Assembly: GCF_004349105.1 (NCBI RefSeq)
Contig: NZ_SMLB01000003.1
Coordinates: forward strand, 186,001-250,000
Reading direction: 5' to 3'
Length of the DNA stretch: 64,000 nucleotides
Source: Jiangella aurantiaca
GTDB taxonomy: Bacteria > Actinomycetota > Actinomycetes > Jiangellales > Jiangellaceae
Below the pieces are notes generated by a model. That model worked only from the letters and a program-made list of their open reading frames with translations. It did not search any database and had not been told where the DNA came from. The number at the start of each line of letters is the position of its first letter. Positions within the stretch are counted from its first letter, which is position 1. Positions 1-64,000 of this stretch are shown here, piece after piece. Made by a program: the position numbers and the translations under genes.

Positions 1-192
1 GGACAGCCAGCCGCCCAGGGCCGCGTCGGGCGTGAGCAGCCGGACGACGTCGTCGCCGTCGACCCAGACGAGAACGGCGAGGCCGGAGCCCCGCACGCTC
101 CACTCCGCCTCCCAGAGCGAGACGAATCCGGCGCGGGAGTCCCCGCGCATGAGCGTGGCGCTCGGGTTGGCTCCGACGAACTCGACCGGCAT
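1..192 (-). CDS. Hypothetical protein, partial (C-terminus beyond window)
   Basis: An open frame on the minus strand runs from an ATG at 192 to the left edge, 64 codons without a stop. The ATG follows directly on the TGA of the acyl-CoA ligase gene (TGA at 195-193, ATG at 192-190), so the two are almost certainly translated from one message. The peptide begins MPVEFVGANPSATLMRGDSR and contains VSLWEAEWSV and LAVLVWVDGDDVVRLL. I do not recognise the family. The tight coupling suggests a role linked to the upstream ligase, which is inference only. Confidence 0.6.
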   Translation of the reverse strand, partial: MPVEFVGANPSATLMRGDSRAGFVSLWEAEWSVRGSGLAVLVWVDGDDVVRLLTPDAALGGWLS

Positions 193-1827
<1,635 letters not shown>

Positions 1828-1964
1828 GAGACCCTCCCCATCGAGGACCCCGGCGACGCCGGCGTCTGTCGCTCCACCCTGCCGCAGGAGAGCGGCCGGC
1901 GGAAGCCTCGATCCACACCGCGATTAACGAATCCGACACACGTCGCCGGTGACGACATCACCTT

Positions 1965-2002
1965 GTAACCGCCTGCGCCACCTGGCGAAACGCCGGGGGA
2001 AC
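1965..2002 (+). promoter_or_regulatory. Candidate GlnR-type boxes upstream of amt
   Basis: Three boxes lie on an 11-bp register in the leader of the ammonium transporter: GTAAC at 1965, GAAAC at 1987 and GGAAC at 1998. The last two have the AC-n9-AC spacing known for actinobacterial GlnR sites. The box expected at 1976 is absent, so the match is incomplete. Control of amt genes by GlnR is established in actinomycetes; its action here is inferred. Confidence 0.3.
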
Positions 2003-2065
2003 ACGCTGTCCGCGTTCGGAGGTCGCAACGTCGCGGCTCGGCACGGAAGGGAGGGACGGCACTCC

Positions 2066-3415
2066 ATGGATACCGGAGACACCGCCTGGATACTCGCATC
2101 CACGGCACTCGTCATGCTCATGACTCCGGGCCTTGCGCTGTTCTACGGCGGCATGGTCCGGGCGAAGAGCGTCATCAACATGATGATGATGAGCTTCGGC
2201 GCGCTCGGTGTGATCAGTGTGCTGTGGGTTCTGTACGGATACTCGATGGCCTTCGGCACCGACCTCGGCGGCGGTCTCCTGGGCGATCCCGGTGAGTTCT
2301 TCGGCCTCTCGGGCCTGATGAGCCCCGACGCGCTGTCCGGCACGATCCCGTCGATGCTGTTCGTCGGGTTCCAGGGCATGTTCGCGGTCATCACCGTCGC
2401 GCTGGTGTCGGGCTCGATCGCCGACCGCGCGAAGTTCTGGACCTGGCTGCTCTTCGCGGCGATCTGGGGCACGCTCGTGTACTTCCCGGTCGCGCACTGG
2501 GTGTTCGCGTTCGCCGACGGCGACGGCGGCTGGATCGCCGACCGCCTGCTCGCGATCGACTTCGCCGGTGGCACGGCGGTCCACATCAACGCCGGCGCGG
2601 CCGGCCTCGCCCTGGCTTTGGTGCTCGGGCGGCGCCGCGACTTCGCCAAGGGCGCGCACCGTCCGCACAACCTGCCGCTGGTGATGCTCGGCGCCGGCCT
2701 GCTGTGGTTCGGCTGGTTCGGCTTCAACGCCGGCTCGGCGGTCGGCGCGAACGGTGTCGCGGCGGTCGCGTTGGTCAACACGGTGGCGGCGACGGGGGCG
2801 GCGATGCTGGCCTGGATCGCGGTGGAGAAGTTCCGTGACGGCCACGCGACGTCGATGGGCGCGGCCTCGGGCACGGTGGCCGGCCTGGTGGCCATCACCC
2901 CGGCGTGCTCCGCGCTGAACCCCGTCGGCTCGCTGATCCTCGGCGCCGTGGCCGGTGCGATCTGCTCGCTGGTGGTCGACCTGAAGTTCCGGCTGCGCTA
3001 CGACGACTCGCTCGACGTCGTCGCGGTGCACCTGGTCGGCGGACTCGTCGGCACCGTCGCGATCGGCTTCCTCGCCACGGCGGACGCTCCGGCCGGCGTG
3101 GACGGCCTGTTCTTCGGCGGCGGCGTCGACCAGCTCTGGCGGCAGGTCGTCGGTGCCGGTGCGGTGCTGGTCTACTCGTTCGTCGTCACGTACCTCATCG
3201 GCCTCGTCCTGCAGAAGACCGTCGGGTTCCGGGTGGACGACGACCACGAGGTGGTCGGCGTCGACCGCATCCACCACGGCGAGTCCGGCTACGAGATCGG
3301 GTCCGAGGAGCTCTCGGAGGACGTGCTGGCCCGGGTGGCCGCGCCGGCCGCGGCCAAGCAGGCCCCGTCGGCCGGTCGCGTGATGCCGGCAGGTGGTGAC
3401 GTCGCCACCGCGTAG
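2066..3415 (+). CDS. amt: Ammonium transporter
   Basis: A 449-residue polytopic membrane protein of the Amt/Mep/Rh family, which conducts ammonium/ammonia across the cytoplasmic membrane. About eleven hydrophobic segments are visible. The two pore histidines of the family are present: H173 in AGGTAVHINAG and H322 in DVVAVHLVGG. The family signature region FGFNAGSAVGANG follows the first. I chose the ATG at 2066 (MDTGDTAWILAST) because GGAAGGGAGGG precedes it and the upstream in-frame extension is Arg-rich and unlike Amt N-termini. In many actinobacteria amt is followed by glnK and glnD; here it is alone and ends in a strong hairpin. Possible GlnR boxes lie upstream. Confidence 0.95.
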   Translation: MDTGDTAWILASTALVMLMTPGLALFYGGMVRAKSVINMMMMSFGALGVISVLWVLYGYSMAFGTDLGGGLLGDPGEFFGLSGLMSPDALSGTIPSMLFVGFQGMFAVITVALVSGSIADRAKFWTWLLFAAIWGTLVYFPVAHWVFAFADGDGGWIADRLLAIDFAGGTAVHINAGAAGLALALVLGRRRDFAKGAHRPHNLPLVMLGAGLLWFGWFGFNAGSAVGANGVAAVALVNTVAATGAAMLAWIAVEKFRDGHATSMGAASGTVAGLVAITPACSALNPVGSLILGAVAGAICSLVVDLKFRLRYDDSLDVVAVHLVGGLVGTVAIGFLATADAPAGVDGLFFGGGVDQLWRQVVGAGAVLVYSFVVTYLIGLVLQKTVGFRVDDDHEVVGVDRIHHGESGYEIGSEELSEDVLARVAAPAAAKQAPSAGRVMPAGGDVATA

Positions 3416-3427
3416 CTCACCGTTTCA

Positions 3428-3460
3428 CCGCGGCCCGGGGTGTTCCGCCCCGGGCCGCGG
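3428..3460 (+). terminator. Hairpin terminator after amt
   Basis: A perfect 13-bp stem (CCGCGGCCCGGGG at 3428-3440 paired with 3448-3460) with a 7-base loop, 12 bases after the amt stop. There is no T tract, as is usual in high-GC actinobacteria. It separates amt from the following hydrolase gene, whose start is 24 bases further on. Confidence 0.7.
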
Positions 3461-3484
3461 TGCGTTCGTGCCTACGGTGTGTCG

Positions 3485-4774
3485 ATGCAGCCCAACACGA
3501 GCGAGCTCGGCACCCGGGGCACGGCATGGTCGCCGGAGACCCGGCTCTACTCCGACGGCGTGGTCATCGGCACCGACGGCGCGCCGCTGGTCGTCCCGCC
3601 GCACAGCGCCCGGCGGCGGCTGTCCGGCACCGGCTACCTTGACCCGGAGTCCGGCGCGCTGCCCGGCGCGGCCGTCCCGACCGGCGACGACGTCGACGCC
3701 GCGCGCGAACTGCTGGCCGCCACGGAGCTGCCGGGCCGGGGCACGCCGTACCAGGCGATGGCCGAGGGGGCGCTGGTCGACATCGGCGTGCTGACGTTCC
3801 CGAACGGCGCCGCCGTGGCGGCCGGCAGCCCGTACTGGCGCTACGTGTGGCCGCGCGACGCCGGGTACATGGCGGCCGCGCTGACGGTGTGCGGCCGGCC
3901 GGAGCCGGCGTTCGCGCAGCTGGCGTACGTGGCCGCCATGCAGGAGCGGGACGGCACGTGGCAGGCTCGGTACCTGCCCGACGGCTCGCGCGATGTGCCG
4001 GACGACCGCGGGCTGCAGCTGGACGGCATCGGCTGGACGCTCTGGGCGACGTGGCTCTGGGCCGGCGCGACCGGCGGCGCCGCCGGGCCGCTGGCACCCA
4101 TGGTCCGGGCTGCCGTCGACGCCGCGCTGGCCGCGCTCGACCCGGCGACCGGGCTTCCGCGGGCATCGCAGGACTTCTGGGAGGTGGACCTCCACGAAGC
4201 CACGCTCGGCTCGGCCGCGCCGCTGCTGCTCGGCCTGCGAGCCGGCCGCGAGCTGCTGCCGTTGCTCGGCGGGCCGGACGACACCGAGCTCGCGGCCCGC
4301 TCCGCGGACGGCGCCGACCGGCTGGCCGCGGCGATCACCGACGGGTTCGGCGCCCATGGCTACGCCCGGCGGACCAGCGGCACCGGCGGGCGGGACGCCT
4401 CGGTCGCATTCCTGCTGCCGCCGTTCGCCCCGGCCACTGACGGCGTCGAGGCGGCCTGGCGCGCCGCCGTCGATGCGACCACTCTCGGCAACGGCGGTGT
4501 CCGTCCGGGTGAGGAGTGGACCGACCTCGTCACCGGGTGGACGCCGCAGGTGTCGCTGCACGCGCTGACGGCCGCGTCGATCGGCGACACCGCGCTCGCT
4601 CACCGGCTGCTCAGCTGGCTCGACCTGCGCCGGACGGCGCTCGGCGCGCTGCCGGAGAAGGTCACCGCCGACGGCCGCCCGGCCGCCGTGGCGCCGCTCG
4701 GGCTGACCGGCGCGACCGTGCTGCTGGCGCTGGCCGCCCTCGACGGGCGCCCGCTGCCGGTCCCTCCTGGCTGA
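3485..4774 (+). CDS. GH15-like glycoside hydrolase, catalytic domain only
   Basis: A 429-residue protein resembling the (alpha/alpha)6 catalytic domain of family GH15 (glucoamylase, glucodextranase, trehalase-like). Family-type motifs are WRYVWPRDAGYMAAA near residue 120, DRGLQLDGIGWTLWA near 175-190, and QDFWEVDLHEA, where E233 is in the position of the general acid. GEEWTDLVTGWTPQ near the C-terminus is in the place of the second acidic residue. Typical GH15 enzymes are about 600 residues with an N-terminal beta-sandwich; that domain is missing here. No signal peptide is seen, so it should act in the cytoplasm on alpha-glucosides. The start is ATG 3485; a GTG at 3479 is possible. Confidence 0.7.
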   Translation: MQPNTSELGTRGTAWSPETRLYSDGVVIGTDGAPLVVPPHSARRRLSGTGYLDPESGALPGAAVPTGDDVDAARELLAATELPGRGTPYQAMAEGALVDIGVLTFPNGAAVAAGSPYWRYVWPRDAGYMAAALTVCGRPEPAFAQLAYVAAMQERDGTWQARYLPDGSRDVPDDRGLQLDGIGWTLWATWLWAGATGGAAGPLAPMVRAAVDAALAALDPATGLPRASQDFWEVDLHEATLGSAAPLLLGLRAGRELLPLLGGPDDTELAARSADGADRLAAAITDGFGAHGYARRTSGTGGRDASVAFLLPPFAPATDGVEAAWRAAVDATTLGNGGVRPGEEWTDLVTGWTPQVSLHALTAASIGDTALAHRLLSWLDLRRTALGALPEKVTADGRPAAVAPLGLTGATVLLALAALDGRPLPVPPG

Positions 4775-4859
4775 CGCCGTCGCGGGAGATTGTCGCGGGG
4801 CGTCGGCCGCGAGGTCTCAGGCGGCAGTGAGCCCTCCGAGGTAGAAGGGATAATGGACC

Positions 4860-5738
4860 ATGCGCCGGTTGCGGTTCGTCCTGACCCTCGTGGTGACGGC
4901 GATCCTGGCCGGCATCGCGGCGGTCGTCGTCGCGCTGACCACCGGCGATGACGACGAGGTCACGGGCGGCGACGGCGCGGCGAGCCCGACGCCCGACCTC
5001 ACCGTCACCGCGGAGATCCGCCGCTCGTTCAACCGTTCCGGCCTGGTCGTCATCGCCGTCACCAACCACGGCGCCGCGCCGGTCACCGTCACGTCGGCGG
5101 AGCTGCTCAGCGACTCCTTCGAGGCCATGGGGCCGCAGTCGTTCGACTCCACCATCCCTCCCGGCGACACCCCGCGCGATCTCCAGCTCGAGTACGGTCC
5201 GGCCCGGTGCCCCGACGGCGTCGACTCCGAGGCCGTGCCGTCACAGGTCGAGCTGGTCGCAAGGGTCGAGGGCGGTGCCGAGCACGAGCTGATGCTCGAC
5301 CTGCCGCACCCCAACGGCACGCTGAACCGGCTGTTGCGCACCGACTGCGGCGCTCAGGTGCTGCAGCAGTCCGTCTCGCTGACCATGGGGCCGCTGGTGC
5401 CGAATCCCGACGGCACGCTCACCGCGATCCTGACGGTCACACCCGTCGACGCCGGCGTCACCCCGGCCATCACCGACACGCGGGGCAGCGTGCTCTTCGA
5501 GGTCACGCCGCAACCCGACCCCGCGCTGCCGCCGGGACAGCTGCGGGTCGTCGCCGACATCCTGCGCTGCGGCGGCCACGCCATCGGCGATGCGAAGCGT
5601 CCGTACGGCTTCACCGCGTGGATCGACCTCGGCGACGGCGAGCAGATCCCCACCGCCATCCCCGTCGACACCGGCCACCGCGCCGCCCTCGACGCGATGC
5701 AGGCGCAGCGGTGTGCGGGCCGCAACGATGAGAGCTGA
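4860..5738 (+). CDS. Membrane-anchored protein of unknown function
   Basis: A 292-residue protein with a single N-terminal membrane segment (about residues 5-28, LRFVLTLVVTAILAG onward), then an acidic linker (TTGDDDEVTGGDGA) and a soluble extracytoplasmic region. The region resembles two beta-sandwich repeats; it has cysteines in ARCPDGVD, RTDCGAQ, LRCGGHA and QRCAGR that could pair as disulfides outside the cell. I do not recognise the family. It stands alone between the GH15-like gene and the DGPF/sigma pair, transcribed the same way as both. Confidence 0.75.
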   Translation: MRRLRFVLTLVVTAILAGIAAVVVALTTGDDDEVTGGDGAASPTPDLTVTAEIRRSFNRSGLVVIAVTNHGAAPVTVTSAELLSDSFEAMGPQSFDSTIPPGDTPRDLQLEYGPARCPDGVDSEAVPSQVELVARVEGGAEHELMLDLPHPNGTLNRLLRTDCGAQVLQQSVSLTMGPLVPNPDGTLTAILTVTPVDAGVTPAITDTRGSVLFEVTPQPDPALPPGQLRVVADILRCGGHAIGDAKRPYGFTAWIDLGDGEQIPTAIPVDTGHRAALDAMQAQRCAGRNDES

Positions 5739-5827
5739 CACCGCCGGCGTCGTCGAGAACCGCGCCGCGGCTCCGACCCACTGCTGAGAGCGCCCGACGG
5801 CGGCGCGCACGAGACGGGAGCGACCCG

Positions 5828-6187
5828 ATGAAGTACATGCTGATGATGTTCGGCGACACCGGCACCATGCTGGCCACTCACTCGAAGGAGCAGATCGAGG
5901 AGATGATCGGCTTCATGGTCCAGCTGGACAAGGACCTCGAGACCTCCGGCGAGCTGGTCTTCCAGCAGGGCCTGGCCGACCCCGGCACCGCCAAGACGGT
6001 GCGACTGCAGGACGGGCTGCCAGTGACCACCGACGGCCCGTTCGCCGAGGCGAAGGAGTCGCTGATCGGCTTCTGGGTGGTCGACGTCGAGAGCGAGGAG
6101 CGGGTCCTCGAGCTGGCCGGGCAGATCGTGAAGTACTCGGGCCGGCTCGAGGTCCGCCCGGCGATGGACGCCCCGCCGGACCTGTGA
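5828..6187 (+). CDS. YCII-related DGPF-domain protein
   Basis: A 119-residue protein of the YCII/DGPF family, a small ferredoxin-like alpha/beta fold. The signature TTDGPFAEAKE that names the family lies at about residues 66-76, followed by GFWVVDVES. It begins MKYMLMMFGDTGTML, typical of the family. Its stop overlaps the start of the next gene by four bases (GTGA), so they form one translational unit. The pairing of DGPF proteins with ECF42-type sigma factors is a conserved actinobacterial arrangement. The biochemical function of DGPF proteins is not established. Confidence 0.92.
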   Translation: MKYMLMMFGDTGTMLATHSKEQIEEMIGFMVQLDKDLETSGELVFQQGLADPGTAKTVRLQDGLPVTTDGPFAEAKESLIGFWVVDVESEERVLELAGQIVKYSGRLEVRPAMDAPPDL

Positions 6188-7398
6188 CCGAGCCTGCTGT
6201 CGAGGACCTGCTGCGCGAGGCCGCGCCTCAGGTCCTCGGTGTGCTCGTGCGCCGGTACGGGCAGTTCGACGCCTGTGAGGACGCCGTGCAGGAGGCGCTG
6301 CTGGCTGCCGCGACGCAGTGGCCGGTCGACGGCGTGCCCGACAGCCCGCGCTCGTGGCTGGTGACGGTGGCCTCGCGCCGGTTCGTCGACGAGGTGCGCA
6401 GCGCGGAGGCCCGCCGTCGCCGCGAGGAGACCGTGGCCGCGCTGGACCTCGTCGAGCCGGGCGAAGTGGAGCAGTCCGACGACACGCTCACGCTGCTGTT
6501 CCTGTGCTGCCACCCGGCGCTGCCGCTGCCCGCCCAGCTGGCGCTGACCCTGCGCGCCGTCGGCGGTCTGACGACGACGGAGATCGCGGCGGCGTTCCTG
6601 GTGCCCGAGGCGACGATGGCGCAGCGGATCAGCCGGGCCAAGCAGAAGCTGCGGGCCGGCGGCGCCCGGTTCGACCCGCCGCCGCCGGAGGAGCGGGCCG
6701 GCCGGCTGCGCGCCGTCCTGCACGTGCTCTACCTGATCTTCAACGAGGGCTACACCGCCAGCTCCGGCACGCGGGCGGTACGGACGGACCTCACCGGCGA
6801 GGCGATCCGGCTGACCCGGTTGCTGCTGCGGCTCGCGCCCGGTGACGGCGAGGTCACCGGGCTGCTGGCGCTGATGCTGCTCACCGATGCCCGCCGGGCG
6901 GCCCGCACCACCGGCGACGGCGTCCCCGTCCCGCTGGCCGAGCAGGACCGGTCGCGCTGGGACGCCGGCCAGATCGCCGAGGGCCTCGCGCTGCTCACCG
7001 GCGTGCTCGGCGGCGGCCCCGTCGGCCCGTACCAGCTGCAGGCCGCGATCGCCGCCGTCCACGACGAGGCGCCGACCGCCGACGCCACCGACTGGCCGCA
7101 GATCCTCGCGCTCTACGAGGTGCTGGAACGGGTGGCGCCCGGCCCGGTCGTCACGCTCAACCGGGCCGTCGCCGTCGCGATGGTGCACGGGCCGCGGGCC
7201 GGGCTGGCGCTGCTCGGCACGCTCGACGCCGACGATCGGATGGCGCAGACCCACCGGCTGGACGCCGTCCGGGGTCACCTGCTCGAACTGGCCGGCGACC
7301 CGGACGGTGCCCGTGTGGCGTACCTGCGCGCGGCCAAGCGGACGGCGAGCGTGCCGGAACGGCGCTACCTCGCGCTGCGGGCCGCCGGTCTCACCTGA
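6184..7398 (+). CDS. ECF42-type RNA polymerase sigma factor
   Basis: A 404-residue sigma-70 family protein. Region 2 is near residues 10-75 (YGQFDACEDAVQEALLAA, PRSWLVTVASRRFVDEVR) and region 4 near 115-165 (ALTLRAVGGLTTTEIAAAFLVPEATMAQRISRAK). The long C-terminal extension of about 220 residues, including LHVLYLIFNEGYTA and the alanine-rich helical repeats, is what marks the ECF42 group; it takes the place of an anti-sigma factor in controlling activity. The start is a GTG at 6184 inside the stop of the DGPF gene. The C-terminus overlaps the convergent reductase gene by eight bases. Its target promoters are unknown. Confidence 0.93.
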   Translation: MTEPAVEDLLREAAPQVLGVLVRRYGQFDACEDAVQEALLAAATQWPVDGVPDSPRSWLVTVASRRFVDEVRSAEARRRREETVAALDLVEPGEVEQSDDTLTLLFLCCHPALPLPAQLALTLRAVGGLTTTEIAAAFLVPEATMAQRISRAKQKLRAGGARFDPPPPEERAGRLRAVLHVLYLIFNEGYTASSGTRAVRTDLTGEAIRLTRLLLRLAPGDGEVTGLLALMLLTDARRAARTTGDGVPVPLAEQDRSRWDAGQIAEGLALLTGVLGGGPVGPYQLQAAIAAVHDEAPTADATDWPQILALYEVLERVAPGPVVTLNRAVAVAMVHGPRAGLALLGTLDADDRMAQTHRLDAVRGHLLELAGDPDGARVAYLRAAKRTASVPERRYLALRAAGLT

Positions 7399-7972
7399 GC
7401 ACGCGGTAGCGGACGTGCGTGGCGGCGTCCGTCGGCACCACCTCGACGGTCTCCAGCCGGACGTGATCGGCGCCGGTGCGGTCGAACAGCCGGATCCCAT
7501 CGCCGAACAGCACCGGCACGATGTGCAGGGAGATCTCGTCGAGCAGGCCGGCGGCGAGGTACTGCTGGGCGACGTTCGCCCCGCCCATGACCGCCACCAC
7601 GCCGTCGCCGGCCGCGGCTCGAGCCTGCGCGAGCGCGTCCTCGATGCCGGTGGTGACGAACATGTAGACGCCGTTCTCCGGCGACTCCGCGGGCGCCTCG
7701 TGCGTCAGCACGATCAGCGGCCGCCGGGCCGGCCCGGTTGGGCCGTCGGCGCCCCACCACCGGATCGAGTCCTCGTAGTTCTTCCGGCCGGTGATCAACG
7801 CGCCGAGCCGGCCGACCGAGTCGGCTGCGTACTCGCGGTTGTTGTCGTCGGCGCCGAAGGCCCAGTCGTGCAGCCGCTCGCCGCCCTTGCCGAGGGGCTC
7901 GGCGGGTGTCTGGCCGCCCGCCGTGATGAAGCCGTCGAGGGAGATGCTGATGTCCAGTACGAGTGTGTTCAT
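7391..7972 (-). CDS. Dihydrofolate reductase-fold protein (RibD C-terminal domain)
   Basis: A 193-residue stand-alone RibD-C/DHFR-fold protein, the group often annotated as dihydrofolate reductase family. Recognisable elements are the N-terminal strand LVLDISISLDGFI, LITGRKNYEDS around residue 60, and VMGGANVAQQYLAAGLLDE near 130, the region that binds NADPH in the family. It probably reduces a small substrate with NADPH; these stand-alone members are mostly uncharacterised. It is convergent with the ECF42 gene and divergent from the next sigma factor, with about 55 bases of shared promoter region. Confidence 0.88.
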   Translation of the reverse strand: MNTLVLDISISLDGFITAGGQTPAEPLGKGGERLHDWAFGADDNNREYAADSVGRLGALITGRKNYEDSIRWWGADGPTGPARRPLIVLTHEAPAESPENGVYMFVTTGIEDALAQARAAAGDGVVAVMGGANVAQQYLAAGLLDEISLHIVPVLFGDGIRLFDRTGADHVRLETVEVVPTDAATHVRYRVLR

Positions 7973-8027
7973 GCCCCGTGTAACGACGGCTCCGGCGCGG
8001 ACTCATCGGTCCCGGCAGAATGGTCCG

Positions 8028-8969
8028 GTGGACGACTTCACAGCGGCCATCCACCGGCACCGGCGCGAGCTGCACGTGCACTGCTACCGGATGCTCGGCT
8101 CGTTCGACGACGCCGAGGAGGTCGTCCAGGAGGCGCTGCTGCGGGCGTGGACGCGCCGCGACTCGTTCGAGCCGGGCAGCAACCTGCGCGCCTGGCTCTA
8201 CCGCATCGCCACCAACGCCTGCCTCGACCTGCTGCGGCAGCGGTCCCGCCGGCCCGAGCAGGTGCGCTCGTTCGCCGAGGTGCCCTGGCTGCAGCCGTAT
8301 CCGGACCGGCTGCTGGACCAGGTCGCGCCGAGCGCCGACGAGCCGGAGGCCGTCGTCGTCGGGCGCGAGACGATCGAGCTGGCGTTCGTCGCGGCCATGC
8401 AGGCGCTGCCGGCCCAGCAGCGCGCGGTGCTGGTGATGCGCGACGCGATCGGCTGGTCGGCCGCCGAGACCGCGGCCATCCTCGAGACGACGGTCCCGGC
8501 CGTCAACAGCGCGCTGCAGCGGGCCCGGGCTACCCTGCACCGCTCGCCGCGGTCGCCCGAGGCGAGCCCGCCGCGCACCGTTCTCAGCGCCGAGGAGCGT
8601 GACTTACTGGACCGCTATGTCGCGCTGAGCGAGCACCCTGACGTCGAGCGCATGGCCGCGCTGGTCCGCGACGACATCCGGGTGACGATGCCGCCGCAGC
8701 CGGTCTGTTACGACGGCTTGGCCGCGCTGGCGCCGTTGCAGGAACTGGCCTTCGGCCCGGACGGCCTCGGCGACTGGCGGCTGCTGCCCACCACCGCCAA
8801 CCGGCTGCCGGCCACCGCCTGCTACCTGCGGCCGCGTGCCGAGCCGGACGACCCGTTCACCGCGTTCAAACTCGACGTGCTCCGCGTCGAGGACGGGCTG
8901 ATCGCCGAGATCACGACCTTCGGCCCGGAGCTGTTCCAGGCCTTCGGGCTCCCCGCGCAGCTGCCCTGA
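8028..8969 (+). CDS. ECF sigma factor with SnoaL-like C-terminal domain
   Basis: A 313-residue sigma-70 family protein. Region 2 contains HCYRMLGSFDDAEEVVQEAL (residues about 17-36) and WLYRIATNACLDLLR; region 4 contains LPAQQRAVLVMRDAIGWSAAETAAILE. The last 120 residues (LLDRYVALSEHPDVERMAALVRDD onward) form a SnoaL/NTF2-like domain, as in the TIGR02960 (SigG/SigX5-like) group, where the fused domain modulates activity instead of an anti-sigma factor. I chose GTG 8028 (VDDFTAAIHRHRREL) because upstream in-frame sequence is the antisense of the reductase gene. It is the second ECF-type sigma factor within 1 kb. Confidence 0.9.
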   Translation: MDDFTAAIHRHRRELHVHCYRMLGSFDDAEEVVQEALLRAWTRRDSFEPGSNLRAWLYRIATNACLDLLRQRSRRPEQVRSFAEVPWLQPYPDRLLDQVAPSADEPEAVVVGRETIELAFVAAMQALPAQQRAVLVMRDAIGWSAAETAAILETTVPAVNSALQRARATLHRSPRSPEASPPRTVLSAEERDLLDRYVALSEHPDVERMAALVRDDIRVTMPPQPVCYDGLAALAPLQELAFGPDGLGDWRLLPTTANRLPATACYLRPRAEPDDPFTAFKLDVLRVEDGLIAEITTFGPELFQAFGLPAQLP

Positions 8970-8976
8970 ACGGCGG

Positions 8977-10425
8977 TCAGTGCCGGACGTCGAGGTGGAA
9001 GGCCTCGGTGTGGTAGCCGGGCCAGGCACTGGCCCGCTGCTCCGCGATGGTGTCGTTCAGCGGCGGGACGGCGGGCAGCGCGCCGCCGTCGAGATGGTGC
9101 TTCCCGCCGGCGTCGGCGACCGCCGTCACGAGGCGGTCGCGCCAGCCGGCGAGGTCGGCGGCGGAGACGGTGCGGGCGAGGTCGTACCGCTCGTCCGGGT
9201 CTGACGTGAGGTCGAACAGCTGCTCGGCCGGCCCTTCCGGGTACCAGATGTACTTGCGCCGCCCGTCGGTCATGGCCAGGTAGTACGGGACGCCCGGCGG
9301 GCCGGCGTCGCCGCCGGCCAGGCCAACCACGACGCGCGACTGGTCGCCCTCGGCGGCCAGCGCGACGAGGTCGACCCCGTCCACGTCGCCGCCCACCGCC
9401 CCGCCCCCGGCCGCCACCAGCGTCGGCAGCACGTCGGCCAGCGTCACCGGAGTACGGACCGCCGTGCCGGGTGCCACGGGCGAGCACCCCGCCGCCGGAC
9501 GCACGATCAGCGGCACGCCGGCCGCCGCCTCATGGAAGAACACCTTGTTGCCGGTTCCGTGGTCGCCGAGGAACTCGCCGTGGTCGGACGTGAACACGAT
9601 CGTCGTGCGGGCCAGTTCGCCGACGTCCTGCAACGCGGCCAGGACCCGGCCGAGGTTGTAGTCGATCTGTGTCACCAGGCCGTAGTACGCCGCCCGCGCC
9701 GCCCGGACCGTCGCCGGGTCGAGCAGGTCGAACGAGCCGCGGTGCCGTTGCCGCCGGAACGCGGCCGGCGCGTCGTCGCCCGCCCAGTCCCCGATCACCG
9801 GGTCGGGCAGAGGCGCGTCCCGGTACATCGAGCAGTACGGCTCGGGCGGGTCGAGTGGCGGGTGCGGCTTGCTGTACGACAGCCAGAGGAACAGCGGCCG
9901 GGTCGGGTCGCGGCGGTAGCGGATGTGCTCGACGGCTCGCTCGGACAGCCACGACGTCAGCGTCTGCGCCTCCGGGACGGTCGCCATCGCCGGGTAGAGC
10001 TCGTTCTGCCCGATGCCGTGCCGCATCGCCGCGACGCCGGTCCGGTAGTAGTCGTCGGGCAGGATCAGCTCCTCGAAGCCGTGGTGCGCCCGCGGCGGCG
10101 TGAAGTGCATCTTCCCGATCCCGACGGTCGCGTAGCCGAGCGCGCCCAGCCGGGCCGGCAGCGTCGGCGCACCCGGCGGCAGCACGTCGGCGGTGCGGCC
10201 GTTGTGGGTCATCCCGTGCCGCAGCGCGGAGCAGCCGGTGAGCAGCGTGATCCGCGACGGCACGCACACCGGCGTCGACGCGTAGGCGGCGTCGAACCGG
10301 ATGCCCTCGCGTGCCAGCTGGTCCAGGTGCGGCGTGCGCAGGAACGCCGGCGCGCCCGGGCCGGCGGTGTCCCGGCGCTGCTGGTCGGTGGTGACCAGCA
10401 GCAGGTTCGGCCGCGGCGCGTTCAT
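8977..10425 (-). CDS. Sulfatase (arylsulfatase/choline-sulfatase family)
   Basis: A 482-residue type I sulfatase. The N-terminus PNLLLVTTDQQRRDT carries the first metal-binding aspartate (D14). C54 in CVPSRITLLTG lies in the CxPSR motif that is oxidised to formylglycine in active enzymes. SDHGEFLGDHG near residue 285 gives the second Asp/His metal pair. There is no signal peptide, so it should act in the cytoplasm, after uptake of a sulfated substrate. It is the last gene of a five-gene operon and its ATG overlaps the preceding stop by four bases (ATGA). Activity needs a formylglycine-generating enzyme, which is not in this window. The substrate is unknown. Confidence 0.92.
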   Translation of the reverse strand: MNAPRPNLLLVTTDQQRRDTAGPGAPAFLRTPHLDQLAREGIRFDAAYASTPVCVPSRITLLTGCSALRHGMTHNGRTADVLPPGAPTLPARLGALGYATVGIGKMHFTPPRAHHGFEELILPDDYYRTGVAAMRHGIGQNELYPAMATVPEAQTLTSWLSERAVEHIRYRRDPTRPLFLWLSYSKPHPPLDPPEPYCSMYRDAPLPDPVIGDWAGDDAPAAFRRQRHRGSFDLLDPATVRAARAAYYGLVTQIDYNLGRVLAALQDVGELARTTIVFTSDHGEFLGDHGTGNKVFFHEAAAGVPLIVRPAAGCSPVAPGTAVRTPVTLADVLPTLVAAGGGAVGGDVDGVDLVALAAEGDQSRVVVGLAGGDAGPPGVPYYLAMTDGRRKYIWYPEGPAEQLFDLTSDPDERYDLARTVSAADLAGWRDRLVTAVADAGGKHHLDGGALPAVPPLNDTIAEQRASAWPGYHTEAFHLDVRH

Positions 10426-11717
10426 AGGTACTCGACGGTGCCGTTCTGCCGGGACCGCTCGGCGGCGAACGCCACCCAGTGGCTCTCCAGGCTCTCCTCG
10501 AACGCGCTGGGCGCGGCCTGGACGGGCAGCCCGGCCCGGCGCCGCCGGATCCGCTCGGCGAAGTCGGCCGTCAGCCCGGCGTCGCCGCCGGAGTGCCCGC
10601 CGTGGCCGCCGGAGACCCGCTCCACGTACCGCTCGGCGGGCGGCAGGCCGGCGACCGTCGGCCCCGAGGCGCCGAACCGGACGACCTCGATGCGGCCGGC
10701 GTCCAGGTCGGCGTTGATCTCGCCGTGGCTGCCCATCATCGTGATGAGGCGGGTGTTCCGCTCGGTGAACGCCGACACGACCAGGGATGCCGTCACGCCG
10801 TTGGCGTAGCGCAGCGAGGTCGTCTGGTGGTCGACGACGTCGTTGTCCATGCGGTAGACGCAGCGGCCGTAGTCGGTCTCGCGCAGCGCCTTCAGCCGGC
10901 CCTCCGGCGACGGGTCGCTGGTGATGACGGAGACCGGCCAGGTCTCGACGCCGGCCAATTGCTCGACGTAGAAACGGTGCGCGTTGTACGGGCAGCTGGC
11001 CGCGACGGCGCACCCGTCGATGCACCGGTCGGTCGAGCCGGGCGGCGCGTTCTCGATGCGGAAGTGCCGCCGGTCGCCGAACGACGACACCGCGATGCAC
11101 GGCGAGCCGACCAGCCAGCGCAGGATGTCGAGGTCGTGGCAGGCCTTGGCCAGCAACATCGGGCTGGAGTCGGCGGCCCGGTGCCAGTTGCCGCGGACGT
11201 AGCTGTGTGCGAAGTGCCAGTAGGCGATGTGCTCGGCGTGCTGGACGCCCTGCAGGTCGCCGATGTGCCCCTCGTCCAGCAGCCGCTTGAGCGCGTTGAA
11301 GAACGGCGTGTACCGCATGACGTGCGAGACGGTGATCGCGCCGGGCCGGTCCTTCGCGGCGGCGATCAGCCGGTCCAGCTCGCTCGGTGTCGGCGCGATC
11401 GGCTTCTCCAGCAGCACGTCGTAACCGAGCTCCAGCGCCCGCAGGGTCGGGTCGACGTGCATGCGGTCCGGGGTGGTGACGATGACGGCGTCCCAGGGGC
11501 CCGGCCCCGACAGGGCCGTCCGCCAGTCGCCGTACCGATGCTCCGCCGGCACGCCGTGTACGTCGCCGACCGCGGCCAGCCGTTCCTCGTCGCGGTCGGC
11601 GATGCCGGTGACCACCGCCGCCTCGGGATGCCGCAGGCACCAGCCGGCGTAGGCCTGGCCGCCGCGGTTGCCGGCGCCGATCACCAGCAACCGCACCGGC
11701 GCGTCGAAGTCCGTCAT
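10422..11717 (-). CDS. Gfo/Idh/MocA family oxidoreductase
   Basis: A 431-residue NAD(P)-dependent sugar or inositol dehydrogenase-like protein. The Rossmann motif VIGAGNRGGQAY is at the N-terminus, the family EKP motif is in LEKPIAPTPSELDRL near residue 100, and the catalytic-region KACHDLDILRWL is near 180. The section with cysteines in DRCIDGCAVAASCPYNAH resembles a subgroup common next to sugar ABC genes. I prefer ATG 11717 because GAAGGGG precedes it by six bases; GTG 11723, inside the upstream stop, is the alternative. It lies between the ABC permeases and the sulfatase, so it probably oxidises the imported sugar. Confidence 0.9.
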   Translation of the reverse strand: MTDFDAPVRLLVIGAGNRGGQAYAGWCLRHPEAAVVTGIADRDEERLAAVGDVHGVPAEHRYGDWRTALSGPGPWDAVIVTTPDRMHVDPTLRALELGYDVLLEKPIAPTPSELDRLIAAAKDRPGAITVSHVMRYTPFFNALKRLLDEGHIGDLQGVQHAEHIAYWHFAHSYVRGNWHRAADSSPMLLAKACHDLDILRWLVGSPCIAVSSFGDRRHFRIENAPPGSTDRCIDGCAVAASCPYNAHRFYVEQLAGVETWPVSVITSDPSPEGRLKALRETDYGRCVYRMDNDVVDHQTTSLRYANGVTASLVVSAFTERNTRLITMMGSHGEINADLDAGRIEVVRFGASGPTVAGLPPAERYVERVSGGHGGHSGGDAGLTADFAERIRRRRAGLPVQAAPSAFEESLESHWVAFAAERSRQNGTVEYL

Positions 11718-11719
11718 GC

Positions 11720-12583
11720 TCACCCCTTCTCGGCCCCGGCGGTGAGGCCCTCGACCAACAGGCGCTCGGCGGCGAAGAACAGCGCGATGACCGGCAGCGT
11801 CAGCAGCACGGACCCCGCCATCAGGACGGTCGCCGACACGCTGATGTCGTCCAGCTGTGCCAGGCCGAGCGAGACCGTCCAGTTGTCCCGGCTCTCGAGC
11901 AGGAAGAGCAGCGCGAACAGGTACTCGTTCCAGGCGATCATGAAGACGTAGAGCGCGGTCGCGGCGATCGACGGCATCGCGAGCGGCAGCACGATCCGGA
12001 CGATCACCTGGACCCGGTTGCAGCCATCGACCATCGCCGCGTCCTCCAGTCCCTGGGGGATGGACCGGAAGTAGTTGCGCAGCATGTACACCGACACCGG
12101 CACCGTCGACGCCAGGTAGATGACGATCAGCGCCGGCAGCTCGCCGCGCAGCCCGAGCCGCGAGAACAGCACGAACAGCGGGATCGCCATGACGATGCCG
12201 GGGAACATGTAGACGGCGAAGAACGAGACGTTGACGACGTTCTTGCCGGGGAAGCGCAGCCGGGTCGCGGCATACGCCCCCAGCACCGACAGGAGCACGG
12301 TCGCCATCACGGACCCGAGCGCGACGATCAGCGAGTTCCCGAAGAACGACAGCAGGCCGTAGCCGCCGTCCTCCGGCGACGCGATCACCCGCCGGTACGC
12401 CTCCAGGTTCAGCTCGCTCGGCGACGGCACGCCGAGCGGGTCCGAGAGCACCGCCTGCAGCGGCCGCACCGACAGCAGCAGCATGTAGAACAGCGGCAGC
12501 ACGCAGGCGACCAGCACGACCGCCAGCCAGAGCACCCGTGCCACCTCGAGGATCCGGGTCTCCACCCGTTCTCGCGATGCCAT
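11720..12583 (-). CDS. Carbohydrate ABC transporter permease (MalG-like)
   Basis: A 287-residue inner-membrane permease of the CUT1 family with six predicted membrane segments. The cytoplasmic EAA loop that contacts the ATPase is visible as EDAAMVDGCNRVQVIVRIVLP near residue 190. Its ATG shares one base with the TGA of the other permease (TGATG), which indicates coupling. No ATPase gene is in the operon, as is common for actinobacterial CUT1 systems that share an MsiK-type ATPase; that sharing is inferred. Confidence 0.93.
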   Translation of the reverse strand: MASRERVETRILEVARVLWLAVVLVACVLPLFYMLLLSVRPLQAVLSDPLGVPSPSELNLEAYRRVIASPEDGGYGLLSFFGNSLIVALGSVMATVLLSVLGAYAATRLRFPGKNVVNVSFFAVYMFPGIVMAIPLFVLFSRLGLRGELPALIVIYLASTVPVSVYMLRNYFRSIPQGLEDAAMVDGCNRVQVIVRIVLPLAMPSIAATALYVFMIAWNEYLFALLFLLESRDNWTVSLGLAQLDDISVSATVLMAGSVLLTLPVIALFFAAERLLVEGLTAGAEKG

Positions 12584-13602
12584 CAGATCTCCGACTCCTG
12601 CTTGAGCACGCCGTACCGGTAGTAGACGGCGAACGCGATGATCAGCACGACGGACATCAGAAGGCCGAGCGCGGCGGCCCCGCCGACGTCGTTGCGCGAG
12701 ACCAGGTACTGGTAGACCTGCACCGCGACCACCTCGGTACCGGCGGCGCCGCGGGTCAGCAGGTACACGTCGTTGAAGTTCTGGAACGTCCAGATGAACC
12801 GCAGCAGCACCAGCAGCGCGATGACGCCGGACAGCTGCGGCGCGACGACGTACCGGAACCGCTGCAGCGGGGTGGCGCCGTCGACGTGCGCCGCCTCCTC
12901 CAGGTCGCGGGGCATCCCCTGCAGCCGTGCCAGGATGAACAGGAACGCCAGCGGGAACGTCTTCCACGCCTCGAACACGATGACGGTGAGCAGCGCGATC
13001 GGGACGTCGAACCCGGCGCCGAACACCTCGATCCGGTGGAACCGCTCGCTGAGGAACCCGATCGGCTGGTCCCAGCCCAGCACGTCGACGCCGAACACGT
13101 TGACCGGACCGAACTGCGGGTTCAGCAGCGTCCGCCAGACCAGTGCCGCGCACACCACCGGGATCACGTACGGCACCAGCACGAACGCCCGGATGATCAT
13201 CCGGCCGGGGAACCGGTGCCGCAGCGCCAGCGCCGTCGCCAGTCCGGCGCCGACCGACAGCACCGTCCCGCCGATGCTGTAGATCAGCGTCGTGCGGACC
13301 ATCTCCCACAGGTCGGCACTACCCAGGACGGTCTGGAAGTTGCGCAGCGTCAGGGTGATGTCGAAGACGTTCTGCAGGTCGATCAGCCGCAGCCGCTGGA
13401 ACGACATGATGATCGTCCACAGGAACGGCAGCACGACCACCAGCAGGACGATCAGCACCGTCGGGCTGACCAGCACCAACCCGGCGCGCGCCTCACGGGC
13501 CCGCAGCGAGCGGATGCGGCCCTTCCTGCCCCGGCCGCCCTCCGGGCCGGCGGCTGCCGGTTCGGCGTTCACGCCGGGCGGGGCGAGCGGTCCGGATGCC
13601 AT
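12583..13602 (-). CDS. Sugar ABC transporter permease (MalF-like)
   Basis: A 339-residue CUT1 permease. An N-terminal cytoplasmic tail rich in Arg/Lys (RGRKGRIRSLRAREARAG) precedes six membrane segments starting at LVLVSPTVLIVLLVVVLPFL. The EAA loop is EEAAHVDGATPLQRFRYVVAP near residue 235. The ATG at 13602 lies five bases after the stop of the binding-protein gene. It pairs with the next permease to form the channel of a sugar importer. Confidence 0.93.
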   Translation of the reverse strand: MASGPLAPPGVNAEPAAAGPEGGRGRKGRIRSLRAREARAGLVLVSPTVLIVLLVVVLPFLWTIIMSFQRLRLIDLQNVFDITLTLRNFQTVLGSADLWEMVRTTLIYSIGGTVLSVGAGLATALALRHRFPGRMIIRAFVLVPYVIPVVCAALVWRTLLNPQFGPVNVFGVDVLGWDQPIGFLSERFHRIEVFGAGFDVPIALLTVIVFEAWKTFPLAFLFILARLQGMPRDLEEAAHVDGATPLQRFRYVVAPQLSGVIALLVLLRFIWTFQNFNDVYLLTRGAAGTEVVAVQVYQYLVSRNDVGGAAALGLLMSVVLIIAFAVYYRYGVLKQESEI

Positions 13603-13607
13603 GGGCG

Positions 13608-15011
13608 TCAGCCCAGTTCGGCCTGGAGCCGGCTGGCGCTCTCGTCCATCTGCGCGGCCGCCTCTGCCGACGTGATGGCGCCGTCCAGCGCGTCGCGCAG
13701 GATGTTCGTCAGCTCGAGGTCGCCGTACATCGCGGTCACCAGGGCGCCCTGTCCCTGCGGGAAGCCCCAGCGCTCGAATCCGGTGGCGCCCTCGGCGATC
13801 GTGTCGATCGCCTCCTGCCCGTACAGCTCGCCGACGGTCACCGTCTGTGTGCCGCTGCCGACCGCCAGCTCGGTCCAGCCGTCGACGTAGGACGTGTCGC
13901 CGGCCTCCGGTCCGTTGCGCATCGGGAACCGGCCCTCGGGCGAGATGGACAGGAAGCCCATGTACCCGTCGCCGAGCAGGTAGCGCACCAGCTCCTTCGC
14001 GGGCTCGGTGTCGGCGGACGTGGTGATGCCCAGGTTGATGGTCAGGCCGAACTGGGTCGGCTCGTCGCCGGACGGGCCCTGGAACAGCGGCAGCATCGTG
14101 GTGCGGTCGACCAGCCACTGCTGGTCGGCGGCGCACTCGGCGCAGGTCAGCGGCGTGTCCGGGAACAGGCCGGCGAGCTCGTCGAGCAGGTGCGGCGACC
14201 ACGACGTCATCGCCGTCTGCCCGGCCAGGTAGTTGGCCCGGGTGGTGTCGACGTCGCCGGCGCCGGTGGGCGCGTACTGCGCGAGGTCGACGTAGAACTG
14301 GATGGCCTCCTCGCACTCGGAGCTGTCCAGCGTCACCTCGCCCTGGTCGTCGACCAGCTGGCAGTCGTTGGCCAGCGCGACGTGCTCGAAGACCTGCATG
14401 GTGAAGCCGTCGCCGCCGGAGCTGCCGACCGCGAAGCCGGAGACGCCGTTCTGCCCGTTGAGCGCCTCGGCGGCGGCGATCGCGTTCTCGTAGGTGGTCG
14501 GCTCCTCCATGCCGGCGGCCTCGAACAGGTCGGTCCGGTAGAAGATCATCTGGCCCCAGCCGTCCGACGGGACGGTGGCGTACTCGCCCTCGGCGTCCTC
14601 GACCCGGATGAGGTCGAGCGCGCTCTCGTTGAACGTATCGGCGCCGAACTCGTCGATCAGCTCGCTGGCCACGGCGGAATCGAGGATGCCCTCACCAACC
14701 CAGCCGGCGGCCAGCTCGACGCCGTGCACGACGACGTCGGGGAGGTCACCGGCGGCGGCCGCGGACACCATCGCCTGGGAGAGGTCGGGCGCGCTGACGC
14801 CGACCAACTCGACGTCGATGCCGGACTGCTCGGTGAAGTCGGCCAGCACCTGCTGCATCGTCGCGATCCGGTCGGCGGTGTCGTAAACGGTCCACAGCGT
14901 GATGCTGCCGCCGCCCTCACCGGAGCCCGCGCTGTCGCCGTCGTCGTCACCGGAACATCCCGCCGCGACCAGGCCGATCACCGCGAGTGCACTCAGAGGT
15001 CGTCGCCACAT
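13608..15011 (-). CDS. Extracellular solute-binding lipoprotein (sugar ABC importer)
   Basis: A 467-residue family 1 solute-binding protein. The lipoprotein signal ends in LVAAGC with the lipidated C19, followed by an acidic linker (SGDDDGDSAGSGEGGG). Family features include ITLWTVYDTAD at the start of the mature domain and DGWGQMIFYRTDLFEAAG. The true start is ATG 15011, with GGAGG nine bases upstream; the in-frame extension to 15077 is not signal-like. It is the first gene of the operon that continues through both permeases, the oxidoreductase and the sulfatase, and it is divergent from the AsnC/Lrp regulator. Confidence 0.93.
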   Translation of the reverse strand: MWRRPLSALAVIGLVAAGCSGDDDGDSAGSGEGGGSITLWTVYDTADRIATMQQVLADFTEQSGIDVELVGVSAPDLSQAMVSAAAAGDLPDVVVHGVELAAGWVGEGILDSAVASELIDEFGADTFNESALDLIRVEDAEGEYATVPSDGWGQMIFYRTDLFEAAGMEEPTTYENAIAAAEALNGQNGVSGFAVGSSGGDGFTMQVFEHVALANDCQLVDDQGEVTLDSSECEEAIQFYVDLAQYAPTGAGDVDTTRANYLAGQTAMTSWSPHLLDELAGLFPDTPLTCAECAADQQWLVDRTTMLPLFQGPSGDEPTQFGLTINLGITTSADTEPAKELVRYLLGDGYMGFLSISPEGRFPMRNGPEAGDTSYVDGWTELAVGSGTQTVTVGELYGQEAIDTIAEGATGFERWGFPQGQGALVTAMYGDLELTNILRDALDGAITSAEAAAQMDESASRLQAELG

Positions 15012-15055
15012 GATGCCGTCCCTCCTCGGTGGGGCGCCTGCAGATGTGGGGCACC

Positions 15056-15085
15056 ATGTTTGGAAAATCTGATTCAAGGTGTCAA
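15056..15085 (-). promoter_or_regulatory. Candidate promoter of the sulfatase operon
   Basis: On the minus strand a perfect -35 hexamer TTGACA (15085-15080) is followed after 18 bases by AAACAT, a weak -10, in an unusually AT-rich pocket between the divergent binding-protein and regulator genes. The 122-bp gap should also hold the regulator's binding site, but I see no clear operator palindrome. Confidence 0.4.
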
Positions 15086-15133
15086 CGAATGGAAAAGGTA
15101 TGCAAGGAATCGTGAACGAAGGGCGGTGATCTG

Positions 15134-16150
15134 ATGAAATCGGTGAAGATCGACGAACTCGACCGGCTCGTCATCGCGGCCCTGCTGGCGCACCCACGGG
15201 CCACCCACGCGGCCATCGGGCAGGCGGTGCGCAGCTCCGAGGCGACGGTGTCGCGGCGGCTCGCCAGGTTGCGGCGTTTCGGCGCGGTCCGCGTCGTCGG
15301 CGCCCTCGACTCGCAGATCAGCCACCGGGCGCGGTCGGTCTTCGTCCGGCTGCGGTGCGCGCCCGGCGCGGCCGACGAGCTCGCGCTGCCGCTGGCGCAG
15401 TGGCAGGAGACCGGGTCGGTCAAGGTGCTGACCGGCAGCGTCGACTGCGTCGCCGAGGTCGCCTACACCTCCAACGAGCACCTCTACGCGCTGATGATGC
15501 ATCGGCTCCCGCAGTTCGACGGCGTCATGGCGACGTTCAGCAACCAGGTGATCCGCCGGTTCTCGACTCCGCACGGCTGGAACCCCGGCCTGCTGCCCGA
15601 CACCGTCGTCGCCGAGCTGCGGGCGGACCGGCGCGACCGGTGGAGCGAGCACCCGGAGCCCGACGAGGCGGCGCCCATGTCGGAACTGGACGAGCAGATC
15701 CTCACCGCGGTCATCGAGGACGGGCGGATGAGCTGGCAGGACCTCGCCGCCCGGTGCGGCGTCACGCCCAGCACCGCGCGCCGGCGCACCGAAGCCCTGA
15801 TGGCCGCCGGCGTGCTGCGGATGCGCACCGTCGTCGAGCCGGAGGTGCTGGGACTGACGGTGAACGCGTTCGTCTGGCTCACCATCAACCCGACGAAAAT
15901 CGGCCTCGCCGGGGAGATCCTGGCCCGGCACCGCAACGTCGTGATGATCGCGGCGACCACCGGCGACCGGAACCTGTGCGGCGAGATCGCCGTCGCCAGC
16001 GACAGCGCGCTCTACGAGTTCCTCTCCGAGACCGTCGGTCACCTACCCGGACTCATCCACGCCGACGTCGCGGTGGCGCTGCGCACCGTCAAACGGGCCG
16101 GGATGATCGCGCCGGAGCTGCGGACGGCCGTCGCTCCCTCGCTCCCGTGA
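15134..16150 (+). CDS. Tandem AsnC/Lrp-type transcriptional regulator
   Basis: A 338-residue protein made of two AsnC/Lrp halves in one chain. The first HTH is near residues 7-55 (LDRLVIAALLAHPRATHAAI, SSEATVSRRLARLRR); the second begins at residue 182 with MSELDEQILTAVIEDGRMSW and PSTARRRTEALMAAGVLR. Each is followed by a ligand-binding (RAM/AsnC-C) segment; the second includes VVMIAATTGDRNLCGEIAV. Two-HTH Lrp-like regulators are known in actinobacteria and may act as a pre-assembled dimer. Divergent placement next to the sulfatase operon makes that operon its likely target. The ATG is at 15134. Confidence 0.88.
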   Translation: MKSVKIDELDRLVIAALLAHPRATHAAIGQAVRSSEATVSRRLARLRRFGAVRVVGALDSQISHRARSVFVRLRCAPGAADELALPLAQWQETGSVKVLTGSVDCVAEVAYTSNEHLYALMMHRLPQFDGVMATFSNQVIRRFSTPHGWNPGLLPDTVVAELRADRRDRWSEHPEPDEAAPMSELDEQILTAVIEDGRMSWQDLAARCGVTPSTARRRTEALMAAGVLRMRTVVEPEVLGLTVNAFVWLTINPTKIGLAGEILARHRNVVMIAATTGDRNLCGEIAVASDSALYEFLSETVGHLPGLIHADVAVALRTVKRAGMIAPELRTAVAPSLP

Positions 16151-16169
16151 TCTTCAAGGATCGCCTGCA

Positions 16170-16246
16170 TCACCAGGATTTCTGGAGCCTCAACACGATC
16201 GCAGACAACGATCGCAGGCGTGGTGAGGCTCCAGAAAACGTGGTGA
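16170..16246. repeat. Imperfect 28-bp inverted repeat between genes
   Basis: Arms 16170-16197 and 16219-16246 match at 25 of 28 positions, with the shared core TTCTGGAGCCTCA. The loop contains a short direct repeat of GATCGCAG. It lies just after the regulator gene, in a 279-bp gap before the GrpB gene, and could act as a terminator, but the long arms and TGGAG core resemble other palindromes in this window (23505, 35990, 44126). Confidence 0.7.
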
Positions 16247-16429
16247 CGTGCCCCGGATCACGGTGAGACCGCCGCGGCGCCCGACGCCCAGCCCGCCCGT
16301 CGCCAGACTCCCCCGTCCCCGTGACAGGCGCCCGTTCGTAGCCGTCCGCGCCGTGAACGGGACCGGAACTCCTCGCGATCATGCGAATCTCATGCGTCAC
16401 GACGGCCATCGGAGGGCTATCGTCGAGGC

Positions 16430-16984
16430 ATGCACGAGAGTGATGCAGCGCACGATGCTGTGCGCCGCGACCCTATAGAGATCCTTCCTTACGACACCGC
16501 GTGGCCCGAGTCCTTCGAGCAGCAGCGCCTGCGCGTCGAGCCGGCCCTTCGCCCATGGCTGATCGGAGCGGTCGAGCACGTCGGCAGCACGGCGGTGCCG
16601 GGCCTGCCCGCCAAGCCCATCATCGACATGATGGCCATGGTGGCGTCCTACGAGGACGCCCAGGGCACCGTCGCCGCCATGCAGGAGATCGGCTGGACGC
16701 ATGTGTGGGAGGCCGGCGACCAAGAGCTGCGGCGCTGGTCGTTCTGCTACCCCGATCCCGCCTGGCGCACGCACCACCTGCACGTCGTCGAGTACGTGTC
16801 GCAGCTGGGCCGCGACTGCCTGGCCTTCCGCGACCACCTGCGGCGCCACCCCGAGGACGCGCGGAAGTACGCCGAGATCAAGCAGAGCCTGGCGGCGGTA
16901 CACCACGACGACCGCCCGGCCTACCGCGCGGGCAAGGCGCCGTTCATCGAGGACGTCATGCGGCGGGCCTCCGTCCAGCACTGA
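16430..16984 (+). CDS. GrpB family protein (UPF0157)
   Basis: A 184-residue member of the GrpB/UPF0157 family, a nucleotidyltransferase-like fold. The hallmark EHVGSTAVPGLPAKPIIDM is at about residues 47-65, containing the GS and paired acidic positions of the fold. THHLHVVE near residue 120 is also typical. The cellular role of the family is not settled. The gene overlaps the end of the convergent DUF389 gene by 29 bases. Confidence 0.92.
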   Translation: MHESDAAHDAVRRDPIEILPYDTAWPESFEQQRLRVEPALRPWLIGAVEHVGSTAVPGLPAKPIIDMMAMVASYEDAQGTVAAMQEIGWTHVWEAGDQELRRWSFCYPDPAWRTHHLHVVEYVSQLGRDCLAFRDHLRRHPEDARKYAEIKQSLAAVHHDDRPAYRAGKAPFIEDVMRRASVQH

Positions 16985-17686
16985 GCCGGGACAGCCGGCC
17001 GGCGGTGGCCTTCAGCACGAGCAGGGTCAGCATGCCGGCCAGCACGATCGCGGCCATGTTGACGCCGAGCTGAACGGCCGCGCCTCCCAGCTCGTCGGCG
17101 TCGCCGAGGGCCAGGGCCAGCCCCAGGTTCCCGGCGGCGGGCACCGTCGTCACCGAGATGAACACGCCCACCAGCGCACCCGACTTCGCGGACGTGAGCG
17201 ACAGGATGCCGGCGATCCCGGCGATGAACGCCACAACGAACGACCACCGGTCCGGCCGCCAGATGAACCCCGTGAGCGGCCGGTCCGCAGTCAGCACCGA
17301 CGGGTCGATCCACCCTGCCCACGACGCGAGCAGACCCGGCACCGTCGTGACGACGATGGCGATCGCGAAGCCGACCACCAGGGTGATCAGCGACTGGCGC
17401 ACGATGCTGAACCGCCCGTGCACCAGCCCGACGGCGATGCCCGCGAGCGGGCCGAACTCCGGCCCGACGACCGTGGCGCCGACGACGAGGATCGCGGAGT
17501 CGAGCACGATCGCGACCGCGGCGAGCACGGCGGCCAGGCTCAGGAACCAGACGAACGTGTTCGAGACACGGAGTCCTCGTCGGCGCGGCGCATGACCGCG
17601 ATACTGGCGACGCCTGGTCGCTCCGCCAGCAGAGCGACGATGCGATCGGTCGTCTCCGCCGGCGTCGTGACGCGCAGGTGCAGCAC
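16956..17686 (-). pseudogene. DUF389 membrane protein, internally deleted and frameshifted
   Basis: Two pieces of a DUF389 protein lie in different frames. The N-terminal ACT-like part reads from GTG 17686 (VLHLRVTTPAETTDRIVALL, then GVASIAVMRRADEDS) and stops soon after 17590. The membrane part begins in another frame at about 17585 (SNTFVWFLSLAAVLAAVAIV, LDSAILVVGATVVGPEFGPL) and runs to 16956 with about six membrane segments. The family has roughly 100 residues between these parts; they are missing here. No ATG, GTG or TTG lies in the membrane frame just upstream of the membrane domain. I infer a deletion with frameshift, so the gene is probably dead unless a very distant start is used. 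Confidence 0.65.
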
Positions 17687-17716
17687 GGCGCCATCGTAGA
17701 GGCGCCGCGGGCCGCG

Positions 17717-17878
17717 TCAGCGCAGCATGTTCGCCAGCAGGGTGGTGTCGCAGGGCCAGGCCGAGCCGCAGACGGCACACAGCCCGGCGTCGTCCGCGTG
17801 GTCGTTGAGCACGGTGTTGCCGTCGGTGAGCCGGAGCGGGGTCGCGGGCTCACGTTCCTTGACGTCCATGCCTCTCAT
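17717..17878 (-). CDS. Small cysteine-motif protein
   Basis: A 53-residue frame starting MRGMDVKEREPATPLRL and ending TLLANMLR. It has CAVCGSAWPC, a CxxC plus third cysteine resembling half of a zinc ribbon, after an acidic DHADDAG stretch. Similar short actinobacterial proteins with a CxxCGxxxPC motif exist, but I assign no function. A start at ATG 17869 would give 50 residues. It sits 55 bases from the divergent dehydrogenase gene's coding start region and just upstream of the disrupted DUF389 gene. Confidence 0.55.
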   Translation of the reverse strand: MRGMDVKEREPATPLRLTDGNTVLNDHADDAGLCAVCGSAWPCDTTLLANMLR

Positions 17879-17953
17879 CCAAAGACGATCATGTTGAGTC
17901 CGCGGTGCCGGGGCGTGACGGTGGCGTGAACAGTGGCTTGTACCCTTGCGCCC

Positions 17954-18898
17954 GTGACTGACGGCGTGATCCTGCAGGTCGGAGGGCTCCATCCCACGGT
18001 CGAGCGCGAGCTCGCGACGACCTACGGCGCGCTGCGGCTGCCGTCGGCGCCCGGTGCGGCCGCGGCGTTCCTGGCCGAGCACGGCCCCGAGGTCACCGTC
18101 GCCGTCACGAGCGCCGGCATGGACGCCACGCTCATCGGCGCGTTGCCGAGGCTGGCCGCCGTCATCAACCTCGGGGTCGGCTACGACGCCGTCGACGTCG
18201 CGGCGCTGAAGCCGCGTGGCATCGTGCTCAGCAACACCCCCGACGTCCTCACCGACTGCGTGGCCGACCTCGCCGTCGGCGGGCTGATCGACGTGTTCCG
18301 CGGCATGTCCGCCGGCGACCGGTTCGTCCGCCGGGGCGAGTGGGCCGCGGGGCACACGTTCCCGCTGCAGCGACGGGTCAGCGGCATCCGGGTCGGCATC
18401 CTCGGTCTGGGCCGCATCGGCCGGGCCATCGCGCACCGGCTCGAGGCGTTCGGCTGCACCATCACGTACCACAACCGCCGCCGCGTCGACGACGTCGCGT
18501 ACGGCTACGCCGGTTCGCCGCTGGAGCTGGCCCGCGACGCCGACGCCGTCATCGTCACCACGCCCGGCGGCCCCGACACCCGGGCGCTGGTCTCCGCCGA
18601 GGTGCTCGCGGCGCTCGGCCCGGACGGCTACCTGGTCAACGTCGCGCGCGGCAGCGTGGTCGACCAGGACGCGCTGGTGGCGGCGCTGACCTCGGGTGCG
18701 TTGGGCGGCGCCGCGCTGGACGTGTTCACCGACGAGCCGCGGGCGCCGGAGGAGCTGTTCGCGCTGGACAACGCCGTGCTGCTGCCGCACATCGGCAGCG
18801 CCACCGTCGAGACCCGCGAGGCGATGGCCCAGCTGGTGCTCCGCAACCTCGGACGGTTCCTGGCCGACGGGACGCTGGTCACCCCGGTGCCGCTTTAA
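17954..18898 (+). CDS. NAD-dependent 2-hydroxyacid dehydrogenase
   Basis: A 314-residue member of the D-2-hydroxyacid dehydrogenase family (glyoxylate/hydroxypyruvate reductase-like). The nucleotide-binding motif is VGILGLGRIGRAIAHR near residue 150. The catalytic Arg is in NVARGSVVDQDAL, the Glu in DVFTDEPRAPEEL and the His in LLPHIGSAT. I use GTG 17954 (VTDGVILQVGG), which aligns with family N-termini; seven more codons are open upstream. It is followed eight bases later by a carbon-nitrogen hydrolase gene, likely co-transcribed. Confidence 0.9.
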   Translation: MTDGVILQVGGLHPTVERELATTYGALRLPSAPGAAAAFLAEHGPEVTVAVTSAGMDATLIGALPRLAAVINLGVGYDAVDVAALKPRGIVLSNTPDVLTDCVADLAVGGLIDVFRGMSAGDRFVRRGEWAAGHTFPLQRRVSGIRVGILGLGRIGRAIAHRLEAFGCTITYHNRRRVDDVAYGYAGSPLELARDADAVIVTTPGGPDTRALVSAEVLAALGPDGYLVNVARGSVVDQDALVAALTSGALGGAALDVFTDEPRAPEELFALDNAVLLPHIGSATVETREAMAQLVLRNLGRFLADGTLVTPVPL

Positions 18899-18905
18899 TG
18901 GCGGC

Positions 18906-19685
18906 ATGAGGGTAGTCCTGGCCCAGCTCTCGGCGAGCACCGACGCCGACGCGAACCTGGCGGCGATCCGGCGGGTCACGGACGGCGTCGCGGCGGACCT
19001 CGTCGTGCTGCCGGAGGCGGTCATGCACGACTTCGGCGACCCCGCGATGCCGCTCGGCCCGGTCGCCCAGCCGCTCGACGGCCCGTTCGTCGGCACGCTG
19101 GCCGAGGTCGCCCGTGAGGCCGGCGCCGTCGTCGTCGGCGGCATGTTCGAGCGCTCCGAGGATCCCGACCGGCCGTACAACACGCTGGTGGCGGTCGGTC
19201 CCGACGGCGCCGCGCGGGCCACCTACCGCAAGGCGCATCTTTACGACTCCTTCGGCTACCGCGAGTCCGAACGGCTGCGCGCCGGCGATCCGGTGCCGGC
19301 CGTGTTCGACGTCGACGGCGTCCGGCTCGGCCTGCTGACCTGCTATGACCTGCGCTTCCCGGAACAGGGCCGGGCACTGGTCGACGCCGGTGCCGACGCG
19401 TTCGTCGTCCCGGCGGCCTGGGTGCGCGGGCCGCTGAAGGAGGACCACTGGCAGACGCTGCTGCGGGCCCGGGCGATCGAGAACACCGTCTACGTCGCCG
19501 CGGCGGCGCAGACCGGGCGGACGTACTGCGGGCTCAGCCAGCTGGTCGACCCGCTCGGCGTGGTCGTCGCCGCGCTGGGCGACGAGGAGGGCCGGCTGGC
19601 CGCCGAGCTCGACCCCGCGCGCATCGCGGCGGCGCGGGAGCGCAACCCGGCGCTGCGGCACCGGCGGAGCTGGCCGGCGCCATGA
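18906..19685 (+). CDS. Carbon-nitrogen hydrolase (nitrilase superfamily)
   Basis: A 259-residue nitrilase-superfamily amidase, close in pattern to Nit1/Nit2-type omega-amidase or deaminated-glutathione amidase enzymes. The catalytic triad is visible: E37 in LVVLPEA, K109 in YRKAHLYD and C146 in LLTCYDLRFPE. It hydrolyses a small amide; the substrate is not readable. The ATG is at 18906; its stop overlaps the start of the next gene by four bases (ATGA), so hydroxyacid dehydrogenase, amidase, mobA and the DUF6457 gene form one run. Confidence 0.92.
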   Translation: MRVVLAQLSASTDADANLAAIRRVTDGVAADLVVLPEAVMHDFGDPAMPLGPVAQPLDGPFVGTLAEVAREAGAVVVGGMFERSEDPDRPYNTLVAVGPDGAARATYRKAHLYDSFGYRESERLRAGDPVPAVFDVDGVRLGLLTCYDLRFPEQGRALVDAGADAFVVPAAWVRGPLKEDHWQTLLRARAIENTVYVAAAAQTGRTYCGLSQLVDPLGVVVAALGDEEGRLAAELDPARIAAARERNPALRHRRSWPAP

Positions 19686-20257
19686 CCGAGCTGGGGCCGT
19701 GGGTGGCGGTGATCCTCGCCGGCGGGTCCGGGCGCCGGCTGGGCGGGACGGACAAGCCCGCCCTCGTCGTCGGCGGGCGGACGCTACTGGACCGGTCCGT
19801 CGCGGCGGCCACCGAGGCGGGCGCCGCCCAGATCGTCGTCGCCGGCCCGCAGCGCGACACCGTCTCGCCGGTCACGTGGACCCGGGAGGACCCGCCCGGC
19901 GGCGGCCCGCTGGCCGGGCTGGCGGCCGGCCTGGCCGCGCTGGACCTGGCGCCGGAGGCCGTCGTCGTGCTCGCCGCGGACCTGCCGCGGGTATCGTCGG
20001 CACTGGTGGGACGGCTGCTGGCCGGGCTGGGGCCGGACACCGACGCCGTCGCCGTCGTCGATGCCGCCGGCTGGGTACAGCCGTTGGTGGCGGCCTACCG
20101 GGCCGGGCCGCTGCGCGCCGCGCTGGACGCCGTCGGCGATCCGCGGAACCGGCCGGTCCGCGCGCTGCTACCGGGCCTGCGGGTGGCGACGCTCGCCGAC
20201 GACGACGGTGCCGCGGACATCGACACGCCGGGCGACCTGGCCCGATGGCGGCCGTGA
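19682..20257 (+). CDS. mobA: Molybdenum cofactor guanylyltransferase-like protein
   Basis: A 191-residue NTP-transferase of the MobA family, which links GMP to molybdopterin to make the guanine dinucleotide cofactor. The nucleotide-binding LAGGSGRRLGGTDKP is at residues about 13-27, with the lysine that contacts the phosphate. VVVLAADLPRVS near residue 98 carries the metal-binding Asp, and VQPLVAAYR follows near 133. The next gene encodes the small DUF6457 partner often found beside mobA in actinobacteria. Related CTP/UTP transferases share these motifs, so the nucleotide is inferred. Confidence 0.87.
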   Translation: MTELGPWVAVILAGGSGRRLGGTDKPALVVGGRTLLDRSVAAATEAGAAQIVVAGPQRDTVSPVTWTREDPPGGGPLAGLAAGLAALDLAPEAVVVLAADLPRVSSALVGRLLAGLGPDTDAVAVVDAAGWVQPLVAAYRAGPLRAALDAVGDPRNRPVRALLPGLRVATLADDDGAADIDTPGDLARWRP

Positions 20258-20298
20258 TCAGTAGAGGATGTCCGGACGGCGGGAGGAAGGTACGTGCC

Positions 20299-20562
20299 AT
20301 GGAGAGCTGGGTGACCGCGTTGTGCGAACGATTGGGGGTGCCGGTCGACGACGTCGACGTCGGCGGGATCCTCGACCTCGCTCGTGACGCCGCGCACACG
20401 GTGGAGCGGCCGGCCGCACCGGTGACGACGTTCATCGCCGGCTACGCTGCGGCGACCAAGGGCGGCGGCGCGGCCGCCGTCAACGCCGCCCTCGACGCCG
20501 CCGGCGAGCTGGCCCGCGACTGGAACGATGGTCCCGACGCCGCCACGCCGACACTGCAGTGA
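20299..20562 (+). CDS. DUF6457 domain protein
   Basis: An 87-residue protein beginning MESWVTALCERLGV, with LDLARDAAHTVERPAAPVTT and a following GYAAATKGGGAAAV. This is the actinobacterial DUF6457 pattern, usually next to or fused with MobA-type proteins. GGGAGGAAGG lies nine bases before ATG 20299, which fixes the start. The role is unknown; a link to molybdenum cofactor maturation is suggested by position only. Confidence 0.82.
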   Translation: MESWVTALCERLGVPVDDVDVGGILDLARDAAHTVERPAAPVTTFIAGYAAATKGGGAAAVNAALDAAGELARDWNDGPDAATPTLQ

Positions 20563-20586
20563 ACGGCATCCGCTAGCGTCACGGCT

Positions 20587-21684
20587 GTGCAGACCAAGAG
20601 CTCCGTCCACCTGCCGGCGCCCGCCGAGGTGGTCGACCCGCTGCGCCTGCTGACCAAGCGGGTCATCATCGCGTTGGCGGTACTGGTGCTGACGGCGCTG
20701 CTCGTCTACGTCGACCGCGACGGCTACAACGACAACTCCGACGGCTCGGTCGACCTGCTCGACGCGTTCTACTACACGACCGTCTCGCTCTCGACCACCG
20801 GCTACGGCGACATCACGCCGGTGTCGGACACCGCGCGGCTGGTCAACATCGTGCTGATCACCCCGATGCGGGTGCTGTTCCTGATCGTCCTCATCGGCAC
20901 GACACTGGAGACCCTGACCACCCGGAGCCGCGAGCAGGTGCGGCTCAACCGCTGGAGGAAGAAGTTGCGCGACCACACCGTCGTCATCGGCTACGGCGTC
21001 AAGGGCCGCAGCGCGGTGAACACGATGCTCGCGAACGGCATCTCGACGGAGACGCTGGTCGTCGTCGACCCCGACCCAGCGGCCATCGCCGAGGCGAACG
21101 AGCAGGGGCTGGTCGCCGTCATGGGCGACGCTACCCGCACCGAGGTGCTGCGCCGGGCCGGCGTCCCGACCGCCAGCCGCATCGTCATCACCACCGCGCG
21201 CGACGACGCCAGCGTGCTGGCCACGCTCACGTGCCGGCAGCTCAACCAGACCGCGAACATCGTCGTGTCGGTCCGCGAGGCCGACAACCTCGCGCTGGTC
21301 CGGCAGGGCGGCGCAGACGAGGTGGTCACGTCGTCCGACGCCGTCGGCCGGATCCTGGGCCTGGCCACCGTCAGCCCCGCGCTCGGCCACGTGCTCGAGG
21401 ACCTCACGACCTCCGGCGTCGGTCTCGAGGTGGCCGAGCGGCTCGTCTCGCCGCGCGAGGAGGGCAAGCAGCCGCGGCAGATCACCGACCTGGTCGTGGC
21501 CGTCGTGCGCGATGGCGACGAGCTGCCGTTCCACTCGCCGGCCATCGGGCACCTCGTCCGCGGCGACCGCATCGTCGTCATCCGGGCGTCCGAGGAGTAC
21601 CCGTGGGCCCGGCGCGAGGACACCCGCGAGGCCCCGCCCGCGGTGGCGGAGGACCCAGCGGACCGTCCGCCGGGCGGCGTCTGA
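20587..21684 (+). CDS. Potassium channel with RCK/TrkA-N domain
   Basis: A 365-residue two-membrane-segment ion channel. The first membrane helix is near residues 23-40, the pore has the selectivity filter TTGYGD in TVSLSTTGYGDITPVSD near residue 77, and the second helix follows (VNIVLITPMRVLFLIVLIG). The cytoplasmic RCK domain starts at HTVVIGYGVKGRSAV near 130, with a Rossmann fold that binds nucleotide or ions and gates the pore. A C-terminal TrkA-C-like part ends in a proline-rich tail. The start is GTG 20587. The 13-base gap to the next gene suggests co-transcription. Confidence 0.92.
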   Translation: MQTKSSVHLPAPAEVVDPLRLLTKRVIIALAVLVLTALLVYVDRDGYNDNSDGSVDLLDAFYYTTVSLSTTGYGDITPVSDTARLVNIVLITPMRVLFLIVLIGTTLETLTTRSREQVRLNRWRKKLRDHTVVIGYGVKGRSAVNTMLANGISTETLVVVDPDPAAIAEANEQGLVAVMGDATRTEVLRRAGVPTASRIVITTARDDASVLATLTCRQLNQTANIVVSVREADNLALVRQGGADEVVTSSDAVGRILGLATVSPALGHVLEDLTTSGVGLEVAERLVSPREEGKQPRQITDLVVAVVRDGDELPFHSPAIGHLVRGDRIVVIRASEEYPWARREDTREAPPAVAEDPADRPPGGV

Positions 21685-21697
21685 GCGGAGGGGTCAC

Positions 21698-22675
21698 GTG
21701 CACGCGGTCGTCATCACCGAGCCGGGCGGGCCGGAGGTCCTGCGCTGGTCCGAGGTGCCCGATCCGATCTGCGGGCCGGGCGAGGTGATCGTCGACGTCG
21801 TCGCGTCCGCCGTCAACCGGGCCGACCTGCTGCAGCGGATGGGCAAGTACGACGTCCCGGACGGGGCGCCGGACTGGCCCGGCCTGGAGTGCAGCGGCAC
21901 CATCAGCGTGGTCGGCGAGGGCGTCACCGGCTGGAAGCCCGGCGACCAGGTGTGCGCGCTGCTGTCCGGCGGCGGGTACGCCGAACGCGTCATGGTGCCG
22001 GTCGGCCAGTTGCTGCAGGTCCCGTCCGGCGTCGACCTCGTCACGGCGGCCGCGCTGCCGGAGGTCATCTGCACGGTGTGGTCGAACCTGGTCATGACCG
22101 CCGGCCTGCGCGCGGGTGAGGTGCTGCTGGTGCACGGCGGGGCGAGTGGCGTCGGGACGGCCGCCATCCAGATCGGCCGGACCCTGGGTGCCCGGGTCGC
22201 GGTGACCGCGGGGACGGCGGCGAAGCTGGAGCGGTGCGCGGAGCTGGGTGCGCAGATCCTGGTGAACTACCGCACCGAGGACTTCGTCGACGTCGTGCGC
22301 ACGGCCACTGGCGGGCACGGCGCCGACGTCGTGCTCGACATCATGGGCGGCTCGTACCTGGCCCGGAACCTCGACGTGCTGGCGATGGACGGCCGCATCA
22401 CGATCATCGGCACCATGGGCGGCCGCCGCGCGGAGCTGGACCTCGCCGCCGTCTTGGGCAAGCGGGCCCGCGTCACCGGCTCGCTGCTGCGCCGCCGCAC
22501 CCGCGCCGGGAAGGCCGCCGTCGTGGCCGAGGTATGCGAGCACGTGTGGCCGCTGATCGAGTCCGGCGCGATCCGGCCGGTCGTCGACCGCGTCCTCCCG
22601 ATGACGGAGGCGGCCGAGGCGCACCGCGTCGTCGCCGGCGGCGAACACGTCGGCAAGGTGCTGCTCACGACCTGA
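21698..22675 (+). CDS. NAD(P)H-quinone oxidoreductase (zeta-crystallin/PIG3-like)
   Basis: A 325-residue zinc-independent medium-chain dehydrogenase/reductase. VNRADLLQRMGKYDVP is typical of the PIG3 quinone oxidoreductase branch; the cofactor-binding motif is VHGGASGVGTAAIQIG near residue 145. No zinc-site cysteine cluster is seen. The start is GTG 21698 with GCGGAGGGG upstream; the longer frame from 21512 overlaps the channel gene and reads as antisense-like noise. It likely reduces quinones with NADPH in the cytoplasm. Confidence 0.92.
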   Translation: MHAVVITEPGGPEVLRWSEVPDPICGPGEVIVDVVASAVNRADLLQRMGKYDVPDGAPDWPGLECSGTISVVGEGVTGWKPGDQVCALLSGGGYAERVMVPVGQLLQVPSGVDLVTAAALPEVICTVWSNLVMTAGLRAGEVLLVHGGASGVGTAAIQIGRTLGARVAVTAGTAAKLERCAELGAQILVNYRTEDFVDVVRTATGGHGADVVLDIMGGSYLARNLDVLAMDGRITIIGTMGGRRAELDLAAVLGKRARVTGSLLRRRTRAGKAAVVAEVCEHVWPLIESGAIRPVVDRVLPMTEAAEAHRVVAGGEHVGKVLLTT

Positions 22676-22766
22676 GACTGCGGCCACCAGCAGCGATGAC
22701 CTGCGCCTGATGACTCGATGAGACATCGACGGTCACGGCTCGCGAAGGGGGCGTACCCTGGCGAAC

Positions 22767-23318
22767 GTGGTGATGTCGTTGGAGTCCGATCTCGACCGGC
22801 CGGTCACCCACCGCCGGACCGCCCGGGTGCTGCTCATCGAGCCCGGGGGCCGCGTCCTGCTGTTCGAGGACAGCGATCCGTCGGCGCCCGGTGCGCCGAC
22901 GTTCTGGATCACGCCCGGCGGCGGCGTCGATCCCGGTGAGACCCTGCTCGACGCCGTCGTCCGCGAGGTCGAGGAGGAGACCGGCCTGCGGCTGATGCCG
23001 TCGGCGGTCCGCGGCCCGATCGCCGAACGCACCGTCGTGCACGGTTACTCCGACAAGATCGCCGTCCAGTCCGAGACGTTCTTCGTGGCCGACGCCACGA
23101 CGCAGGAGATCGTGCCGGCCGGGCTCACCGAGGAGGAGCAGCTCACGGTCATCGGCCACCGCTGGTGGAGCCTCGACGAGCTCACCCGCACCGAGCGGCC
23201 GGTCTGGCCCGCCGGCCTGCCCGGGTTGCTGGCCGCCGTGCATGCCCCGGCCCGGTGGCCGGTCGTGCTGAGCGCCGCCGAGGAGTCGACGGTCCCGACC
23301 AACCAGTTCGCCCGCTGA
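22767..23318 (+). CDS. NUDIX hydrolase
   Basis: A 183-residue Nudix-fold pyrophosphohydrolase. The Nudix box is complete: GGVDPGETLLDAVVREVEEE followed by TGL, near residues 53-75, with the metal-binding REVEEE. The N-terminus VTHRRTARVLLIEPGGRVLL is the first strand pair. The substrate is a nucleoside diphosphate linked to some moiety, not readable from the sequence. The start may be GTG 22767 or ATG 22773. Confidence 0.92.
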   Translation: MVMSLESDLDRPVTHRRTARVLLIEPGGRVLLFEDSDPSAPGAPTFWITPGGGVDPGETLLDAVVREVEEETGLRLMPSAVRGPIAERTVVHGYSDKIAVQSETFFVADATTQEIVPAGLTEEEQLTVIGHRWWSLDELTRTERPVWPAGLPGLLAAVHAPARWPVVLSAAEESTVPTNQFAR

Positions 23319-23343
23319 CGTCACCACACCCGCACCGTCATAT

Positions 23344-23906
23344 TGAGGCTCCCCGACCCGATCCGTGGGTTGGCGAGGTTCGCGGTTCGCCGGTCGGCTA
23401 TGAACGATCGTTGATGATCAACGCTGTCCTCAAGCACCAACGCCACACCACAAGCCCACGCACGAACCCCGGCTGACGTGCGCTCACACCGCCGCCACCG
23501 AGTCGATCACGGAGAAGGGTCGGGTTTCCCGCGACTGCAGAGCCGACCTTCTCCATGATCAAGCCGTGCCCGGTCGTCGTCGCCGTGTGCGCCAGCCCCG
23601 TACGACGCCACACTGACGTTGAGCAGAAGGCGACCGCCGGGAACGCGGCAGCGTCACCGGCGAAACCGCATCGGCCACAGATTCGAGCGTCGTCGACAAT
23701 CCACCGTGGCAGCTCGCGGGTGAGCTGGGCGGCGTGCGTTACCCGCGATGCGGACACATCACTCGCCTGAGGACCGCACCACCGTGCGCTCGGGTCCCCA
23801 TCACGGCCCTGACGCGGGTGACGTGTCGCCCACGCGAGTGCCGCCACCCTCACGAGCGCCGGCGTCCACTCGGCCGATGACCCACGAATCGGGTCGAGGA
23901 ATCTCA
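23344..23906. mobile_element. Gene-free segment bounded by imperfect inverted repeats
   Basis: This is the largest stretch without a gene (23319-23994). Its two ends are related in inverted orientation: the reverse complement of about 23344-23370 and the direct sequence at about 23881-23906 agree at about 22 of 26 positions, sharing CCCACG-x-ATCGGGTCG-x-GGA and CTCA. Between them are two palindromes (23409-23423 and 23505-23560) and no credible coding frame. I infer a degraded non-autonomous mobile element or a clustered set of palindromic repeats; no target-site duplication was established. Confidence 0.4.
23505..23560. repeat. Palindromic repeat with TGGAGAAGG arms
   Basis: The arms GATCACGGAGAAGGGTCGG (23505-23523) and the reverse complement of 23543-23560 (GATCATGGAGAAGGTCGG) differ by one mismatch and one inserted base. 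A further half-copy, GTTGATCATGGAGA, lies near 23909. They resemble the TTGATCTTGGAG palindromes at 35990 and 44126. Confidence 0.6.
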
Positions 23907-23969
23907 TGTTGATCATGGAGACCTGGGTCACCACGAGAGCCTCCCCAAGGGGGAGCGCTTGACGGGGCA

Positions 23970-23991
23970 TACCGGGTATGCATACTTGGTA
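23970..23991 (+). promoter_or_regulatory. Putative PadR operator overlapping the padR start region
   Basis: A 22-bp palindrome with arms TACC-nn-GTATG and CATAC-nn-GGTA ends three bases before the ATG of the PadR gene, matching at 18 of 22 positions. PadR regulators commonly bind such a site at their own promoter. TATGCATACT inside it could serve as the -10 region, so binding would block transcription of the whole regulator/ABC operon. Confidence 0.6.
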
Positions 23992-23994
23992 GCC

Positions 23995-24594
23995 ATGTCG
24001 ATTCGTCACGGTCTGCTCGCGCTGCTGGAGCGTTCGCCGATGTACGGCTACCAACTGCGGCACGAGTTCGAGCGGTCCACCGGGGCGACCTGGCCGCTCA
24101 ACGTCGGCCAGGTGTACACCACGCTGGCGCGCCTGGAGCGCGACGGCCTGGTGGAGCAGACCGGCGAGTCCGACGAGGAGGGCAAGGTCGTCTACCGCCT
24201 CACCGACGCCGGCCATGCCGAGCTGACCGGCTGGTTCGCCACGCCGCTCGCCGGCACGGACCGGCCGCGCGACGAGCTGGCCATCAAGGTCGCCCTGGCG
24301 CTGACCACGCCCGGCGTCGACGTCCGGGCGGTGCTGCAGACGCAACGCACGGCCACCCTGCGCCACCTGCAGGAGCTGACCCGGCTCAAGGCCGTCGCCG
24401 ACGGGTCCGAGGACACCGCGTGGCTGCTGGTGCTCGACTCGATGATCTTCCGGGCCGAGGCGGAGGTGCGCTGGCTCGACCACTCGGAGACCCGGCTCGC
24501 GCGGCTGGCCATGACGCAGCGTCCGGCGGCCCCGTCCGGACCCACCGCCGCCGTCCCCAAGGACGAGCCGAGCGACCAGGCCGTCCGGCGATGA
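23995..24594 (+). CDS. PadR family transcriptional regulator
   Basis: A 199-residue PadR-type repressor. The winged helix occupies about residues 1-85: HGLLALLERSPMYGYQLRHE, then the recognition region LNVGQVYTTLARLERDGLVE and the wing EGKVVYRLTDAGHAEL. The helical C-terminal dimerisation domain (VRAVLQTQRTATLRHLQEL) follows. The ATG at 23995 is preceded by a palindrome that is likely its operator. Its stop overlaps the ATPase start by four bases (ATGA), so it controls its own operon with the ABC genes, probably in response to a toxic compound. Confidence 0.93.
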   Translation: MSIRHGLLALLERSPMYGYQLRHEFERSTGATWPLNVGQVYTTLARLERDGLVEQTGESDEEGKVVYRLTDAGHAELTGWFATPLAGTDRPRDELAIKVALALTTPGVDVRAVLQTQRTATLRHLQELTRLKAVADGSEDTAWLLVLDSMIFRAEAEVRWLDHSETRLARLAMTQRPAAPSGPTAAVPKDEPSDQAVRR

Positions 24595-25322
24595 CCAGCG
24601 ACGCCGTGCTTGAGCTGCGCGCGGTGGGCCGGGTGCACGGCGATGGTCCCACGGCGGTGCACGCGCTGCGCGACATCAGCCTGACGCTGCGGTCCGGCGA
24701 GCTGATCGCCGTCATGGGTCCGTCGGGTTCGGGCAAGAGCACCCTGCTGCATCTGGCCGGCGGCCTGGACACGCCGACCGACGGCGCCGTGCTGGTCGAG
24801 GGCACCGATCTGTCCACCCTGAGCCGCGCCGAGCTGGCCGCCGTCCGCCGCCGCAGCCTCGGCTACGTCTTCCAGGACCTCAACCTCATCCCCGCGCTCA
24901 CCGCGGCCGAGAACGTGGCGCTCCCCCGCGAGCTGGACGGCGTCCGCGCGCGGGCCGCCCGGCGCGAGGCGCAGGACGCGCTGACCGAGGTCGGGGTCGG
25001 AGAGCTGGCCGACCGGTTCCCCGACGAGATGTCCGGCGGCCAGCAGCAGCGCGTGGCCATCGCGCGGGCACTGATCGGGCCGCGGCGGCTCGTGCTGGCC
25101 GACGAGCCCACCGGCGCGCTGGACTCGCAGACCGGCGAGGACGTGCTGCGGGTGCTGCGGGCGCGGTGCGACGCCGGCGCTTCCGGACTGCTGGTGACGC
25201 ATGAGGCACGGCACGCCGCGTGGGCCGACCGCGTGGTGTTCCTGCGCGACGGCGCGCTGGTCGACGACACCGGCGCCGCGCCGCCGCCCGAGGTGCTGCT
25301 GACCGCGGACGGTGTCGGGTGA
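24591..25322 (+). CDS. ABC transporter ATP-binding protein (MacB/LolD-like)
   Basis: A 243-residue ATPase. Walker A is GPSGSGKST near residue 45, the Q-loop is in YVFQDLNLIPALT, the signature is MSGGQQQRVAIARAL near 145 and Walker B is LVLADEPTGALDS. This is the pattern of ATPases serving FtsX-type permeases. The ATG overlaps the PadR stop, and its own stop overlaps the permease GTG (GTGA). It drives the following permease. Confidence 0.95.
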   Translation: MTSDAVLELRAVGRVHGDGPTAVHALRDISLTLRSGELIAVMGPSGSGKSTLLHLAGGLDTPTDGAVLVEGTDLSTLSRAELAAVRRRSLGYVFQDLNLIPALTAAENVALPRELDGVRARAARREAQDALTEVGVGELADRFPDEMSGGQQQRVAIARALIGPRRLVLADEPTGALDSQTGEDVLRVLRARCDAGASGLLVTHEARHAAWADRVVFLRDGALVDDTGAAPPPEVLLTADGVG

Positions 25323-28063
25323 CACGGCCCGGGCGCGGGTGGTTGCCCGCGCTGCGGATCGCCCGGCGTCAGGTGCGCCGGAGCCTCGGCCGGTCGCTGC
25401 TGATCGCGGTGCTGGTGGGGCTCCCGGTGGCGGGCGCGACCATCGCCGACGTCCTGTACCGCAGCTCCGACTCCCCGGACCGCACCGCGTACGAGCGGAT
25501 GGGCGACGCCGACGCGATCCTCGAGGTGACGCCGTACGACGACCTGCCGGTGCCTGACGACGGCCTGTTGCCGATGGTCGAGCTCATGTATCGCGGGATG
25601 CCCGAGCGCGCCGCGGTGCGCGACCCCGCCTCCGTCGACCTGGCCCCGCTGCTGCCGCCGGGGACGGTGCTGGAACCCGAGCGGCGCAACCACGGCCTCC
25701 GGCTCCGCGACGGCGACACTGTGCTGCGCTCCGCCCTGCTCGACATCGGCTCCCAGGGCGGCCCGCTGACCGACCACGCGTACCGGCTCGACGGCGGGCG
25801 CTGGCCGGAGGCGCGCGACGAGGTCGTGGTGACGCCGCGGGTGGCCGAGCTGCTGGGCCTGGCCGACGACGGCGAGCTGCGGCCCGGCGCGACCGTGACC
25901 CTGGACGACGGGCCGGAGCTGCGCGTCTCGGGTCTGGTGATCGACCCGTTCTCGCTCGACGGCGAGATGGTCAGCGCCGCGCCGGACTCCGTCGCCGCCG
26001 AGTTCGCGGCGGCCACGACGGACGGCGGCTGGGGCGAGTTCTCCGTCACCGGCGGCGCCGGCTACCTGGCCGACTTCCCCGACGGCACGGACATCACCGG
26101 CCTCGGCCTGAGCCTGGCGGCCGAGGGGGTCGGCCTGCTGCCGCGCGACGCCGTCGCCAACCCGGAGCAGTTCTACGAGGACGGAGGGCCGACCGCCTAC
26201 CAGCTGCAACAGGCCGCCCTGGTGGCCCTTGTCGTGGGCCTCGGGCTACTGGAGGTGGTGCTGCTGGCCGGCGCCGCGTTCGCCGTCGGCGCCCGCCGGC
26301 AGGTCCGCGAGGTCGGGCTGCTGGTGGCCGGCGGTGCGAGCGCCGCGCAGGTGCGCCGGACGGTGCTGGCCCAGGGTCTCGTGCTGGGGGTGCTCGGTGC
26401 GGTGCTGGGCCTCGCGGCGGGGGCGGCGCTGGTACCGGCGGCGGCGCCGGTATGGGAGTGGTATCTGGGCCAGCTGATCGACGACTGGACGTTCGGCTGG
26501 GTCGAGCTGGCCGTCGCCGCGGCAGTCGGCGTGCTCTCCGGACTGGCCGCCGCCGTGGTGCCGGCCATCGGCGCGGCGCGGATGCGGCCGGTCGACGCGC
26601 TGGCGGAGCGGTTCCGGACCACGCGGCTGGCGGCGCGGCTGCCGGTGGTCGGGCTCGTGCTGTTCGTCGTCGGCGCCGGTGGTGCGCTCATCGCCGGCCG
26701 GATCCTGGCCGGGAACCTGGAGGACTACGGCCGCCAGCTCGAGCGGCTGGCCGGCACCGGCGTGTACGTCACCCAGCCCGCGACGGCGCCGTACATCGCC
26801 GTCCAGCTGGCCGGTGCGCTGGTCGCGACGGCCGGAGTCGTCGTACTGCTGCCGGGGCTGATCTCGGCGCTGGCGCGTGGCGCGCATCGGCTGGACCTCA
26901 CGGCGCGACTGGCGGTGCGCGACGCCGCCCGGCATCGGCACCGCACGGCGCCGGCTGTCGCGGCCATCGCCATCGTCGTGGCGGGGTCGACGGCGGTCGC
27001 GTTCGGCGCCGGCGGCTCGGCCCGGGCCGACGAGCTGCGCTACACGCCCTCGCTCCCGGACAACGTCATCCGCATCGACGTCGACCCGTACCAGCAGTCC
27101 GCCGACGAGGTTGCCGCGCAGCTCGCCGACGCCGAACAGGCGGTGGCCGGTACCCTGCCGGGCGCCGCCGTGCATCGGCTCACCGACGCCACGGTGCCGT
27201 TCGAGTCTGAGAGCACGATCACCTTCAACGTCGCGTGGCTGCAGGGCTCGCCCGAATGCACCGGCTGCGAGGGGTGGACCAGCGGGTCGGTGTCCGTCGC
27301 GGTGGCCGACCCCGCGGTCATGGCGATCGCGACCGGCCGCGAGCCGGACCCGGCCGACCTCGACGCCGTCGCGGACGGCGCCATGGTGGTCTACGACCGG
27401 ACCTACGTCGGCGCCGGCGGCTCCGTCGTCATCGAGACCTATCCGGCCGACGGCGATCCGGTGCCGGTCCGGTTCCCGGGGCACCTGTCCGAGCGCGACA
27501 TCGCCTACTCGATGGTGCCGGGCGCGTTCGCCGCCGTGGACACGTTGACCGCGGCCGGCTTCCAGCTGATGTCGTCGGCCAGCCTCGTGACGTTCGGCGC
27601 CGCGACCCCGGAGCAGATCGACGCCGCGCTGCAGGCCGCGGAGGCGGCGGGTGCCTGGGTCACCATCGAGGAGGACATCGAGCCCGAGGCCGACCCGGCG
27701 GTCCTGGCGCTCACCGCGGGCGCGGCGTTCGTGACGCTGGTCGGTGTCGCGATCGCGGTCTCGCTGGCGGCCGCCGAGGGCCGCGCCGACCTCGCCACGC
27801 TGGCCGCCGTCGGCGCACCGCCCCGGCGGCGGCGCGGCCTGGCCGGGGCGCAGGCACTGGTCGTGGCCGGGCTGGGCGTGCTGATCGGGTCCGGGCTGGG
27901 CGTCTACTTCGCCTACCTCGTGTGGCCGGCGCTGGGTGCGCCGGAGTTCATCTGGGCCTGGGACTCCCTCGTCGTCACCGGAGTCGCCGTGCCCGTCCTG
28001 GCCGTGCTCGTCGCGGTGCTCCTCACCCCGAGCCGGTTGCCGATGATCAGGAGGGTCGAGTGA
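25319..28063 (+). CDS. FtsX-like ABC transporter permease
   Basis: A 914-residue permease of the FtsX/MacB type, transcribed with the ATPase and PadR. An N-terminal membrane segment (SLLIAVLVGLPVAGATIADV) is followed by an extracytoplasmic domain, then a first FtsX module at about residues 295-500 (LQQAALVALVVGLGLLEVVL), a second set of helices near 520-570, another large extracytoplasmic domain with paired cysteines in SPECTGCEGW, and a final FtsX module near 795-910. The duplicated plan and size match actinobacterial exporters or mechanotransmission-type systems. The start is GTG 25319. The exported substrate is unknown; the PadR context suggests antimicrobial resistance or lipid/peptide export. 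Confidence 0.92.
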   Translation: MTRPGRGWLPALRIARRQVRRSLGRSLLIAVLVGLPVAGATIADVLYRSSDSPDRTAYERMGDADAILEVTPYDDLPVPDDGLLPMVELMYRGMPERAAVRDPASVDLAPLLPPGTVLEPERRNHGLRLRDGDTVLRSALLDIGSQGGPLTDHAYRLDGGRWPEARDEVVVTPRVAELLGLADDGELRPGATVTLDDGPELRVSGLVIDPFSLDGEMVSAAPDSVAAEFAAATTDGGWGEFSVTGGAGYLADFPDGTDITGLGLSLAAEGVGLLPRDAVANPEQFYEDGGPTAYQLQQAALVALVVGLGLLEVVLLAGAAFAVGARRQVREVGLLVAGGASAAQVRRTVLAQGLVLGVLGAVLGLAAGAALVPAAAPVWEWYLGQLIDDWTFGWVELAVAAAVGVLSGLAAAVVPAIGAARMRPVDALAERFRTTRLAARLPVVGLVLFVVGAGGALIAGRILAGNLEDYGRQLERLAGTGVYVTQPATAPYIAVQLAGALVATAGVVVLLPGLISALARGAHRLDLTARLAVRDAARHRHRTAPAVAAIAIVVAGSTAVAFGAGGSARADELRYTPSLPDNVIRIDVDPYQQSADEVAAQLADAEQAVAGTLPGAAVHRLTDATVPFESESTITFNVAWLQGSPECTGCEGWTSGSVSVAVADPAVMAIATGREPDPADLDAVADGAMVVYDRTYVGAGGSVVIETYPADGDPVPVRFPGHLSERDIAYSMVPGAFAAVDTLTAAGFQLMSSASLVTFGAATPEQIDAALQAAEAAGAWVTIEEDIEPEADPAVLALTAGAAFVTLVGVAIAVSLAAAEGRADLATLAAVGAPPRRRRGLAGAQALVVAGLGVLIGSGLGVYFAYLVWPALGAPEFIWAWDSLVVTGVAVPVLAVLVAVLLTPSRLPMIRRVE

Positions 28064-28221
28064 ACAGCACCGCAGTGCGCCGGGCCCGGCAGGCCGCGCG
28101 GCGCCGGACGCTGGAGCTGCTCGCCCTGCGCCGGGCCGAGGCGGCCGGCCGGAGGCCGCCGGAGCGGCGCGCCGAATATCAAGTTCGACCCGGCCGGGCG
28201 GAAGCGGGACCGGACGGGTAA
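28060..28221 (+). CDS. Small arginine-rich ORF coupled to the ABC operon
   Basis: A 53-codon frame starts with GTG inside the stop of the permease (GTGA) and has AGGAGGG six bases upstream, a stronger ribosome site than most here. The peptide (VNSTAVRRARQAARRRTLEL, then ALRRAEAAGRRPPERR) is highly basic and probably helical at its N-terminus. I recognise no family. It ends ten bases before the bpa start. The ribosome site and overlap are real; whether the peptide is made or functional is open. Confidence 0.45.
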   Translation: MNSTAVRRARQAARRRTLELLALRRAEAAGRRPPERRAEYQVRPGRAEAGPDG

Positions 28222-28231
28222 AGATGGTCCC

Positions 28232-28813
28232 ATGACGGAGCCGAACCAGAACGCCGAGACCAACGACACCAACGAGGACGACGAGCAGCGCGTCGTTGTC
28301 GTCGGCCCCGGCGGCATGGCCGTCGAGTCCGCGCCCGGCAGCCACGAGGAGCAGCGCTCGCTCACCGACCTCGTCGAGCAGCCGGCCAAGGTCATGCGCA
28401 TCGGCAGCATGATCAAGCAGCTGCTCGACGAGGTGAAGGCCGCGCCGCTGGACGAGGCGAGCCGCCGCCGGCTGGGCGAGATCCATCGGGCGTCGATCGA
28501 CGAGCTCGAGGACGGCCTGGCGCCGGAATTGGTGGACGAGCTGGAGCGGCTGGCGCTGCCCTTCGACGACGAGAGCGTGCCCACCGACGCGGAGCTGCGG
28601 GTCGCTCAGGCGCAGCTGGTCGGCTGGCTGGAGGGTCTGTTCCACGGCATCCAGACCACGCTGTTCGCGCAGCAGATGGCTGCGCGGGCGCAGCTGGAGC
28701 AGATGCGCCGGGCACTGCCCCCGGGCGTGCAGCTGGCGCCCGGTCAGGCGATGCCCGGTCAGTCGCAGGGCCCCGAAGACGGCGACCAGCGCGGCAGCGG
28801 GATGTACCTCTGA
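28232..28813 (+). CDS. bpa: Bacterial proteasome activator Bpa/PafE
   Basis: A 193-residue protein of the Bpa (PafE, formerly DUF2587) family. It forms a ring that opens the 20S proteasome gate without ATP. The acidic disordered N-terminus (NDTNEDDEQRVVVVGPGG) is followed by the four-helix core (SLTDLVEQPAKVMRIGSMIK, ASIDELEDGLAPELVDELER, GWLEGLFHGIQTTLFAQQMA). The C-terminus ends GSGMYL, close to the GQYL-type end that docks into the proteasome. The family is confined to proteasome-bearing actinobacteria, which helps place the organism. It is followed by a strong hairpin. Confidence 0.95.
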   Translation: MTEPNQNAETNDTNEDDEQRVVVVGPGGMAVESAPGSHEEQRSLTDLVEQPAKVMRIGSMIKQLLDEVKAAPLDEASRRRLGEIHRASIDELEDGLAPELVDELERLALPFDDESVPTDAELRVAQAQLVGWLEGLFHGIQTTLFAQQMAARAQLEQMRRALPPGVQLAPGQAMPGQSQGPEDGDQRGSGMYL

Positions 28814-28827
28814 CGATCATCCCGGCC

Positions 28828-28854
28828 GGCGATCCGCTCCTGGAGCGGATCGCC
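28828..28854. terminator. Bidirectional hairpin between convergent genes
   Basis: A near-perfect palindrome of two 13-base arms (GGCGATCCGCTCC and its complement) around a single base lies 15 bases after the bpa stop and before the end of the convergent DUF6918 gene. It can act as a terminator for both. Confidence 0.7.
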
Positions 28855-28918
28855 GCCGGCCTGGCCGAGCGGCTCGACGACGTCGACCCCGCCCGGCCAC
28901 GCGGGTGAGTGGAGCCCG

Positions 28919-29374
28919 TCAGGCGGCGGTACGGGCGTGGCTCTCGATGACGCTGGCCAGCCGCGGCAGCGCCTCTTCGACGTGCTTCTGCGCCTGCGGG
29001 CGCAGCTTGCTGTAGACCTTCTTGACGCTGTCGCGCTGCGACGCCGCGGCGCGCGCGTCCGAGACGCCGAGGAGGGCGTCGGCGACCTCGGAGCGGCGGC
29101 CCTCGAAGTAGTCGGCGAGCGAGCCGCCACCGGTGGCCTGGAAGTCGGCATAGAACGGCTCGGCGCGCTCCACGAACGAGTCGAGCATGTTGTCGATGGT
29201 CTCCGGGACGAACCCGGCGTTGATCTTCTTCAGGACCGCATAGCCGCCCTTGACGGCCATCCCCGAGACGCCGCTCTTGTCGGAGACCTCGGCGTCGACG
29301 AGCTGGTGGAGGTCCTTGACGACGGCGGGCCGGCGGCTCGGGTCGAGAAGGATCTCGCGGAGTGTGTCAGCCAT
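28919..29374 (-). CDS. DUF6918 family protein
   Basis: A 151-residue all-helical actinobacterial protein of the DUF6918 pattern: MADTLREILLDPSRRPAVVK, LHQLVDAEVSDKSGVSGMAV, then ADALLGVSDARAAAS and KKVYSKLRPQAQKHVEEALP. No catalytic motif or membrane segment is visible. It stands alone, convergent with bpa. The function is unknown. Confidence 0.82.
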   Translation of the reverse strand: MADTLREILLDPSRRPAVVKDLHQLVDAEVSDKSGVSGMAVKGGYAVLKKINAGFVPETIDNMLDSFVERAEPFYADFQATGGGSLADYFEGRRSEVADALLGVSDARAAASQRDSVKKVYSKLRPQAQKHVEEALPRLASVIESHARTAA

Positions 29375-29569
29375 TGTGGGAAGTGCCCCTCAGTATCGAA
29401 ATGATCAAGTGTCACGGTCGTGCTCCGCCACTGTAGAACACGAAGATCGGTGCGGCGAAGAGCGGCTTTCGTCCCTTTTGGTGCGCGAGCGACCTGATGG
29501 GATCAAAGTGGCCGAAGTGGCAACGCGCCACCCCTCCGATGGGGTTCCGAAATGATCACGTTGAGCAGC

Positions 29570-29620
29570 GGCGTTTTCGCTTCACCAGGCATGCAGAGGC
29601 TGGTGAACCGTGAAGACGCC
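29570..29620 (-). terminator. Stem-loop after the HAD hydrolase gene
   Basis: GGCGTTTTCGCTTCACCAG pairs with the sequence CTGGTGAACCGTGAAGACGCC at the other end, with a small bulge and an 11-base loop. It lies immediately beyond the TAG of the minus-strand HAD gene and is a likely terminator. The rest of the 246-bp gap to 29374 shows only two copies of CGAAATGATCA (about 29397 and 29548). Confidence 0.55.
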
Positions 29621-30426
29621 TAGGCGAAGTAGCCGTCGAGGAGCACCGCGAGGCCGTTGGACTCGACGTCGTCGCAGACGGCGTCGGCGACCGCCTTGAC
29701 GTCGTCGGGGGCCTGGCCCATCGCCACGCCGACGCCGGCCCAGCGCAGCATGTCGACGTCGTTGTGGCCGTCGCCGGCGGCGAGTGCGTCGGCCGCTGCC
29801 ACGCCCAGCTGGTCGGCCACCTTGCGCAGACCGGACGCCTTCGAGACGCCCACCGGCATGATGTCCAGCCACGCCGTGTAGCCGATCGCGTAGTCGACGC
29901 TGGGCAGGCCGGAGTCGCGGGCGATCTCGCGCAGGCGCTCGCGGTCGCCGTTGGGCCAGCGCACCACCAGCCGCGTCACCGGCTGCGCGACCAGTTCGTC
30001 GTGCTCGACGACGGTGACGTTGCCGTCGAGATCGCCGGTCGGGAACTCGCCGGTGACGCGGTAGCCGCGGCCCAGCTCCTCGACCGCGAGGACGGCGTCG
30101 GGGATCCGGGCGGTGAAATAGCGGACGGTGTCGGTGATGTCGAACGTCTCGATGTCGAACGGCGTCCGCGTCGCGACGTCGACCACCACCGCGCCGTTCG
30201 AGCAGACCGCATACCCGTCCTTGAGGCCCAGCTGGTCCAGCAGCGGCAGCGTCGAGTGCATCGACCGCCCGGTCGCGACGACGATGTGCGCGCCGGCGTC
30301 ATGCGCTCGGCGCACGGCGTCGACGACCTGCGGTCGCGGCGGCTGGTGGAACTCGGCGTACGTGACCAGGGTGCCGTCGACGTCGAGCGCGATCAGCGCC
30401 GGGCGCCACCCGTCGGCCAGGGTCAC
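29620..30426 (-). CDS. HAD superfamily (Cof/HAD-IIB type) phosphatase
   Basis: A 268-residue HAD hydrolase with a C2 cap, the Cof/YidA type. Motif I is [13 protein letters not shown] near residue 14 (nucleophile and second Asp), motif II is VVATGRSM near 53, and motif IV is [16 protein letters not shown] near 210 with Mg-binding Asp residues; K in [11 protein letters not shown] is motif III. It dephosphorylates sugar phosphates or similar small molecules. GTG 30426 overlaps the serS stop by four bases, so it is read through from serS. This serS-HAD coupling is common in actinobacteria. Confidence 0.92.
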
Positions 30427-31688
30427 GTCGCGACCGGTTCCAGCAGCTCGCGCCCGCCGAGGAACGGCCGCAGCGCCTTCGGCACGTGCACCGAGCCGTC
30501 GGGCTGCTGGTGGTTCTCGAGCAGCGCCACGATCCACCGGGTGGTGGCCAGCGTCCCGTTGAGCGTCGCGACCGGGCGGGTACCGCCGTCGGCGCGCTCG
30601 CGGATGCCGAGGCGCCGGGCCTGGAACGTGGTGCAGTTCGACGTGGACGTCAGCTCCAGCCAGCGCTCCTGCGACGGCAGCCAGGCCTCGCAGTCGAACT
30701 TGCGGGCCGCGCTGGACCCGAGGTCGCCCGCCGCGACGTCGATGACGCGGTACGGCAGCTCCATGTCGCCGAGCATCTGCTCCTCCCACGCGAGCAGGCG
30801 CGCATGCTCGTCGGCGGCGTCCTCCTCGCGGCAGTAGGAGAACATCTCCACCTTGTGGAACTGGTGAACGCGGATGATCCCGCGGGTGTCCTTTCCGTAA
30901 GAACCCGCCTCGCGGCGGTAGCAGGCCGACCAGCCGGCGTAGCGCAGCGGCCCGTCGGAGAGGTCGAGGATCTCGCCGGCGTGGTAGCCGGCCAGCGCGA
31001 CCTCGCTGGTGCCGACCAGGTAGAGGTCGTCGGCCTCGACCCGGTAGACCTCGTCGGCGTGCGCGCCGAGGAAGCCGGTGCCGCCCATGATCTCGGGGCG
31101 CACGAGCGTCGGCGTGATGACCGGCGTGAACCCGGCGGCCACGGCGGTGGCCATGCCGTGGTTGAGGATGGCCAGCTCGAGCTGGGCACCCACGCCGGTG
31201 AGGAAGTAGAAGCGGGCGCCGGAGACCTTCGCCCCGCGCTCGGTGTCGATGGCGTGCAGGCCCTCGCCCAGCTCGAGGTGGTCGCGGACCTTCTCAGGCG
31301 CCGGCTTCGCGCCCATCTCGCGGAGCACGACGTAGTCGTCCTCGCCGCCCGCGGGCACGCCGTCGAGGACGATGTTCGACGGCACCCGCGCCAGCTCGTC
31401 GAGGCGTGCCTGAGCCTCGCCGGCGGCGGCCTCGGCGGTCTTCACCGCGGCCGCGAGGTCGCGGGTCTTCGCCAGCAGCTCCTGCTTCTCCTCGGGCGAG
31501 GCCTTCGGGATCAGCTTGCCCAGGCTCTTCTGCTCCGCGCGCAGACGCTCGAACTCGGCCAGGGAGGACCGGCGCGACTCGTCGGCGGCGAGCAGCTCGT
31601 CGACGACGGCTTCGCTCTCGCCGCGGGCTCGCTGCGAGGCGCGGACACGGTCGGGGTCTTCCCGGATCAGGCGCAGATCTAGCACCAC
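30423..31688 (-). CDS. serS: Seryl-tRNA synthetase
   Basis: A 421-residue class II aminoacyl-tRNA synthetase that charges tRNA-Ser. The N-terminal coiled-coil arm that grips the long variable arm of the tRNA spans about residues 30-105. Class II motifs are visible: motif 2 in [20 protein letters not shown] near residue 255 and motif 3 in [19 protein letters not shown] near 380. The usual family start is [12 protein letters not shown]; both 31688 and 31685 are GTG. It lies downstream of pheA with a 74-base gap and is coupled to a HAD hydrolase gene. Confidence 0.97.
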
Positions 31689-31762
31689 CCGAGGGTATCC
31701 GGCCCGGGCGGCGGAACGCGCGCGGGTTTCCCGACGGCCGCCCCGTGGGCCGCCCCTCAGCG

Positions 31763-32698
31763 TCAGCCGCGCAGCTGCTCCAGCCAGGCCGCGGCGTCGG
31801 CGAAGTCGCCGTTGGACGTGCCCGGCAGCACCGGCGGCCGGACGCCGTCGGCGCGCGGGTAGGAGCCGAGGAAGCGGACGTTGGCGCAGACCCGGCGCAG
31901 GCCCATCATCGCCTCGCCCACCCGGGCGTCGGCGACGTGTCCCTCGACGTCGATGGCGAAGCAGTAGCGGCCCATGCCGTTGCCCGTCGGCCGCGACTCG
32001 ATGCGGGTGAGGTTGACCCCGCGGGTGGCGAACTGTTCGAGGATCTCCAGCAGTGCGCCGGGGTGGTCGTCGCGGATGAACGCGACCAGCGTGGTCTTGT
32101 CGGATCCCGTCGGGCGGCCCGGCTTCCCTGGCCGCGTGACCAGCACGAACCGCGTGACGGCGTCGGAGTCCTCGCCGATGTCGGCGGCCAGCACGTCGAG
32201 CTCGTAGCGTTCGCCGGCCAGCGGCGCGGCGATGGCGGCGTCGTACACCGTGCCGTCGGGGCCGGGCGTCCGGTGTGCGACGGACGCCGCCGCGGCCGCC
32301 GTCGACGGGCCCAGCGCGATGACCGCGTCAGGCAGCTTCGCGGTGACCCAGGCACGGCACTGCGCCTCGGCCACCGGGTGCGTGACGATGCGCCGGACGT
32401 CGGCGAGGTCCGTACCGGGGCGGGCCAGCAGCGTGAACGTCACCGGCAGCAGCACTTCGGCGGTGATGGCGAGCGGCTCGCCGCGGATCAGCTCGTCGAG
32501 CGTGGCGTTGACCGATCCCTCGACGGAGTTCTCGACCGGGACGACGGCGCCGGTCATCTCGCCGGTGCGCACCGCGTTGATGGCGGCGTGCACCGTGGGG
32601 GACGGCTCCAGCGTCGCGCCGGCCAGGGCGGGGAAGCGCAGCGCGGCCGCCTCCGTGAAGGTCGCCTCCGGGCCCAGGTAGGCGTAACGATCGGACAT
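31763..32698 (-). CDS. pheA: Prephenate dehydratase
   Basis: A 311-residue mono-functional prephenate dehydratase, converting prephenate to phenylpyruvate in phenylalanine synthesis. The first lobe begins [34 protein letters not shown] near residue 55 is family-typical. The catalytic-domain end VTRFVLV is near 167. The ACT regulatory domain, which binds phenylalanine, covers about 180-270 ([28 protein letters not shown]). The ATG is at 32698. Confidence 0.96.
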
Positions 32699-32824
32699 GC
32701 CAAGAAGACTAATGCCCGGCCGACAGCGAGGAGTTCGACAAGGGGAAGAGGATTAGTGTGTCAGCCTGGCCACAATTAGCACTGTCGTTGCCTTCGGATC
32801 GGGCTGGTACGGATACGGTCGACC

Positions 32825-35137
32825 ATGATGGACGTGGAGCGCGCAGGCAGCACCGGCACGCACCCCGGCGCCTTGCGGCTCCGGGTGTGGGCGGTCCGGG
32901 CTCGCGTCGCCGGGCTCCTGGTGGCGGTGCTCGCCGTCGTCGTGCCGCTTCTGACGGCGTCGCCCGCGGCCGCCGAGACCCCGGCGCCCGCCACCACGTC
33001 CGACCCCCAGCAGCGCGTCGTCTTCCTCGGCATCGCCGGCCTGTCGTGGCCCGACATCACCGCCGAGGGCATGCCCACGCTCTACGACATGGCCGGCACC
33101 GAGGCGGCCGGCTCGTTGACCGTGCGCACCGTCCGCACCCGCACGTGCGTCATCGACGGCTGGCTGACGGTCAGTTCCGGGCGCCGCGCCACTGACATCT
33201 TCGACACCGACGGCGACGGCGAGGGCGACCGCTTCTGCCGCCAGCCGCCGGAGCCCACGGCCGCACCGGACGGCCCCGGCGCGATCGTCCCCGGCTGGGA
33301 GCTGCTGCGGCAGCAACAGGACGACAACTCCTACAACGCCGAGATCGGCCTGCTCGGCGACCGGCTGGCCGAGACCGGCGTGTGCGCCACGGCGGTCGGT
33401 CCCGGCGCGGCGCTGGCGCTGGCCGACTCCACCGGCCGCGTCCCGGCGTACCACTCGTTCTCCGGCGACCTCGGCGCCGGGCTGCTGAGCGAGTGCCCGG
33501 TCACCGTCGTCGACCTCGGCGGGCTGCCGAACCCGGCGCCGAACGGCAGCGACGAGATCACCGTCCAGGCCGCCCTCGACGCCCGCCGCCAGGCCGCGGC
33601 GAGCATCGACCAGCTGGTCAAGCGCGTCATCGACCAGCTGCCGCCCGACACCGCGCTGATGATCGCCGGGCTGGCCGACAGCGTCGGCACCCCGGTGCCG
33701 CTGCCCGACGAACCCACGCCGATCCCGCCGGCCGGGCTGCGGGCGGCGCTGGCCTCGGGTCCGATCGCCGACGGCGGCACGTTCGGGCCGCAATGGCTCA
33801 CGTCGTCGTCCACGCTGTGGCCGGGGCTGGTCCAGCTGACCGACATCGCGCCGACGCTGCTCGCCTACGCCGGCGTCGACGACCCCGCGCAGGACATCGT
33901 CGGCCGTCCGTGGCGGGGCTCTGGTGAGCACCCGGGCACCTCCGCGGCCACGGTCGCCGAACTCATCGGCGTCGACCGCGCGTCGGACATCTATCGCGAC
34001 CAGTCCGGACCGTTCTTCCAGCTCCTCGGGGGATTCTTGGTCGTGGTGTGCGCGGCGGCGCTGCTGGCGCTGCGGCGCGGCGTCTCGTTCCGGCCGGTGG
34101 TCCTGCGCGTCGTACAGGTGGTGGCGGTCCTGGTGGCGGCGGCTCCGGTGGCGTCGTACCTCGCCAACATCACCCGGTGGTGGCGCTACGACCAGCCGAA
34201 CACCGTCCTGTGGACGTCGATCGTCGTGTGCGCGGTGGCCCTGACGATTGTCGCGCTGGCCGGGCCGTGGCGGCGCCGCGTCTACGGTCCGCCGGGCGTG
34301 GTGGCCGGCGTGACGGCGACCGTGCTCGCGGTCGACGTCGCCAGCGGGTCGAGCCTGCAGCAGTCCAGCCTGCTGGGGCTGTCGCCGCTGGTGGCCGGCA
34401 GGTTCTACGGCTTCGGCAACATCCCGTTCGCGATCTTCGTGGTGGCCGGCCTGGTGGCCGCCGCCGCACTGGGGCAGTGGCTGCTCGACACCGGCCGGTC
34501 CCGCCGGTTCGCCGCGGGCGCGGTCGCCGTCGTCGGCATGATCGCAGTGGTCATCGACGGCGCGCCGCAGGCCGGCGCCGACGTCGGCGGCATCCTCGCC
34601 GCGATCCCCGGCTTCACGGTGCTCGTGCTCGGCACGCTGGGCGCCCGGGTCACGCTCTCGCGGCTGGTGCTCGCCGCGGCCGGCGCGACGGCGCTGTTCG
34701 GACTGTTCGCGTTCCTCGACTGGCTGCGCCCGCCCGGCTCGCGCACCCACTTCGGCAGCTTCTTCGCCGACGTGCTCTCCGGCGACGCCCTGACGGTGAT
34801 CTTCCGGAAGGCCGAGGCGTCGCTCGGCACGCTGGATCGCTGGCCCATCTACGGCTGGCTGGTGCCGCTGGCGTACCTGCTGATCCTCTGGCTGACCCGT
34901 CCCGACGGCGAGAACGCGGTGAGCCGGACGGTGCAGCACTGGTCGCTGTTCCGGTACCTCGTGTGGGCGGCGCTGCTCACCGGCGCGGCCGGGTTCGCCG
35001 CCAACGACTCCGGCATCATCGTGCCGGCGCTGCTGCTGACGGTCGGCGTGCCGCTGAGCATGGCGGCGGTCGCGGCGGCCCAGCGGCTGGCGCCGGCGTC
35101 GTCGAGCGCCGAGCGCGAGCTGACGCCGTCGCAGTAG
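32825..35137 (+). CDS. Large polytopic membrane protein, unknown function
   Basis: A 770-residue protein. An N-terminal hydrophobic segment (VAGLLVAVLAVVVPLL, then SPAAAET) acts as signal or anchor. Residues about 55-390 form an extracytoplasmic domain with an alkaline-phosphatase-like look: VVFLGIAGLSWPDI, a TCVIDGWLTVSSGRR segment in the place of the nucleophile region, and DTALMIAGLADS. Residues about 400-755 have roughly ten membrane helices. Actinobacterial proteins of this layout are annotated as hypothetical. The nucleophile assignment is uncertain. The gene is divergent from pheA and ends four bases before the convergent NAT gene. Confidence 0.82.
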   Translation: MMDVERAGSTGTHPGALRLRVWAVRARVAGLLVAVLAVVVPLLTASPAAAETPAPATTSDPQQRVVFLGIAGLSWPDITAEGMPTLYDMAGTEAAGSLTVRTVRTRTCVIDGWLTVSSGRRATDIFDTDGDGEGDRFCRQPPEPTAAPDGPGAIVPGWELLRQQQDDNSYNAEIGLLGDRLAETGVCATAVGPGAALALADSTGRVPAYHSFSGDLGAGLLSECPVTVVDLGGLPNPAPNGSDEITVQAALDARRQAAASIDQLVKRVIDQLPPDTALMIAGLADSVGTPVPLPDEPTPIPPAGLRAALASGPIADGGTFGPQWLTSSSTLWPGLVQLTDIAPTLLAYAGVDDPAQDIVGRPWRGSGEHPGTSAATVAELIGVDRASDIYRDQSGPFFQLLGGFLVVVCAAALLALRRGVSFRPVVLRVVQVVAVLVAAAPVASYLANITRWWRYDQPNTVLWTSIVVCAVALTIVALAGPWRRRVYGPPGVVAGVTATVLAVDVASGSSLQQSSLLGLSPLVAGRFYGFGNIPFAIFVVAGLVAAAALGQWLLDTGRSRRFAAGAVAVVGMIAVVIDGAPQAGADVGGILAAIPGFTVLVLGTLGARVTLSRLVLAAAGATALFGLFAFLDWLRPPGSRTHFGSFFADVLSGDALTVIFRKAEASLGTLDRWPIYGWLVPLAYLLILWLTRPDGENAVSRTVQHWSLFRYLVWAALLTGAAGFAANDSGIIVPALLLTVGVPLSMAAVAAAQRLAPASSSAERELTPSQ

Positions 35138-35140
35138 GGG

Positions 35141-35965
35141 TCAGCCCAGGGCGGCGGCCCGCTCCAACAGCTGTGCCTCCTCGTCCACGGCGAGCGGCAC
35201 CTCGAGCACCCGCAGCCACTCGGTCAGTTCGCCGTCGCGCAACGGCCGGTGCTCCGTCGGCTCGCCCGGACGGCGGACGGTCACCGTCTGGTGGGTGACC
35301 ATGACGTGCCGGCCGGGCAGGTGCTTGCCGACCATGAGGCCCGTGCGGAAGTGGATGCCCGGGAACGTGCTCGTGTAGTGGTGCGCCATGACGACGTCGA
35401 TCGGCTTCACCTCGTACTCGTCGGTCGTGTGCGCCAGTTCCCAGCCCGCCTCGCGGTAGCGCTGCAGGCCCCAGAGGCCGTCGCTGGTGCTGACGACGCG
35501 GTACGGCCAGCCGTCCTGGTCGGACTCGGCGCCGTCGGCCAGCGGGATCGGCCGCAGCAGGCTCATGCCGAACCCGGGGTCGCACAGCAGCCGCTGGCCG
35601 TCCAGCACCACCTCGACGACCATGTGGCTGCGGCCCTGCTGGGTGCCGGCGGCCGGATCGCCCACGCGGGCGAGGTGCCGGCGGACGTCGTACCCGAGCC
35701 GCTCGAGCGCCGCGGCGACGATGGTCGAGTGCTCGAAGCAGTAGCCGCCCCGGCCGCGACCGGCGAACTTCGCCTGCACGGCGTCGAGGCCCACGCCCGG
35801 ATGCTGCTCGAGCAGCACGTCGACGTTGTCGAAGGTGAAGGCGCGGACGTGCGCCTCGTGCAGCTCGTCGAGCGCGTCGCGGCTCGGTTCCCGCGCCGGG
35901 ACGCCGAGTCGCTTCAGGTAGCCGGTCAGGTCCAGCCGGTCGATCTCCCAGAGGTCAGCCGCCAT
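35141..35965 (-). CDS. nat: Arylamine N-acetyltransferase
   Basis: A 274-residue NAT family enzyme, transferring an acetyl group from acetyl-CoA to arylamines or hydrazines. The catalytic triad is visible: C76 in GGYCFEHS, H114 in RSHMVVEV and D129 in LLCDPGFG. The family motif GRGRGGYCFE is intact. In actinobacteria NAT genes may lie in sterol-degradation or in amide-forming antibiotic clusters; neither is present here, so this looks stand-alone. ATG 35965. Confidence 0.94.
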   Translation of the reverse strand: MAADLWEIDRLDLTGYLKRLGVPAREPSRDALDELHEAHVRAFTFDNVDVLLEQHPGVGLDAVQAKFAGRGRGGYCFEHSTIVAAALERLGYDVRRHLARVGDPAAGTQQGRSHMVVEVVLDGQRLLCDPGFGMSLLRPIPLADGAESDQDGWPYRVVSTSDGLWGLQRYREAGWELAHTTDEYEVKPIDVVMAHHYTSTFPGIHFRTGLMVGKHLPGRHVMVTHQTVTVRRPGEPTEHRPLRDGELTEWLRVLEVPLAVDEEAQLLERAAALG

Positions 35966-35989
35966 GCCCCTACCGTAGGGCCCATTCGC

Positions 35990-36061
35990 GTTGATCTTGG
36001 AGTAAGCGGGGTATCAATCGGGCATATCGGACCGCAATAGCCCAATTACTCCAAGATCAAC
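35990..36061. repeat. Palindromic intergenic element, copy 1
   Basis: The 16-bp arms GTTGATCTTGGAGTAA (35990-36005) and their exact complement (36046-36061) enclose a 40-base centre containing CATATCGGACCGCAATAG. The same arm start (GTTGATCTTGGAGT) and a related centre recur at 44126-44199. It fills the gap between the NAT gene and the GT2 gene. Confidence 0.85.
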
Positions 36062-36082
36062 ACGGTGCCGGGGGCGGAGGTC

Positions 36083-36838
36083 TCAGACGCGGCGGAACCG
36101 GGCCGGCGCCGACGGGCGGATGCCGCGCGTGACCAGCGCCCGCATGACGTGCGCGTACTGCTTGCCGCGGTGCAGCTGCGCCTTGAGGTCGGTGCCGGTG
36201 ACCCGGTGGTGGAACTCGACGTCGACCTCGACGACGCGGAAGCCGGCCCGCAGCAGGTCGATGGTGAGGCCGGTCTCGACGCCGAACCCTTCCGCCAGCG
36301 GCAGCGCGGCCTCGAACGCGGCCCGGCTGAGGCAGCGCTGGCCGGACAGCGGCTGCGTCGCGGTCCAGCCGGTGGCCCGCTCGATGCCGTTGCGGGAGAG
36401 GTCGACCACCAGGCCGCGCCCGCCGCCCTCGGTGCGCTGGGCGGGCAGCACACCGATGGTCATGTCCGCCTCGCCGGCCAGCACCGGGTCGATCAGCGGC
36501 CGCGCCTTGGCGGCCGTCGATTCGAGGTCGGCGTCAAGGAAGAGCAGCGCGCGCGGCGCCGTGCGCGACGCCTCGCGCGCCTCGATGGCGGCCAGCGCCG
36601 TCGCGCCGGTCTCCATGGCGGCGGCTTTGCCCCGGTTGCGGGCGTGCCCGACGACGACGGCGCCGGCCTCGGTGGCCGTCGCGGCGGTGCGGTCGGTGGA
36701 GCCGTCGTCGACCACGAGGACGAGGTCGACCCCCGGGATGCTCTTGGTGGCCGCGACGGTGGCCGCGATGCGGTCCTGCTCGTCCTTGGCGGGGATGATC
36801 GCGGCGACGCCGTCGGCGCGGCGGTCCTCGGTGGTCAT
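36083..36838 (-). CDS. Glycosyltransferase family 2
   Basis: A 251-residue GT-A fold family 2 glycosyltransferase. The N-terminal nucleotide-sugar site is AAIIPAKDEQDRIAATVAAT, VVDDGSTDRT follows near residue 45, and the metal-binding motif is LFLDADLEST near 100. There is no membrane segment, so it is cytoplasmic. Donor and acceptor are unknown; the pattern has some likeness to glucosyl-3-phosphoglycerate synthases but is shorter. ATG 36838; divergent from arcA. Confidence 0.88.
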   Translation of the reverse strand: MTTEDRRADGVAAIIPAKDEQDRIAATVAATKSIPGVDLVLVVDDGSTDRTAATATEAGAVVVGHARNRGKAAAMETGATALAAIEAREASRTAPRALLFLDADLESTAAKARPLIDPVLAGEADMTIGVLPAQRTEGGGRGLVVDLSRNGIERATGWTATQPLSGQRCLSRAAFEAALPLAEGFGVETGLTIDLLRAGFRVVEVDVEFHHRVTGTDLKAQLHRGKQYAHVMRALVTRGIRPSAPARFRRV

Positions 36839-36867
36839 GGGCGCCAAGCTTAAAGGCTGGCAGCCGA

Positions 36868-36896
36868 CCGCGAGGTCTGACGTCAGTCCCCGGTGA
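36868..36896 (+). repeat. 29-bp dispersed repeat, copy upstream of arcA
   Basis: A 29-bp sequence with core GAGGTCTGACGTCAGTC matches, in reverse complement, 40414-40442 inside the flavohaemoglobin gene at 27 of 29 positions, including 21 identical in a row. It contains the palindrome TGACGTCA. It lies 60 bases before the arcA start, in the GT2-arcA divergent gap. Confidence 0.7.
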
Positions 36897-36956
36897 ATGG
36901 GCCGGCGTCGTGGCGCGGGGGCAACCGGCGCGCCGCTCGCGTAGCCTCTGCTCTCG

Positions 36957-38180
36957 ATGACCACGTCCGCGTCCACCGTCGATGCCGCCGACTCCGAGGT
37001 CGGCCGGCTGCGTACCGTCATGCTGCACCGGCCCGGTCCGGAGCTGAAGCGGCTCACCCCGCGCAACAACGACAAGCTGCTGTTCGACGGCATCCCATGG
37101 GTGGACCGCGCGCAGGAGGAGCACGACGCGTTCGCCGACACGCTGCGCGACCACGGAGTCGAGGTCCTGTACCTCGCCGAGCTGCTGACGCAGACGCTGG
37201 CCGGCGACGCCGCGCGGCACGAATGCATCGAGGCGGCGCTCGCCGATCCCCGGCATGGCGACACCCTGCGCGACGTGGTCCGCAAGCACCTCGGCGGGCT
37301 GCATCCCGACGACCTCGCGCTTGTCCTCATGGCGGGCCTGGCGCACGAGGAGCTGCGCGACGGCCGCGGGCTGAGGTACCGGCTGATGGACCCACACGAC
37401 TTCGTCATCGACCCGTTGCCGAACCTGCTGTTCACCCGCGACTCCAGCGTCCGCATCGGCGACCACGTCGCGGTGACCAGCCTCGCCATGGCGGCCCGGC
37501 GCCGCGAGACGAGCCTGACGTCGGCCATCTACCGGCACCACCCGCGCTTCGCCGGCGTACCGCTGGTGTACGGGCCGGAGCTGGAGAACCTCGAGGGCGG
37601 CGACGTGCTGCTGCTCGGCCCGGGCGTCGTGGCCGTCGGCACCGGCGAGCGGACCACCCCGGCCGGCGTCGAGCGGCTGGCCCGCAACGTGCTGGCCGCG
37701 GGGCTGGCGCACACCGTCCTGGCCGTCCCGATCGCCCAGGACCGCGCGACGATGCACCTCGACACCGTGCTGACGATGGTCGACCACGACGCGATCGTCA
37801 TGTACCCGAACGTCGCCGACGAGCTGACGGCGGTCGCGCTGCGCTGGGCCGGCGGCGATCTCGCCATCGACGCAGAGCCCGCGCCGTTCGTCGAGGTGGC
37901 CGCGGCGGCCATGGGCATCGACGCGCTGCGGATCGTCGAGACCGGCCTCGACCCCGTCACCGCCGAGCGCGAGCAGTGGGACGACGGCAACAACACGCTG
38001 GCCATCGCCCCGCGGCTGGCGGTCGCCTACGAACGCAACACCGAGACCAACGCCCGGCTCGAGGACGCCGGCATCGAGGTGCTGCGCATCGCCGGCAGCG
38101 AACTGGGCTCCGGGCGGGGCGGGCCGCGGTGCATGTCGTGCCCGCTCCGCCGCGACTCCGCGGCGCCGGCCGGCCGCTGA
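36957..38180 (+). CDS. arcA: Arginine deiminase
   Basis: A 407-residue arginine deiminase, hydrolysing arginine to citrulline and ammonia. The N-terminus [19 protein letters not shown] and the segment [20 protein letters not shown] carry substrate-binding residues. [12 protein letters not shown] and [13 protein letters not shown] (catalytic His region) follow, and the catalytic nucleophile is C392 in [13 protein letters not shown]. The rest of a deiminase pathway (arcB, arcC, arcD) is not beside it, so it may serve arginine catabolism in trans. ATG 36957; a hairpin follows the stop. Confidence 0.96.
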
Positions 38181-38181
38181 C

Positions 38182-38205
38182 GCCGTCGTGACCTCGCGTC
38201 ACGGC
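38182..38205 (+). terminator. Short hairpin after arcA
   Basis: GCCGTCGTGAC and GTCACGGC can pair around CTCGC immediately after the arcA stop. It is a modest stem and a plausible terminator. Confidence 0.45.
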
Positions 38206-38319
38206 ACCCGTTTCGACAACGGTACAGACCAGCCGAGACCCGTCCGTAACAGAATGAATCTCAAGAAGTCGCCATTCGGTAGAACTTGTACCGGTGGAAG
38301 ACGGTAAGCTCCAAACTGG

Positions 38320-38358
38320 CCCCGGTCGCTCGTGTTCCCCCGTCGTGAGCGGTCGGGG
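38320..38358 (-). terminator. Hairpin after the DUF5926 gene
   Basis: CCCCGGTCGCTC (38320-38331) and GAGCGGTCGGGG (38347-38358) pair at 10 of 12 positions, 27 bases beyond the minus-strand stop. The rest of the 205-bp gap to arcA (38206-38319) holds nothing I can assign. Confidence 0.5.
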
Positions 38359-38385
38359 TCTTCTCTGTCCGCGTCGGCGCCGTGG

Positions 38386-39303
38386 TCAGCGGATGGTGAC
38401 CTGACGGTTGGCCAGGCCGGCGCGGGCGCGGCGCTGCTGCGACGTCAGCGGCGCCTTCTCGGCCACCGCCTCGGCCAGTCGTTCGCCCAGTGCGGCGGCG
38501 GGCTCTTCGACGGCGTCGGCGGGCGTGCCCTCGACCAGATCCCACACCGGGACGAGCAGCCCGGCGGCGCGGAACGTGCCGAGCAGCCGGGTCCCCTCGC
38601 CGAGGGTGTCCTGGGCGGCGGCATGCAGCCGGGCCAGCCCGTCCAGCAGTGGCTCCTCGTCGTACGGCAGCACCCAGCGGACCTGGTCGCGGTCGCCGAG
38701 GCTGCACCAGTAGGCGGCCTCGACGGACTCGAGCCGGGCCGCCGGAACGACGGCCGAATTGGCCTCCTCGAGCGCTGCACGGGCCTCGGAACCGGAGTCC
38801 GACTCGGGATCCAACCAGTAGTCGAATCCGTCGTGAACCGTCACCCGGAATTCCGCTTCAGTGTCGATGAGGTCGTGCAGCCGCGGCGCGCCGGCGGCCC
38901 GCGGGCCCGGGTTCACCGTCGTGCCGGGCTCGGCCTCGAGCGCCGTGGCCAGGGTGTGCCCGAGGTCGGCGGCGGGATCGCCGGTGGACGTCATGGTCTG
39001 CAGCGCCAGCAGGATCTCGCCGCTCTCGCGCACCAGAGACGGAAACGCGCCCGGCAGCAGCGTGCACACCACGACCGAGCGGTCGTCGCCGGAGGCCAGC
39101 CGCAGCGGCGCCGTGGCGGCCGAGACGATCTCGCGCATGGCCACCCAGTCGCACTCGCCCGGCAACCCGGCGAACGGGCGGACGACGTACTGCCGCTCGG
39201 CCTCGCGGGCCTGCTTGCCGTGGCAGACCTTGTAGCGCTTTCCCGAGCCGCACGGGCAGGGCTGGCGGGGGCCGACGACGGGAACCTCGGTAGTGGAACT
39301 CAC
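38386..39303 (-). CDS. DUF5926 family protein with SEC-C zinc motif
   Basis: A 305-residue actinobacterial protein. An N-terminal SEC-C zinc-binding motif, PCPCGSGKRYKVCHG, lies at about residues 15-29, like the C-terminal tail of SecA. The rest (VVRPFAGLPGECDWVAMREI, WCSLGDRDQVRWVLPYDEE) fits DUF5926. The SEC-C motif suggests a ribosome or protein contact, but the role is unknown. The start is GTG 39303. Confidence 0.85.
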   Translation of the reverse strand: MSSTTEVPVVGPRQPCPCGSGKRYKVCHGKQAREAERQYVVRPFAGLPGECDWVAMREIVSAATAPLRLASGDDRSVVVCTLLPGAFPSLVRESGEILLALQTMTSTGDPAADLGHTLATALEAEPGTTVNPGPRAAGAPRLHDLIDTEAEFRVTVHDGFDYWLDPESDSGSEARAALEEANSAVVPAARLESVEAAYWCSLGDRDQVRWVLPYDEEPLLDGLARLHAAAQDTLGEGTRLLGTFRAAGLLVPVWDLVEGTPADAVEEPAAALGERLAEAVAEKAPLTSQQRRARAGLANRQVTIR

Positions 39304-39360
39304 GACAGGCGAGGGTAGCCGGTTCCGGCGGCGGGGTGTGAGCCGGACGCCGTCAGGGAG

Positions 39361-39870
39361 TCAGACGTTGGCGTTCCACGGGCCGACGACGGCGTGCACC
39401 GTCACCCGGCCGGGCTCGGACCGCACCCGCCACTCGCGGGCGATGGCGTCGACGATGGACAGGCCACGACCCTGGTCCTCGGTAGATGCGGGCTGGCGCA
39501 CCCGCGGGCGCTCGGAGCCGCCGCCGTCGCTGACCTCGATGAGGACGTCGTCGCCCAGGACCGCCCACTGGAGCACGACCCCGGTGCGAGTGCCGCTCAG
39601 CGGCAGCGGCTGCGCGTGCAGGATGGCGTTGGTGACGAGCTCGGTGACCACGATGAGCGCGTTCTCGATGACCGTGGGCGAGACATTGGTGTTGCGGAGG
39701 TCCTCCGCGACGAGGTGGCGGGCGTGGGGGACGTTGCTGACCTCGCCGGTCAGCTCGACGGAGCGTGCGCTGTTGGATCGGGCCTCACGCCTCGTGGCCA
39801 CGACTCGACCCACCGCTAGATCTCCCTTCACCGGACCCACGCCACCCGCATCCAGTGGTGCCCACTGCAC
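39361..39870 (-). CDS. ATP-binding regulatory protein (RsbW-like histidine kinase fold)
   Basis: A 169-residue protein with the GHKL ATPase fold of anti-sigma-type serine kinases. The N box is ELVTNAILHA near residue 75, the G1 box VSDGGGSERPRV near 113, and the G2 region GRGLSIVDAIA near 138. Such stand-alone proteins are abundant in actinobacteria and control sigma factors or anti-anti-sigma factors. The real start may be internal, as the first 30 residues are weakly conserved in type; ATG 39870 is the longest. Confidence 0.82.
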   Translation of the reverse strand: MQWAPLDAGGVGPVKGDLAVGRVVATRREARSNSARSVELTGEVSNVPHARHLVAEDLRNTNVSPTVIENALIVVTELVTNAILHAQPLPLSGTRTGVVLQWAVLGDDVLIEVSDGGGSERPRVRQPASTEDQGRGLSIVDAIAREWRVRSEPGRVTVHAVVGPWNANV

Positions 39871-40152
39871 GACTCTGCCAAACCTCTCGACAGTGAACCA
39901 TTCGCCACGCGATCACGTCCATATCTTGAGATTCGAGTTCGCCGTGTCTTCGGTTTCGCGGCCGAGTGCGCAGGTGACCGGCGGTTCGGCCGCGCACCGT
40001 TGATCACCAGCGCGTTTGCCTGATCTTGCGTGGCCGGCGGCGCCCCGAGCCCATGATCGGGATGCCCTCATCGCACGGATATGTCCGACCGTGACGCTTG
40101 CTTCCGTGCCGAAGACGCGGATCGCCCGCTAGGTTAGAGCGGGGCGGAGAGG

Positions 40153-41658
40153 ATGACGATGTGGACTCACTCCCGGTCTTCGGGACAACGTGGGGCGGAA
40201 GGAGCTCGGGCCGGGAGAGCGTCGGGCGACGCCATGGTCGACGCTACCGGCACCGACGCGCCCGGCCCCGCCGACACGCACGGCGGCGTGTCGTGGTTCG
40301 AACCCGGCGTTCCGGTGCCGCCTCCGTCGCCGCACAACGGCGAGGCCGCGGTTGCGGATGCGGACGGGGCGAGTGACACTCTGGTGGGTCCGGCCGATGA
40401 GGACACGCCCTCCTCATCGGAGACTGACGTCAGACCTCGCGGCCAGCGACCACAGGCGCCCGACGGCGAGTCAGGGGCCGAGTCGGCAGCGGGAACCGAG
40501 GCGAAGCCGGAGTCAGCACTGGAACCTCAGCCAGCCAACACGACGGGGCTCGACGGCGAGGCGCTGCGCGAGAGCCTGTCCATGGTCGAGGACCACCTCG
40601 ACGCGGTCGGCGCCGACTTCTACGCCCAGCTGTTCACCATCGCCCCGGAGGCGCGCGAGCTGTTCGGCGCTGGGATGGCTGTGCAGCGATCGCGACTCGT
40701 CGGCGCCCTCGTCCGCATCGTCGGCAGCGCCGACGACCGCGAGTCCCTCATCCCGTACCTCGAGGCGCTGGGCCGCGACCACCGCAAGTTCGGCGTCATC
40801 GACCAGCACTACGCCCCGGTGGGCACGGCGCTCGTGCTGGCCATCCGCAGGGCGCTCGGCGACGCGTGGACGCCGCGGTACGAGAAGGCGTGGATCGAGG
40901 CCTACGACAGCATCGCCGCCACCATGGTCGGGGCCGCCCGCCGCGACGCCGTCATCTCGCCGCCGTGGTGGGACGCCGAGGTCGTCTACCACCGGCGCAT
41001 CCTCGACGACCTCGCGATCATGCAGGTGCGCCCGCACACCGACTACCCGTACCGGCCCGGCCAGTACGCCTACCTGACGACGCCGCGGCGGCCGAAGATC
41101 TGGCGGGCCTACTCCATGGCCTCCGCCCCGCGCGACGACGGCCTGTTGGAGTTCCACGTCCGCACCGTCGGCGCCGGCTGGGTCAGCAGCGCGCTGGTCT
41201 GGCGCACCGAGCCCGGCGACGTCCTGCACCTCGGCGCGCCGCAGGGTCACGACGTCGCCACGCCGCGCTCGGAGCACGACCTGCTCTGCATCACCGGCGG
41301 CACCGGCATCGCGCCGGTGCTGGCCACGCTGCAGGAACTGGAGCAGCGCCAGGACGGCCGCCGGGTGCACGTGTTCTACGCCGGCCGCGACCGCGACCAC
41401 CTCTACGCGCTGCCGCACCTGGAGTCGATCGGCGTGCGCTATCGGCGGCTGACGGTGGTTCCGGTGGTCTCGCCCGACGGCCCCACCGACCGCAGCCCCG
41501 ACCTCATGGGCAACATCGTCTCCGCCTACGGCGACTGGCGGAAGCACCGTGTCTACGTCGCCGGCCCCACCGGGATGGTGGCCACCAGCCTCGAGCGGCT
41601 GCGCGAGCAGGGCGTGCCCGACGAGCAGATCGTCGTCGACGACTACGGTCTCTGGTGA
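40153..41658 (+). CDS. Flavohaemoglobin-like protein (globin plus FAD/NAD reductase)
   Basis: A 501-residue fusion. Residues about 1-130 are an acidic, low-complexity extension. A globin domain spans about 135-265, with the proximal histidine region LGRDHRKFGVIDQHYAPVG. The ferredoxin-reductase module follows: FAD-binding RAYSMASAP near residue 320, then the NAD site ITGGTGIAPVLATLQ near 378. Flavohaemoglobins convert nitric oxide to nitrate with NADH; this subgroup is common in actinobacteria as globin-reductase fusions. GGAGAGG precedes ATG 40153. The reverse copy of a 29-bp repeat (40414-40442) lies inside the extension. Confidence 0.88.
   Translation: MTMWTHSRSSGQRGAEGARAGRASGDAMVDATGTDAPGPADTHGGVSWFEPGVPVPPPSPHNGEAAVADADGASDTLVGPADEDTPSSSETDVRPRGQRPQAPDGESGAESAAGTEAKPESALEPQPANTTGLDGEALRESLSMVEDHLDAVGADFYAQLFTIAPEARELFGAGMAVQRSRLVGALVRIVGSADDRESLIPYLEALGRDHRKFGVIDQHYAPVGTALVLAIRRALGDAWTPRYEKAWIEAYDSIAATMVGAARRDAVISPPWWDAEVVYHRRILDDLAIMQVRPHTDYPYRPGQYAYLTTPRRPKIWRAYSMASAPRDDGLLEFHVRTVGAGWVSSALVWRTEPGDVLHLGAPQGHDVATPRSEHDLLCITGGTGIAPVLATLQELEQRQDGRRVHVFYAGRDRDHLYALPHLESIGVRYRRLTVVPVVSPDGPTDRSPDLMGNIVSAYGDWRKHRVYVAGPTGMVATSLERLREQGVPDEQIVVDDYGLW
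40414..40442 (-). repeat. 29-bp dispersed repeat, copy within the flavohaemoglobin gene
   Basis: The inverted copy of the sequence at 36868-36896. Here it encodes part of the disordered N-terminal extension (about residues 88-97, SSETDVRPRG). Position inside a region with few constraints suggests insertion or capture. Confidence 0.65.
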
Positions 41659-41660
41659 GG

Positions 41661-41703
41661 TCTAGCGTTCTCTAGCGCCGTGGCTAGATGGTCGTAGACG
41701 ACC
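41661..41703. repeat. TCTAGCG repeat and palindrome cluster after the AAA ATPase gene
   Basis: Two direct copies of TCTAGCG at a 10-base step (41661, 41671), then GCTAGA (41683), then the palindrome GGTCGT-AG-ACGACC (41690-41703). It lies between the flavohaemoglobin stop and the 3' end of the ATPase gene. The same words, TCTAGCG and TAGACGAC, form the palindrome at the ATPase promoter (42920-42969). Confidence 0.7.
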
Positions 41704-41713
41704 GAATGGGCCG

Positions 41714-42910
41714 TCAGACGGTGGCGTGCCTGCGCAGGTAGAGGCCGAAGTGCGGCACGGTGAACGCGATGGTGCCGCGCTCGGCGGAGTACACCAGCCC
41801 TTTCTTGATCAGCGAGTCGCGGGCCGGCGACAGCGACGACGGCTTGCGGCCGAGGTAGGTGGCGACATCGGACGTGGGGACGACGCCGTGGGTGTCGTCG
41901 GAGAGCGCCGCCATGGCGCGCAGGTACTCCCGCTCGGCTGGGGTGGCCCGCTCGTACCGCGAGCCGAAGAAGCCGACGGCCAACTCGGCCTGGGCCTCTG
42001 GCGCGGCCATTCGGACGTCGTCGGGGCCGATCGGGTCGGTGGGCGCGTTGTCCCACGTGACCTTGCCGTAGGCCTGGACGAAATACGGGTAGCCCTCGGT
42101 CGCCTCGTAGAGCGCGTCGAGCGCCGCCGGCTCGTACGTCACGCCCTCATCATCGGCCGGCGCCACCAGCGCGCGGTCGGCCGCCGCGCGGTCCAGCCGG
42201 TCGATGCGCACGTACCGGAACAACCGCTCGGAGTACGACTTCGACGCCGACAGGACGGCGGGCAGGTGCGGTAGCCCCGCCCCGACGACGACCAGCGGCA
42301 GCCCCTGCTGCGACAGCTCGTGACAGGCGGCGCACAGGGCGGACACGTCGGCGGGCGGGATGTCCTGCATCTCGTCGACGAACAGCGCGATGCCGACCCC
42401 GACGTCCCGTGCGACGCCGGCCGCGTCGACGAGCAGCTCGACGAGGTCGACCTCGATGTCGCCGGTGTCGGCCCGCCCGGCCGCCGCGGGCACGTCGATG
42501 CCCGGCTGCCAGCGGTCGCGCAGCTTGGCGTCGTCGCCCGCCGAGCGCAGCGCGAACGCCTTGAGCACGCCGAGGAAGCCGTCGACGCGGTCGGGGTCGC
42601 GGTGCCGCGGCGTGAGCTCGCGGACCGCCATGTGCAGCGCGCTGGCCAGCGGGCGGCGCAGCGACTGGTCCGGCCGGGCCTCGATCTTCCCGGTGCCCCA
42701 CATCCGCCCGATCGCCTGCGACCGCAGCGCGTTCAGCAGCACCGTCTTGCCGACGCCGCGCAGCCCGGTGAGGACGAGCGAGCGCTCCGGCCGCCCGCGC
42801 GCGATCCGCTCCAGCACGACGTCGAACTGCTGCAGCTCGCGGTCGCGGCCGGCCAGCTCGGGCGGGCGCTGACCGGCGCCGGGGGCGTAGGGATTGCGCA
42901 CCGGGTCCAT
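41714..42910 (-). CDS. AAA ATPase with C-terminal winged helix
   Basis: A 398-residue ATPase of the AAA_16/archaeal-ATPase group. Walker A is LTGLRGVGKT near residue 47, Walker B is ALFVDEMQDI near 178, and a sensor-like arginine region is in ERLFRYVRIDRLDR. The C-terminal 80 residues (ATPAEREYLRAMAAL, SDVATYLGRKPSSLSPARDS, LVYSAERGTIAFTVP) form a winged helix, so it probably binds DNA, in the manner of Orc/Cdc6-like proteins. It has no obvious partner gene. Related palindromes lie at both ends of the gene and may be its binding sites. ATG 42910. Confidence 0.85.
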   Translation of the reverse strand: MDPVRNPYAPGAGQRPPELAGRDRELQQFDVVLERIARGRPERSLVLTGLRGVGKTVLLNALRSQAIGRMWGTGKIEARPDQSLRRPLASALHMAVRELTPRHRDPDRVDGFLGVLKAFALRSAGDDAKLRDRWQPGIDVPAAAGRADTGDIEVDLVELLVDAAGVARDVGVGIALFVDEMQDIPPADVSALCAACHELSQQGLPLVVVGAGLPHLPAVLSASKSYSERLFRYVRIDRLDRAAADRALVAPADDEGVTYEPAALDALYEATEGYPYFVQAYGKVTWDNAPTDPIGPDDVRMAAPEAQAELAVGFFGSRYERATPAEREYLRAMAALSDDTHGVVPTSDVATYLGRKPSSLSPARDSLIKKGLVYSAERGTIAFTVPHFGLYLRRHATV

Positions 42911-42919
42911 GATCGGACT

Positions 42920-42969
42920 CTATGGTGTCGTCTAGCGAGAGCCGTAGATTTCGCTAGACGACACCATAG
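42920..42969. promoter_or_regulatory. Perfect 19-bp inverted repeat at the AAA ATPase promoter
   Basis: CTATGGTGTCGTCTAGCGA (42920-42938) and its exact complement (42951-42969) flank a 12-base centre, nine bases upstream of the ATPase ATG. It contains TCTAGCG and TAGACGAC, shared with the cluster after the gene. Autoregulation by the ATPase's own winged helix is a natural hypothesis. Confidence 0.75.
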
Positions 42970-43129
42970 GCGTGTCGCGGTTGCTCGGGTCGCCCCGGCT
43001 CAGACGGGTTCGCGGAACGGGTCGTGCTCGGCGATCAGCTTGTCGACCCTGGCCTGGTCCAGGCGCTTCACCAGCGCGGCGCCCGGTGCGTCTTGAGCGC
43101 CGGCGCTCAATCGGCCTGGGTACGCGTAC

Positions 43130-43549
43130 TCAGACGGTGCCCGCGCCGTGCTGGGTGACCCGGATGTGATTGCCGAACGGGTCGCGCAACGTGCAGTCGA
43201 TGCCGTAGGGCTGCTCTGTCGGCTCCTGGGTGAACTCCACCCCCTTGCCGGACAGCTCCTCGAAGGCCTTGCGGCAGTCGTCGGTGGTGAGGACGCACGC
43301 CACGCCGAGCGCTCCCTTGGTCAGCAGATCGCGGACCTGGCCGGCGACCTCCTCGCTGAGCGCAGGCGGCCCGGGCACCTCGAGGAGGAGATGCCGTTCG
43401 GGATCGCTGGGCAGGGCGATGGTCAGCCAGCGCATGAATCCCATGTCGACGTCATTGGTGACCTCGAAGCCGAGCTTGCCCACGTAGAAGGCCAGGGCCT
43501 CGTCCTGGTCCACGACGGGGACCGTGGTGATGCTGATCGCGTTGAACAT
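43130..43549 (-). CDS. VOC family protein (glyoxalase/bleomycin-resistance fold)
   Basis: A 139-residue vicinal-oxygen-chelate protein. It has the paired beta-alpha-beta-beta-beta modules: VPVVDQDEALAFYVGKLGFE at the start of the first, LTTDDCRKAFEELSGKGVEF in the second and CTLRDPFGNHIRV near the end. Metal-ligand positions include H and E typical of the fold, but the substrate is unknown. It lies nine bases after an AraC gene on the same strand. Beyond its stop, an 18-bp perfect palindrome (43093-43110, TTGAGCGCCGGCGCTCAA) may end the transcript. Confidence 0.92.
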   Translation of the reverse strand: MFNAISITTVPVVDQDEALAFYVGKLGFEVTNDVDMGFMRWLTIALPSDPERHLLLEVPGPPALSEEVAGQVRDLLTKGALGVACVLTTDDCRKAFEELSGKGVEFTQEPTEQPYGIDCTLRDPFGNHIRVTQHGAGTV

Positions 43550-43558
43550 GGGAGAACG

Positions 43559-44014
43559 CTAGAGGTCGGTCGCCGCGGTCGCTTCTCCGAAACTGCTCGA
43601 TCCCGCAGCCGCACCGGCACGTGCCGAAGGCCGGGTCCAGGCGCGCACGAAGCAGCCGGGCGCCGGCAGCGGCCGGCTTTGTGCGCGGTACGTCGACGGC
43701 GACTCCCCCACCACCGACTTGAAGGTCCTGCTGAAGGTCCCGGTGCTGGCGAACCCGACCGCAAGACCGACCTCGGTGACGCTCACCGCGGAATCGCGCA
43801 GCAAGGCCATCGCCCGCTCGACGCGCCGGCGTTGGAGGTAACGATGCGGCGGCTCGCCGAAGGTGGCCTTGAACTCCCGGATGAAGTGTGCCGGCGACAT
43901 CAGCGCGACTCGCGCCAGCGCGGCAACGTCCAGTGACTCCGCGAAGTGCCGATCGATCGCGTCTCGGGCCCGGAGCAGCCGGCGGTTGGCGTCCTCGGTC
44001 GCGCTCAGCCTCAC
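43559..44014 (-). CDS. AraC family regulator, DNA-binding domain only
   Basis: A 151-residue protein with both AraC HTH motifs: RHFAESLDVAALARVALMSP with AHFIREFKATFGEPPHRYLQ, then SVTEVGLAVGFASTGTFSRT with FKSVVGESPSTYR. No ligand-binding domain is present, like short SoxS-type regulators. The start is GTG 44014 (VRLSATEDANRRLL). It is cotranscribed with the VOC gene; such AraC-VOC pairs are frequent in actinobacteria. Confidence 0.88.
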   Translation of the reverse strand: MRLSATEDANRRLLRARDAIDRHFAESLDVAALARVALMSPAHFIREFKATFGEPPHRYLQRRRVERAMALLRDSAVSVTEVGLAVGFASTGTFSRTFKSVVGESPSTYRAQSRPLPAPGCFVRAWTRPSARAGAAAGSSSFGEATAATDL

Positions 44015-44125
44015 CCGCCAAGAATAAGAACTCGCGCGGAATGGGCGAGGCAGGCGTCGGCCCAAAGGCGTTGCACGGTTGCCTGCTGTGACAAGCGCGC
44101 TGGAGGTCGTGCGGCCCCGCCCTTT

Positions 44126-44199
44126 CGTTGATCTTGGAGTTGTTCGGCCATCTATCGGACATATCGCCCCGCAATGGCCGAACAACTCCAAGATCAACG
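44126..44199. repeat. Palindromic intergenic element, copy 2 (perfect 25-bp arms)
   Basis: The arms CGTTGATCTTGGAGTTGTTC plus GGCCA (44126-44150) and their exact complement (44175-44199) surround 24 bases containing CATATCGCCCCGCAAT. Arm start and centre match the element at 35990-36061. It abuts the truncated pseudogene to its right. Confidence 0.88.
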
Positions 44200-44618
44200 G
44201 GGGAGAGACTGTTTGGTGGTTGGCGCTGGGGGCGATGCGCGCCGGCCTGTCCCGCCGGAGAACGCCGCACTCGGGCTGGCCGCCGCCGACGACCCGGTGG
44301 CCGCCTGGCGGCACATCCGCGACGCCATGCAGGAACTGCTCGACCACCGCGAGCGCGCGAACACCCCGTACGAGGGCGGTCGCCGTGACGGCCGACCAGT
44401 TCCTCGGCTTCGACCTCGTCGTGCACGGCTGGGACATCGCCCGCGGCGCCGGCCTCGACGACACCATCCCTGCCGGGGACGTCGGCGAACTGCTGCCGAT
44501 GGTGCGCCAGCTGGGCGACAACCTGTGCCGGCCCGGCGTCTGCGGCCCGGAGGTGCGCGTTCCCGACGACGCTGACGACCAGACCAAGCTGCTCGGCCTG
44601 CTCGGCCGCCGCCGCTGA
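44200..44618 (+). pseudogene. Truncated and frameshifted TIGR03086-like (maleylpyruvate isomerase family) gene
   Basis: Two adjoining frames encode the last two thirds of a TIGR03086/DinB-type protein. Frame one gives AADDPVAAWRHIRDAMQELL and HRERANTPYEGG; after about 44378 the homology continues in the next frame as TADQFLGFDLVVHGWDIARG, GDNLCRPGVCGPEVRVPDDA and LLGLLGRRR before the stop at 44618. The N-terminal half with the first metal ligands is missing; the remnant begins exactly where the palindromic element ends. Members of this family use mycothiol. It is not expected to be functional. Confidence 0.75.
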
Positions 44619-44667
44619 CCACGCACGGCCAGCGTCTCCTCCGTGGCTGCCGGGGGACAATAGGGAC

Positions 44668-45072
44668 GTGATCTCCGTCGAGCTGGCCCGGAAGCTGCGT
44701 GAGGCGGGGCTGCGCTGGGAACCCCGTCCCGGCGACAGCTTCGTCATCGCCGACCGCGGCATGGACGACGAGATCTTCGTCGTCAGCCACATGGTCGTCG
44801 ACGTGCACGAGTTCCCGTCCGGCGAGCGCGTGATCGGCTTCAACGGCACCGTCGAGTGGGCGCTGGACAGCGTCGAACAGGAGGCCGCGCTCTGGCTGCC
44901 CGCCGAGTCGCGCCTGCGCGAGCTGCTCGGCGGCGCGTTCGTGCGGCTGGAGCGGATCGACGACGGCTACCGTGTGACGCTCGATGTCGCCGGCCGCCCG
45001 GTCGAGGTCGACGACGATCGGGCCGACGAGGCGTACGGCAAGGCGCTGCTGTACCTCGCCACCGGCGACTGA
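44668..45072 (+). CDS. Conserved actinobacterial hypothetical protein
   Basis: A 134-residue soluble protein (GTG 44668), with ELARKLREAGLRWEPRPGDS, FVIADRGMDDEIFVVSHMVV and IGFNGTVEWALDSVEQEAAL. Very similar-looking proteins occur across Streptomyces and relatives, sometimes under unreliable names such as pilus-assembly protein. No catalytic motif is seen. It stands alone before the PTS operon. Confidence 0.8.
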   Translation: MISVELARKLREAGLRWEPRPGDSFVIADRGMDDEIFVVSHMVVDVHEFPSGERVIGFNGTVEWALDSVEQEAALWLPAESRLRELLGGAFVRLERIDDGYRVTLDVAGRPVEVDDDRADEAYGKALLYLATGD

Positions 45073-45096
45073 CCCCGCGTCCGGCGGTTGCCGAGG

Positions 45097-45112
45097 ATTG
45101 GTCTGGACCAGT
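45097..45112. promoter_or_regulatory. DasR-like (dre) operator upstream of the PTS operon
   Basis: ATTGGTCTGGACCAGT matches the known DasR/GntR-HutC site ACTGGTCTAGACCACT at the TGGTCT-x-GACCA core, in near-perfect dyad symmetry. It lies 60 bases before the start of the PTS IIC gene, where repression would be effective. Confidence 0.6.
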
Positions 45113-45171
45113 AGGGTCTCGCGCAACGAAACGGGGGGTCTCGTAGCGCCGACTCCGGGGAGACACGATCC

Positions 45172-46599
45172 GTGGACGTTCTCGAGTTCATCGCCACCAA
45201 CCTGTTCAACGAGGTCTCGATCCTCATCGGCCTCATCACCGCCGTCGGCCTGCTGTTGCAGCGCAAGCCGGTCGAGGACGTCGTCGGCGGCGCGATCCGG
45301 GCGACGATCGGCATCATCATCCTGTTCATCGGCGTCGACGTGTTCGTCGGCGGGCTGGCGTCGTTCCAGGCGATCGTCTCCAGCGCGGTCGGCCTGGACC
45401 CGCCGTCGTCGAGCAACACGCTGGACGAGTTCCTCGGCACCCACGGCAGCGACGTCGCGCTGGTCATCACGCTCGGCTTCGTGGTGCACCTGGTGCTGGT
45501 CCGTGTCCTGAGGACGCGCTACGTCTACCTGACCGGCCACCTGCTGTTCTGGATGGCCGTCGTCATCACCGCGTCGCTGGTGCAGGTCTTCGGCGAGCTG
45601 GACCGCTGGCAGCTGGTGCTGGTCGGGTCGGTCGTGGCCGGCTGCTACTGGACCGTCCAGCCGCTGTTCATCGCGCCGATGATGCGACGGGTCATCTCCT
45701 CCGACGACTGGGGCTACGGGCACACCAGCTCGTCGGTGGCCTGGCTGAGCGGGAAGCTCGCGCCCCTGGTGGGCGACCCGCAGAGACACGACGTCGAGCG
45801 GGTGCGGCTGCCGAAGCGGCTGTCGTTCTTCAAGGACATCACCGTGTCGACGGCGGTCGTCATCGGGCTGATCATGCTGGTCGGGCTGGCGTTCGCCGAC
45901 TCCGGCGTGGTCGACGCCCAGGCCGACGCGTACGACCCCGAGATCAACCCGTGGGTGTGGGGCGTCATCGCGGCGCTGCGGTTCGCCGCCGGCATCGCGA
46001 TCCTGCTCTACGGCGTGCGGATGTTCCTGGCCGAGATCGTGCCGGCGTTCACCGGCATCAGCGAGAAGGCGATCCCGGGCTCGCGGCCGGCGCTGGACGC
46101 GCCGACGATCTTCCCGGTGGCGCCGACCGCGGTCATGGTCGGCTTCGTCTCGACGACGGCGACGTTCCTCGTGCTGATGGGCGTCTTCGCGGCGGCCGGC
46201 TGGTTCGTCCTGGTGCCACCGATGATCATGCTGTTCTTCGTCGGTGCGGGCGCGGCGGTGTTCGGCAACGCGTTCGGCGGCTGGCGCGGCGCCGTGCTGG
46301 CCGGGATCGTCACCGGCGTCTCACTGGCGTTCGGGCAGTGGCTGGGCTGGAACCTGCTGTCCGACACCGCGCCGGAGCTGGCCACCCTGGCCGACCCGGA
46401 CTGGTACCTGATGATTCTGCTGCTGCTCGGCCTGGGCGAGCTGTTCTCCGGGTTCGGCGACAACGGCGTGCTGCTGGCCGGTCTCGTCGTGGTGGCGGTC
46501 TTCGGGGTGTGGACGTGGTTCCTCAAGCGTCTGCAGCGCCGCGAGGACGCTGCCCTGGCAGAGTCGGAGGAGCAGTCCGAAGCGTCGAGAGAACGGTGA
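45172..46599 (+). CDS. ulaA: PTS ascorbate-type transporter subunit IIC
   Basis: A 475-residue UlaA-family permease of the L-ascorbate/galactitol PTS superfamily. About eleven membrane segments are visible, beginning FNEVSILIGLITAVGLLLQR; FFKDITVSTAVVIGL and GENLFSGFGDNG-like LFSGFGDNGVLL are family-typical. It carries sugar in while IIB phosphorylates it. GTG 45172 has GGGGAGAC upstream. The IIB and IIA genes follow in the same run. The true sugar may be ascorbate or another acid sugar; other actinobacterial members are unproven. Confidence 0.9.
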   Translation: MDVLEFIATNLFNEVSILIGLITAVGLLLQRKPVEDVVGGAIRATIGIIILFIGVDVFVGGLASFQAIVSSAVGLDPPSSSNTLDEFLGTHGSDVALVITLGFVVHLVLVRVLRTRYVYLTGHLLFWMAVVITASLVQVFGELDRWQLVLVGSVVAGCYWTVQPLFIAPMMRRVISSDDWGYGHTSSSVAWLSGKLAPLVGDPQRHDVERVRLPKRLSFFKDITVSTAVVIGLIMLVGLAFADSGVVDAQADAYDPEINPWVWGVIAALRFAAGIAILLYGVRMFLAEIVPAFTGISEKAIPGSRPALDAPTIFPVAPTAVMVGFVSTTATFLVLMGVFAAAGWFVLVPPMIMLFFVGAGAAVFGNAFGGWRGAVLAGIVTGVSLAFGQWLGWNLLSDTAPELATLADPDWYLMILLLLGLGELFSGFGDNGVLLAGLVVVAVFGVWTWFLKRLQRREDAALAESEEQSEASRER

Positions 46600-46606
46600 G
46601 TCACCG

Positions 46607-46915
46607 ATGTCGCCAGCACCGAGCCGCCCGCTGACCGTCCTGACCGTCTGCGGCGTCGGCATGGGCAGCAGCCTGATCCTCAAGATGAACGCCGAGAAGG
46701 CGCTGAAGTCGCTCGGGGTCGAGGCGAAGGTCGAGCACACCGACGTGTCGTCGGCGCGCGGCATGAAGGCCGACGTCGCGATCGCGCAGGGCCTGCACGC
46801 CGACGACCTCGCCTCGGTCGCCCCGGTGGTGCTCGCCATCAGCAACTTCATGGACGTCGACGGCCTGCGCCGGCAGCTGGACGAGGCGCTGCGGGCGCAG
46901 GGCTGGCTGTCGTGA
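46607..46915 (+). CDS. ulaB: PTS ascorbate-type subunit IIB
   Basis: A 102-residue IIB protein. The phosphorylated cysteine is C15 in LTVCGVGMGSSLIL, the loop that defines lactose/ascorbate-type IIB domains. It receives phosphate from IIA and passes it to the sugar. The start is seven bases after the IIC stop, and the IIA gene overlaps its stop (GTGA). Confidence 0.93.
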   Translation: MSPAPSRPLTVLTVCGVGMGSSLILKMNAEKALKSLGVEAKVEHTDVSSARGMKADVAIAQGLHADDLASVAPVVLAISNFMDVDGLRRQLDEALRAQGWLS

Positions 46916-47358
46916 CGGAGTCCGCCGCGGGCCCGGTGGTCGACGCCGTCGTCGGCGTGCGGGCCGCCGACTGGCGCGGCGCGGTGCACGCGGCGTGCGC
47001 GCCGCTGGTGAGCGCCGGCGCACTCGAGCCGCGCTATCCGGAGCGCTGCATCGCGATCGCGGAGGAGCACGGACCGTACATGGTGCTGGCGCCCGGCATC
47101 GCGCTGGCGCACGCCCGCCCGGACGACGGCGTGCTTCGGCTGTGCCTGTCGGCGGCCGTGCTGGCGACGCCGGTCGAGTTCGGCCATGACCAGAACGACC
47201 CCGTCGACGTCGTGCTGGCCTTCGGCTCTCCGGACGACGGCGCGCACCTGGCGCTGCTGCAGAACCTGGCCGAGCACCTGCTCACCGGCCTCGCCGACCA
47301 GCTCCGGCTGGCGCCGGACCGCGGCACCGCGGTGCGCGCGCTGTCCGCCGTCGGGTAG
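46912..47358 (+). CDS. ulaC: PTS subunit IIA (fructose/mannitol/ascorbate type)
   Basis: A 148-residue IIA protein of the Fru/Mtl/Asc fold. The phosphorylated histidine is H67 in GIALAHARPDDG. QNLAEHLL near residue 120 is also common in the family. The start is GTG 46912, inside the IIB stop. It takes phosphate from HPr; the general PTS genes are elsewhere. The operon ends in a hairpin. Confidence 0.93.
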   Translation: MTESAAGPVVDAVVGVRAADWRGAVHAACAPLVSAGALEPRYPERCIAIAEEHGPYMVLAPGIALAHARPDDGVLRLCLSAAVLATPVEFGHDQNDPVDVVLAFGSPDDGAHLALLQNLAEHLLTGLADQLRLAPDRGTAVRALSAVG

Positions 47359-47400
47359 CCGCCGGCCCAGTGATGTCACTCATTTCCGGGCCAGCGGCGG
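47359..47400. terminator. Hairpin between PTS IIA and the convergent rraA-like gene
   Basis: CCGCCGGCCC (47359-47368) pairs with GGGCC-A-GCGGCGG (47388-47400), with one bulge. It fills the 48-base gap between convergent stops and can terminate both. Confidence 0.6.
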
Positions 47401-47406
47401 CGGGGC

Positions 47407-48087
47407 TCACTCTTCGATGGCACCGCCGATGGCCCGGAGGTGGGCGCGGAACGTGAGGTCAGGCTCCGTGCGGCGTCGGGCGAGGTAGTCGGCGAACCGC
47501 AGCTGGTCGCGCAGCGTCGTGCCGCCGCGGACGAGTTCGGCCTGCTGCCGCTCGGCGTCGCGGATCGCCGCCGCCAGCGCCGTCAGCTCCTCGGCACGGT
47601 CGAACGGCACCACGACCACGCCGTCGTCATCGGCGAGGACGGCGTCGTCGAGGCTGACCTCGAAGCCGGCCACCGCGGCCCGCGTCAGCCCGCCGTCGGC
47701 CGGACGCGGGTCCAGCCGCTGCGGCCCGGTGGGCAGCGCGCCCAGGCTGAACACCGGTAACCCGATCGCCCGGACGTCCGCGGTGTCGCGGTGCAGTCCC
47801 CAGACGACGACGCCGGACAGCCCGGCGGCGCGGGCCTCGAGCACCGCGAGGTCGCCGACGCACGCCTCGTCGCGCCGGCCGCCGTTGTCGATCACCAGCA
47901 CGTCGCCCGGGCCGGCCGACTCGTATGCCTCGAGGAACACGTCGACGCTGCCGACGTGCACGCATGGCAGCGCCCGGCCGGCGGCCCGCCAGCCGGGCAT
48001 GACGGGAGGCAGCGGCGCGCACCGCACCGGCACCCCGGCCCGCAGGCAGGCGTCGGCGAGGTGGGCGGTCGTCAGGTTCTCGAACAT
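47407..48087 (-). CDS. RraA family protein (HMG/oxaloacetate aldolase-like)
   Basis: A 226-residue RraA-superfamily protein, of the group including 4-hydroxy-4-methyl-2-oxoglutarate aldolase. The start TTAHLADACLRAGV, the DVLVIDNGGRRDEACVGDL segment with active-site Arg/Asp, and GVVVWGLHRDTADVRAIGLP with VFSLG are typical. DDDGVVVVP follows near residue 160. It may cleave or decarboxylate keto acids. It shares a strand with the GH127 gene upstream, 23 bases away, so it could be the last gene of the sugar operon. ATG 48087. Confidence 0.88.
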   Translation of the reverse strand: MFENLTTAHLADACLRAGVPVRCAPLPPVMPGWRAAGRALPCVHVGSVDVFLEAYESAGPGDVLVIDNGGRRDEACVGDLAVLEARAAGLSGVVVWGLHRDTADVRAIGLPVFSLGALPTGPQRLDPRPADGGLTRAAVAGFEVSLDDAVLADDDGVVVVPFDRAEELTALAAAIRDAERQQAELVRGGTTLRDQLRFADYLARRRTEPDLTFRAHLRAIGGAIEE

Positions 48088-48110
48088 CCTCGGACTCTAG
48101 TCAGAGGCGC

Positions 48111-50051
48111 TCACTCCTGAACAGGCAGCCAGACCCGCATCGTCGACGGCCCGCGCGCGGCCCACGAGTGGTAGGGCACCAGCCGGATCCGGGCCGGCGT
48201 CGTGGCAGCGTCGGTGCCGGCATCCGCGGCGTACGGCCAGCTGCCGTCGTCGACAGAGGCCAGCGCCCCGACGGCGAGGACCGAGCCGTCGCCGTCGGGG
48301 GAGAGTGGGGCCGCCGGGTCCACCCGGACGGCATCGACGTCGCGGCCGGCGGGCAAGTCGGCCGACTCCGCGCACAGCACCAGCGGGCCGCGCTCGGCGG
48401 CGACGGTGCCGCGAAGCGCGTCGATGCGGGGGTCGGGGCGTACCCAGTGCGGCTCCAGGGGTAGCTCCAGCCGCACCTCGTCGCCGATCGCGAATGCGGC
48501 GGTCACGGACGCGACGCCCGGGCCGACCGGACGGCGGGTGCCGTCCGGCTCGATCAGCGCCGCGCCGTCGGCGGCCCACGCGGGCACCCGCACGGACAGC
48601 GTCCACGGTGCCGGCGACGTCTCGGTGACCCGCAGGACGACGGCGCCGTCGTCGGGGTAGCCGGTGCGCATCTCGAACCCCACCCGCCGGCCTTCTCCGA
48701 GCCGCGTCGACACCTCGGCGTCGGCGTACTGGTGCACCTGCAGGCCGTCGTCGTCGGCCGTGACGAGGTAGGTGGACAGGCTGGCGAACGTGCGGGCCAG
48801 GTTGTTCGGGCAGCAGGACACGTCGAACCACGGCGCCCGGACGCTCGACTCCGCCCGCGGGTGGTGCCGGTCGGTCGCCGGCAGCGGGCCGACGTGGCGG
48901 CGGTGCAGTGTGTTGACGTAGAAGAACGAGCGGCCGTCGTCGGCGGGCGAGGTCGCGACCACGTTGTAGAGCGTCCGCTCGGTCAGGTCCGCGTACCGCA
49001 CGTCGCCGGTCGCCAGCAGCAGCCGCCAGCTCAGCTGCACCGACGCCACCGCGGCGCAGGTCTCGGAGTACGCGCGGTCCGGCGGCAGGAAGAAGTCCTC
49101 GCCGAACGCCTCGTCCATGTGCCGCGAGCCCATGCCGCCGGTGACGTACGTGCGCCGGGCGACGGTCGCCTCCCACTGCCGCTCGATCGCCGCCAGCAAC
49201 TCGTCGTCGCCGGTCTCGACCGCGACGTCGACGGCTCCCGAGGCGAGGTAGAGCGCGCGGACGGCGTGCCCGTGGAACGCGTCGGCGTCGCGGATCGGGA
49301 CGTCGTCCTGGAAGTACGCCCGGCCGAACTCGATGTCGGCGAGCGTGCCGTGGCCGCGGCGGTCGACGAACAGCTTGGCCTGGTGGAGGTAGCGCCGTTC
49401 GCCGGTGGCCCGGTACAGCTCGACCAGCGCCATCTCGATGACGGGGTGCCCGCAGAAACCCTGATTGCCGTCCGGCCCGAAGGTGTCGCAGACGTGGTCG
49501 GCCGCCCGGACCGCGACCTCGACCAGCGGGCTGTCGAAGCCGGTGCGCAGCAGCGCGACGCCGGCCTGGATGAGGTGGCCGTAGCAGTACAGCTCGTGGC
49601 CCCACTCGAGGTCGGAGTAGCGATCGCCCTGACCGGGGTGGCCGAACGCGGTGTTGAGGTAGCCGTCGGGCTCCTGCGCCCGCTCGATCACCTTGGACAG
49701 CTCGGCGATCGACGCCGCGGCGAACGTGTCGCCGGTGCGGGCGACCTCCCAGGCCATCCCTTCGATGAGCTTGTAGACGTCGGAGTCGGAGAACTCGCGG
49801 CCGCGGCGGTCCCGGCCCACCCGGCCCTCCACGACGGCGGCGAAGTTGTCGATCCAGCCGACCCGGCGCTCCCAGCTCAGGTTGTGCTCCAGCGTGGCCG
49901 CAGCATTGACGGACTGCCGGTGGCCCCAGAAGCCCCCGGTGATCCGCACCTCGCGCAGTCCGAGCGGGCGCAGCCGGCCGGTGCTCGGCGCCACGGGCCG
50001 GCCGCCGGTGTCGTCGCGGGCTCCGGCATCGGCGGTCAGGTCGGCGGGCAC
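48111..50051 (-). CDS. GH127 beta-L-arabinofuranosidase
   Basis: A 646-residue family GH127 (formerly DUF1680) enzyme, releasing L-arabinose from short beta-L-arabinofuranosides. The nucleophile cysteine is in SCCPNNLAR (C413/C414), where the family uses a zinc-bound cysteine; acidic ligands are in AFGEDFFLPPDRAYSETCAA near residue 330. EVRITGGFWGHRQ and GHELYCYGHLIQAGVA near 155 are also typical. No signal peptide is seen, so it is cytoplasmic and acts on imported sugar. The start is GTG 50051 with GGAGG ten bases upstream. It follows the sugar ABC genes in one transcription unit. Confidence 0.93.
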   Translation of the reverse strand: MPADLTADAGARDDTGGRPVAPSTGRLRPLGLREVRITGGFWGHRQSVNAAATLEHNLSWERRVGWIDNFAAVVEGRVGRDRRGREFSDSDVYKLIEGMAWEVARTGDTFAAASIAELSKVIERAQEPDGYLNTAFGHPGQGDRYSDLEWGHELYCYGHLIQAGVALLRTGFDSPLVEVAVRAADHVCDTFGPDGNQGFCGHPVIEMALVELYRATGERRYLHQAKLFVDRRGHGTLADIEFGRAYFQDDVPIRDADAFHGHAVRALYLASGAVDVAVETGDDELLAAIERQWEATVARRTYVTGGMGSRHMDEAFGEDFFLPPDRAYSETCAAVASVQLSWRLLLATGDVRYADLTERTLYNVVATSPADDGRSFFYVNTLHRRHVGPLPATDRHHPRAESSVRAPWFDVSCCPNNLARTFASLSTYLVTADDDGLQVHQYADAEVSTRLGEGRRVGFEMRTGYPDDGAVVLRVTETSPAPWTLSVRVPAWAADGAALIEPDGTRRPVGPGVASVTAAFAIGDEVRLELPLEPHWVRPDPRIDALRGTVAAERGPLVLCAESADLPAGRDVDAVRVDPAAPLSPDGDGSVLAVGALASVDDGSWPYAADAGTDAATTPARIRLVPYHSWAARGPSTMRVWLPVQE

Positions 50052-50117
50052 GATGCATTCACCTCCAGGAGGGGTCGATGGGACGGCAGGACGGTGAGAG
50101 TGGCCGCGTCGCGACTC

Positions 50118-50942
50118 TCATCCCTTCAGTGCTCCGGACATGAAGCCGCGCACGTAGTGCCGTTGCAGGAGGACGAAGAGGAGCAGGCAGGGCAGCGCCA
50201 TGATCACGACGCCAGCCTGGGTGGCGCCGAAGTCGACGGCGCCCATGGTCTGCTGCCGCAGCGTGGCGATGGCCAGTGACAGCGGGTACCGCGAGCTGTC
50301 GTTGATCATGAACAGCGGCGCGATGAAGTCGTTCCACGCGTGCAGGAACGCGAACAGCCCGACGGTGATCATGCCCGGCCACACCGCGAACACCAGCACC
50401 CGGCGCAGCACTCCGAACGTGCCGCAGCCGTCCACCAGCGCGGACTCCTCGATCTCGCGCGGGACCGCCTCGAACGAGATGCGCATCATGAACATCGAGA
50501 ACGGCAGCTGGTACAGCGTCAGCACCAGCGCCAGGCCGAACAGCGAGTTGCGCATCCCCAGCTCACCCAGCAGCACCCACAGCGGCACCAGCAGGGTCGC
50601 GTACGGGACCATGAGGATCGCGATGATCAGCAGGAACAGCGCGTCGCGGCCGGGGAACCGGAACCGGGCGAACGCGTAACCGCCCAGCAGCGACAGCCCC
50701 AGGGTGAACACCACGGTGAGGATCGAGACGTACGCGCTGTTCCACAGGTAGGTGGGCAGCCCCGCGTCGTACTCCGTGAGTGTGCGGTAGTTGTTGAAGC
50801 CGTAGCCCTCCTGCTGGGCGGTGGCGCCGTGCGGCGACACCGAGGCGACGGCGGTCCAGATCAGCGGAACCAGGAACATGATCGCCAGCCCGCCGCCGAA
50901 CACCCAGAACGAGGTGCGGCCGATGACCTGCTGCAGTCTCAT
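50118..50942 (-). CDS. Carbohydrate ABC transporter permease (MalG-like)
   Basis: A 274-residue CUT1 permease with six membrane segments, starting SFWVFGGGLAIMFLVPLIWT. The EAA loop is EESALVDGCGTFGVLRRVLV near residue 165. It pairs with the upstream permease, ten bases away. As in the first importer, no ATPase is encoded nearby. ATG 50942. Confidence 0.93.
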   Translation of the reverse strand: MRLQQVIGRTSFWVFGGGLAIMFLVPLIWTAVASVSPHGATAQQEGYGFNNYRTLTEYDAGLPTYLWNSAYVSILTVVFTLGLSLLGGYAFARFRFPGRDALFLLIIAILMVPYATLLVPLWVLLGELGMRNSLFGLALVLTLYQLPFSMFMMRISFEAVPREIEESALVDGCGTFGVLRRVLVFAVWPGMITVGLFAFLHAWNDFIAPLFMINDSSRYPLSLAIATLRQQTMGAVDFGATQAGVVIMALPCLLLFVLLQRHYVRGFMSGALKG

Positions 50943-50952
50943 CCGTCGCCCC

Positions 50953-51894
50953 TCACTCGTCCGCGCCGCGGCGCAGGTAGCGGAACTGGGCGATGTTGAT
51001 GATCAGGAGGACGAGCAGCACGACCACGGACAGCGCGGCTGCCGAGCCGAGGTCGAACCGGCGGAACGCCTCCCGGTAGATCATCATCACCACGGTGGTG
51101 GTGGAGTTGTCCGGACCGCCGTTGGTCAGGATGAAGAACTGGTCGAACGCCAGCAGCGACCCGGTGATCGAGATGATCAGGCACAGGGCGATCGACGGGC
51201 GCAGCAGCGGCAGCGTGATGCGGAAGAACGACTGAACCTTGCTGGCGCCGTCGACCCGGGCGGCCTCGTAGACCTCGTTCGGGATCGACTGCAGCCCGAC
51301 CATGAGGATCAGCATGAAGAACCCGGCGAACTTCCAGACCACCAGCACGATCGACGAGAACAGCGCCATGTTCGGCGTTCCGATCCAGCGGATCGGCTCG
51401 TCGGTGATGCCCAGCCACTCCAGCAGCGGGTCGATCGGGCCGATCTGCGGGCTGTAGAACCCCCAGAACAGCAGCGACGCCGACGCCAGGCCGAGCGAGA
51501 CCGGCAGGAAGTACGCGGTGCGCAGGAACCCGACGCCGCGGCGGCGCTCCTGCACCAGCAGTGCCATCCCCATCGCGAGGACCAGCAGCACCACCACGAC
51601 GATGAGGGTGTACTTCAGCGTGAACCCCACCGCGGGCCAGAACAGCCGGTCGTCGGCGATGCCGGCGTAGTTGTCCGGCAGGTTGATGCCCCGGCTCCCC
51701 TGGAGCAGCGGCCACTCGCTGGCCGACATCTGGCCCACCAGCAGCAGTGGGACCACGAACAGCAGCAGCACGAAGACAGCGGCGGGCGCGGCGTACATCG
51801 CTCCCTTGAACGTCCTGGTGCGCCACCACGCCCGGGAGCTCGGGGTCGGGTGCGCCGGCGGGGCTGCGGACTCCCGCAGGACTGGGCTGGCCAA
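50953..51894 (-). CDS. Sugar ABC transporter permease (MalF-like)
   Basis: A 313-residue CUT1 permease. The EAA loop is YEAARVDGASKVQSFFRITL near residue 215. The start is uncertain: I prefer a TTG at 51894 because AAGAGGAAGG lies eight bases upstream, giving an N-terminal tail (LASPVLRESAAPPAHP) before the first membrane segment (GAMYAAPAAVFVLLLF). There is no in-frame ATG until inside that segment. Confidence 0.88.
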   Translation of the reverse strand: MASPVLRESAAPPAHPTPSSRAWWRTRTFKGAMYAAPAAVFVLLLFVVPLLLVGQMSASEWPLLQGSRGINLPDNYAGIADDRLFWPAVGFTLKYTLIVVVVLLVLAMGMALLVQERRRGVGFLRTAYFLPVSLGLASASLLFWGFYSPQIGPIDPLLEWLGITDEPIRWIGTPNMALFSSIVLVVWKFAGFFMLILMVGLQSIPNEVYEAARVDGASKVQSFFRITLPLLRPSIALCLIISITGSLLAFDQFFILTNGGPDNSTTTVVMMIYREAFRRFDLGSAAALSVVVLLVLLIINIAQFRYLRRGADE

Positions 51895-51974
51895 GCGATG
51901 GGTCCTTCCTCTTGCTGGGGCGGCGGGACGGGGACCGGTGGGGCCGCGGAGGGAGCGGCCCCACCGGGAGCCGG

Positions 51975-53288
51975 TCAGCTCTGCAGTGACGCGTCGACCG
52001 CCTCGTTGTCCTGTTCCAGCGTCGTGCCGTCGCCGAACACGTAGTTGCGCACCAGCGGCAGCCACGGGCCCTGCGGGTCGTTGAACGTCTCGCCGAACCG
52101 CAGCGAGTACGGCGTGCGCCCGACCCCGGCGACCTCGTTGATGGTCACCAGCCGCGGGTCCTGGTCGGAGTACTCGTTCGACGCGAGGTCGGTGCGGGCG
52201 ACGACGTCGCGGTTCTGCGCCACGACCTCGACCTGTGCCTCGTCGCCTAGGGTCCAGGCGATGAAGTTCCACGCCGCGTCCGGGATCTCGCTGTTGCTGG
52301 AGATGCCGACCGCGTCACCGCCGACGAACGTCGACTCGCCGCCGTCGACACCCGGGATCGGCGCCACGCCGGTCTCGAACGTGTCGGGCATGAGGCCGAG
52401 CGTCGTGGACGGCATCGGCATGATGCCGATGTTGCCCTCGGGGAACACACCGGTCCACGTCGGGCCGGCCTCGTCCTGAGTGCCCGGCGCGACGATGTCG
52501 TCCTCGACGAGGCCCTTCCAGACGTCGTAGACGGCCTGAGCCTCGGGCTCGGCGAGGAAGGACTCCGTGCCGTCCTCGTTCATGACGTCGGCGCCGGCGG
52601 CCCAGATGCTCGGCCACCAGGTGAACACGTAGCAGCCGCCGCAGTTGCCGCCGAAGAACGTCCCGCTGACGTCGCCGCCGAGGGCGTCGATGGCGCGGGC
52701 GTGCTCGGCGAACTCCTGAAGCGTGGTGGGTGGCGCCTCGGGGTCGAGGCCGGCCTGCTCGTAGAGGCTCTTGTTGTAGAACAGCACGGACAGGTCCATG
52801 GTGTGCGGCACGACGTGCTTGGCGTCGTCGAGCGTGCCGACCTCGATGTGCGACTGCGCGAGGTCGTCGGCGAACGGCAGCGCGTCGATGCGGTCGGTGA
52901 TGTCGAGGTACGCGCCGGCGGTGGTGAACTGCGGCACGAACACCACGTCGAGGCTGAGCACGTCGGGCAGCTCGCCCGCGCCCGCGGCCGTGCCGACGCG
53001 TGGCAGGTAGTCGTCGGTCGGGATGACCGTCAGCTCGACTTGGTTCTCGTGGCTGGCGTTGTAGGCGTCGACGAGCCGCTGGGACTGCGGTTCGGTGGCC
53101 GCCCGCGTCCACATGGTGATGGTGCTGCCGTCGTCGACCCCCTCGGCCAGCGCCTCCGGCGAGGAGCCGCCGTCGTCGTCGCCGCCCGTGGTGCCGGTGT
53201 CGTCGTCACCGCCGCAGGCGCTCATCACGAGCGCCAGCACAGCAGCGGTCACGGCCGTCGTCGCCCGTGTCCTGGTACTACGTCGCAT
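51975..53288 (-). CDS. Sugar-binding lipoprotein of the GH127-linked ABC importer
   Basis: A 437-residue extracellular solute-binding protein. The lipobox LVMSAC ends at C25, followed by GGDDDTGTTGGDDDGG. The mature domain starts ITMWTRAATEPQSQRL. It contains a distinctive GNCGGCYVFTWWP near residue 220 with two close cysteines. The ATG at 53288 has GGGAGAC upstream. It leads the operon that continues to two permeases and GH127, and is divergent from a LacI gene. Confidence 0.93.
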   Translation of the reverse strand: MRRSTRTRATTAVTAAVLALVMSACGGDDDTGTTGGDDDGGSSPEALAEGVDDGSTITMWTRAATEPQSQRLVDAYNASHENQVELTVIPTDDYLPRVGTAAGAGELPDVLSLDVVFVPQFTTAGAYLDITDRIDALPFADDLAQSHIEVGTLDDAKHVVPHTMDLSVLFYNKSLYEQAGLDPEAPPTTLQEFAEHARAIDALGGDVSGTFFGGNCGGCYVFTWWPSIWAAGADVMNEDGTESFLAEPEAQAVYDVWKGLVEDDIVAPGTQDEAGPTWTGVFPEGNIGIMPMPSTTLGLMPDTFETGVAPIPGVDGGESTFVGGDAVGISSNSEIPDAAWNFIAWTLGDEAQVEVVAQNRDVVARTDLASNEYSDQDPRLVTINEVAGVGRTPYSLRFGETFNDPQGPWLPLVRNYVFGDGTTLEQDNEAVDASLQS

Positions 53289-53393
53289 CGTCCGTCTCCC
53301 CGGTGGGACCGAATCTGATGGGTATGCCTCCGTGGCCGGCACCGGGACGACGGGCGGGAGTCGAGCTGCGCCAGCCGCGTCAGAACGAAAGTG

Positions 53394-53554
53394 CCGAAAA
53401 GGCTTTCTGCGAACCGTAGGAGGTTGGCGGAGTCGCGTCAACCCTCTCTGGCGTGCGAGTTCGCTGGACCGAAACGTCAAGTGTCCGGTCACGTGCGCGG
53501 ATCTTGAAAACACCTCTGGTCGGTTTCGGTTCGCTGCTGTATGGTGTGCCGAAA
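53394..53554. promoter_or_regulatory. CCGAAA/TTTCGG repeats in the divergent lacI-importer gap
   Basis: The hexamer CCGAAA occurs at 53394, 53469 and 53549 and as TTTCGG at 53524, in the 292-bp gap between the binding-protein and LacI genes. The last two face each other across 19 bases. They may be half-sites for a regulator of either gene. They differ from the 14-bp operators further right. Confidence 0.4.
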
Positions 53555-53580
53555 TTGTTCTCCATGGAGGCGCCCACAGC

Positions 53581-54606
53581 ATGAACAACGCCGTGCCGTC
53601 GTCGGCCTCGCGCAAGGTGACGTTGAACGATGTCGCCCGCCTGGCCGGGGTCTCGGTCGCCACCGCGTCCAAGGCACTCAACGGTCGCAAGCAGGTGCGC
53701 GCCGAGACCCGCGCGCGCGTCGTCGAGGCGGCCGAACAGCTCTCGTTCTCGCCGAACGAGCTGGCCCGCAGCCTGCTCGCCGATCGCACGGGTACCGTCG
53801 GCCTGCTCACGAACGACCTCGAGGGCCGGTTCTCCATCCCGATCCTCATGGGTGCCGAAGACGCGTTCGGCGCCGACAGCGTGGCCGTCTTCCTGTGTGA
53901 CGCCCGTGGTGACGCCATCCGCGAGAAGCACCACGTCCAGGCGCTGCTCAGCCGGCGGGTCGACGGCCTCATCGTGGTGGGCAGCCGCACCGACCCGCGG
54001 CCGTCCCTCGGTCGCGAGCTGCCGGTCCCGGTCGTCTACGCGTACGCGCCGTCGGAGGACCCCGAGGACCTGTCCATCGTGGTCGACAACGTCGGCGCCG
54101 GCCGCAGCGCCGTCGACCACCTCGTCTCCACCGGGCGCACCCGCATCGCCCACATCACCGGCGACCCCACCTACGGTGCCTCGCAGGAGCGCGCCGAGGG
54201 TGCGCTCGCCGCGCTCGCCGACCACGGCCTGTCGCTGGTCGGCGAGGTCCGGTTCGGGTCGTGGACGGAGAGCTGGGGGCGCGCTGCGGCGTCCATGCTG
54301 CTCGGCCAGCATCCCGAGCTCGACGCCATCCTCTGCGGCAGCGACCAGGTGGCCCGCGGCGTGATGGACGCGTTGCGGGAACACGGCCGCACCGTGCCCG
54401 ACGACGTCGCGGTCATGGGCTTCGACAACTGGGAGATCTTCACCAGTGGCGCCCGTCCGGCCCTGACCAGCGTCGACATGAACTTCGAACGGCTCGGACG
54501 GGTGGCGGCGCAGCGTCTGTTCGCCGCCATCGACGGCGAGCCACGGTCCGGGGTCGAGGCGCTGGACACCCGGGTGGTGATCCGCGGCTCGACCGTGCCC
54601 GGGTGA
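53581..54606 (+). CDS. LacI family transcriptional regulator
   Basis: A 341-residue LacI/GalR repressor. The N-terminal HTH and hinge are KVTLNDVARLAGVSVATASK with ALNGRKQV (residues about 12-40), followed by SPNELARSLLADRTGTVGLL. The periplasmic-binding-like sensor includes SEDPEDLSIVVDNVGAG and DVAVMGFDNWEIFTSGARPA near 285. It binds a sugar and releases operators. Divergent from the importer and directly upstream of the surface/hydrolase genes, it is the likely controller of the island. ATG 53581. Confidence 0.94.
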   Translation: MNNAVPSSASRKVTLNDVARLAGVSVATASKALNGRKQVRAETRARVVEAAEQLSFSPNELARSLLADRTGTVGLLTNDLEGRFSIPILMGAEDAFGADSVAVFLCDARGDAIREKHHVQALLSRRVDGLIVVGSRTDPRPSLGRELPVPVVYAYAPSEDPEDLSIVVDNVGAGRSAVDHLVSTGRTRIAHITGDPTYGASQERAEGALAALADHGLSLVGEVRFGSWTESWGRAAASMLLGQHPELDAILCGSDQVARGVMDALREHGRTVPDDVAVMGFDNWEIFTSGARPALTSVDMNFERLGRVAAQRLFAAIDGEPRSGVEALDTRVVIRGSTVPG

Positions 54607-54645
54607 GCTCGTGAGAAGCCCGGCCCGGACGTCCGCCGGCGGTGG

Positions 54646-54659
54646 TGTGAACGCTAACA
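54646..54659 (+). promoter_or_regulatory. LacI-type operator TGTGAACGCTAACA (site 1)
   Basis: A 14-bp near-palindrome TGTGAACGCTAACA, with outer GGTG/CACC extending the symmetry, 86 bases before the WxL-like gene. It fits the TGTTAGCGCTAACA class of LacI-family sites with the central CG. An exact inverted copy lies at 56549. Confidence 0.75.
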
Positions 54660-54741
54660 ACACCGCCGGTGCCTTGCAGTGTGCGTTCCAGGGACGGCCG
54701 ATCGGCCGGCCCTCCGGCTTCACCGACGGAGAGGTTCGAAG

Positions 54742-55419
54742 ATGAGCACACGTCATGTCAGACCGCTGATTTCCTTTTCCCCGTTGGACTCGCCGCCGCC
54801 TGGGACCTCGCGGTCGGCCTTCAGGCTGATCCTGGCCGCACTCGGCCTGGTGGCCCTTGGCCTCGCCGCCTCCGCGACGGCAGCGGTGGCGGACGAGGAG
54901 GAGGGGGTCGATCTGTCGGTCGTCATCGACGACATCACCCCACCCGGCCAGCTCACCCTCACGGTCGCGCTGAACGACGGCGTCGTCCTGACCGAGGAGG
55001 GGTCCGACGACACCGCCCGGCAGTTCACCGGCACGCTCCCGACCGTGACGGTCAGCGACACCCGCACCGCCGAGGAGATCCCGGACGGCGCGTTCTGGGC
55101 CGTCGTCGGCCGGGCCAGCGACTTCGTCGGTGGCGACAACACCATCGGCGCGGAGCACCTCGGCTGGCGGCCGCAGCTGCTGTCGCCCTCGCCGACCGGC
55201 AACGTCGCCGAGGGCGAGCCGGTCTCCAGCGTCATCCCCGACGGCACCAGCGCACCCGCCGTCGGCCTCGTCGGCCAGGAGCTGCTGGTCTCGACGTTCA
55301 GCGCGGAGGAGGAGACCGGGAGCTGGGACGTCACCGCCGAGCTGGCGCTGCGAACGCCGACGGACGTCGAGCCGGGCGAGTACCACTCGGTGCTGACGCT
55401 GTCGCTGTTCGACCAGTGA
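54742..55419 (+). CDS. Secreted WxL-like surface protein
   Basis: A 225-residue secreted protein. A signal peptide with hydrophobic core LILAALGLVALGLAASATAA ends near residue 50. The mature part is beta-rich, with TVTVSDTRTAEEIPDGAFWA and VGRASDF, LGWRPQLLS, and SWDVTAELALRTPTDVEPGE near the end, which resemble the two halves of WxL domains. I infer WxL-like from this; the classic motif is not exact. It precedes a DUF916-like membrane protein by 14 bases. In Firmicutes the two types act as a pair on the cell wall. A LacI operator lies upstream. Confidence 0.7.
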   Translation: MSTRHVRPLISFSPLDSPPPGTSRSAFRLILAALGLVALGLAASATAAVADEEEGVDLSVVIDDITPPGQLTLTVALNDGVVLTEEGSDDTARQFTGTLPTVTVSDTRTAEEIPDGAFWAVVGRASDFVGGDNTIGAEHLGWRPQLLSPSPTGNVAEGEPVSSVIPDGTSAPAVGLVGQELLVSTFSAEEETGSWDVTAELALRTPTDVEPGEYHSVLTLSLFDQ

Positions 55420-55432
55420 CCTCAGTGCGCCC

Positions 55433-56485
55433 ATGAGCAGCCTTCCTCGCGCGGTGACGCGGACGCTCGCGGCCGCGGTGCTCGCCGCGGCCGCGCCGAT
55501 CGCGCCGGTCGCTCTGGCGGGCGCCGCCGACGCGCCGATCACGTGGTCGGTGCGGCCGGCGGACGAGCACGGCCCGGATGGCCGCCGGGTCATCGACGTC
55601 GTGCTGGAGCCGGGCCAGCGGGTCGTCGAGCACGTCGCCGTGACCAACCACTCGGCGGTGCCGGTGACGTTCTCGATCAGCGCGAACGACGGCTACCTCA
55701 CCGAGCGCGGCAGCTTCGACATGCTGCCGTCCGACACGCCGCCGATCGACGGCGGCGCGTGGCTCGGCGTCCCGGAGCAGGCCACGGTCGGCGCCGGCGA
55801 GTCGGTCGTCGTCCCGGTGGAGGTCGCCGTGCCCGAGACCGCCGAGCCGGGCGACCACCCGGCCGGCATCGCGGCGTCGATCCTCTCCACCGGATCCGAG
55901 GTGGCGGTCGAGAGCCGGGTCGGCGTGCGGGTGAACCTCACGGTCGCCGGCGAGGCCGTGGCGGCGCTGGACGCGACGATCATCGACGTCTCCTACGAGC
56001 CGTCGTGGAACCCGTTCGCCCCGGGCGACCTGGTCGTTCACTACGAGGCGGTCAACACCGGCACCGTCGCCGCGTCCGCGGCCGCGGTCGCGGGCGCCAC
56101 CACGTTGCTCGGCGACGTGGACGAGGTGGACGGTGGCGAGCCGCGCGAGCTGCTACCCGGCGGCCGGATCGAGCAGTCGGTGCGGGTATCCGGCGTCTGG
56201 CCGCTCGGGCCGGTCGACGCCCGGCTCGCCGTCGAGCCGCTGCTGGACGAGGCATCGACGGTGTCCGCCGCGCCGGCCATGGTGACGCTGACCGCGACCG
56301 CGTGGGCACTTCCGCTCGCGCAGCTCCTGCTGCTGCTCCTGCTCGTCCTGCTCGTGCTCGTCGTGCGGCGCCTGCTGCGCCGGCGCCGAGCTCGGCTGGA
56401 GGAGCTGCTCGCCCAGGCTCGGGCCGAGGGCGCCGCCGCGGCCCGCGCGGACGGCCGGCCACACGTGACCACCGACACCGCGTGA
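55433..56485 (+). CDS. DUF916-like cell-surface membrane protein
   Basis: A 350-residue protein: a signal peptide (about residues 1-35), a beta-sandwich extracellular region with ITWSVRPADEHGPDGRRVID and VEVAVPETAEPGDHPAGIAA, typical of the DUF916/WxL-partner proteins, then one C-terminal membrane helix (PLAQLLLLLLLVLLVLVVRR) and an Arg-rich cytoplasmic tail. It would stand on the membrane and hold the secreted partner or bind peptidoglycan. ATG 55433. It ends 63 bases before the second operator. Confidence 0.78.
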   Translation: MSSLPRAVTRTLAAAVLAAAAPIAPVALAGAADAPITWSVRPADEHGPDGRRVIDVVLEPGQRVVEHVAVTNHSAVPVTFSISANDGYLTERGSFDMLPSDTPPIDGGAWLGVPEQATVGAGESVVVPVEVAVPETAEPGDHPAGIAASILSTGSEVAVESRVGVRVNLTVAGEAVAALDATIIDVSYEPSWNPFAPGDLVVHYEAVNTGTVAASAAAVAGATTLLGDVDEVDGGEPRELLPGGRIEQSVRVSGVWPLGPVDARLAVEPLLDEASTVSAAPAMVTLTATAWALPLAQLLLLLLLVLLVLVVRRLLRRRRARLEELLAQARAEGAAAARADGRPHVTTDTA

Positions 56486-56548
56486 AGAGGTGATCCGCTG
56501 ACCCTTCCCACCGCCGCACCGCCGCGGCGCGACGTGATCCGGACGCGT

Positions 56549-56562
56549 TGTTAGCGTTCACA
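56549..56562 (-). promoter_or_regulatory. LacI-type operator TGTTAGCGTTCACA (site 2)
   Basis: The exact reverse complement of site 1, 32 bases before the ATG of the large hydrolase. Two identical 14-bp sites in front of two neighbouring units strongly suggest one regulator for both. Confidence 0.78.
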
Positions 56563-56594
56563 TTTCCTGGTTCCCCGATGGAGAGGACATGGTG

Positions 56595-59500
56595 ATGTCG
56601 GGACGAACTTTCAGACGAGCCATCGCGACCGCGACCAGCGGTGTGATGGCCTGCGGCGGCCTGGTGCTGTTACCGGGCTCCGCGTACGCGGATTCGCACG
56701 TACTGCCGGGCAACGAGAGCGACGTCGGCCTCTACACCGACGGCCTGACCGACACGATGGACATCGGCGACCCCACGTACCTCAACGAGGACCAGGTCGC
56801 GGCCGCGCTCGAGCCGGGCGTGCCGTACACCGCGGGGAGCATGCACCAGTCGATCTTCGAGAAGGACCTCGCCGCCGGCGGCACCGACTACTACCTGGAC
56901 CGCATCCTCGGCGTCCGCGGGACCAGCGGCAACAACGTCCTGCAGACCCGCGGCCGCACTCTGTACATGCGCGGCGGCAGCAACTTCGGCGTCATGGGGT
57001 TCGCGGGCAGTGCCTTCGCCGGCGGGCCGAACAACCTGGGCAACCTCTACACCGTCAGCGTGCCCGGCCAGACGGTCGCCGAGGTGGGCGCCGAGCGGTT
57101 CAACGCCCCCAGCCACGCGAAGGGCCGCTACACCATCGGCACGACCGGCGTGGTCGCCCAGCAGACGAAGTTCATCACCTACGACAACGTGGCCGTCACC
57201 GCGCTCACGTTCAGCAACCCGGGCACCGCGCCCGTCACGTTCACGGTCCGCGCGGCCTCGCCGCTGGCCACCACGTCGACTGACGCGGCGGACGAGCTGA
57301 CCGGCACCCGCACGCTGACCAGCGGGGCCAACAACGGCCTCATCGACACGCCGTGGTCGCGGGTGACGATCGGGCTCAAGGCGGCCGGCTTCACGCGCAA
57401 CGGCACCAACCTCGACCGCGAGGTCACCGTGCCCGCGGGCGGATCGGTCGACCTGTCCGTCGTCGGCGCCCTGTACTCCGACACGATGCCCGACTCACGG
57501 ACCAGCTTCTACGACTACGTGGAGCTGGCGCCGGCGGAGGCCGCCCGCACCGCGATCACCGAGTTCAACCGCCGCTGGGCGGCCGACATCCCCTACATCG
57601 ACGTGCCCAGCGCGGCCGTCGAGAAGGCGATCGTCTACCGCTGGTGGGGTGAGCGCTACAACAGCCTGGACGCGAACGAGCCGGGCTACGTCTACCAGTA
57701 CCCGACCACGATCGAGGGCGTGAACCTCTACCAGAACGCCGTCGCGCTCACGCAGCCGATGCACCTGCAGGACACGAAGTGGATCCGCAACCCGTACCTC
57801 GCCTACGGGCAGATCCTCAACATCGGTGAGCTGTCCGGGTCGTCGGCCTTCCTCGACAGCCCCGGGCACACCAGCTGGAACAACCACTACTCGCAGTACC
57901 TCGGCACCGCCGGGCTGGAGGCGTACAACGTCCACGGCGGCGGCGCGGCGATCGCGGATCGGTTCGCCCGGTACTTCGAGGGTGACGGCGAGGGCCAGCT
58001 CGAGCACTACGACGGCAACGGCGACAACCTCATCGCCTACGACACCAACTTCATGCCTGGCAACGACTCCGACGCCATCAGCTTCGGCTACCCGAAGGTC
58101 AACGCCGGCGCACCCGGCGCCCGGACGATCGAGCGGCCGGAGTCGGCGTACGTGTGGGGCGACTTCGACGCCGCCCGCCAGCTCTACGAGCTCGCCGGCG
58201 CGGACCCGGCGAAGGTCACGGAGGTGGGCGCGAAGGCCGACCAGATCCGCGACGCGATCCTCGGCCGGCTGTGGAGCCAGGAGATGCGGATGTTCCTCGC
58301 CGGCACGTCGCACGGCGCGACATCGGGCGGAACACAGAACCCGCTGACCGAGGCCGAGCGCGACCTCATCCCGGCCAAGGAGTCGAACCTCTACGACGTC
58401 TACGCGCAGAACCTCATCCCGTTCGAGGACTACGAGACCTACGTCGACGGCTTCCGGTTCCTGCGCTACGGCGACAACTTCCCGATCTTCCCGTTCTATA
58501 CGGCGAACCAGTGGGACAAGACGAAGTTCGGGGTCGGCGGGTCGAACAACTTCTCCAACATCAACTTCACCGTGCAGTACCGCGCCGTGCGCTCCGCGCT
58601 GCGGCACTACGACCCGGAGCAGAAGTACGTCACGCCGGAGTACGCCGCCCGGCTGCTGGACTGGATGGCGTGGAGCATCTACCCGAACGGTGACGCCCGC
58701 GTGGCCAACCAGGCCGAGTACTACTCGAACTGGAACCCGACGGCGCGCACCTACAGCCGCAACAACCAGAACCACATCATGCTCGGCAACATGAACTACA
58801 TCTACGTCGAGGACATGGGTGGCATCCAGCCGCGGTCCGACGACGTGATCGAGCTGTGGCCGATCGACCTCGGCTACGACCACTTCATGGTCAACAACCT
58901 GCGCTACCACGGCAAGGACATCACGATCGTGTGGGACCGGGACGGCTCCCATTACGGCCTGGGCGCGGGCTACAGCCTGTTCGTCGACGGCGAGAAGAAG
59001 GCCACGGCCGACGCGCTCGGCCGGTTCGTCTACGACCCGAACACGAACGAGATCGTGGAGGCCGACGATGGCTTGAACGTCACCGTCGCCGCCACGGGCG
59101 CCGAGCTACCGACCGCCAAGGACACCTCGATCGACGACGAGCGCGTCGTGTCGTACCTGCGCACCGCCGGCATCGACCTCGGCGAGGACGCGCCGAACCT
59201 GGCGCCGGGCGCCGCGCTGTCGTCCTCGTTCACCCAGCAGGGCGTGCGCCCGACGCCGTGGCGGCAGTTCCACACGCCCGGCTGGAGCACCGGCTCGATG
59301 AACTACACGCCGGGTGCCATCAGCGAGACGGAGCGCCCGGTCTCGCTGGATGCCGTGACCGACGGCGTCACGATCAACGAGCCGTACTGGGGCAACTACG
59401 GCACCACCGAGCCGGGCGGCTACGTCGAGCTCGACTTCGGCGAGCCGGTCCGGTTCGACAACGTCAAGGTGTGGTTCGTCAGCGACCGCCAGGCCGGCGG

Positions 59501-61301
59501 CTACCGCGAGCCGCAGCGCTACACCATCCAGGTGCCGGATGGGAACGGCGGCTGGGTCACCGTCCCGGACGCGTTCAAGTCGCCGAAGATCCCCGGCGCC
59601 AAGTTCAACGAGGCGCTGTTCGACGCCGTCACGACCGATCGGGTGCGGGTGGCCTTCACCAACACCCCGTCCTTCTACACCGCGATCTCGGAGATTCAGG
59701 TCTTCGACTCCGGCCGCGAGGTGCCGGACGTGGTCAACGACCCGCCGACGGTGACGGTGAACGTCGATCGGTCCCGCGACGGCAACCTGTCCACGAACCT
59801 GGCCGGCACGGTCACCGACGACGGCATCCCGGACACCGGTGAGCTCACCTACGGCTGGTCGACGGTCTCGAAGCCGGACGGCGCCGGCGTCATCTTCGGC
59901 GCGCCGAACGCCCTGACCACGTCCGTCACCGGCACCGTCGCGGGGACGTACGTGTTCCGGCTGACGGCGTCCGACGGCGAGCTGACCACCCAGCGCGACG
60001 TCGAGGTGGCGCTCACCGAGAAGCCGACGTCCGCCGAGTTCGGCGCGCTGGCCACGATCACCACCAGCGGCAGCGCGCCGTGGGAGAACCCGCTGCGCGT
60101 CAACGAGTCGACCACGCCGGCCAGCTCGTCACCCGGCGCGGGCAACGGCTGGGGGTCGTGGGGCCAGCCGAACAACGGCACCAGCGTGGCGACCACGGCG
60201 TGGATCCAGTACAAGTGGGACTCCCCGGTGCTGCTCGGGTCCACGGACATCTACTGGTATGACGACAACGGCGGCACCCGGATGCCCAGGCCCGACACGT
60301 ACGTCATCGAGCACTCGACGGACGGCCAGACCTGGACGCCCGTCACGCTCACCGGTACGTCGACGTACGCGGGCGCGCTGACCCGCAACGCGTACAACCA
60401 CCTCGACTTCGAGCCGGTGACGACGAGCCACCTGCGCATCCGCATCTTCGGCGTGCAGGGCTCCGGCGCCGGGACGGGCGTGCTGCGGTGGCGGGCCAAC
60501 GGCGACATCGTCAGCCAGGTGGCCAGCCCCGTGTTGATGCGGACCGTGGTCGGCGAGGTCCCGGTGCTGCCGGCCGAGCTCGACGTCCAGTACTCCAGCG
60601 GCCCGCGGGGCACGCTACCGTTCACCTGGCAGCCGATCACGCCGGAGATGGTGGCCGAGACCAATGTCGAGCCGTTCGTCGTCTACGGCACGAACACGAC
60701 GAACGGTCTCATCGCCGAGGCCCGGATCTACGTGCGGCCGGAGAACTCGCAGGGCGGCATCTCGATCCAGGGCGCCCAGCAGTTCGAGCAGACCGTCGAC
60801 GTCGGCGAGCTGCCGCACCTGCCGACGAAGGTGGAGGTGTCGTACAACGACGGCTCGCGCGACAACCAGGCGATCGGTGTCGACTGGGACTTCGACGAGT
60901 CGATCGTGAACACGCCCGGCGTGTACACGATCACCGGCGACCTGATCCTGCCCGACTACGTGAGCGAGGCGGGCACGACGTCCACCACGCTCACGCTGAC
61001 GGTGGGCGACGGCATCGCGCCGGTGGACGTGTCGGTGACCACCGAGGTGCGCTGCCTCGGGCGGCGGGCGTTCGTCGCCGTCCGGGCGACGAACGGGGAG
61101 ACCGTGCCGCTCGACATCACCCTCGCGACGGCGTACGGGACCCGGTCGCTGTCGGACATCGAGCCGGAGGCGGCCGCGTACCAGATGTTCGCCACCCGGC
61201 TGGCCAGCGTGCCCGCCGGCGAGGTGACGGTCACCGCCACCGCCGAGGACGGCAGGCAGGCAGTGGTCGTGGACGACTACCCGGCGCTCACCTGCGGGTG
61301 A
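56595..61301 (+). CDS. Large secreted multimodular glycoside hydrolase (candidate GH121-like)
   Basis: A 1568-residue secreted protein. Signal peptide about 1-33 (ending GSAYADS). Residues about 40-830 are a helical (alpha/alpha)6-type hydrolase region, with AYVWGDFDAARQLYELAG, SNNFSNINFTVQYRAVRSAL and VIELWPIDLGYDHF. Then a discoidin-like domain (about 868-1045), a PKD-like domain (1048-1145), a second discoidin-like domain (1145-1308), bacterial Ig-like domains (1310-1470) and a terminal domain. I use ATG 56595, eight bases after AGAGG; ATG 56589 is too close. GH121 (beta-L-arabinobiosidase) is my preferred reading because GH127 and GH43 are neighbours; this is context-based. Confidence 0.72.
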   Translation: MSGRTFRRAIATATSGVMACGGLVLLPGSAYADSHVLPGNESDVGLYTDGLTDTMDIGDPTYLNEDQVAAALEPGVPYTAGSMHQSIFEKDLAAGGTDYYLDRILGVRGTSGNNVLQTRGRTLYMRGGSNFGVMGFAGSAFAGGPNNLGNLYTVSVPGQTVAEVGAERFNAPSHAKGRYTIGTTGVVAQQTKFITYDNVAVTALTFSNPGTAPVTFTVRAASPLATTSTDAADELTGTRTLTSGANNGLIDTPWSRVTIGLKAAGFTRNGTNLDREVTVPAGGSVDLSVVGALYSDTMPDSRTSFYDYVELAPAEAARTAITEFNRRWAADIPYIDVPSAAVEKAIVYRWWGERYNSLDANEPGYVYQYPTTIEGVNLYQNAVALTQPMHLQDTKWIRNPYLAYGQILNIGELSGSSAFLDSPGHTSWNNHYSQYLGTAGLEAYNVHGGGAAIADRFARYFEGDGEGQLEHYDGNGDNLIAYDTNFMPGNDSDAISFGYPKVNAGAPGARTIERPESAYVWGDFDAARQLYELAGADPAKVTEVGAKADQIRDAILGRLWSQEMRMFLAGTSHGATSGGTQNPLTEAERDLIPAKESNLYDVYAQNLIPFEDYETYVDGFRFLRYGDNFPIFPFYTANQWDKTKFGVGGSNNFSNINFTVQYRAVRSALRHYDPEQKYVTPEYAARLLDWMAWSIYPNGDARVANQAEYYSNWNPTARTYSRNNQNHIMLGNMNYIYVEDMGGIQPRSDDVIELWPIDLGYDHFMVNNLRYHGKDITIVWDRDGSHYGLGAGYSLFVDGEKKATADALGRFVYDPNTNEIVEADDGLNVTVAATGAELPTAKDTSIDDERVVSYLRTAGIDLGEDAPNLAPGAALSSSFTQQGVRPTPWRQFHTPGWSTGSMNYTPGAISETERPVSLDAVTDGVTINEPYWGNYGTTEPGGYVELDFGEPVRFDNVKVWFVSDRQAGGYREPQRYTIQVPDGNGGWVTVPDAFKSPKIPGAKFNEALFDAVTTDRVRVAFTNTPSFYTAISEIQVFDSGREVPDVVNDPPTVTVNVDRSRDGNLSTNLAGTVTDDGIPDTGELTYGWSTVSKPDGAGVIFGAPNALTTSVTGTVAGTYVFRLTASDGELTTQRDVEVALTEKPTSAEFGALATITTSGSAPWENPLRVNESTTPASSSPGAGNGWGSWGQPNNGTSVATTAWIQYKWDSPVLLGSTDIYWYDDNGGTRMPRPDTYVIEHSTDGQTWTPVTLTGTSTYAGALTRNAYNHLDFEPVTTSHLRIRIFGVQGSGAGTGVLRWRANGDIVSQVASPVLMRTVVGEVPVLPAELDVQYSSGPRGTLPFTWQPITPEMVAETNVEPFVVYGTNTTNGLIAEARIYVRPENSQGGISIQGAQQFEQTVDVGELPHLPTKVEVSYNDGSRDNQAIGVDWDFDESIVNTPGVYTITGDLILPDYVSEAGTTSTTLTLTVGDGIAPVDVSVTTEVRCLGRRAFVAVRATNGETVPLDITLATAYGTRSLSDIEPEAAAYQMFATRLASVPAGEVTVTATAEDGRQAVVVDDYPALTCG

Positions 61302-61326
61302 GCGGGTAGCCGCCACGCCGTTTCCC

Positions 61327-61365
61327 GGCCCTCGGGGCGCGCGCACGTCCCGCGCCCCGAGGGCC
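61327..61365 (+). terminator. Perfect 15-bp hairpin between the two hydrolase genes
   Basis: GGCCCTCGGGGCGCG (61327-61341) pairs exactly with 61351-61365 around a 9-base loop, 25 bases after the large hydrolase stop and 39 before the GH43 start. There is no T tract. It may end transcription or protect the upstream message and lower expression of the second gene. Confidence 0.7.
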
Positions 61366-61404
61366 CTCAGGTACCCCTTCGCGCACGACCTGAGGAGACG
61401 ATCC

Positions 61405-64000
61405 ATGACGACCCTTCGCCGCCGCGCGCGGCTCACCCGGAGCGGGCCGGCCGCCATCGCCGCCGTGCTCGCCGCCGGCCTGCTCGGCCCGGTCGCACCC
61501 GCGGCCGCCGCCGACCCGTACACGTTCACGAACACCGTGAACCCGATCCTCGGAGACGGCAGCTACTACTCCGCCGACCCCGCGCCGCTGGTGGTGCCGG
61601 CCGGCGCGCCGGGCAACGACACCGGCGCCGACCAGCTCTACATCTACACCGGCCATGACGAGGCCGGCCCGACCCGCAACGACTTCATCATGAACGAGTG
61701 GGGCGCGTTCGTGACCTCCGACGTCGACGCCGGCGAGTGGACCCACCACCCGTCGCTCATGCGCCCGGAACAGGTGTTCAGCTGGGCGACGCCCGGCCGT
61801 GCCTACGCCGGGCAGGTCGTGCGTGGCGTCGACGGCCGCTACTACTGGTACGTCCCGGTGAACGAGGCGGCCAGCCCGGCCAGCGACAAGTTCGGCATCG
61901 GCGTCGCGGTCTCGGACACCCCGACCGGGCCGTGGACCGACCACGTCGGCGCCCCGATCATCTCCCAGCGGGTGCCCACCCCGAACACCATCCACAACAT
62001 CGACCCGACCATCCTCATCGACGGCGAGGCGCCGAACCAGCGCGTGTACGTCTACTGGGGCAGCTTCGGGAACCTGCGCATGCTCGAGCTGGCGCAGGAC
62101 ATGAAGACGCCCATCGGGTCCGTGCGCACCGTCAGCGGGCTGACCGGCTTCTTCGAGGCCGCGTGGATCTTCGAGCGCAACGGCACCTACTACCTGGCCT
62201 ACGCCGGCAACAACGCCGGGCCGACGTCGCCGTGCACGCCGGCGAACTACCACGCGTGCATCGCCTACGGCACGGCCTCCTCACCGGAGGGGCCGTGGAC
62301 GTACCGCGGGACGATCCTGCCGCCGGTGTCGTCGACCACCAGCCATCCGGGCATCGTCGAGTTCGGCGGGCAGTGGTGGCTGGCCTATCACACCGCCGAC
62401 GCCGTCGGCGGGAACCACTTCCGCCGCTCGGTGGCGATCGACCGGGTGGAGTGGGACGACACCCAGTCGCCGCCGCGGATCAAGCCGGTCGTGACCACGC
62501 CGCCGAAGGTCAAGGACGTCACGCCGCGGGCCAACGCCGCCCAGGAGGCCACCGTCACGGTCTCGAACACGCCGGTGCCGACGCAGTACTGGGTCAAGGC
62601 GCTCAACGACGAGATCGTGCGGCCCAACCCGCTGCCGCCGGACATGTGGGGCACGTGGACCGGCAACAACCCGCCGCAGCAGTGGGTCCAGTACACCTGG
62701 GACCGGCCGATGCGCCTGGCCGGCTCGCAGATCGAGTTCTGGAACGACCAGCCGCAGGGCACCGGCGTCGGCGTCGCGGCGCCGGCGTCGTGGAAGATCC
62801 AGTACTGGGACACGTCCGCCGGCGGGCAGTGGCGCGACGTGCCGAACCCCAGTGGCTACGGCACCGCCACGAGCGGTTTCCAGGACACCACGTTCGGTCC
62901 CGTGACGACGACGCAGGTGCGCGCGGTGTTCGACGCCTCGACCAACGGCAGCACGTACTCGGCCGTCGCGGTGGAGGAGTGGAAGGTGCTCGCGGAGCAG
63001 CCCGCCTCCGTGACGGCGCCGCCGATCACGGTCGAGATCGGGGAGACCGAGGTCCCGGGCGAGGTGCCGGTGACGTTCCCGTCGTCGGACGAGACCCTGC
63101 GGATCCCGGCGTTCTGGGACGCGCTCGACCCCGAGGACGTCGCGACGCCCGGCACGCTCACCGTCGAGGGCTCCGTCCTCGGCTACGCCGGTGGCCGGGT
63201 GACCGCACCGGTCACCGTCATCGACCCGAGCGACACCGAGGGCGACGAGACCGCGCCGGTGGTGACGCTGACCCCCAGCGGCAGCGCCGGTAGCGCCGGG
63301 TGGTTCCGCTCGGACGTGCGGGTCCGGGTCGCCGGCACCGACGATCGCGGCGGCCGGGTCACCATCGAGTCGGTGGTCGACGGCGGCGCGCCGGTCGCGA
63401 CCGGCTTCGTGCGCTACACCGATGTCGTCGTCTCCGGCGACGGGCAGCACACCCTCGTCGCGCGCGCCACGGACCGGGCCGGCAACACGTCGGACGACGC
63501 GAGCCTCACTGTCAAGATCGACCGGGTCGCGCCGGTGAGCACGCCGAGCGTCGACGAGGCGAACCGCACGGTGACGGTGTCGGCGACCGACGCCACGTCG
63601 GGCCTGGCCCGCATCGAGTACGCGATCGGCACGGGCGGGCAGTGGCTGCCGTATGACGGTCCGGTCGCGGCGCCGGACTCGCAGCGGCACCAGGTGTTCT
63701 TCCGGGCAACCGACGCCGCGGGCAACGTCGAGACGGCGAAGTCGGCGGTGATCCCGGCGGACATCTCCGGCCCGCTGACCGGCAACGTCGCGCCGCTGGG
63801 CACCGCCACCGCGTCCTACACGGCCGGCTGGAACTCCGTCGGCGCGCTCAACGACGGCCTAGACCCGGCGACCCCGAGCCAGGCCCAGATCTGGGGCACC
63901 TGGTCCGGCACCCGGCCGGCCAGCCAGTGGATCCAGTACACGTGGGCACGGCCGATCCGGCTCACCGGCGCGGAGATCAAGTTCTGGCGCGACCAGCCCA
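61405..64000 (+). CDS. Secreted GH43 arabinan-type hydrolase, partial at right edge
   Basis: At least 865 residues, open to the window end. A signal peptide (about 1-36) precedes a GH43 five-blade propeller. The catalytic residues are visible: base D58 in YYSADPAPLVV, D200 in HNIDPTILIDGE and acid E251 in GFFEAAWIFERNG. A discoidin-like module (about 372-528), a bacterial Ig-like domain (532-610), an Ig-like repeat (about 615-790) and a second discoidin-like module (from 796) follow. GAGGAGACG-type TGAGGAGACG precedes ATG 61405. GH43 enzymes include arabinofuranosidases and xylosidases; arabinose release fits the neighbours. The modules resemble those in the upstream hydrolase. Confidence 0.9.
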   Translation, partial: MTTLRRRARLTRSGPAAIAAVLAAGLLGPVAPAAAADPYTFTNTVNPILGDGSYYSADPAPLVVPAGAPGNDTGADQLYIYTGHDEAGPTRNDFIMNEWGAFVTSDVDAGEWTHHPSLMRPEQVFSWATPGRAYAGQVVRGVDGRYYWYVPVNEAASPASDKFGIGVAVSDTPTGPWTDHVGAPIISQRVPTPNTIHNIDPTILIDGEAPNQRVYVYWGSFGNLRMLELAQDMKTPIGSVRTVSGLTGFFEAAWIFERNGTYYLAYAGNNAGPTSPCTPANYHACIAYGTASSPEGPWTYRGTILPPVSSTTSHPGIVEFGGQWWLAYHTADAVGGNHFRRSVAIDRVEWDDTQSPPRIKPVVTTPPKVKDVTPRANAAQEATVTVSNTPVPTQYWVKALNDEIVRPNPLPPDMWGTWTGNNPPQQWVQYTWDRPMRLAGSQIEFWNDQPQGTGVGVAAPASWKIQYWDTSAGGQWRDVPNPSGYGTATSGFQDTTFGPVTTTQVRAVFDASTNGSTYSAVAVEEWKVLAEQPASVTAPPITVEIGETEVPGEVPVTFPSSDETLRIPAFWDALDPEDVATPGTLTVEGSVLGYAGGRVTAPVTVIDPSDTEGDETAPVVTLTPSGSAGSAGWFRSDVRVRVAGTDDRGGRVTIESVVDGGAPVATGFVRYTDVVVSGDGQHTLVARATDRAGNTSDDASLTVKIDRVAPVSTPSVDEANRTVTVSATDATSGLARIEYAIGTGGQWLPYDGPVAAPDSQRHQVFFRATDAAGNVETAKSAVIPADISGPLTGNVAPLGTATASYTAGWNSVGALNDGLDPATPSQAQIWGTWSGTRPASQWIQYTWARPIRLTGAEIKFWRDQP

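Follow-up and report, generated by a model that had tools for sequence, protein, structure and literature searches.

A WxL-like and WxLIP-like gene pair in an arabinoside island of Jiangella aurantiaca, and a shared hydrolase domain that may dock to it

The stretch of DNA analysed here, referred to throughout as the window, comprises 64,000 nucleotides of Jiangella aurantiaca (contig NZ_SMLB01000003.1, positions 186,001 to 250,000), and the two genes with which this account is concerned lie at 54742..55419 and 55433..56485 on its forward strand, separated by a gap of 13 bases. The first encodes P0001, a small WxL-like secreted protein of 225 aa with a hydrophobic segment at its N-terminus, and the second P0002, a WxLIP/DUF916-like protein of 350 aa that consists of a signal segment, a DUF916-like domain, a second extracellular region, a C-terminal membrane helix and a basic tail. 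The pair sits between the gene for a LacI-family regulator (53581..54606, +, identified by profile matches) and that for a secreted GH121 beta-L-arabinobiosidase-like enzyme of 1570 aa (56589..61301, +), which is followed by a secreted GH43 enzyme (61405..64000, +) that continues beyond the end of the window. Upstream of the pair and divergent from it, on the reverse strand, profile matches identify a sugar ABC importer, made up of a substrate-binding protein (51975..53288) and two permeases (50953..51960 and 50118..50942), together with a GH127 beta-L-arabinofuranosidase-like enzyme (48111..50051) that is apparently cytoplasmic. The 1570-residue enzyme matches the NCBIfam model HypBA2 over residues 110-867 with 562 bits (E 2.6e-168), and as this lies below the equivalog cut-off of 3200 it is here called GH121-like. 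Judged by its genes (HypBA2-like GH121, GH127, ABC importer, LacI regulator, then GH43), this is an arabinoside island. Rfam and tRNA scans of the 64-kb window returned nothing.

Orthologues of P0001 occur in five other Jiangella genomes at 88-91% identity, with the order LacI gene, pair, GH121 gene kept in these five, which shows P0001 and P0002 to be real genes. Among named organisms, P0002 has its closest relatives in Jiangella species. The first-pass annotation of this DNA had described a secreted beta-rich protein followed by one with a membrane helix, and this description stands: both open reading frames are present, and a beta-sandwich is predicted for P0001. Relative to its five orthologues, P0001 of the present genome has some 20 extra residues ahead of the hydrophobic part of the signal segment (window 54742-54850).

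The AlphaFold model of P0001 has a beta-sandwich core, with a mean pLDDT of 82.6 and averages of 88-97 for the ten-residue blocks from residue 71 onwards. P0001 itself gives no Pfam match to PF13731 (WxL) at E<=1, and a match to the Pfam family PALP (E 0.0045) was rejected as due to chance. It is homologous to larger WxL-like proteins of Jiangella, and the best of two Jiangella relatives scanned, L053, matches PF13731 with E 6.5e-4 and 20.2 bits against a cut-off of 25. In an alignment of 33 small WxL-like proteins the first WxL motif takes the form W-x-V, with W119 and V121 invariant, and the Asp-x-Arg that precedes the first Trp is kept (D106 and R108 invariant), as is an invariant GWxP; the second Trp-x-Leu is not conserved among these 33 proteins, P0001 having TLSL with the Trp absent. 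Compared as a profile with three WxL proteins of Enterococcus, this alignment gave no significant match (E 0.085-0.15), the register of D-x-R being the same in the non-significant hhalign alignments to two Enterococcus WxL proteins, and kinship with WxL therefore rests on the L053 match and on the pairing of the genes. A sequence search with the three Enterococcus WxL queries found no WxL entry in the PDB.

For P0002, PF06030 (DUF916) matches residues 55-147 at E 0.001, with 19.5 bits against a cut-off of 27.3, a threshold exceeded by relatives of the protein (L082, 31.0 bits; L054, 28.9; a paralogue on contig 34, 39.1). Aligned by hhalign, the P0002-type alignment (A4) matches an Enterococcus DUF916-DUF3324 WxLIP at E 7e-5 (probability 63%), while the PDB entries for EfmWxLIP1, 9i1y and 9i25, are matched by the same alignment at E 0.03 only. 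P0002 has no Pfam match to DUF3324 (PF11797) at E<=1, and the WxLIP motif NQIDKxxxYFDLK is not present in it, a GPDGR-type sequence standing in its place. Its hydrophobic segment near residue 292 is followed by eight K/R, the tail after the helix being 39 residues long, and in a hydropathy analysis 31 of 33 P0002 relatives have more K/R after the membrane segment than before it; since the positive-inside rule holds in these 31, the helix would most naturally be placed in the bacterium's own membrane, unlike the placement of WxLIP in the host membrane that is proposed in the available portion of PMC10599100.

Comparison with the Firmicutes systems, as set out in the accessible parts of PMC10599100 and PMC9772566, brings out both likenesses and differences. 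In both cases a small secreted WxL-type protein goes together with a DUF916-type protein bearing a C-terminal membrane helix, the D-x-R...W motif is common to both, and relatives of P0002 pass the PF06030 cut-off. Unlike the Firmicutes WxL/WxLIP systems so described, the locus here has no dual Trp-x-Leu and no DUF3324 match, large WxL and LPxTG proteins were not found among the genes called around it, and the partners are hydrolases whose C-terminal domain is of another kind. Because dual Trp-x-Leu, DUF3324 and LPxTG are absent and the Pfam scores lie below their cut-offs, the two proteins are probably best termed WxL-like and WxLIP-like, neither being a family member by strict tests. The family assignment made at first pass (WxL/DUF916) thus survives as a likeness and loses these three hallmarks, and its description of such pairs as Firmicutes systems was too narrow, as they are also present in Actinobacteria.

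As had also been remarked at first pass, the pair lies behind the same operator as the hydrolase: the sequence TGTGAACGCTAACAA is found as an exact match upstream of the pair (54646..54660, +) and, inverted, upstream of the GH121 gene (56548..56562, -). These are its only two sites in the window even when up to 3 mismatches are allowed (0.22 expected; 3 of 100 shuffles reach 2). Across the genome the 14-base core of the operator occurs, with at most one mismatch, at five sites including these two (reversed control, 0), the third lying before a LacI gene that adjoins araA/aldolase/FGGY-kinase genes, the fourth ahead of a sugar ABC operon, and the fifth where an ABC operon that includes an alpha-L-arabinofuranosidase begins. 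With two core forms considered and at most one mismatch to either, a core site lies ahead of the pair in 6/6 pair loci and ahead of GH121 in 4/4 pair-less Jiangella loci. Because core sites recur at the pair, at GH121 and at other arabinose genes, the pair and the enzymes look like one arabinose regulon under a candidate LacI-type operator. A shared operator would also suit the pair being a surface sensor or adhesin that is merely co-regulated with the enzymes, and the membrane helix with its short basic tail, as well as the location of other Jiangella pairs next to metal-type and Pst-like transporters, might be read in the same way; but a tail of 39 residues leaves no room for a cytoplasmic signalling domain, and such a role would leave unexplained the correlation with a C-terminal domain of the enzymes described below, so that we consider it highly unlikely.

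The domain in question, here called the CTD, comprises approximately 100 residues and is common to the C-termini of the GH121-like enzyme and the next GH43. In the former it is an Ig-like domain with two cysteines, encoded at 60996..61298 (+) and recognised by a profile match and by AlphaFold, for which we propose a docking function; that of the GH43 lies outside the window, at C36:250249-250545. The AlphaFold model is an Ig-like sandwich of seven strands (pLDDT 94.7). Both cysteines are present in 21 of 28 sequences and both are absent in the other 7, and this joint presence or absence suggests that they form a disulfide. CTDs scanned alone (6 and 4 examples; Pfam and NCBIfam) gave chance-level matches only, a Pfam match to DUF1353 (E 0.13) being rejected on this ground, sequence searches of the PDB gave nothing better than E 0.01, and Foldseek returned no match to the model at E<=0.001 (best E 2.1e-3), its top rows being assorted folds, many of them Ig-like. 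A CTD profile found 97 matches in 1567 proteins (a set in which some loci are counted twice, L042 and L076, for example, being from the same genome), and in 96 of the 97 the match ends no more than 11 residues from the C-terminus. The whole J. aurantiaca genome contains two CTD matches, both at this locus directly after the pair. Searches of the open literature by names such as WxL and DUF916 found no paper on the CTD, nor one on this pair beside hydrolases in Actinobacteria; DUF916 and metallophosphatases do appear among the genes neighbouring a domain of which a Microbacterium form has also been studied, according to the available text of PMC12537917. One CTD-rich locus contains a call for a gene of 140 residues that holds little beyond a CTD and has no Pfam match (L101:6366-6788); it may represent part of a longer gene.

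In order to see the pair in its wider setting, 80 loci were collected by P0002-type similarity alone, in which a simple gene finder called 71 WxLIP-like genes (ten loci gave none and were left out, while L117 gave two). A WxL-type gene lies at most three genes upstream or two downstream of 66 of the 71, the other five being at a locus edge, and in 39 cases a small WxL-like gene (<=260 aa) lies directly upstream. Around these 39 small pairs, genes were classed as near if within 2 genes on the same strand and as far if at least 4 genes away on either strand, those in between, or near on the other strand, belonging to neither set. Genes of at least 700 aa account for 44/104 of the near set vs 12/265 of the far set, and among genes of at least 500 aa the CTD is present on 42/47 near genes (37/42 without Jiangella) vs 5/39 far ones; since near genes served as seeds for the CTD model, the figure of 42/47 is not fully independent. 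A CTD protein is found within 2 genes on the same strand for 29/39 small pairs, and anywhere in the locus for 34/39. The 31 of the 47 near genes that were scanned are mostly GH43, GH127, GH121-like, GH51-type, GH92 and other secreted enzymes, and also include GH30-type, pectate-lyase-like, purple acid phosphatase, nucleotidase, PQQ, GSDH and amidohydrolase proteins, while BLAST identifies seven of the 47 as GH121-like, at 37-93% identity to the enzyme in the window, three of these seven coming from Jiangella. The first-pass annotation had named the recurrence of the pair beside secreted hydrolases in other actinobacteria as a check on its idea, and a pair found mostly away from hydrolase genes as a result that would speak against it: for small pairs it was the former that was found.

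Independent looks at the association were provided by two plasmid loci, a set of 396 genomes from the phylum, a set of 199 genomes from one family, and the genomes of the Jiangella family. The plasmid loci, which lay outside the CTD model, have three (Clavibacter phaseoli) and four (Cellulosimicrobium protaetiae) CTD proteins around the pair; around a pair on a Streptomyces plasmid, in which the WxL-like protein is larger, there are none. In the phylum set, among the matches listed, small WxL-like matches (>200 bits) occur in four genomes and the CTD in six, including those four. In the family set, again among the matches listed, the small-WxL profile (E<=1e-30) matches 14 genomes and the CTD (E<=1e-8) 27, the CTD being present in 14/14 of the small-WxL genomes vs 13/185 of the others (Fisher p 1.8e-14, shared ancestry ignored), with a mean of 7.9 CTD matches per genome where there is a small-WxL match and 1.3 where there is none. 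Of the small-WxL matches listed in this set, 30/32 are no more than 6 kb from a CTD (1.2 expected) and 19/32 directly after a CTD gene, within 600 bases and on the same strand, while WxLIP-like genes (E<=1e-10), on the same footing, are present in 64/199 of the genomes and 22/27 of those with a CTD. In one of the 14 genomes (G437) the small-WxL match lies within a 905-residue protein, far from its CTD.

A strict rule that the CTD occurs only with the pair had to be rejected, since among the matches listed 13/27 CTD genomes have no small-WxL match, five of these 13 being also without a detected WxLIP-like gene. Sixteen of 18 regions fetched surround CTD matches, and only one of these 16 (L160) has a WxL-like/WxLIP-like pair nearby. 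Arg68 is present in 0/17 CTDs from genomes without a small-WxL match (one of which, from L169, is not C-terminal) vs 35/38 near pairs; the CTDs so fetched form a divergent subtype, although this split was noticed afterwards. In other genera of the Jiangella family, ten genomes contain one CTD match (G018, of a sister genus, on another contig, in a genome without a P0001 match) and a weak one (G002). In keeping with the association, the GH121-like proteins of two genomes of a sister genus lack the CTD, and no pair adjoins them. A nearby GH127 enzyme (L018, 5986-9075) is without a CTD. Pairs without CTDs also exist: 5/39 small pairs, all of one lineage, have no CTD protein in the locus. The two of these that were inspected, of Cellulosimicrobium type (L080 and L090, ~6000-14000), lie between genes that we take from their sequences to be Tad-pilus-like and prfB/ftsEX-like. 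Two source labels in the collection look wrong: L092 (Sphaerisporangium) matches like L090 of Cellulosimicrobium funkei, and L140 (Planococcus) looks actinobacterial. In L123:9929-11221 and L145:9998-11347 the WxLIP-like proteins have, besides an additional hydrophobic segment, a sortase-like motif (LPATG or LARTG), and both cysteines are absent from the neighbouring CTDs.

Such CTDs without pairs, and pairs without CTDs, count in favour of an alternative in which the pair binds polysaccharide or the wall alone, the CTD is an independent wall or sugar module, and the two co-occur merely because both belong in plant-polymer loci; it may be added that an Ig-like domain on a secreted enzyme is often a module of general use. 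Set against this are the facts that both CTDs of the present genome are beside the pair, that the CTD has other residues in genomes lacking the pair (see below), and that the enzymes bearing CTDs are unrelated to one another, with phosphatases, a PQQ-domain protein and an amidohydrolase among them, which makes one shared glycan target less likely. On balance we regard this alternative as rather unlikely.

The genus Jiangella itself offers a comparison of genomes with and without the pair. Of 12 genomes, ten have GH121 and six the pair, so that four keep GH121 without it; strong CTD matches are found on GH121 and on the following GH43 in all ten, with a further match in four genomes (E 4e-19 to 4e-17) and a weak one in a fifth (1.8e-7), while the two genomes that have neither GH121 nor a P0001 orthologue gave no CTD match. 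Since CTDs are retained in the pair-less species, persistence of the enzymes does not depend on the pair. In a tree of three locus genes, one pair-less genome, G012, nests among the pair carriers (support for the node with G014 and G005, 0.965). Four columns of about 1551 residues in GH121 split carriers from pair-less genomes perfectly, and two of these lie in the 100-residue CTD. At CTD residues 26-28 (F-V-A; 61071..61079, +), F26 is replaced by V in 4/4 pair-less genomes and A28 by E, D or S, and M64 (61185..61187, +) is L in 3/4 pair-less GH121 sequences. GH121 of G012 departs from the invariant carrier residue at 4/59 CTD sites vs 14/1165 elsewhere (p 0.009). In the GH43 CTD, 6/6 pair carriers have AYQSF where 4/4 pair-less genomes have (D/S/E)Q(S/T)L, and the carrier G009 keeps AYQSF on a background near that of the pair-less sequences; in all, 12 GH43 columns split the two groups, four in the CTD and eight at 687-779. 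The C-terminal half of the G012 GH43 (L182 / L072:15751-17601) has residues in common with the pair-less species, although the genes of its locus fall with those of carriers, which suggests a recombinant, and GH43 is therefore weaker evidence, its changes not being independent. CTD residues 26, 28, 62 and 64 may form one exposed face, since they have the same parity on strands 24-33 and 60-66.

Elsewhere in Jiangella, WxL-like/WxLIP-like pairs are found beside what are, to judge by their sequences, presumably a metal-type anchored-repeat ABC transporter and a Pst-like phosphate cluster (L017:8489-11072; L047-L055, L057), and the module may therefore serve several nutrient systems.

The most economical account of these observations is that the pair is a membrane-anchored receptor holding CTD-tagged hydrolases at the cell surface, to which we would assign a probability of roughly 0.55. 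P0001 and P0002 would form a surface complex in which P0002, fixed in the cell's own membrane by its C-terminal helix with the DUF916-like domain outside, holds the small P0001, by analogy with what has been proposed for WxLIP and WxL in Firmicutes. The complex would capture secreted enzymes by their CTD, here the GH121-like enzyme and the GH43, and release of arabino-oligosaccharides from (putatively) plant hydroxyproline-rich glycoproteins would in this way be kept close to the ABC importer, all parts being co-expressed under a LacI-type arabinose operator. The observations behind this reading are the gene order, the shared operator, the shared CTD, the co-occurrence, and the residue changes that track absence of the pair; the main counter-evidence lies in the CTDs without pairs and the pairs without CTD enzymes, and the counts share ancestry. 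That the pair might tether hydrolases had been put forward at first pass, and it is favoured here on the ground that a single C-terminal domain, common to the enzymes, goes with the pair, an argument drawn from sequence comparison. Stated more generally, the CTD would be a docking tag read by small WxL-like/WxLIP-like complexes, an undescribed form of actinobacterial surface display with no cohesin or sortase that would hold GH121-like, GH43, GH127, GH92, phosphatase and other giant enzymes; we would put the odds on this wider proposal at about even.

A further alternative is that the pair acts as a PapD-like extracellular assembly chaperone, aiding the folding or export of very large CTD enzymes and then releasing them. 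Foldseek gave no match to the P0001 model at E<=0.001, its top rows being pilins and GH123 chains, and the nearest folds listed are pilin-like, with a chaperone-usher CFA/I tip adhesin chain (Z 8.1, rmsd 3.4, 118 aligned) among them, a resemblance that suits a chaperone system, although a Z near 8 is within the tool's own stated background. The size of the near genes is also in keeping with this idea, as is the description of WxLIP, in the available part of PMC10599100, as a pair of Ig domains, set perpendicular to each other, by which the WxL sandwich is completed; but four Jiangella retain both enzymes without the pair, and a chaperone role seems distinctly improbable. In the boldest version of the receptor reading, the small WxL-like protein would in addition polymerise by donor-strand exchange, an idea prompted by the fact that the closest folds listed are chaperone-usher pilins and that the monomer model gives a poor placement to a conserved VDVxVxI-type segment near the N-terminus; this we hold to be a long shot.

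Returning to the proposed receptor for CTD-tagged enzymes, several known systems offer points of comparison. In cellulosomes, enzymes are held via cohesin-dockerin interactions, and there, as in the present proposal, several enzymes are held by one shared C-terminal module; unlike the cellulosome, the module here is an Ig-like sandwich, and no Pfam match to cohesin or dockerin was found in the pair, in GH121 or in 31 neighbouring proteins scanned. The beta-arabinooligosaccharide system HypBA1/HypBA2 of Bifidobacterium longum combines GH121, GH127 and an ABC importer just as is found here; its HypBA2 is described, in the portion of PMC7263609 available, as anchored by its own FIVAR-transmembrane tail, whereas the Jiangella GH121 has the CTD at that end and the pair is added. 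For WxL/DUF916 clusters of Firmicutes, a role in the use of plant polysaccharides was proposed in 2006 (PMC1534035, accessible text), and the cscABCD genes of Lactobacillus plantarum described in that text resemble the present case in being a proposed plant-sugar surface complex, with CscA a DUF916 protein and with catabolite-type control; in contrast to cscABCD, the locus here has no CscC (large WxL) and no CscD (LPxTG), and has CTD glycoside hydrolases beside the pair. Given that 2006 proposal, the general kind of complex is already known; what appear to be new, within the literature searched by name, are the hydrolase tag and the actinobacterial form of a WxL-type surface complex.

To our knowledge, it is poorly understood by what means soil actinobacteria, in the absence of cellulosomes and sortase tags, retain very large secreted enzymes close to the cell. 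If the present reading is true, one C-terminal domain together with a two-gene receptor would provide a testable answer to this question of enzyme retention, and the residue differences in pair-less Jiangella point to the surface of the CTD that would be concerned. The function of many genes now listed as "DUF916" or hypothetical would in that case become predictable, and the CTD would be usable as a tag for enzyme display.
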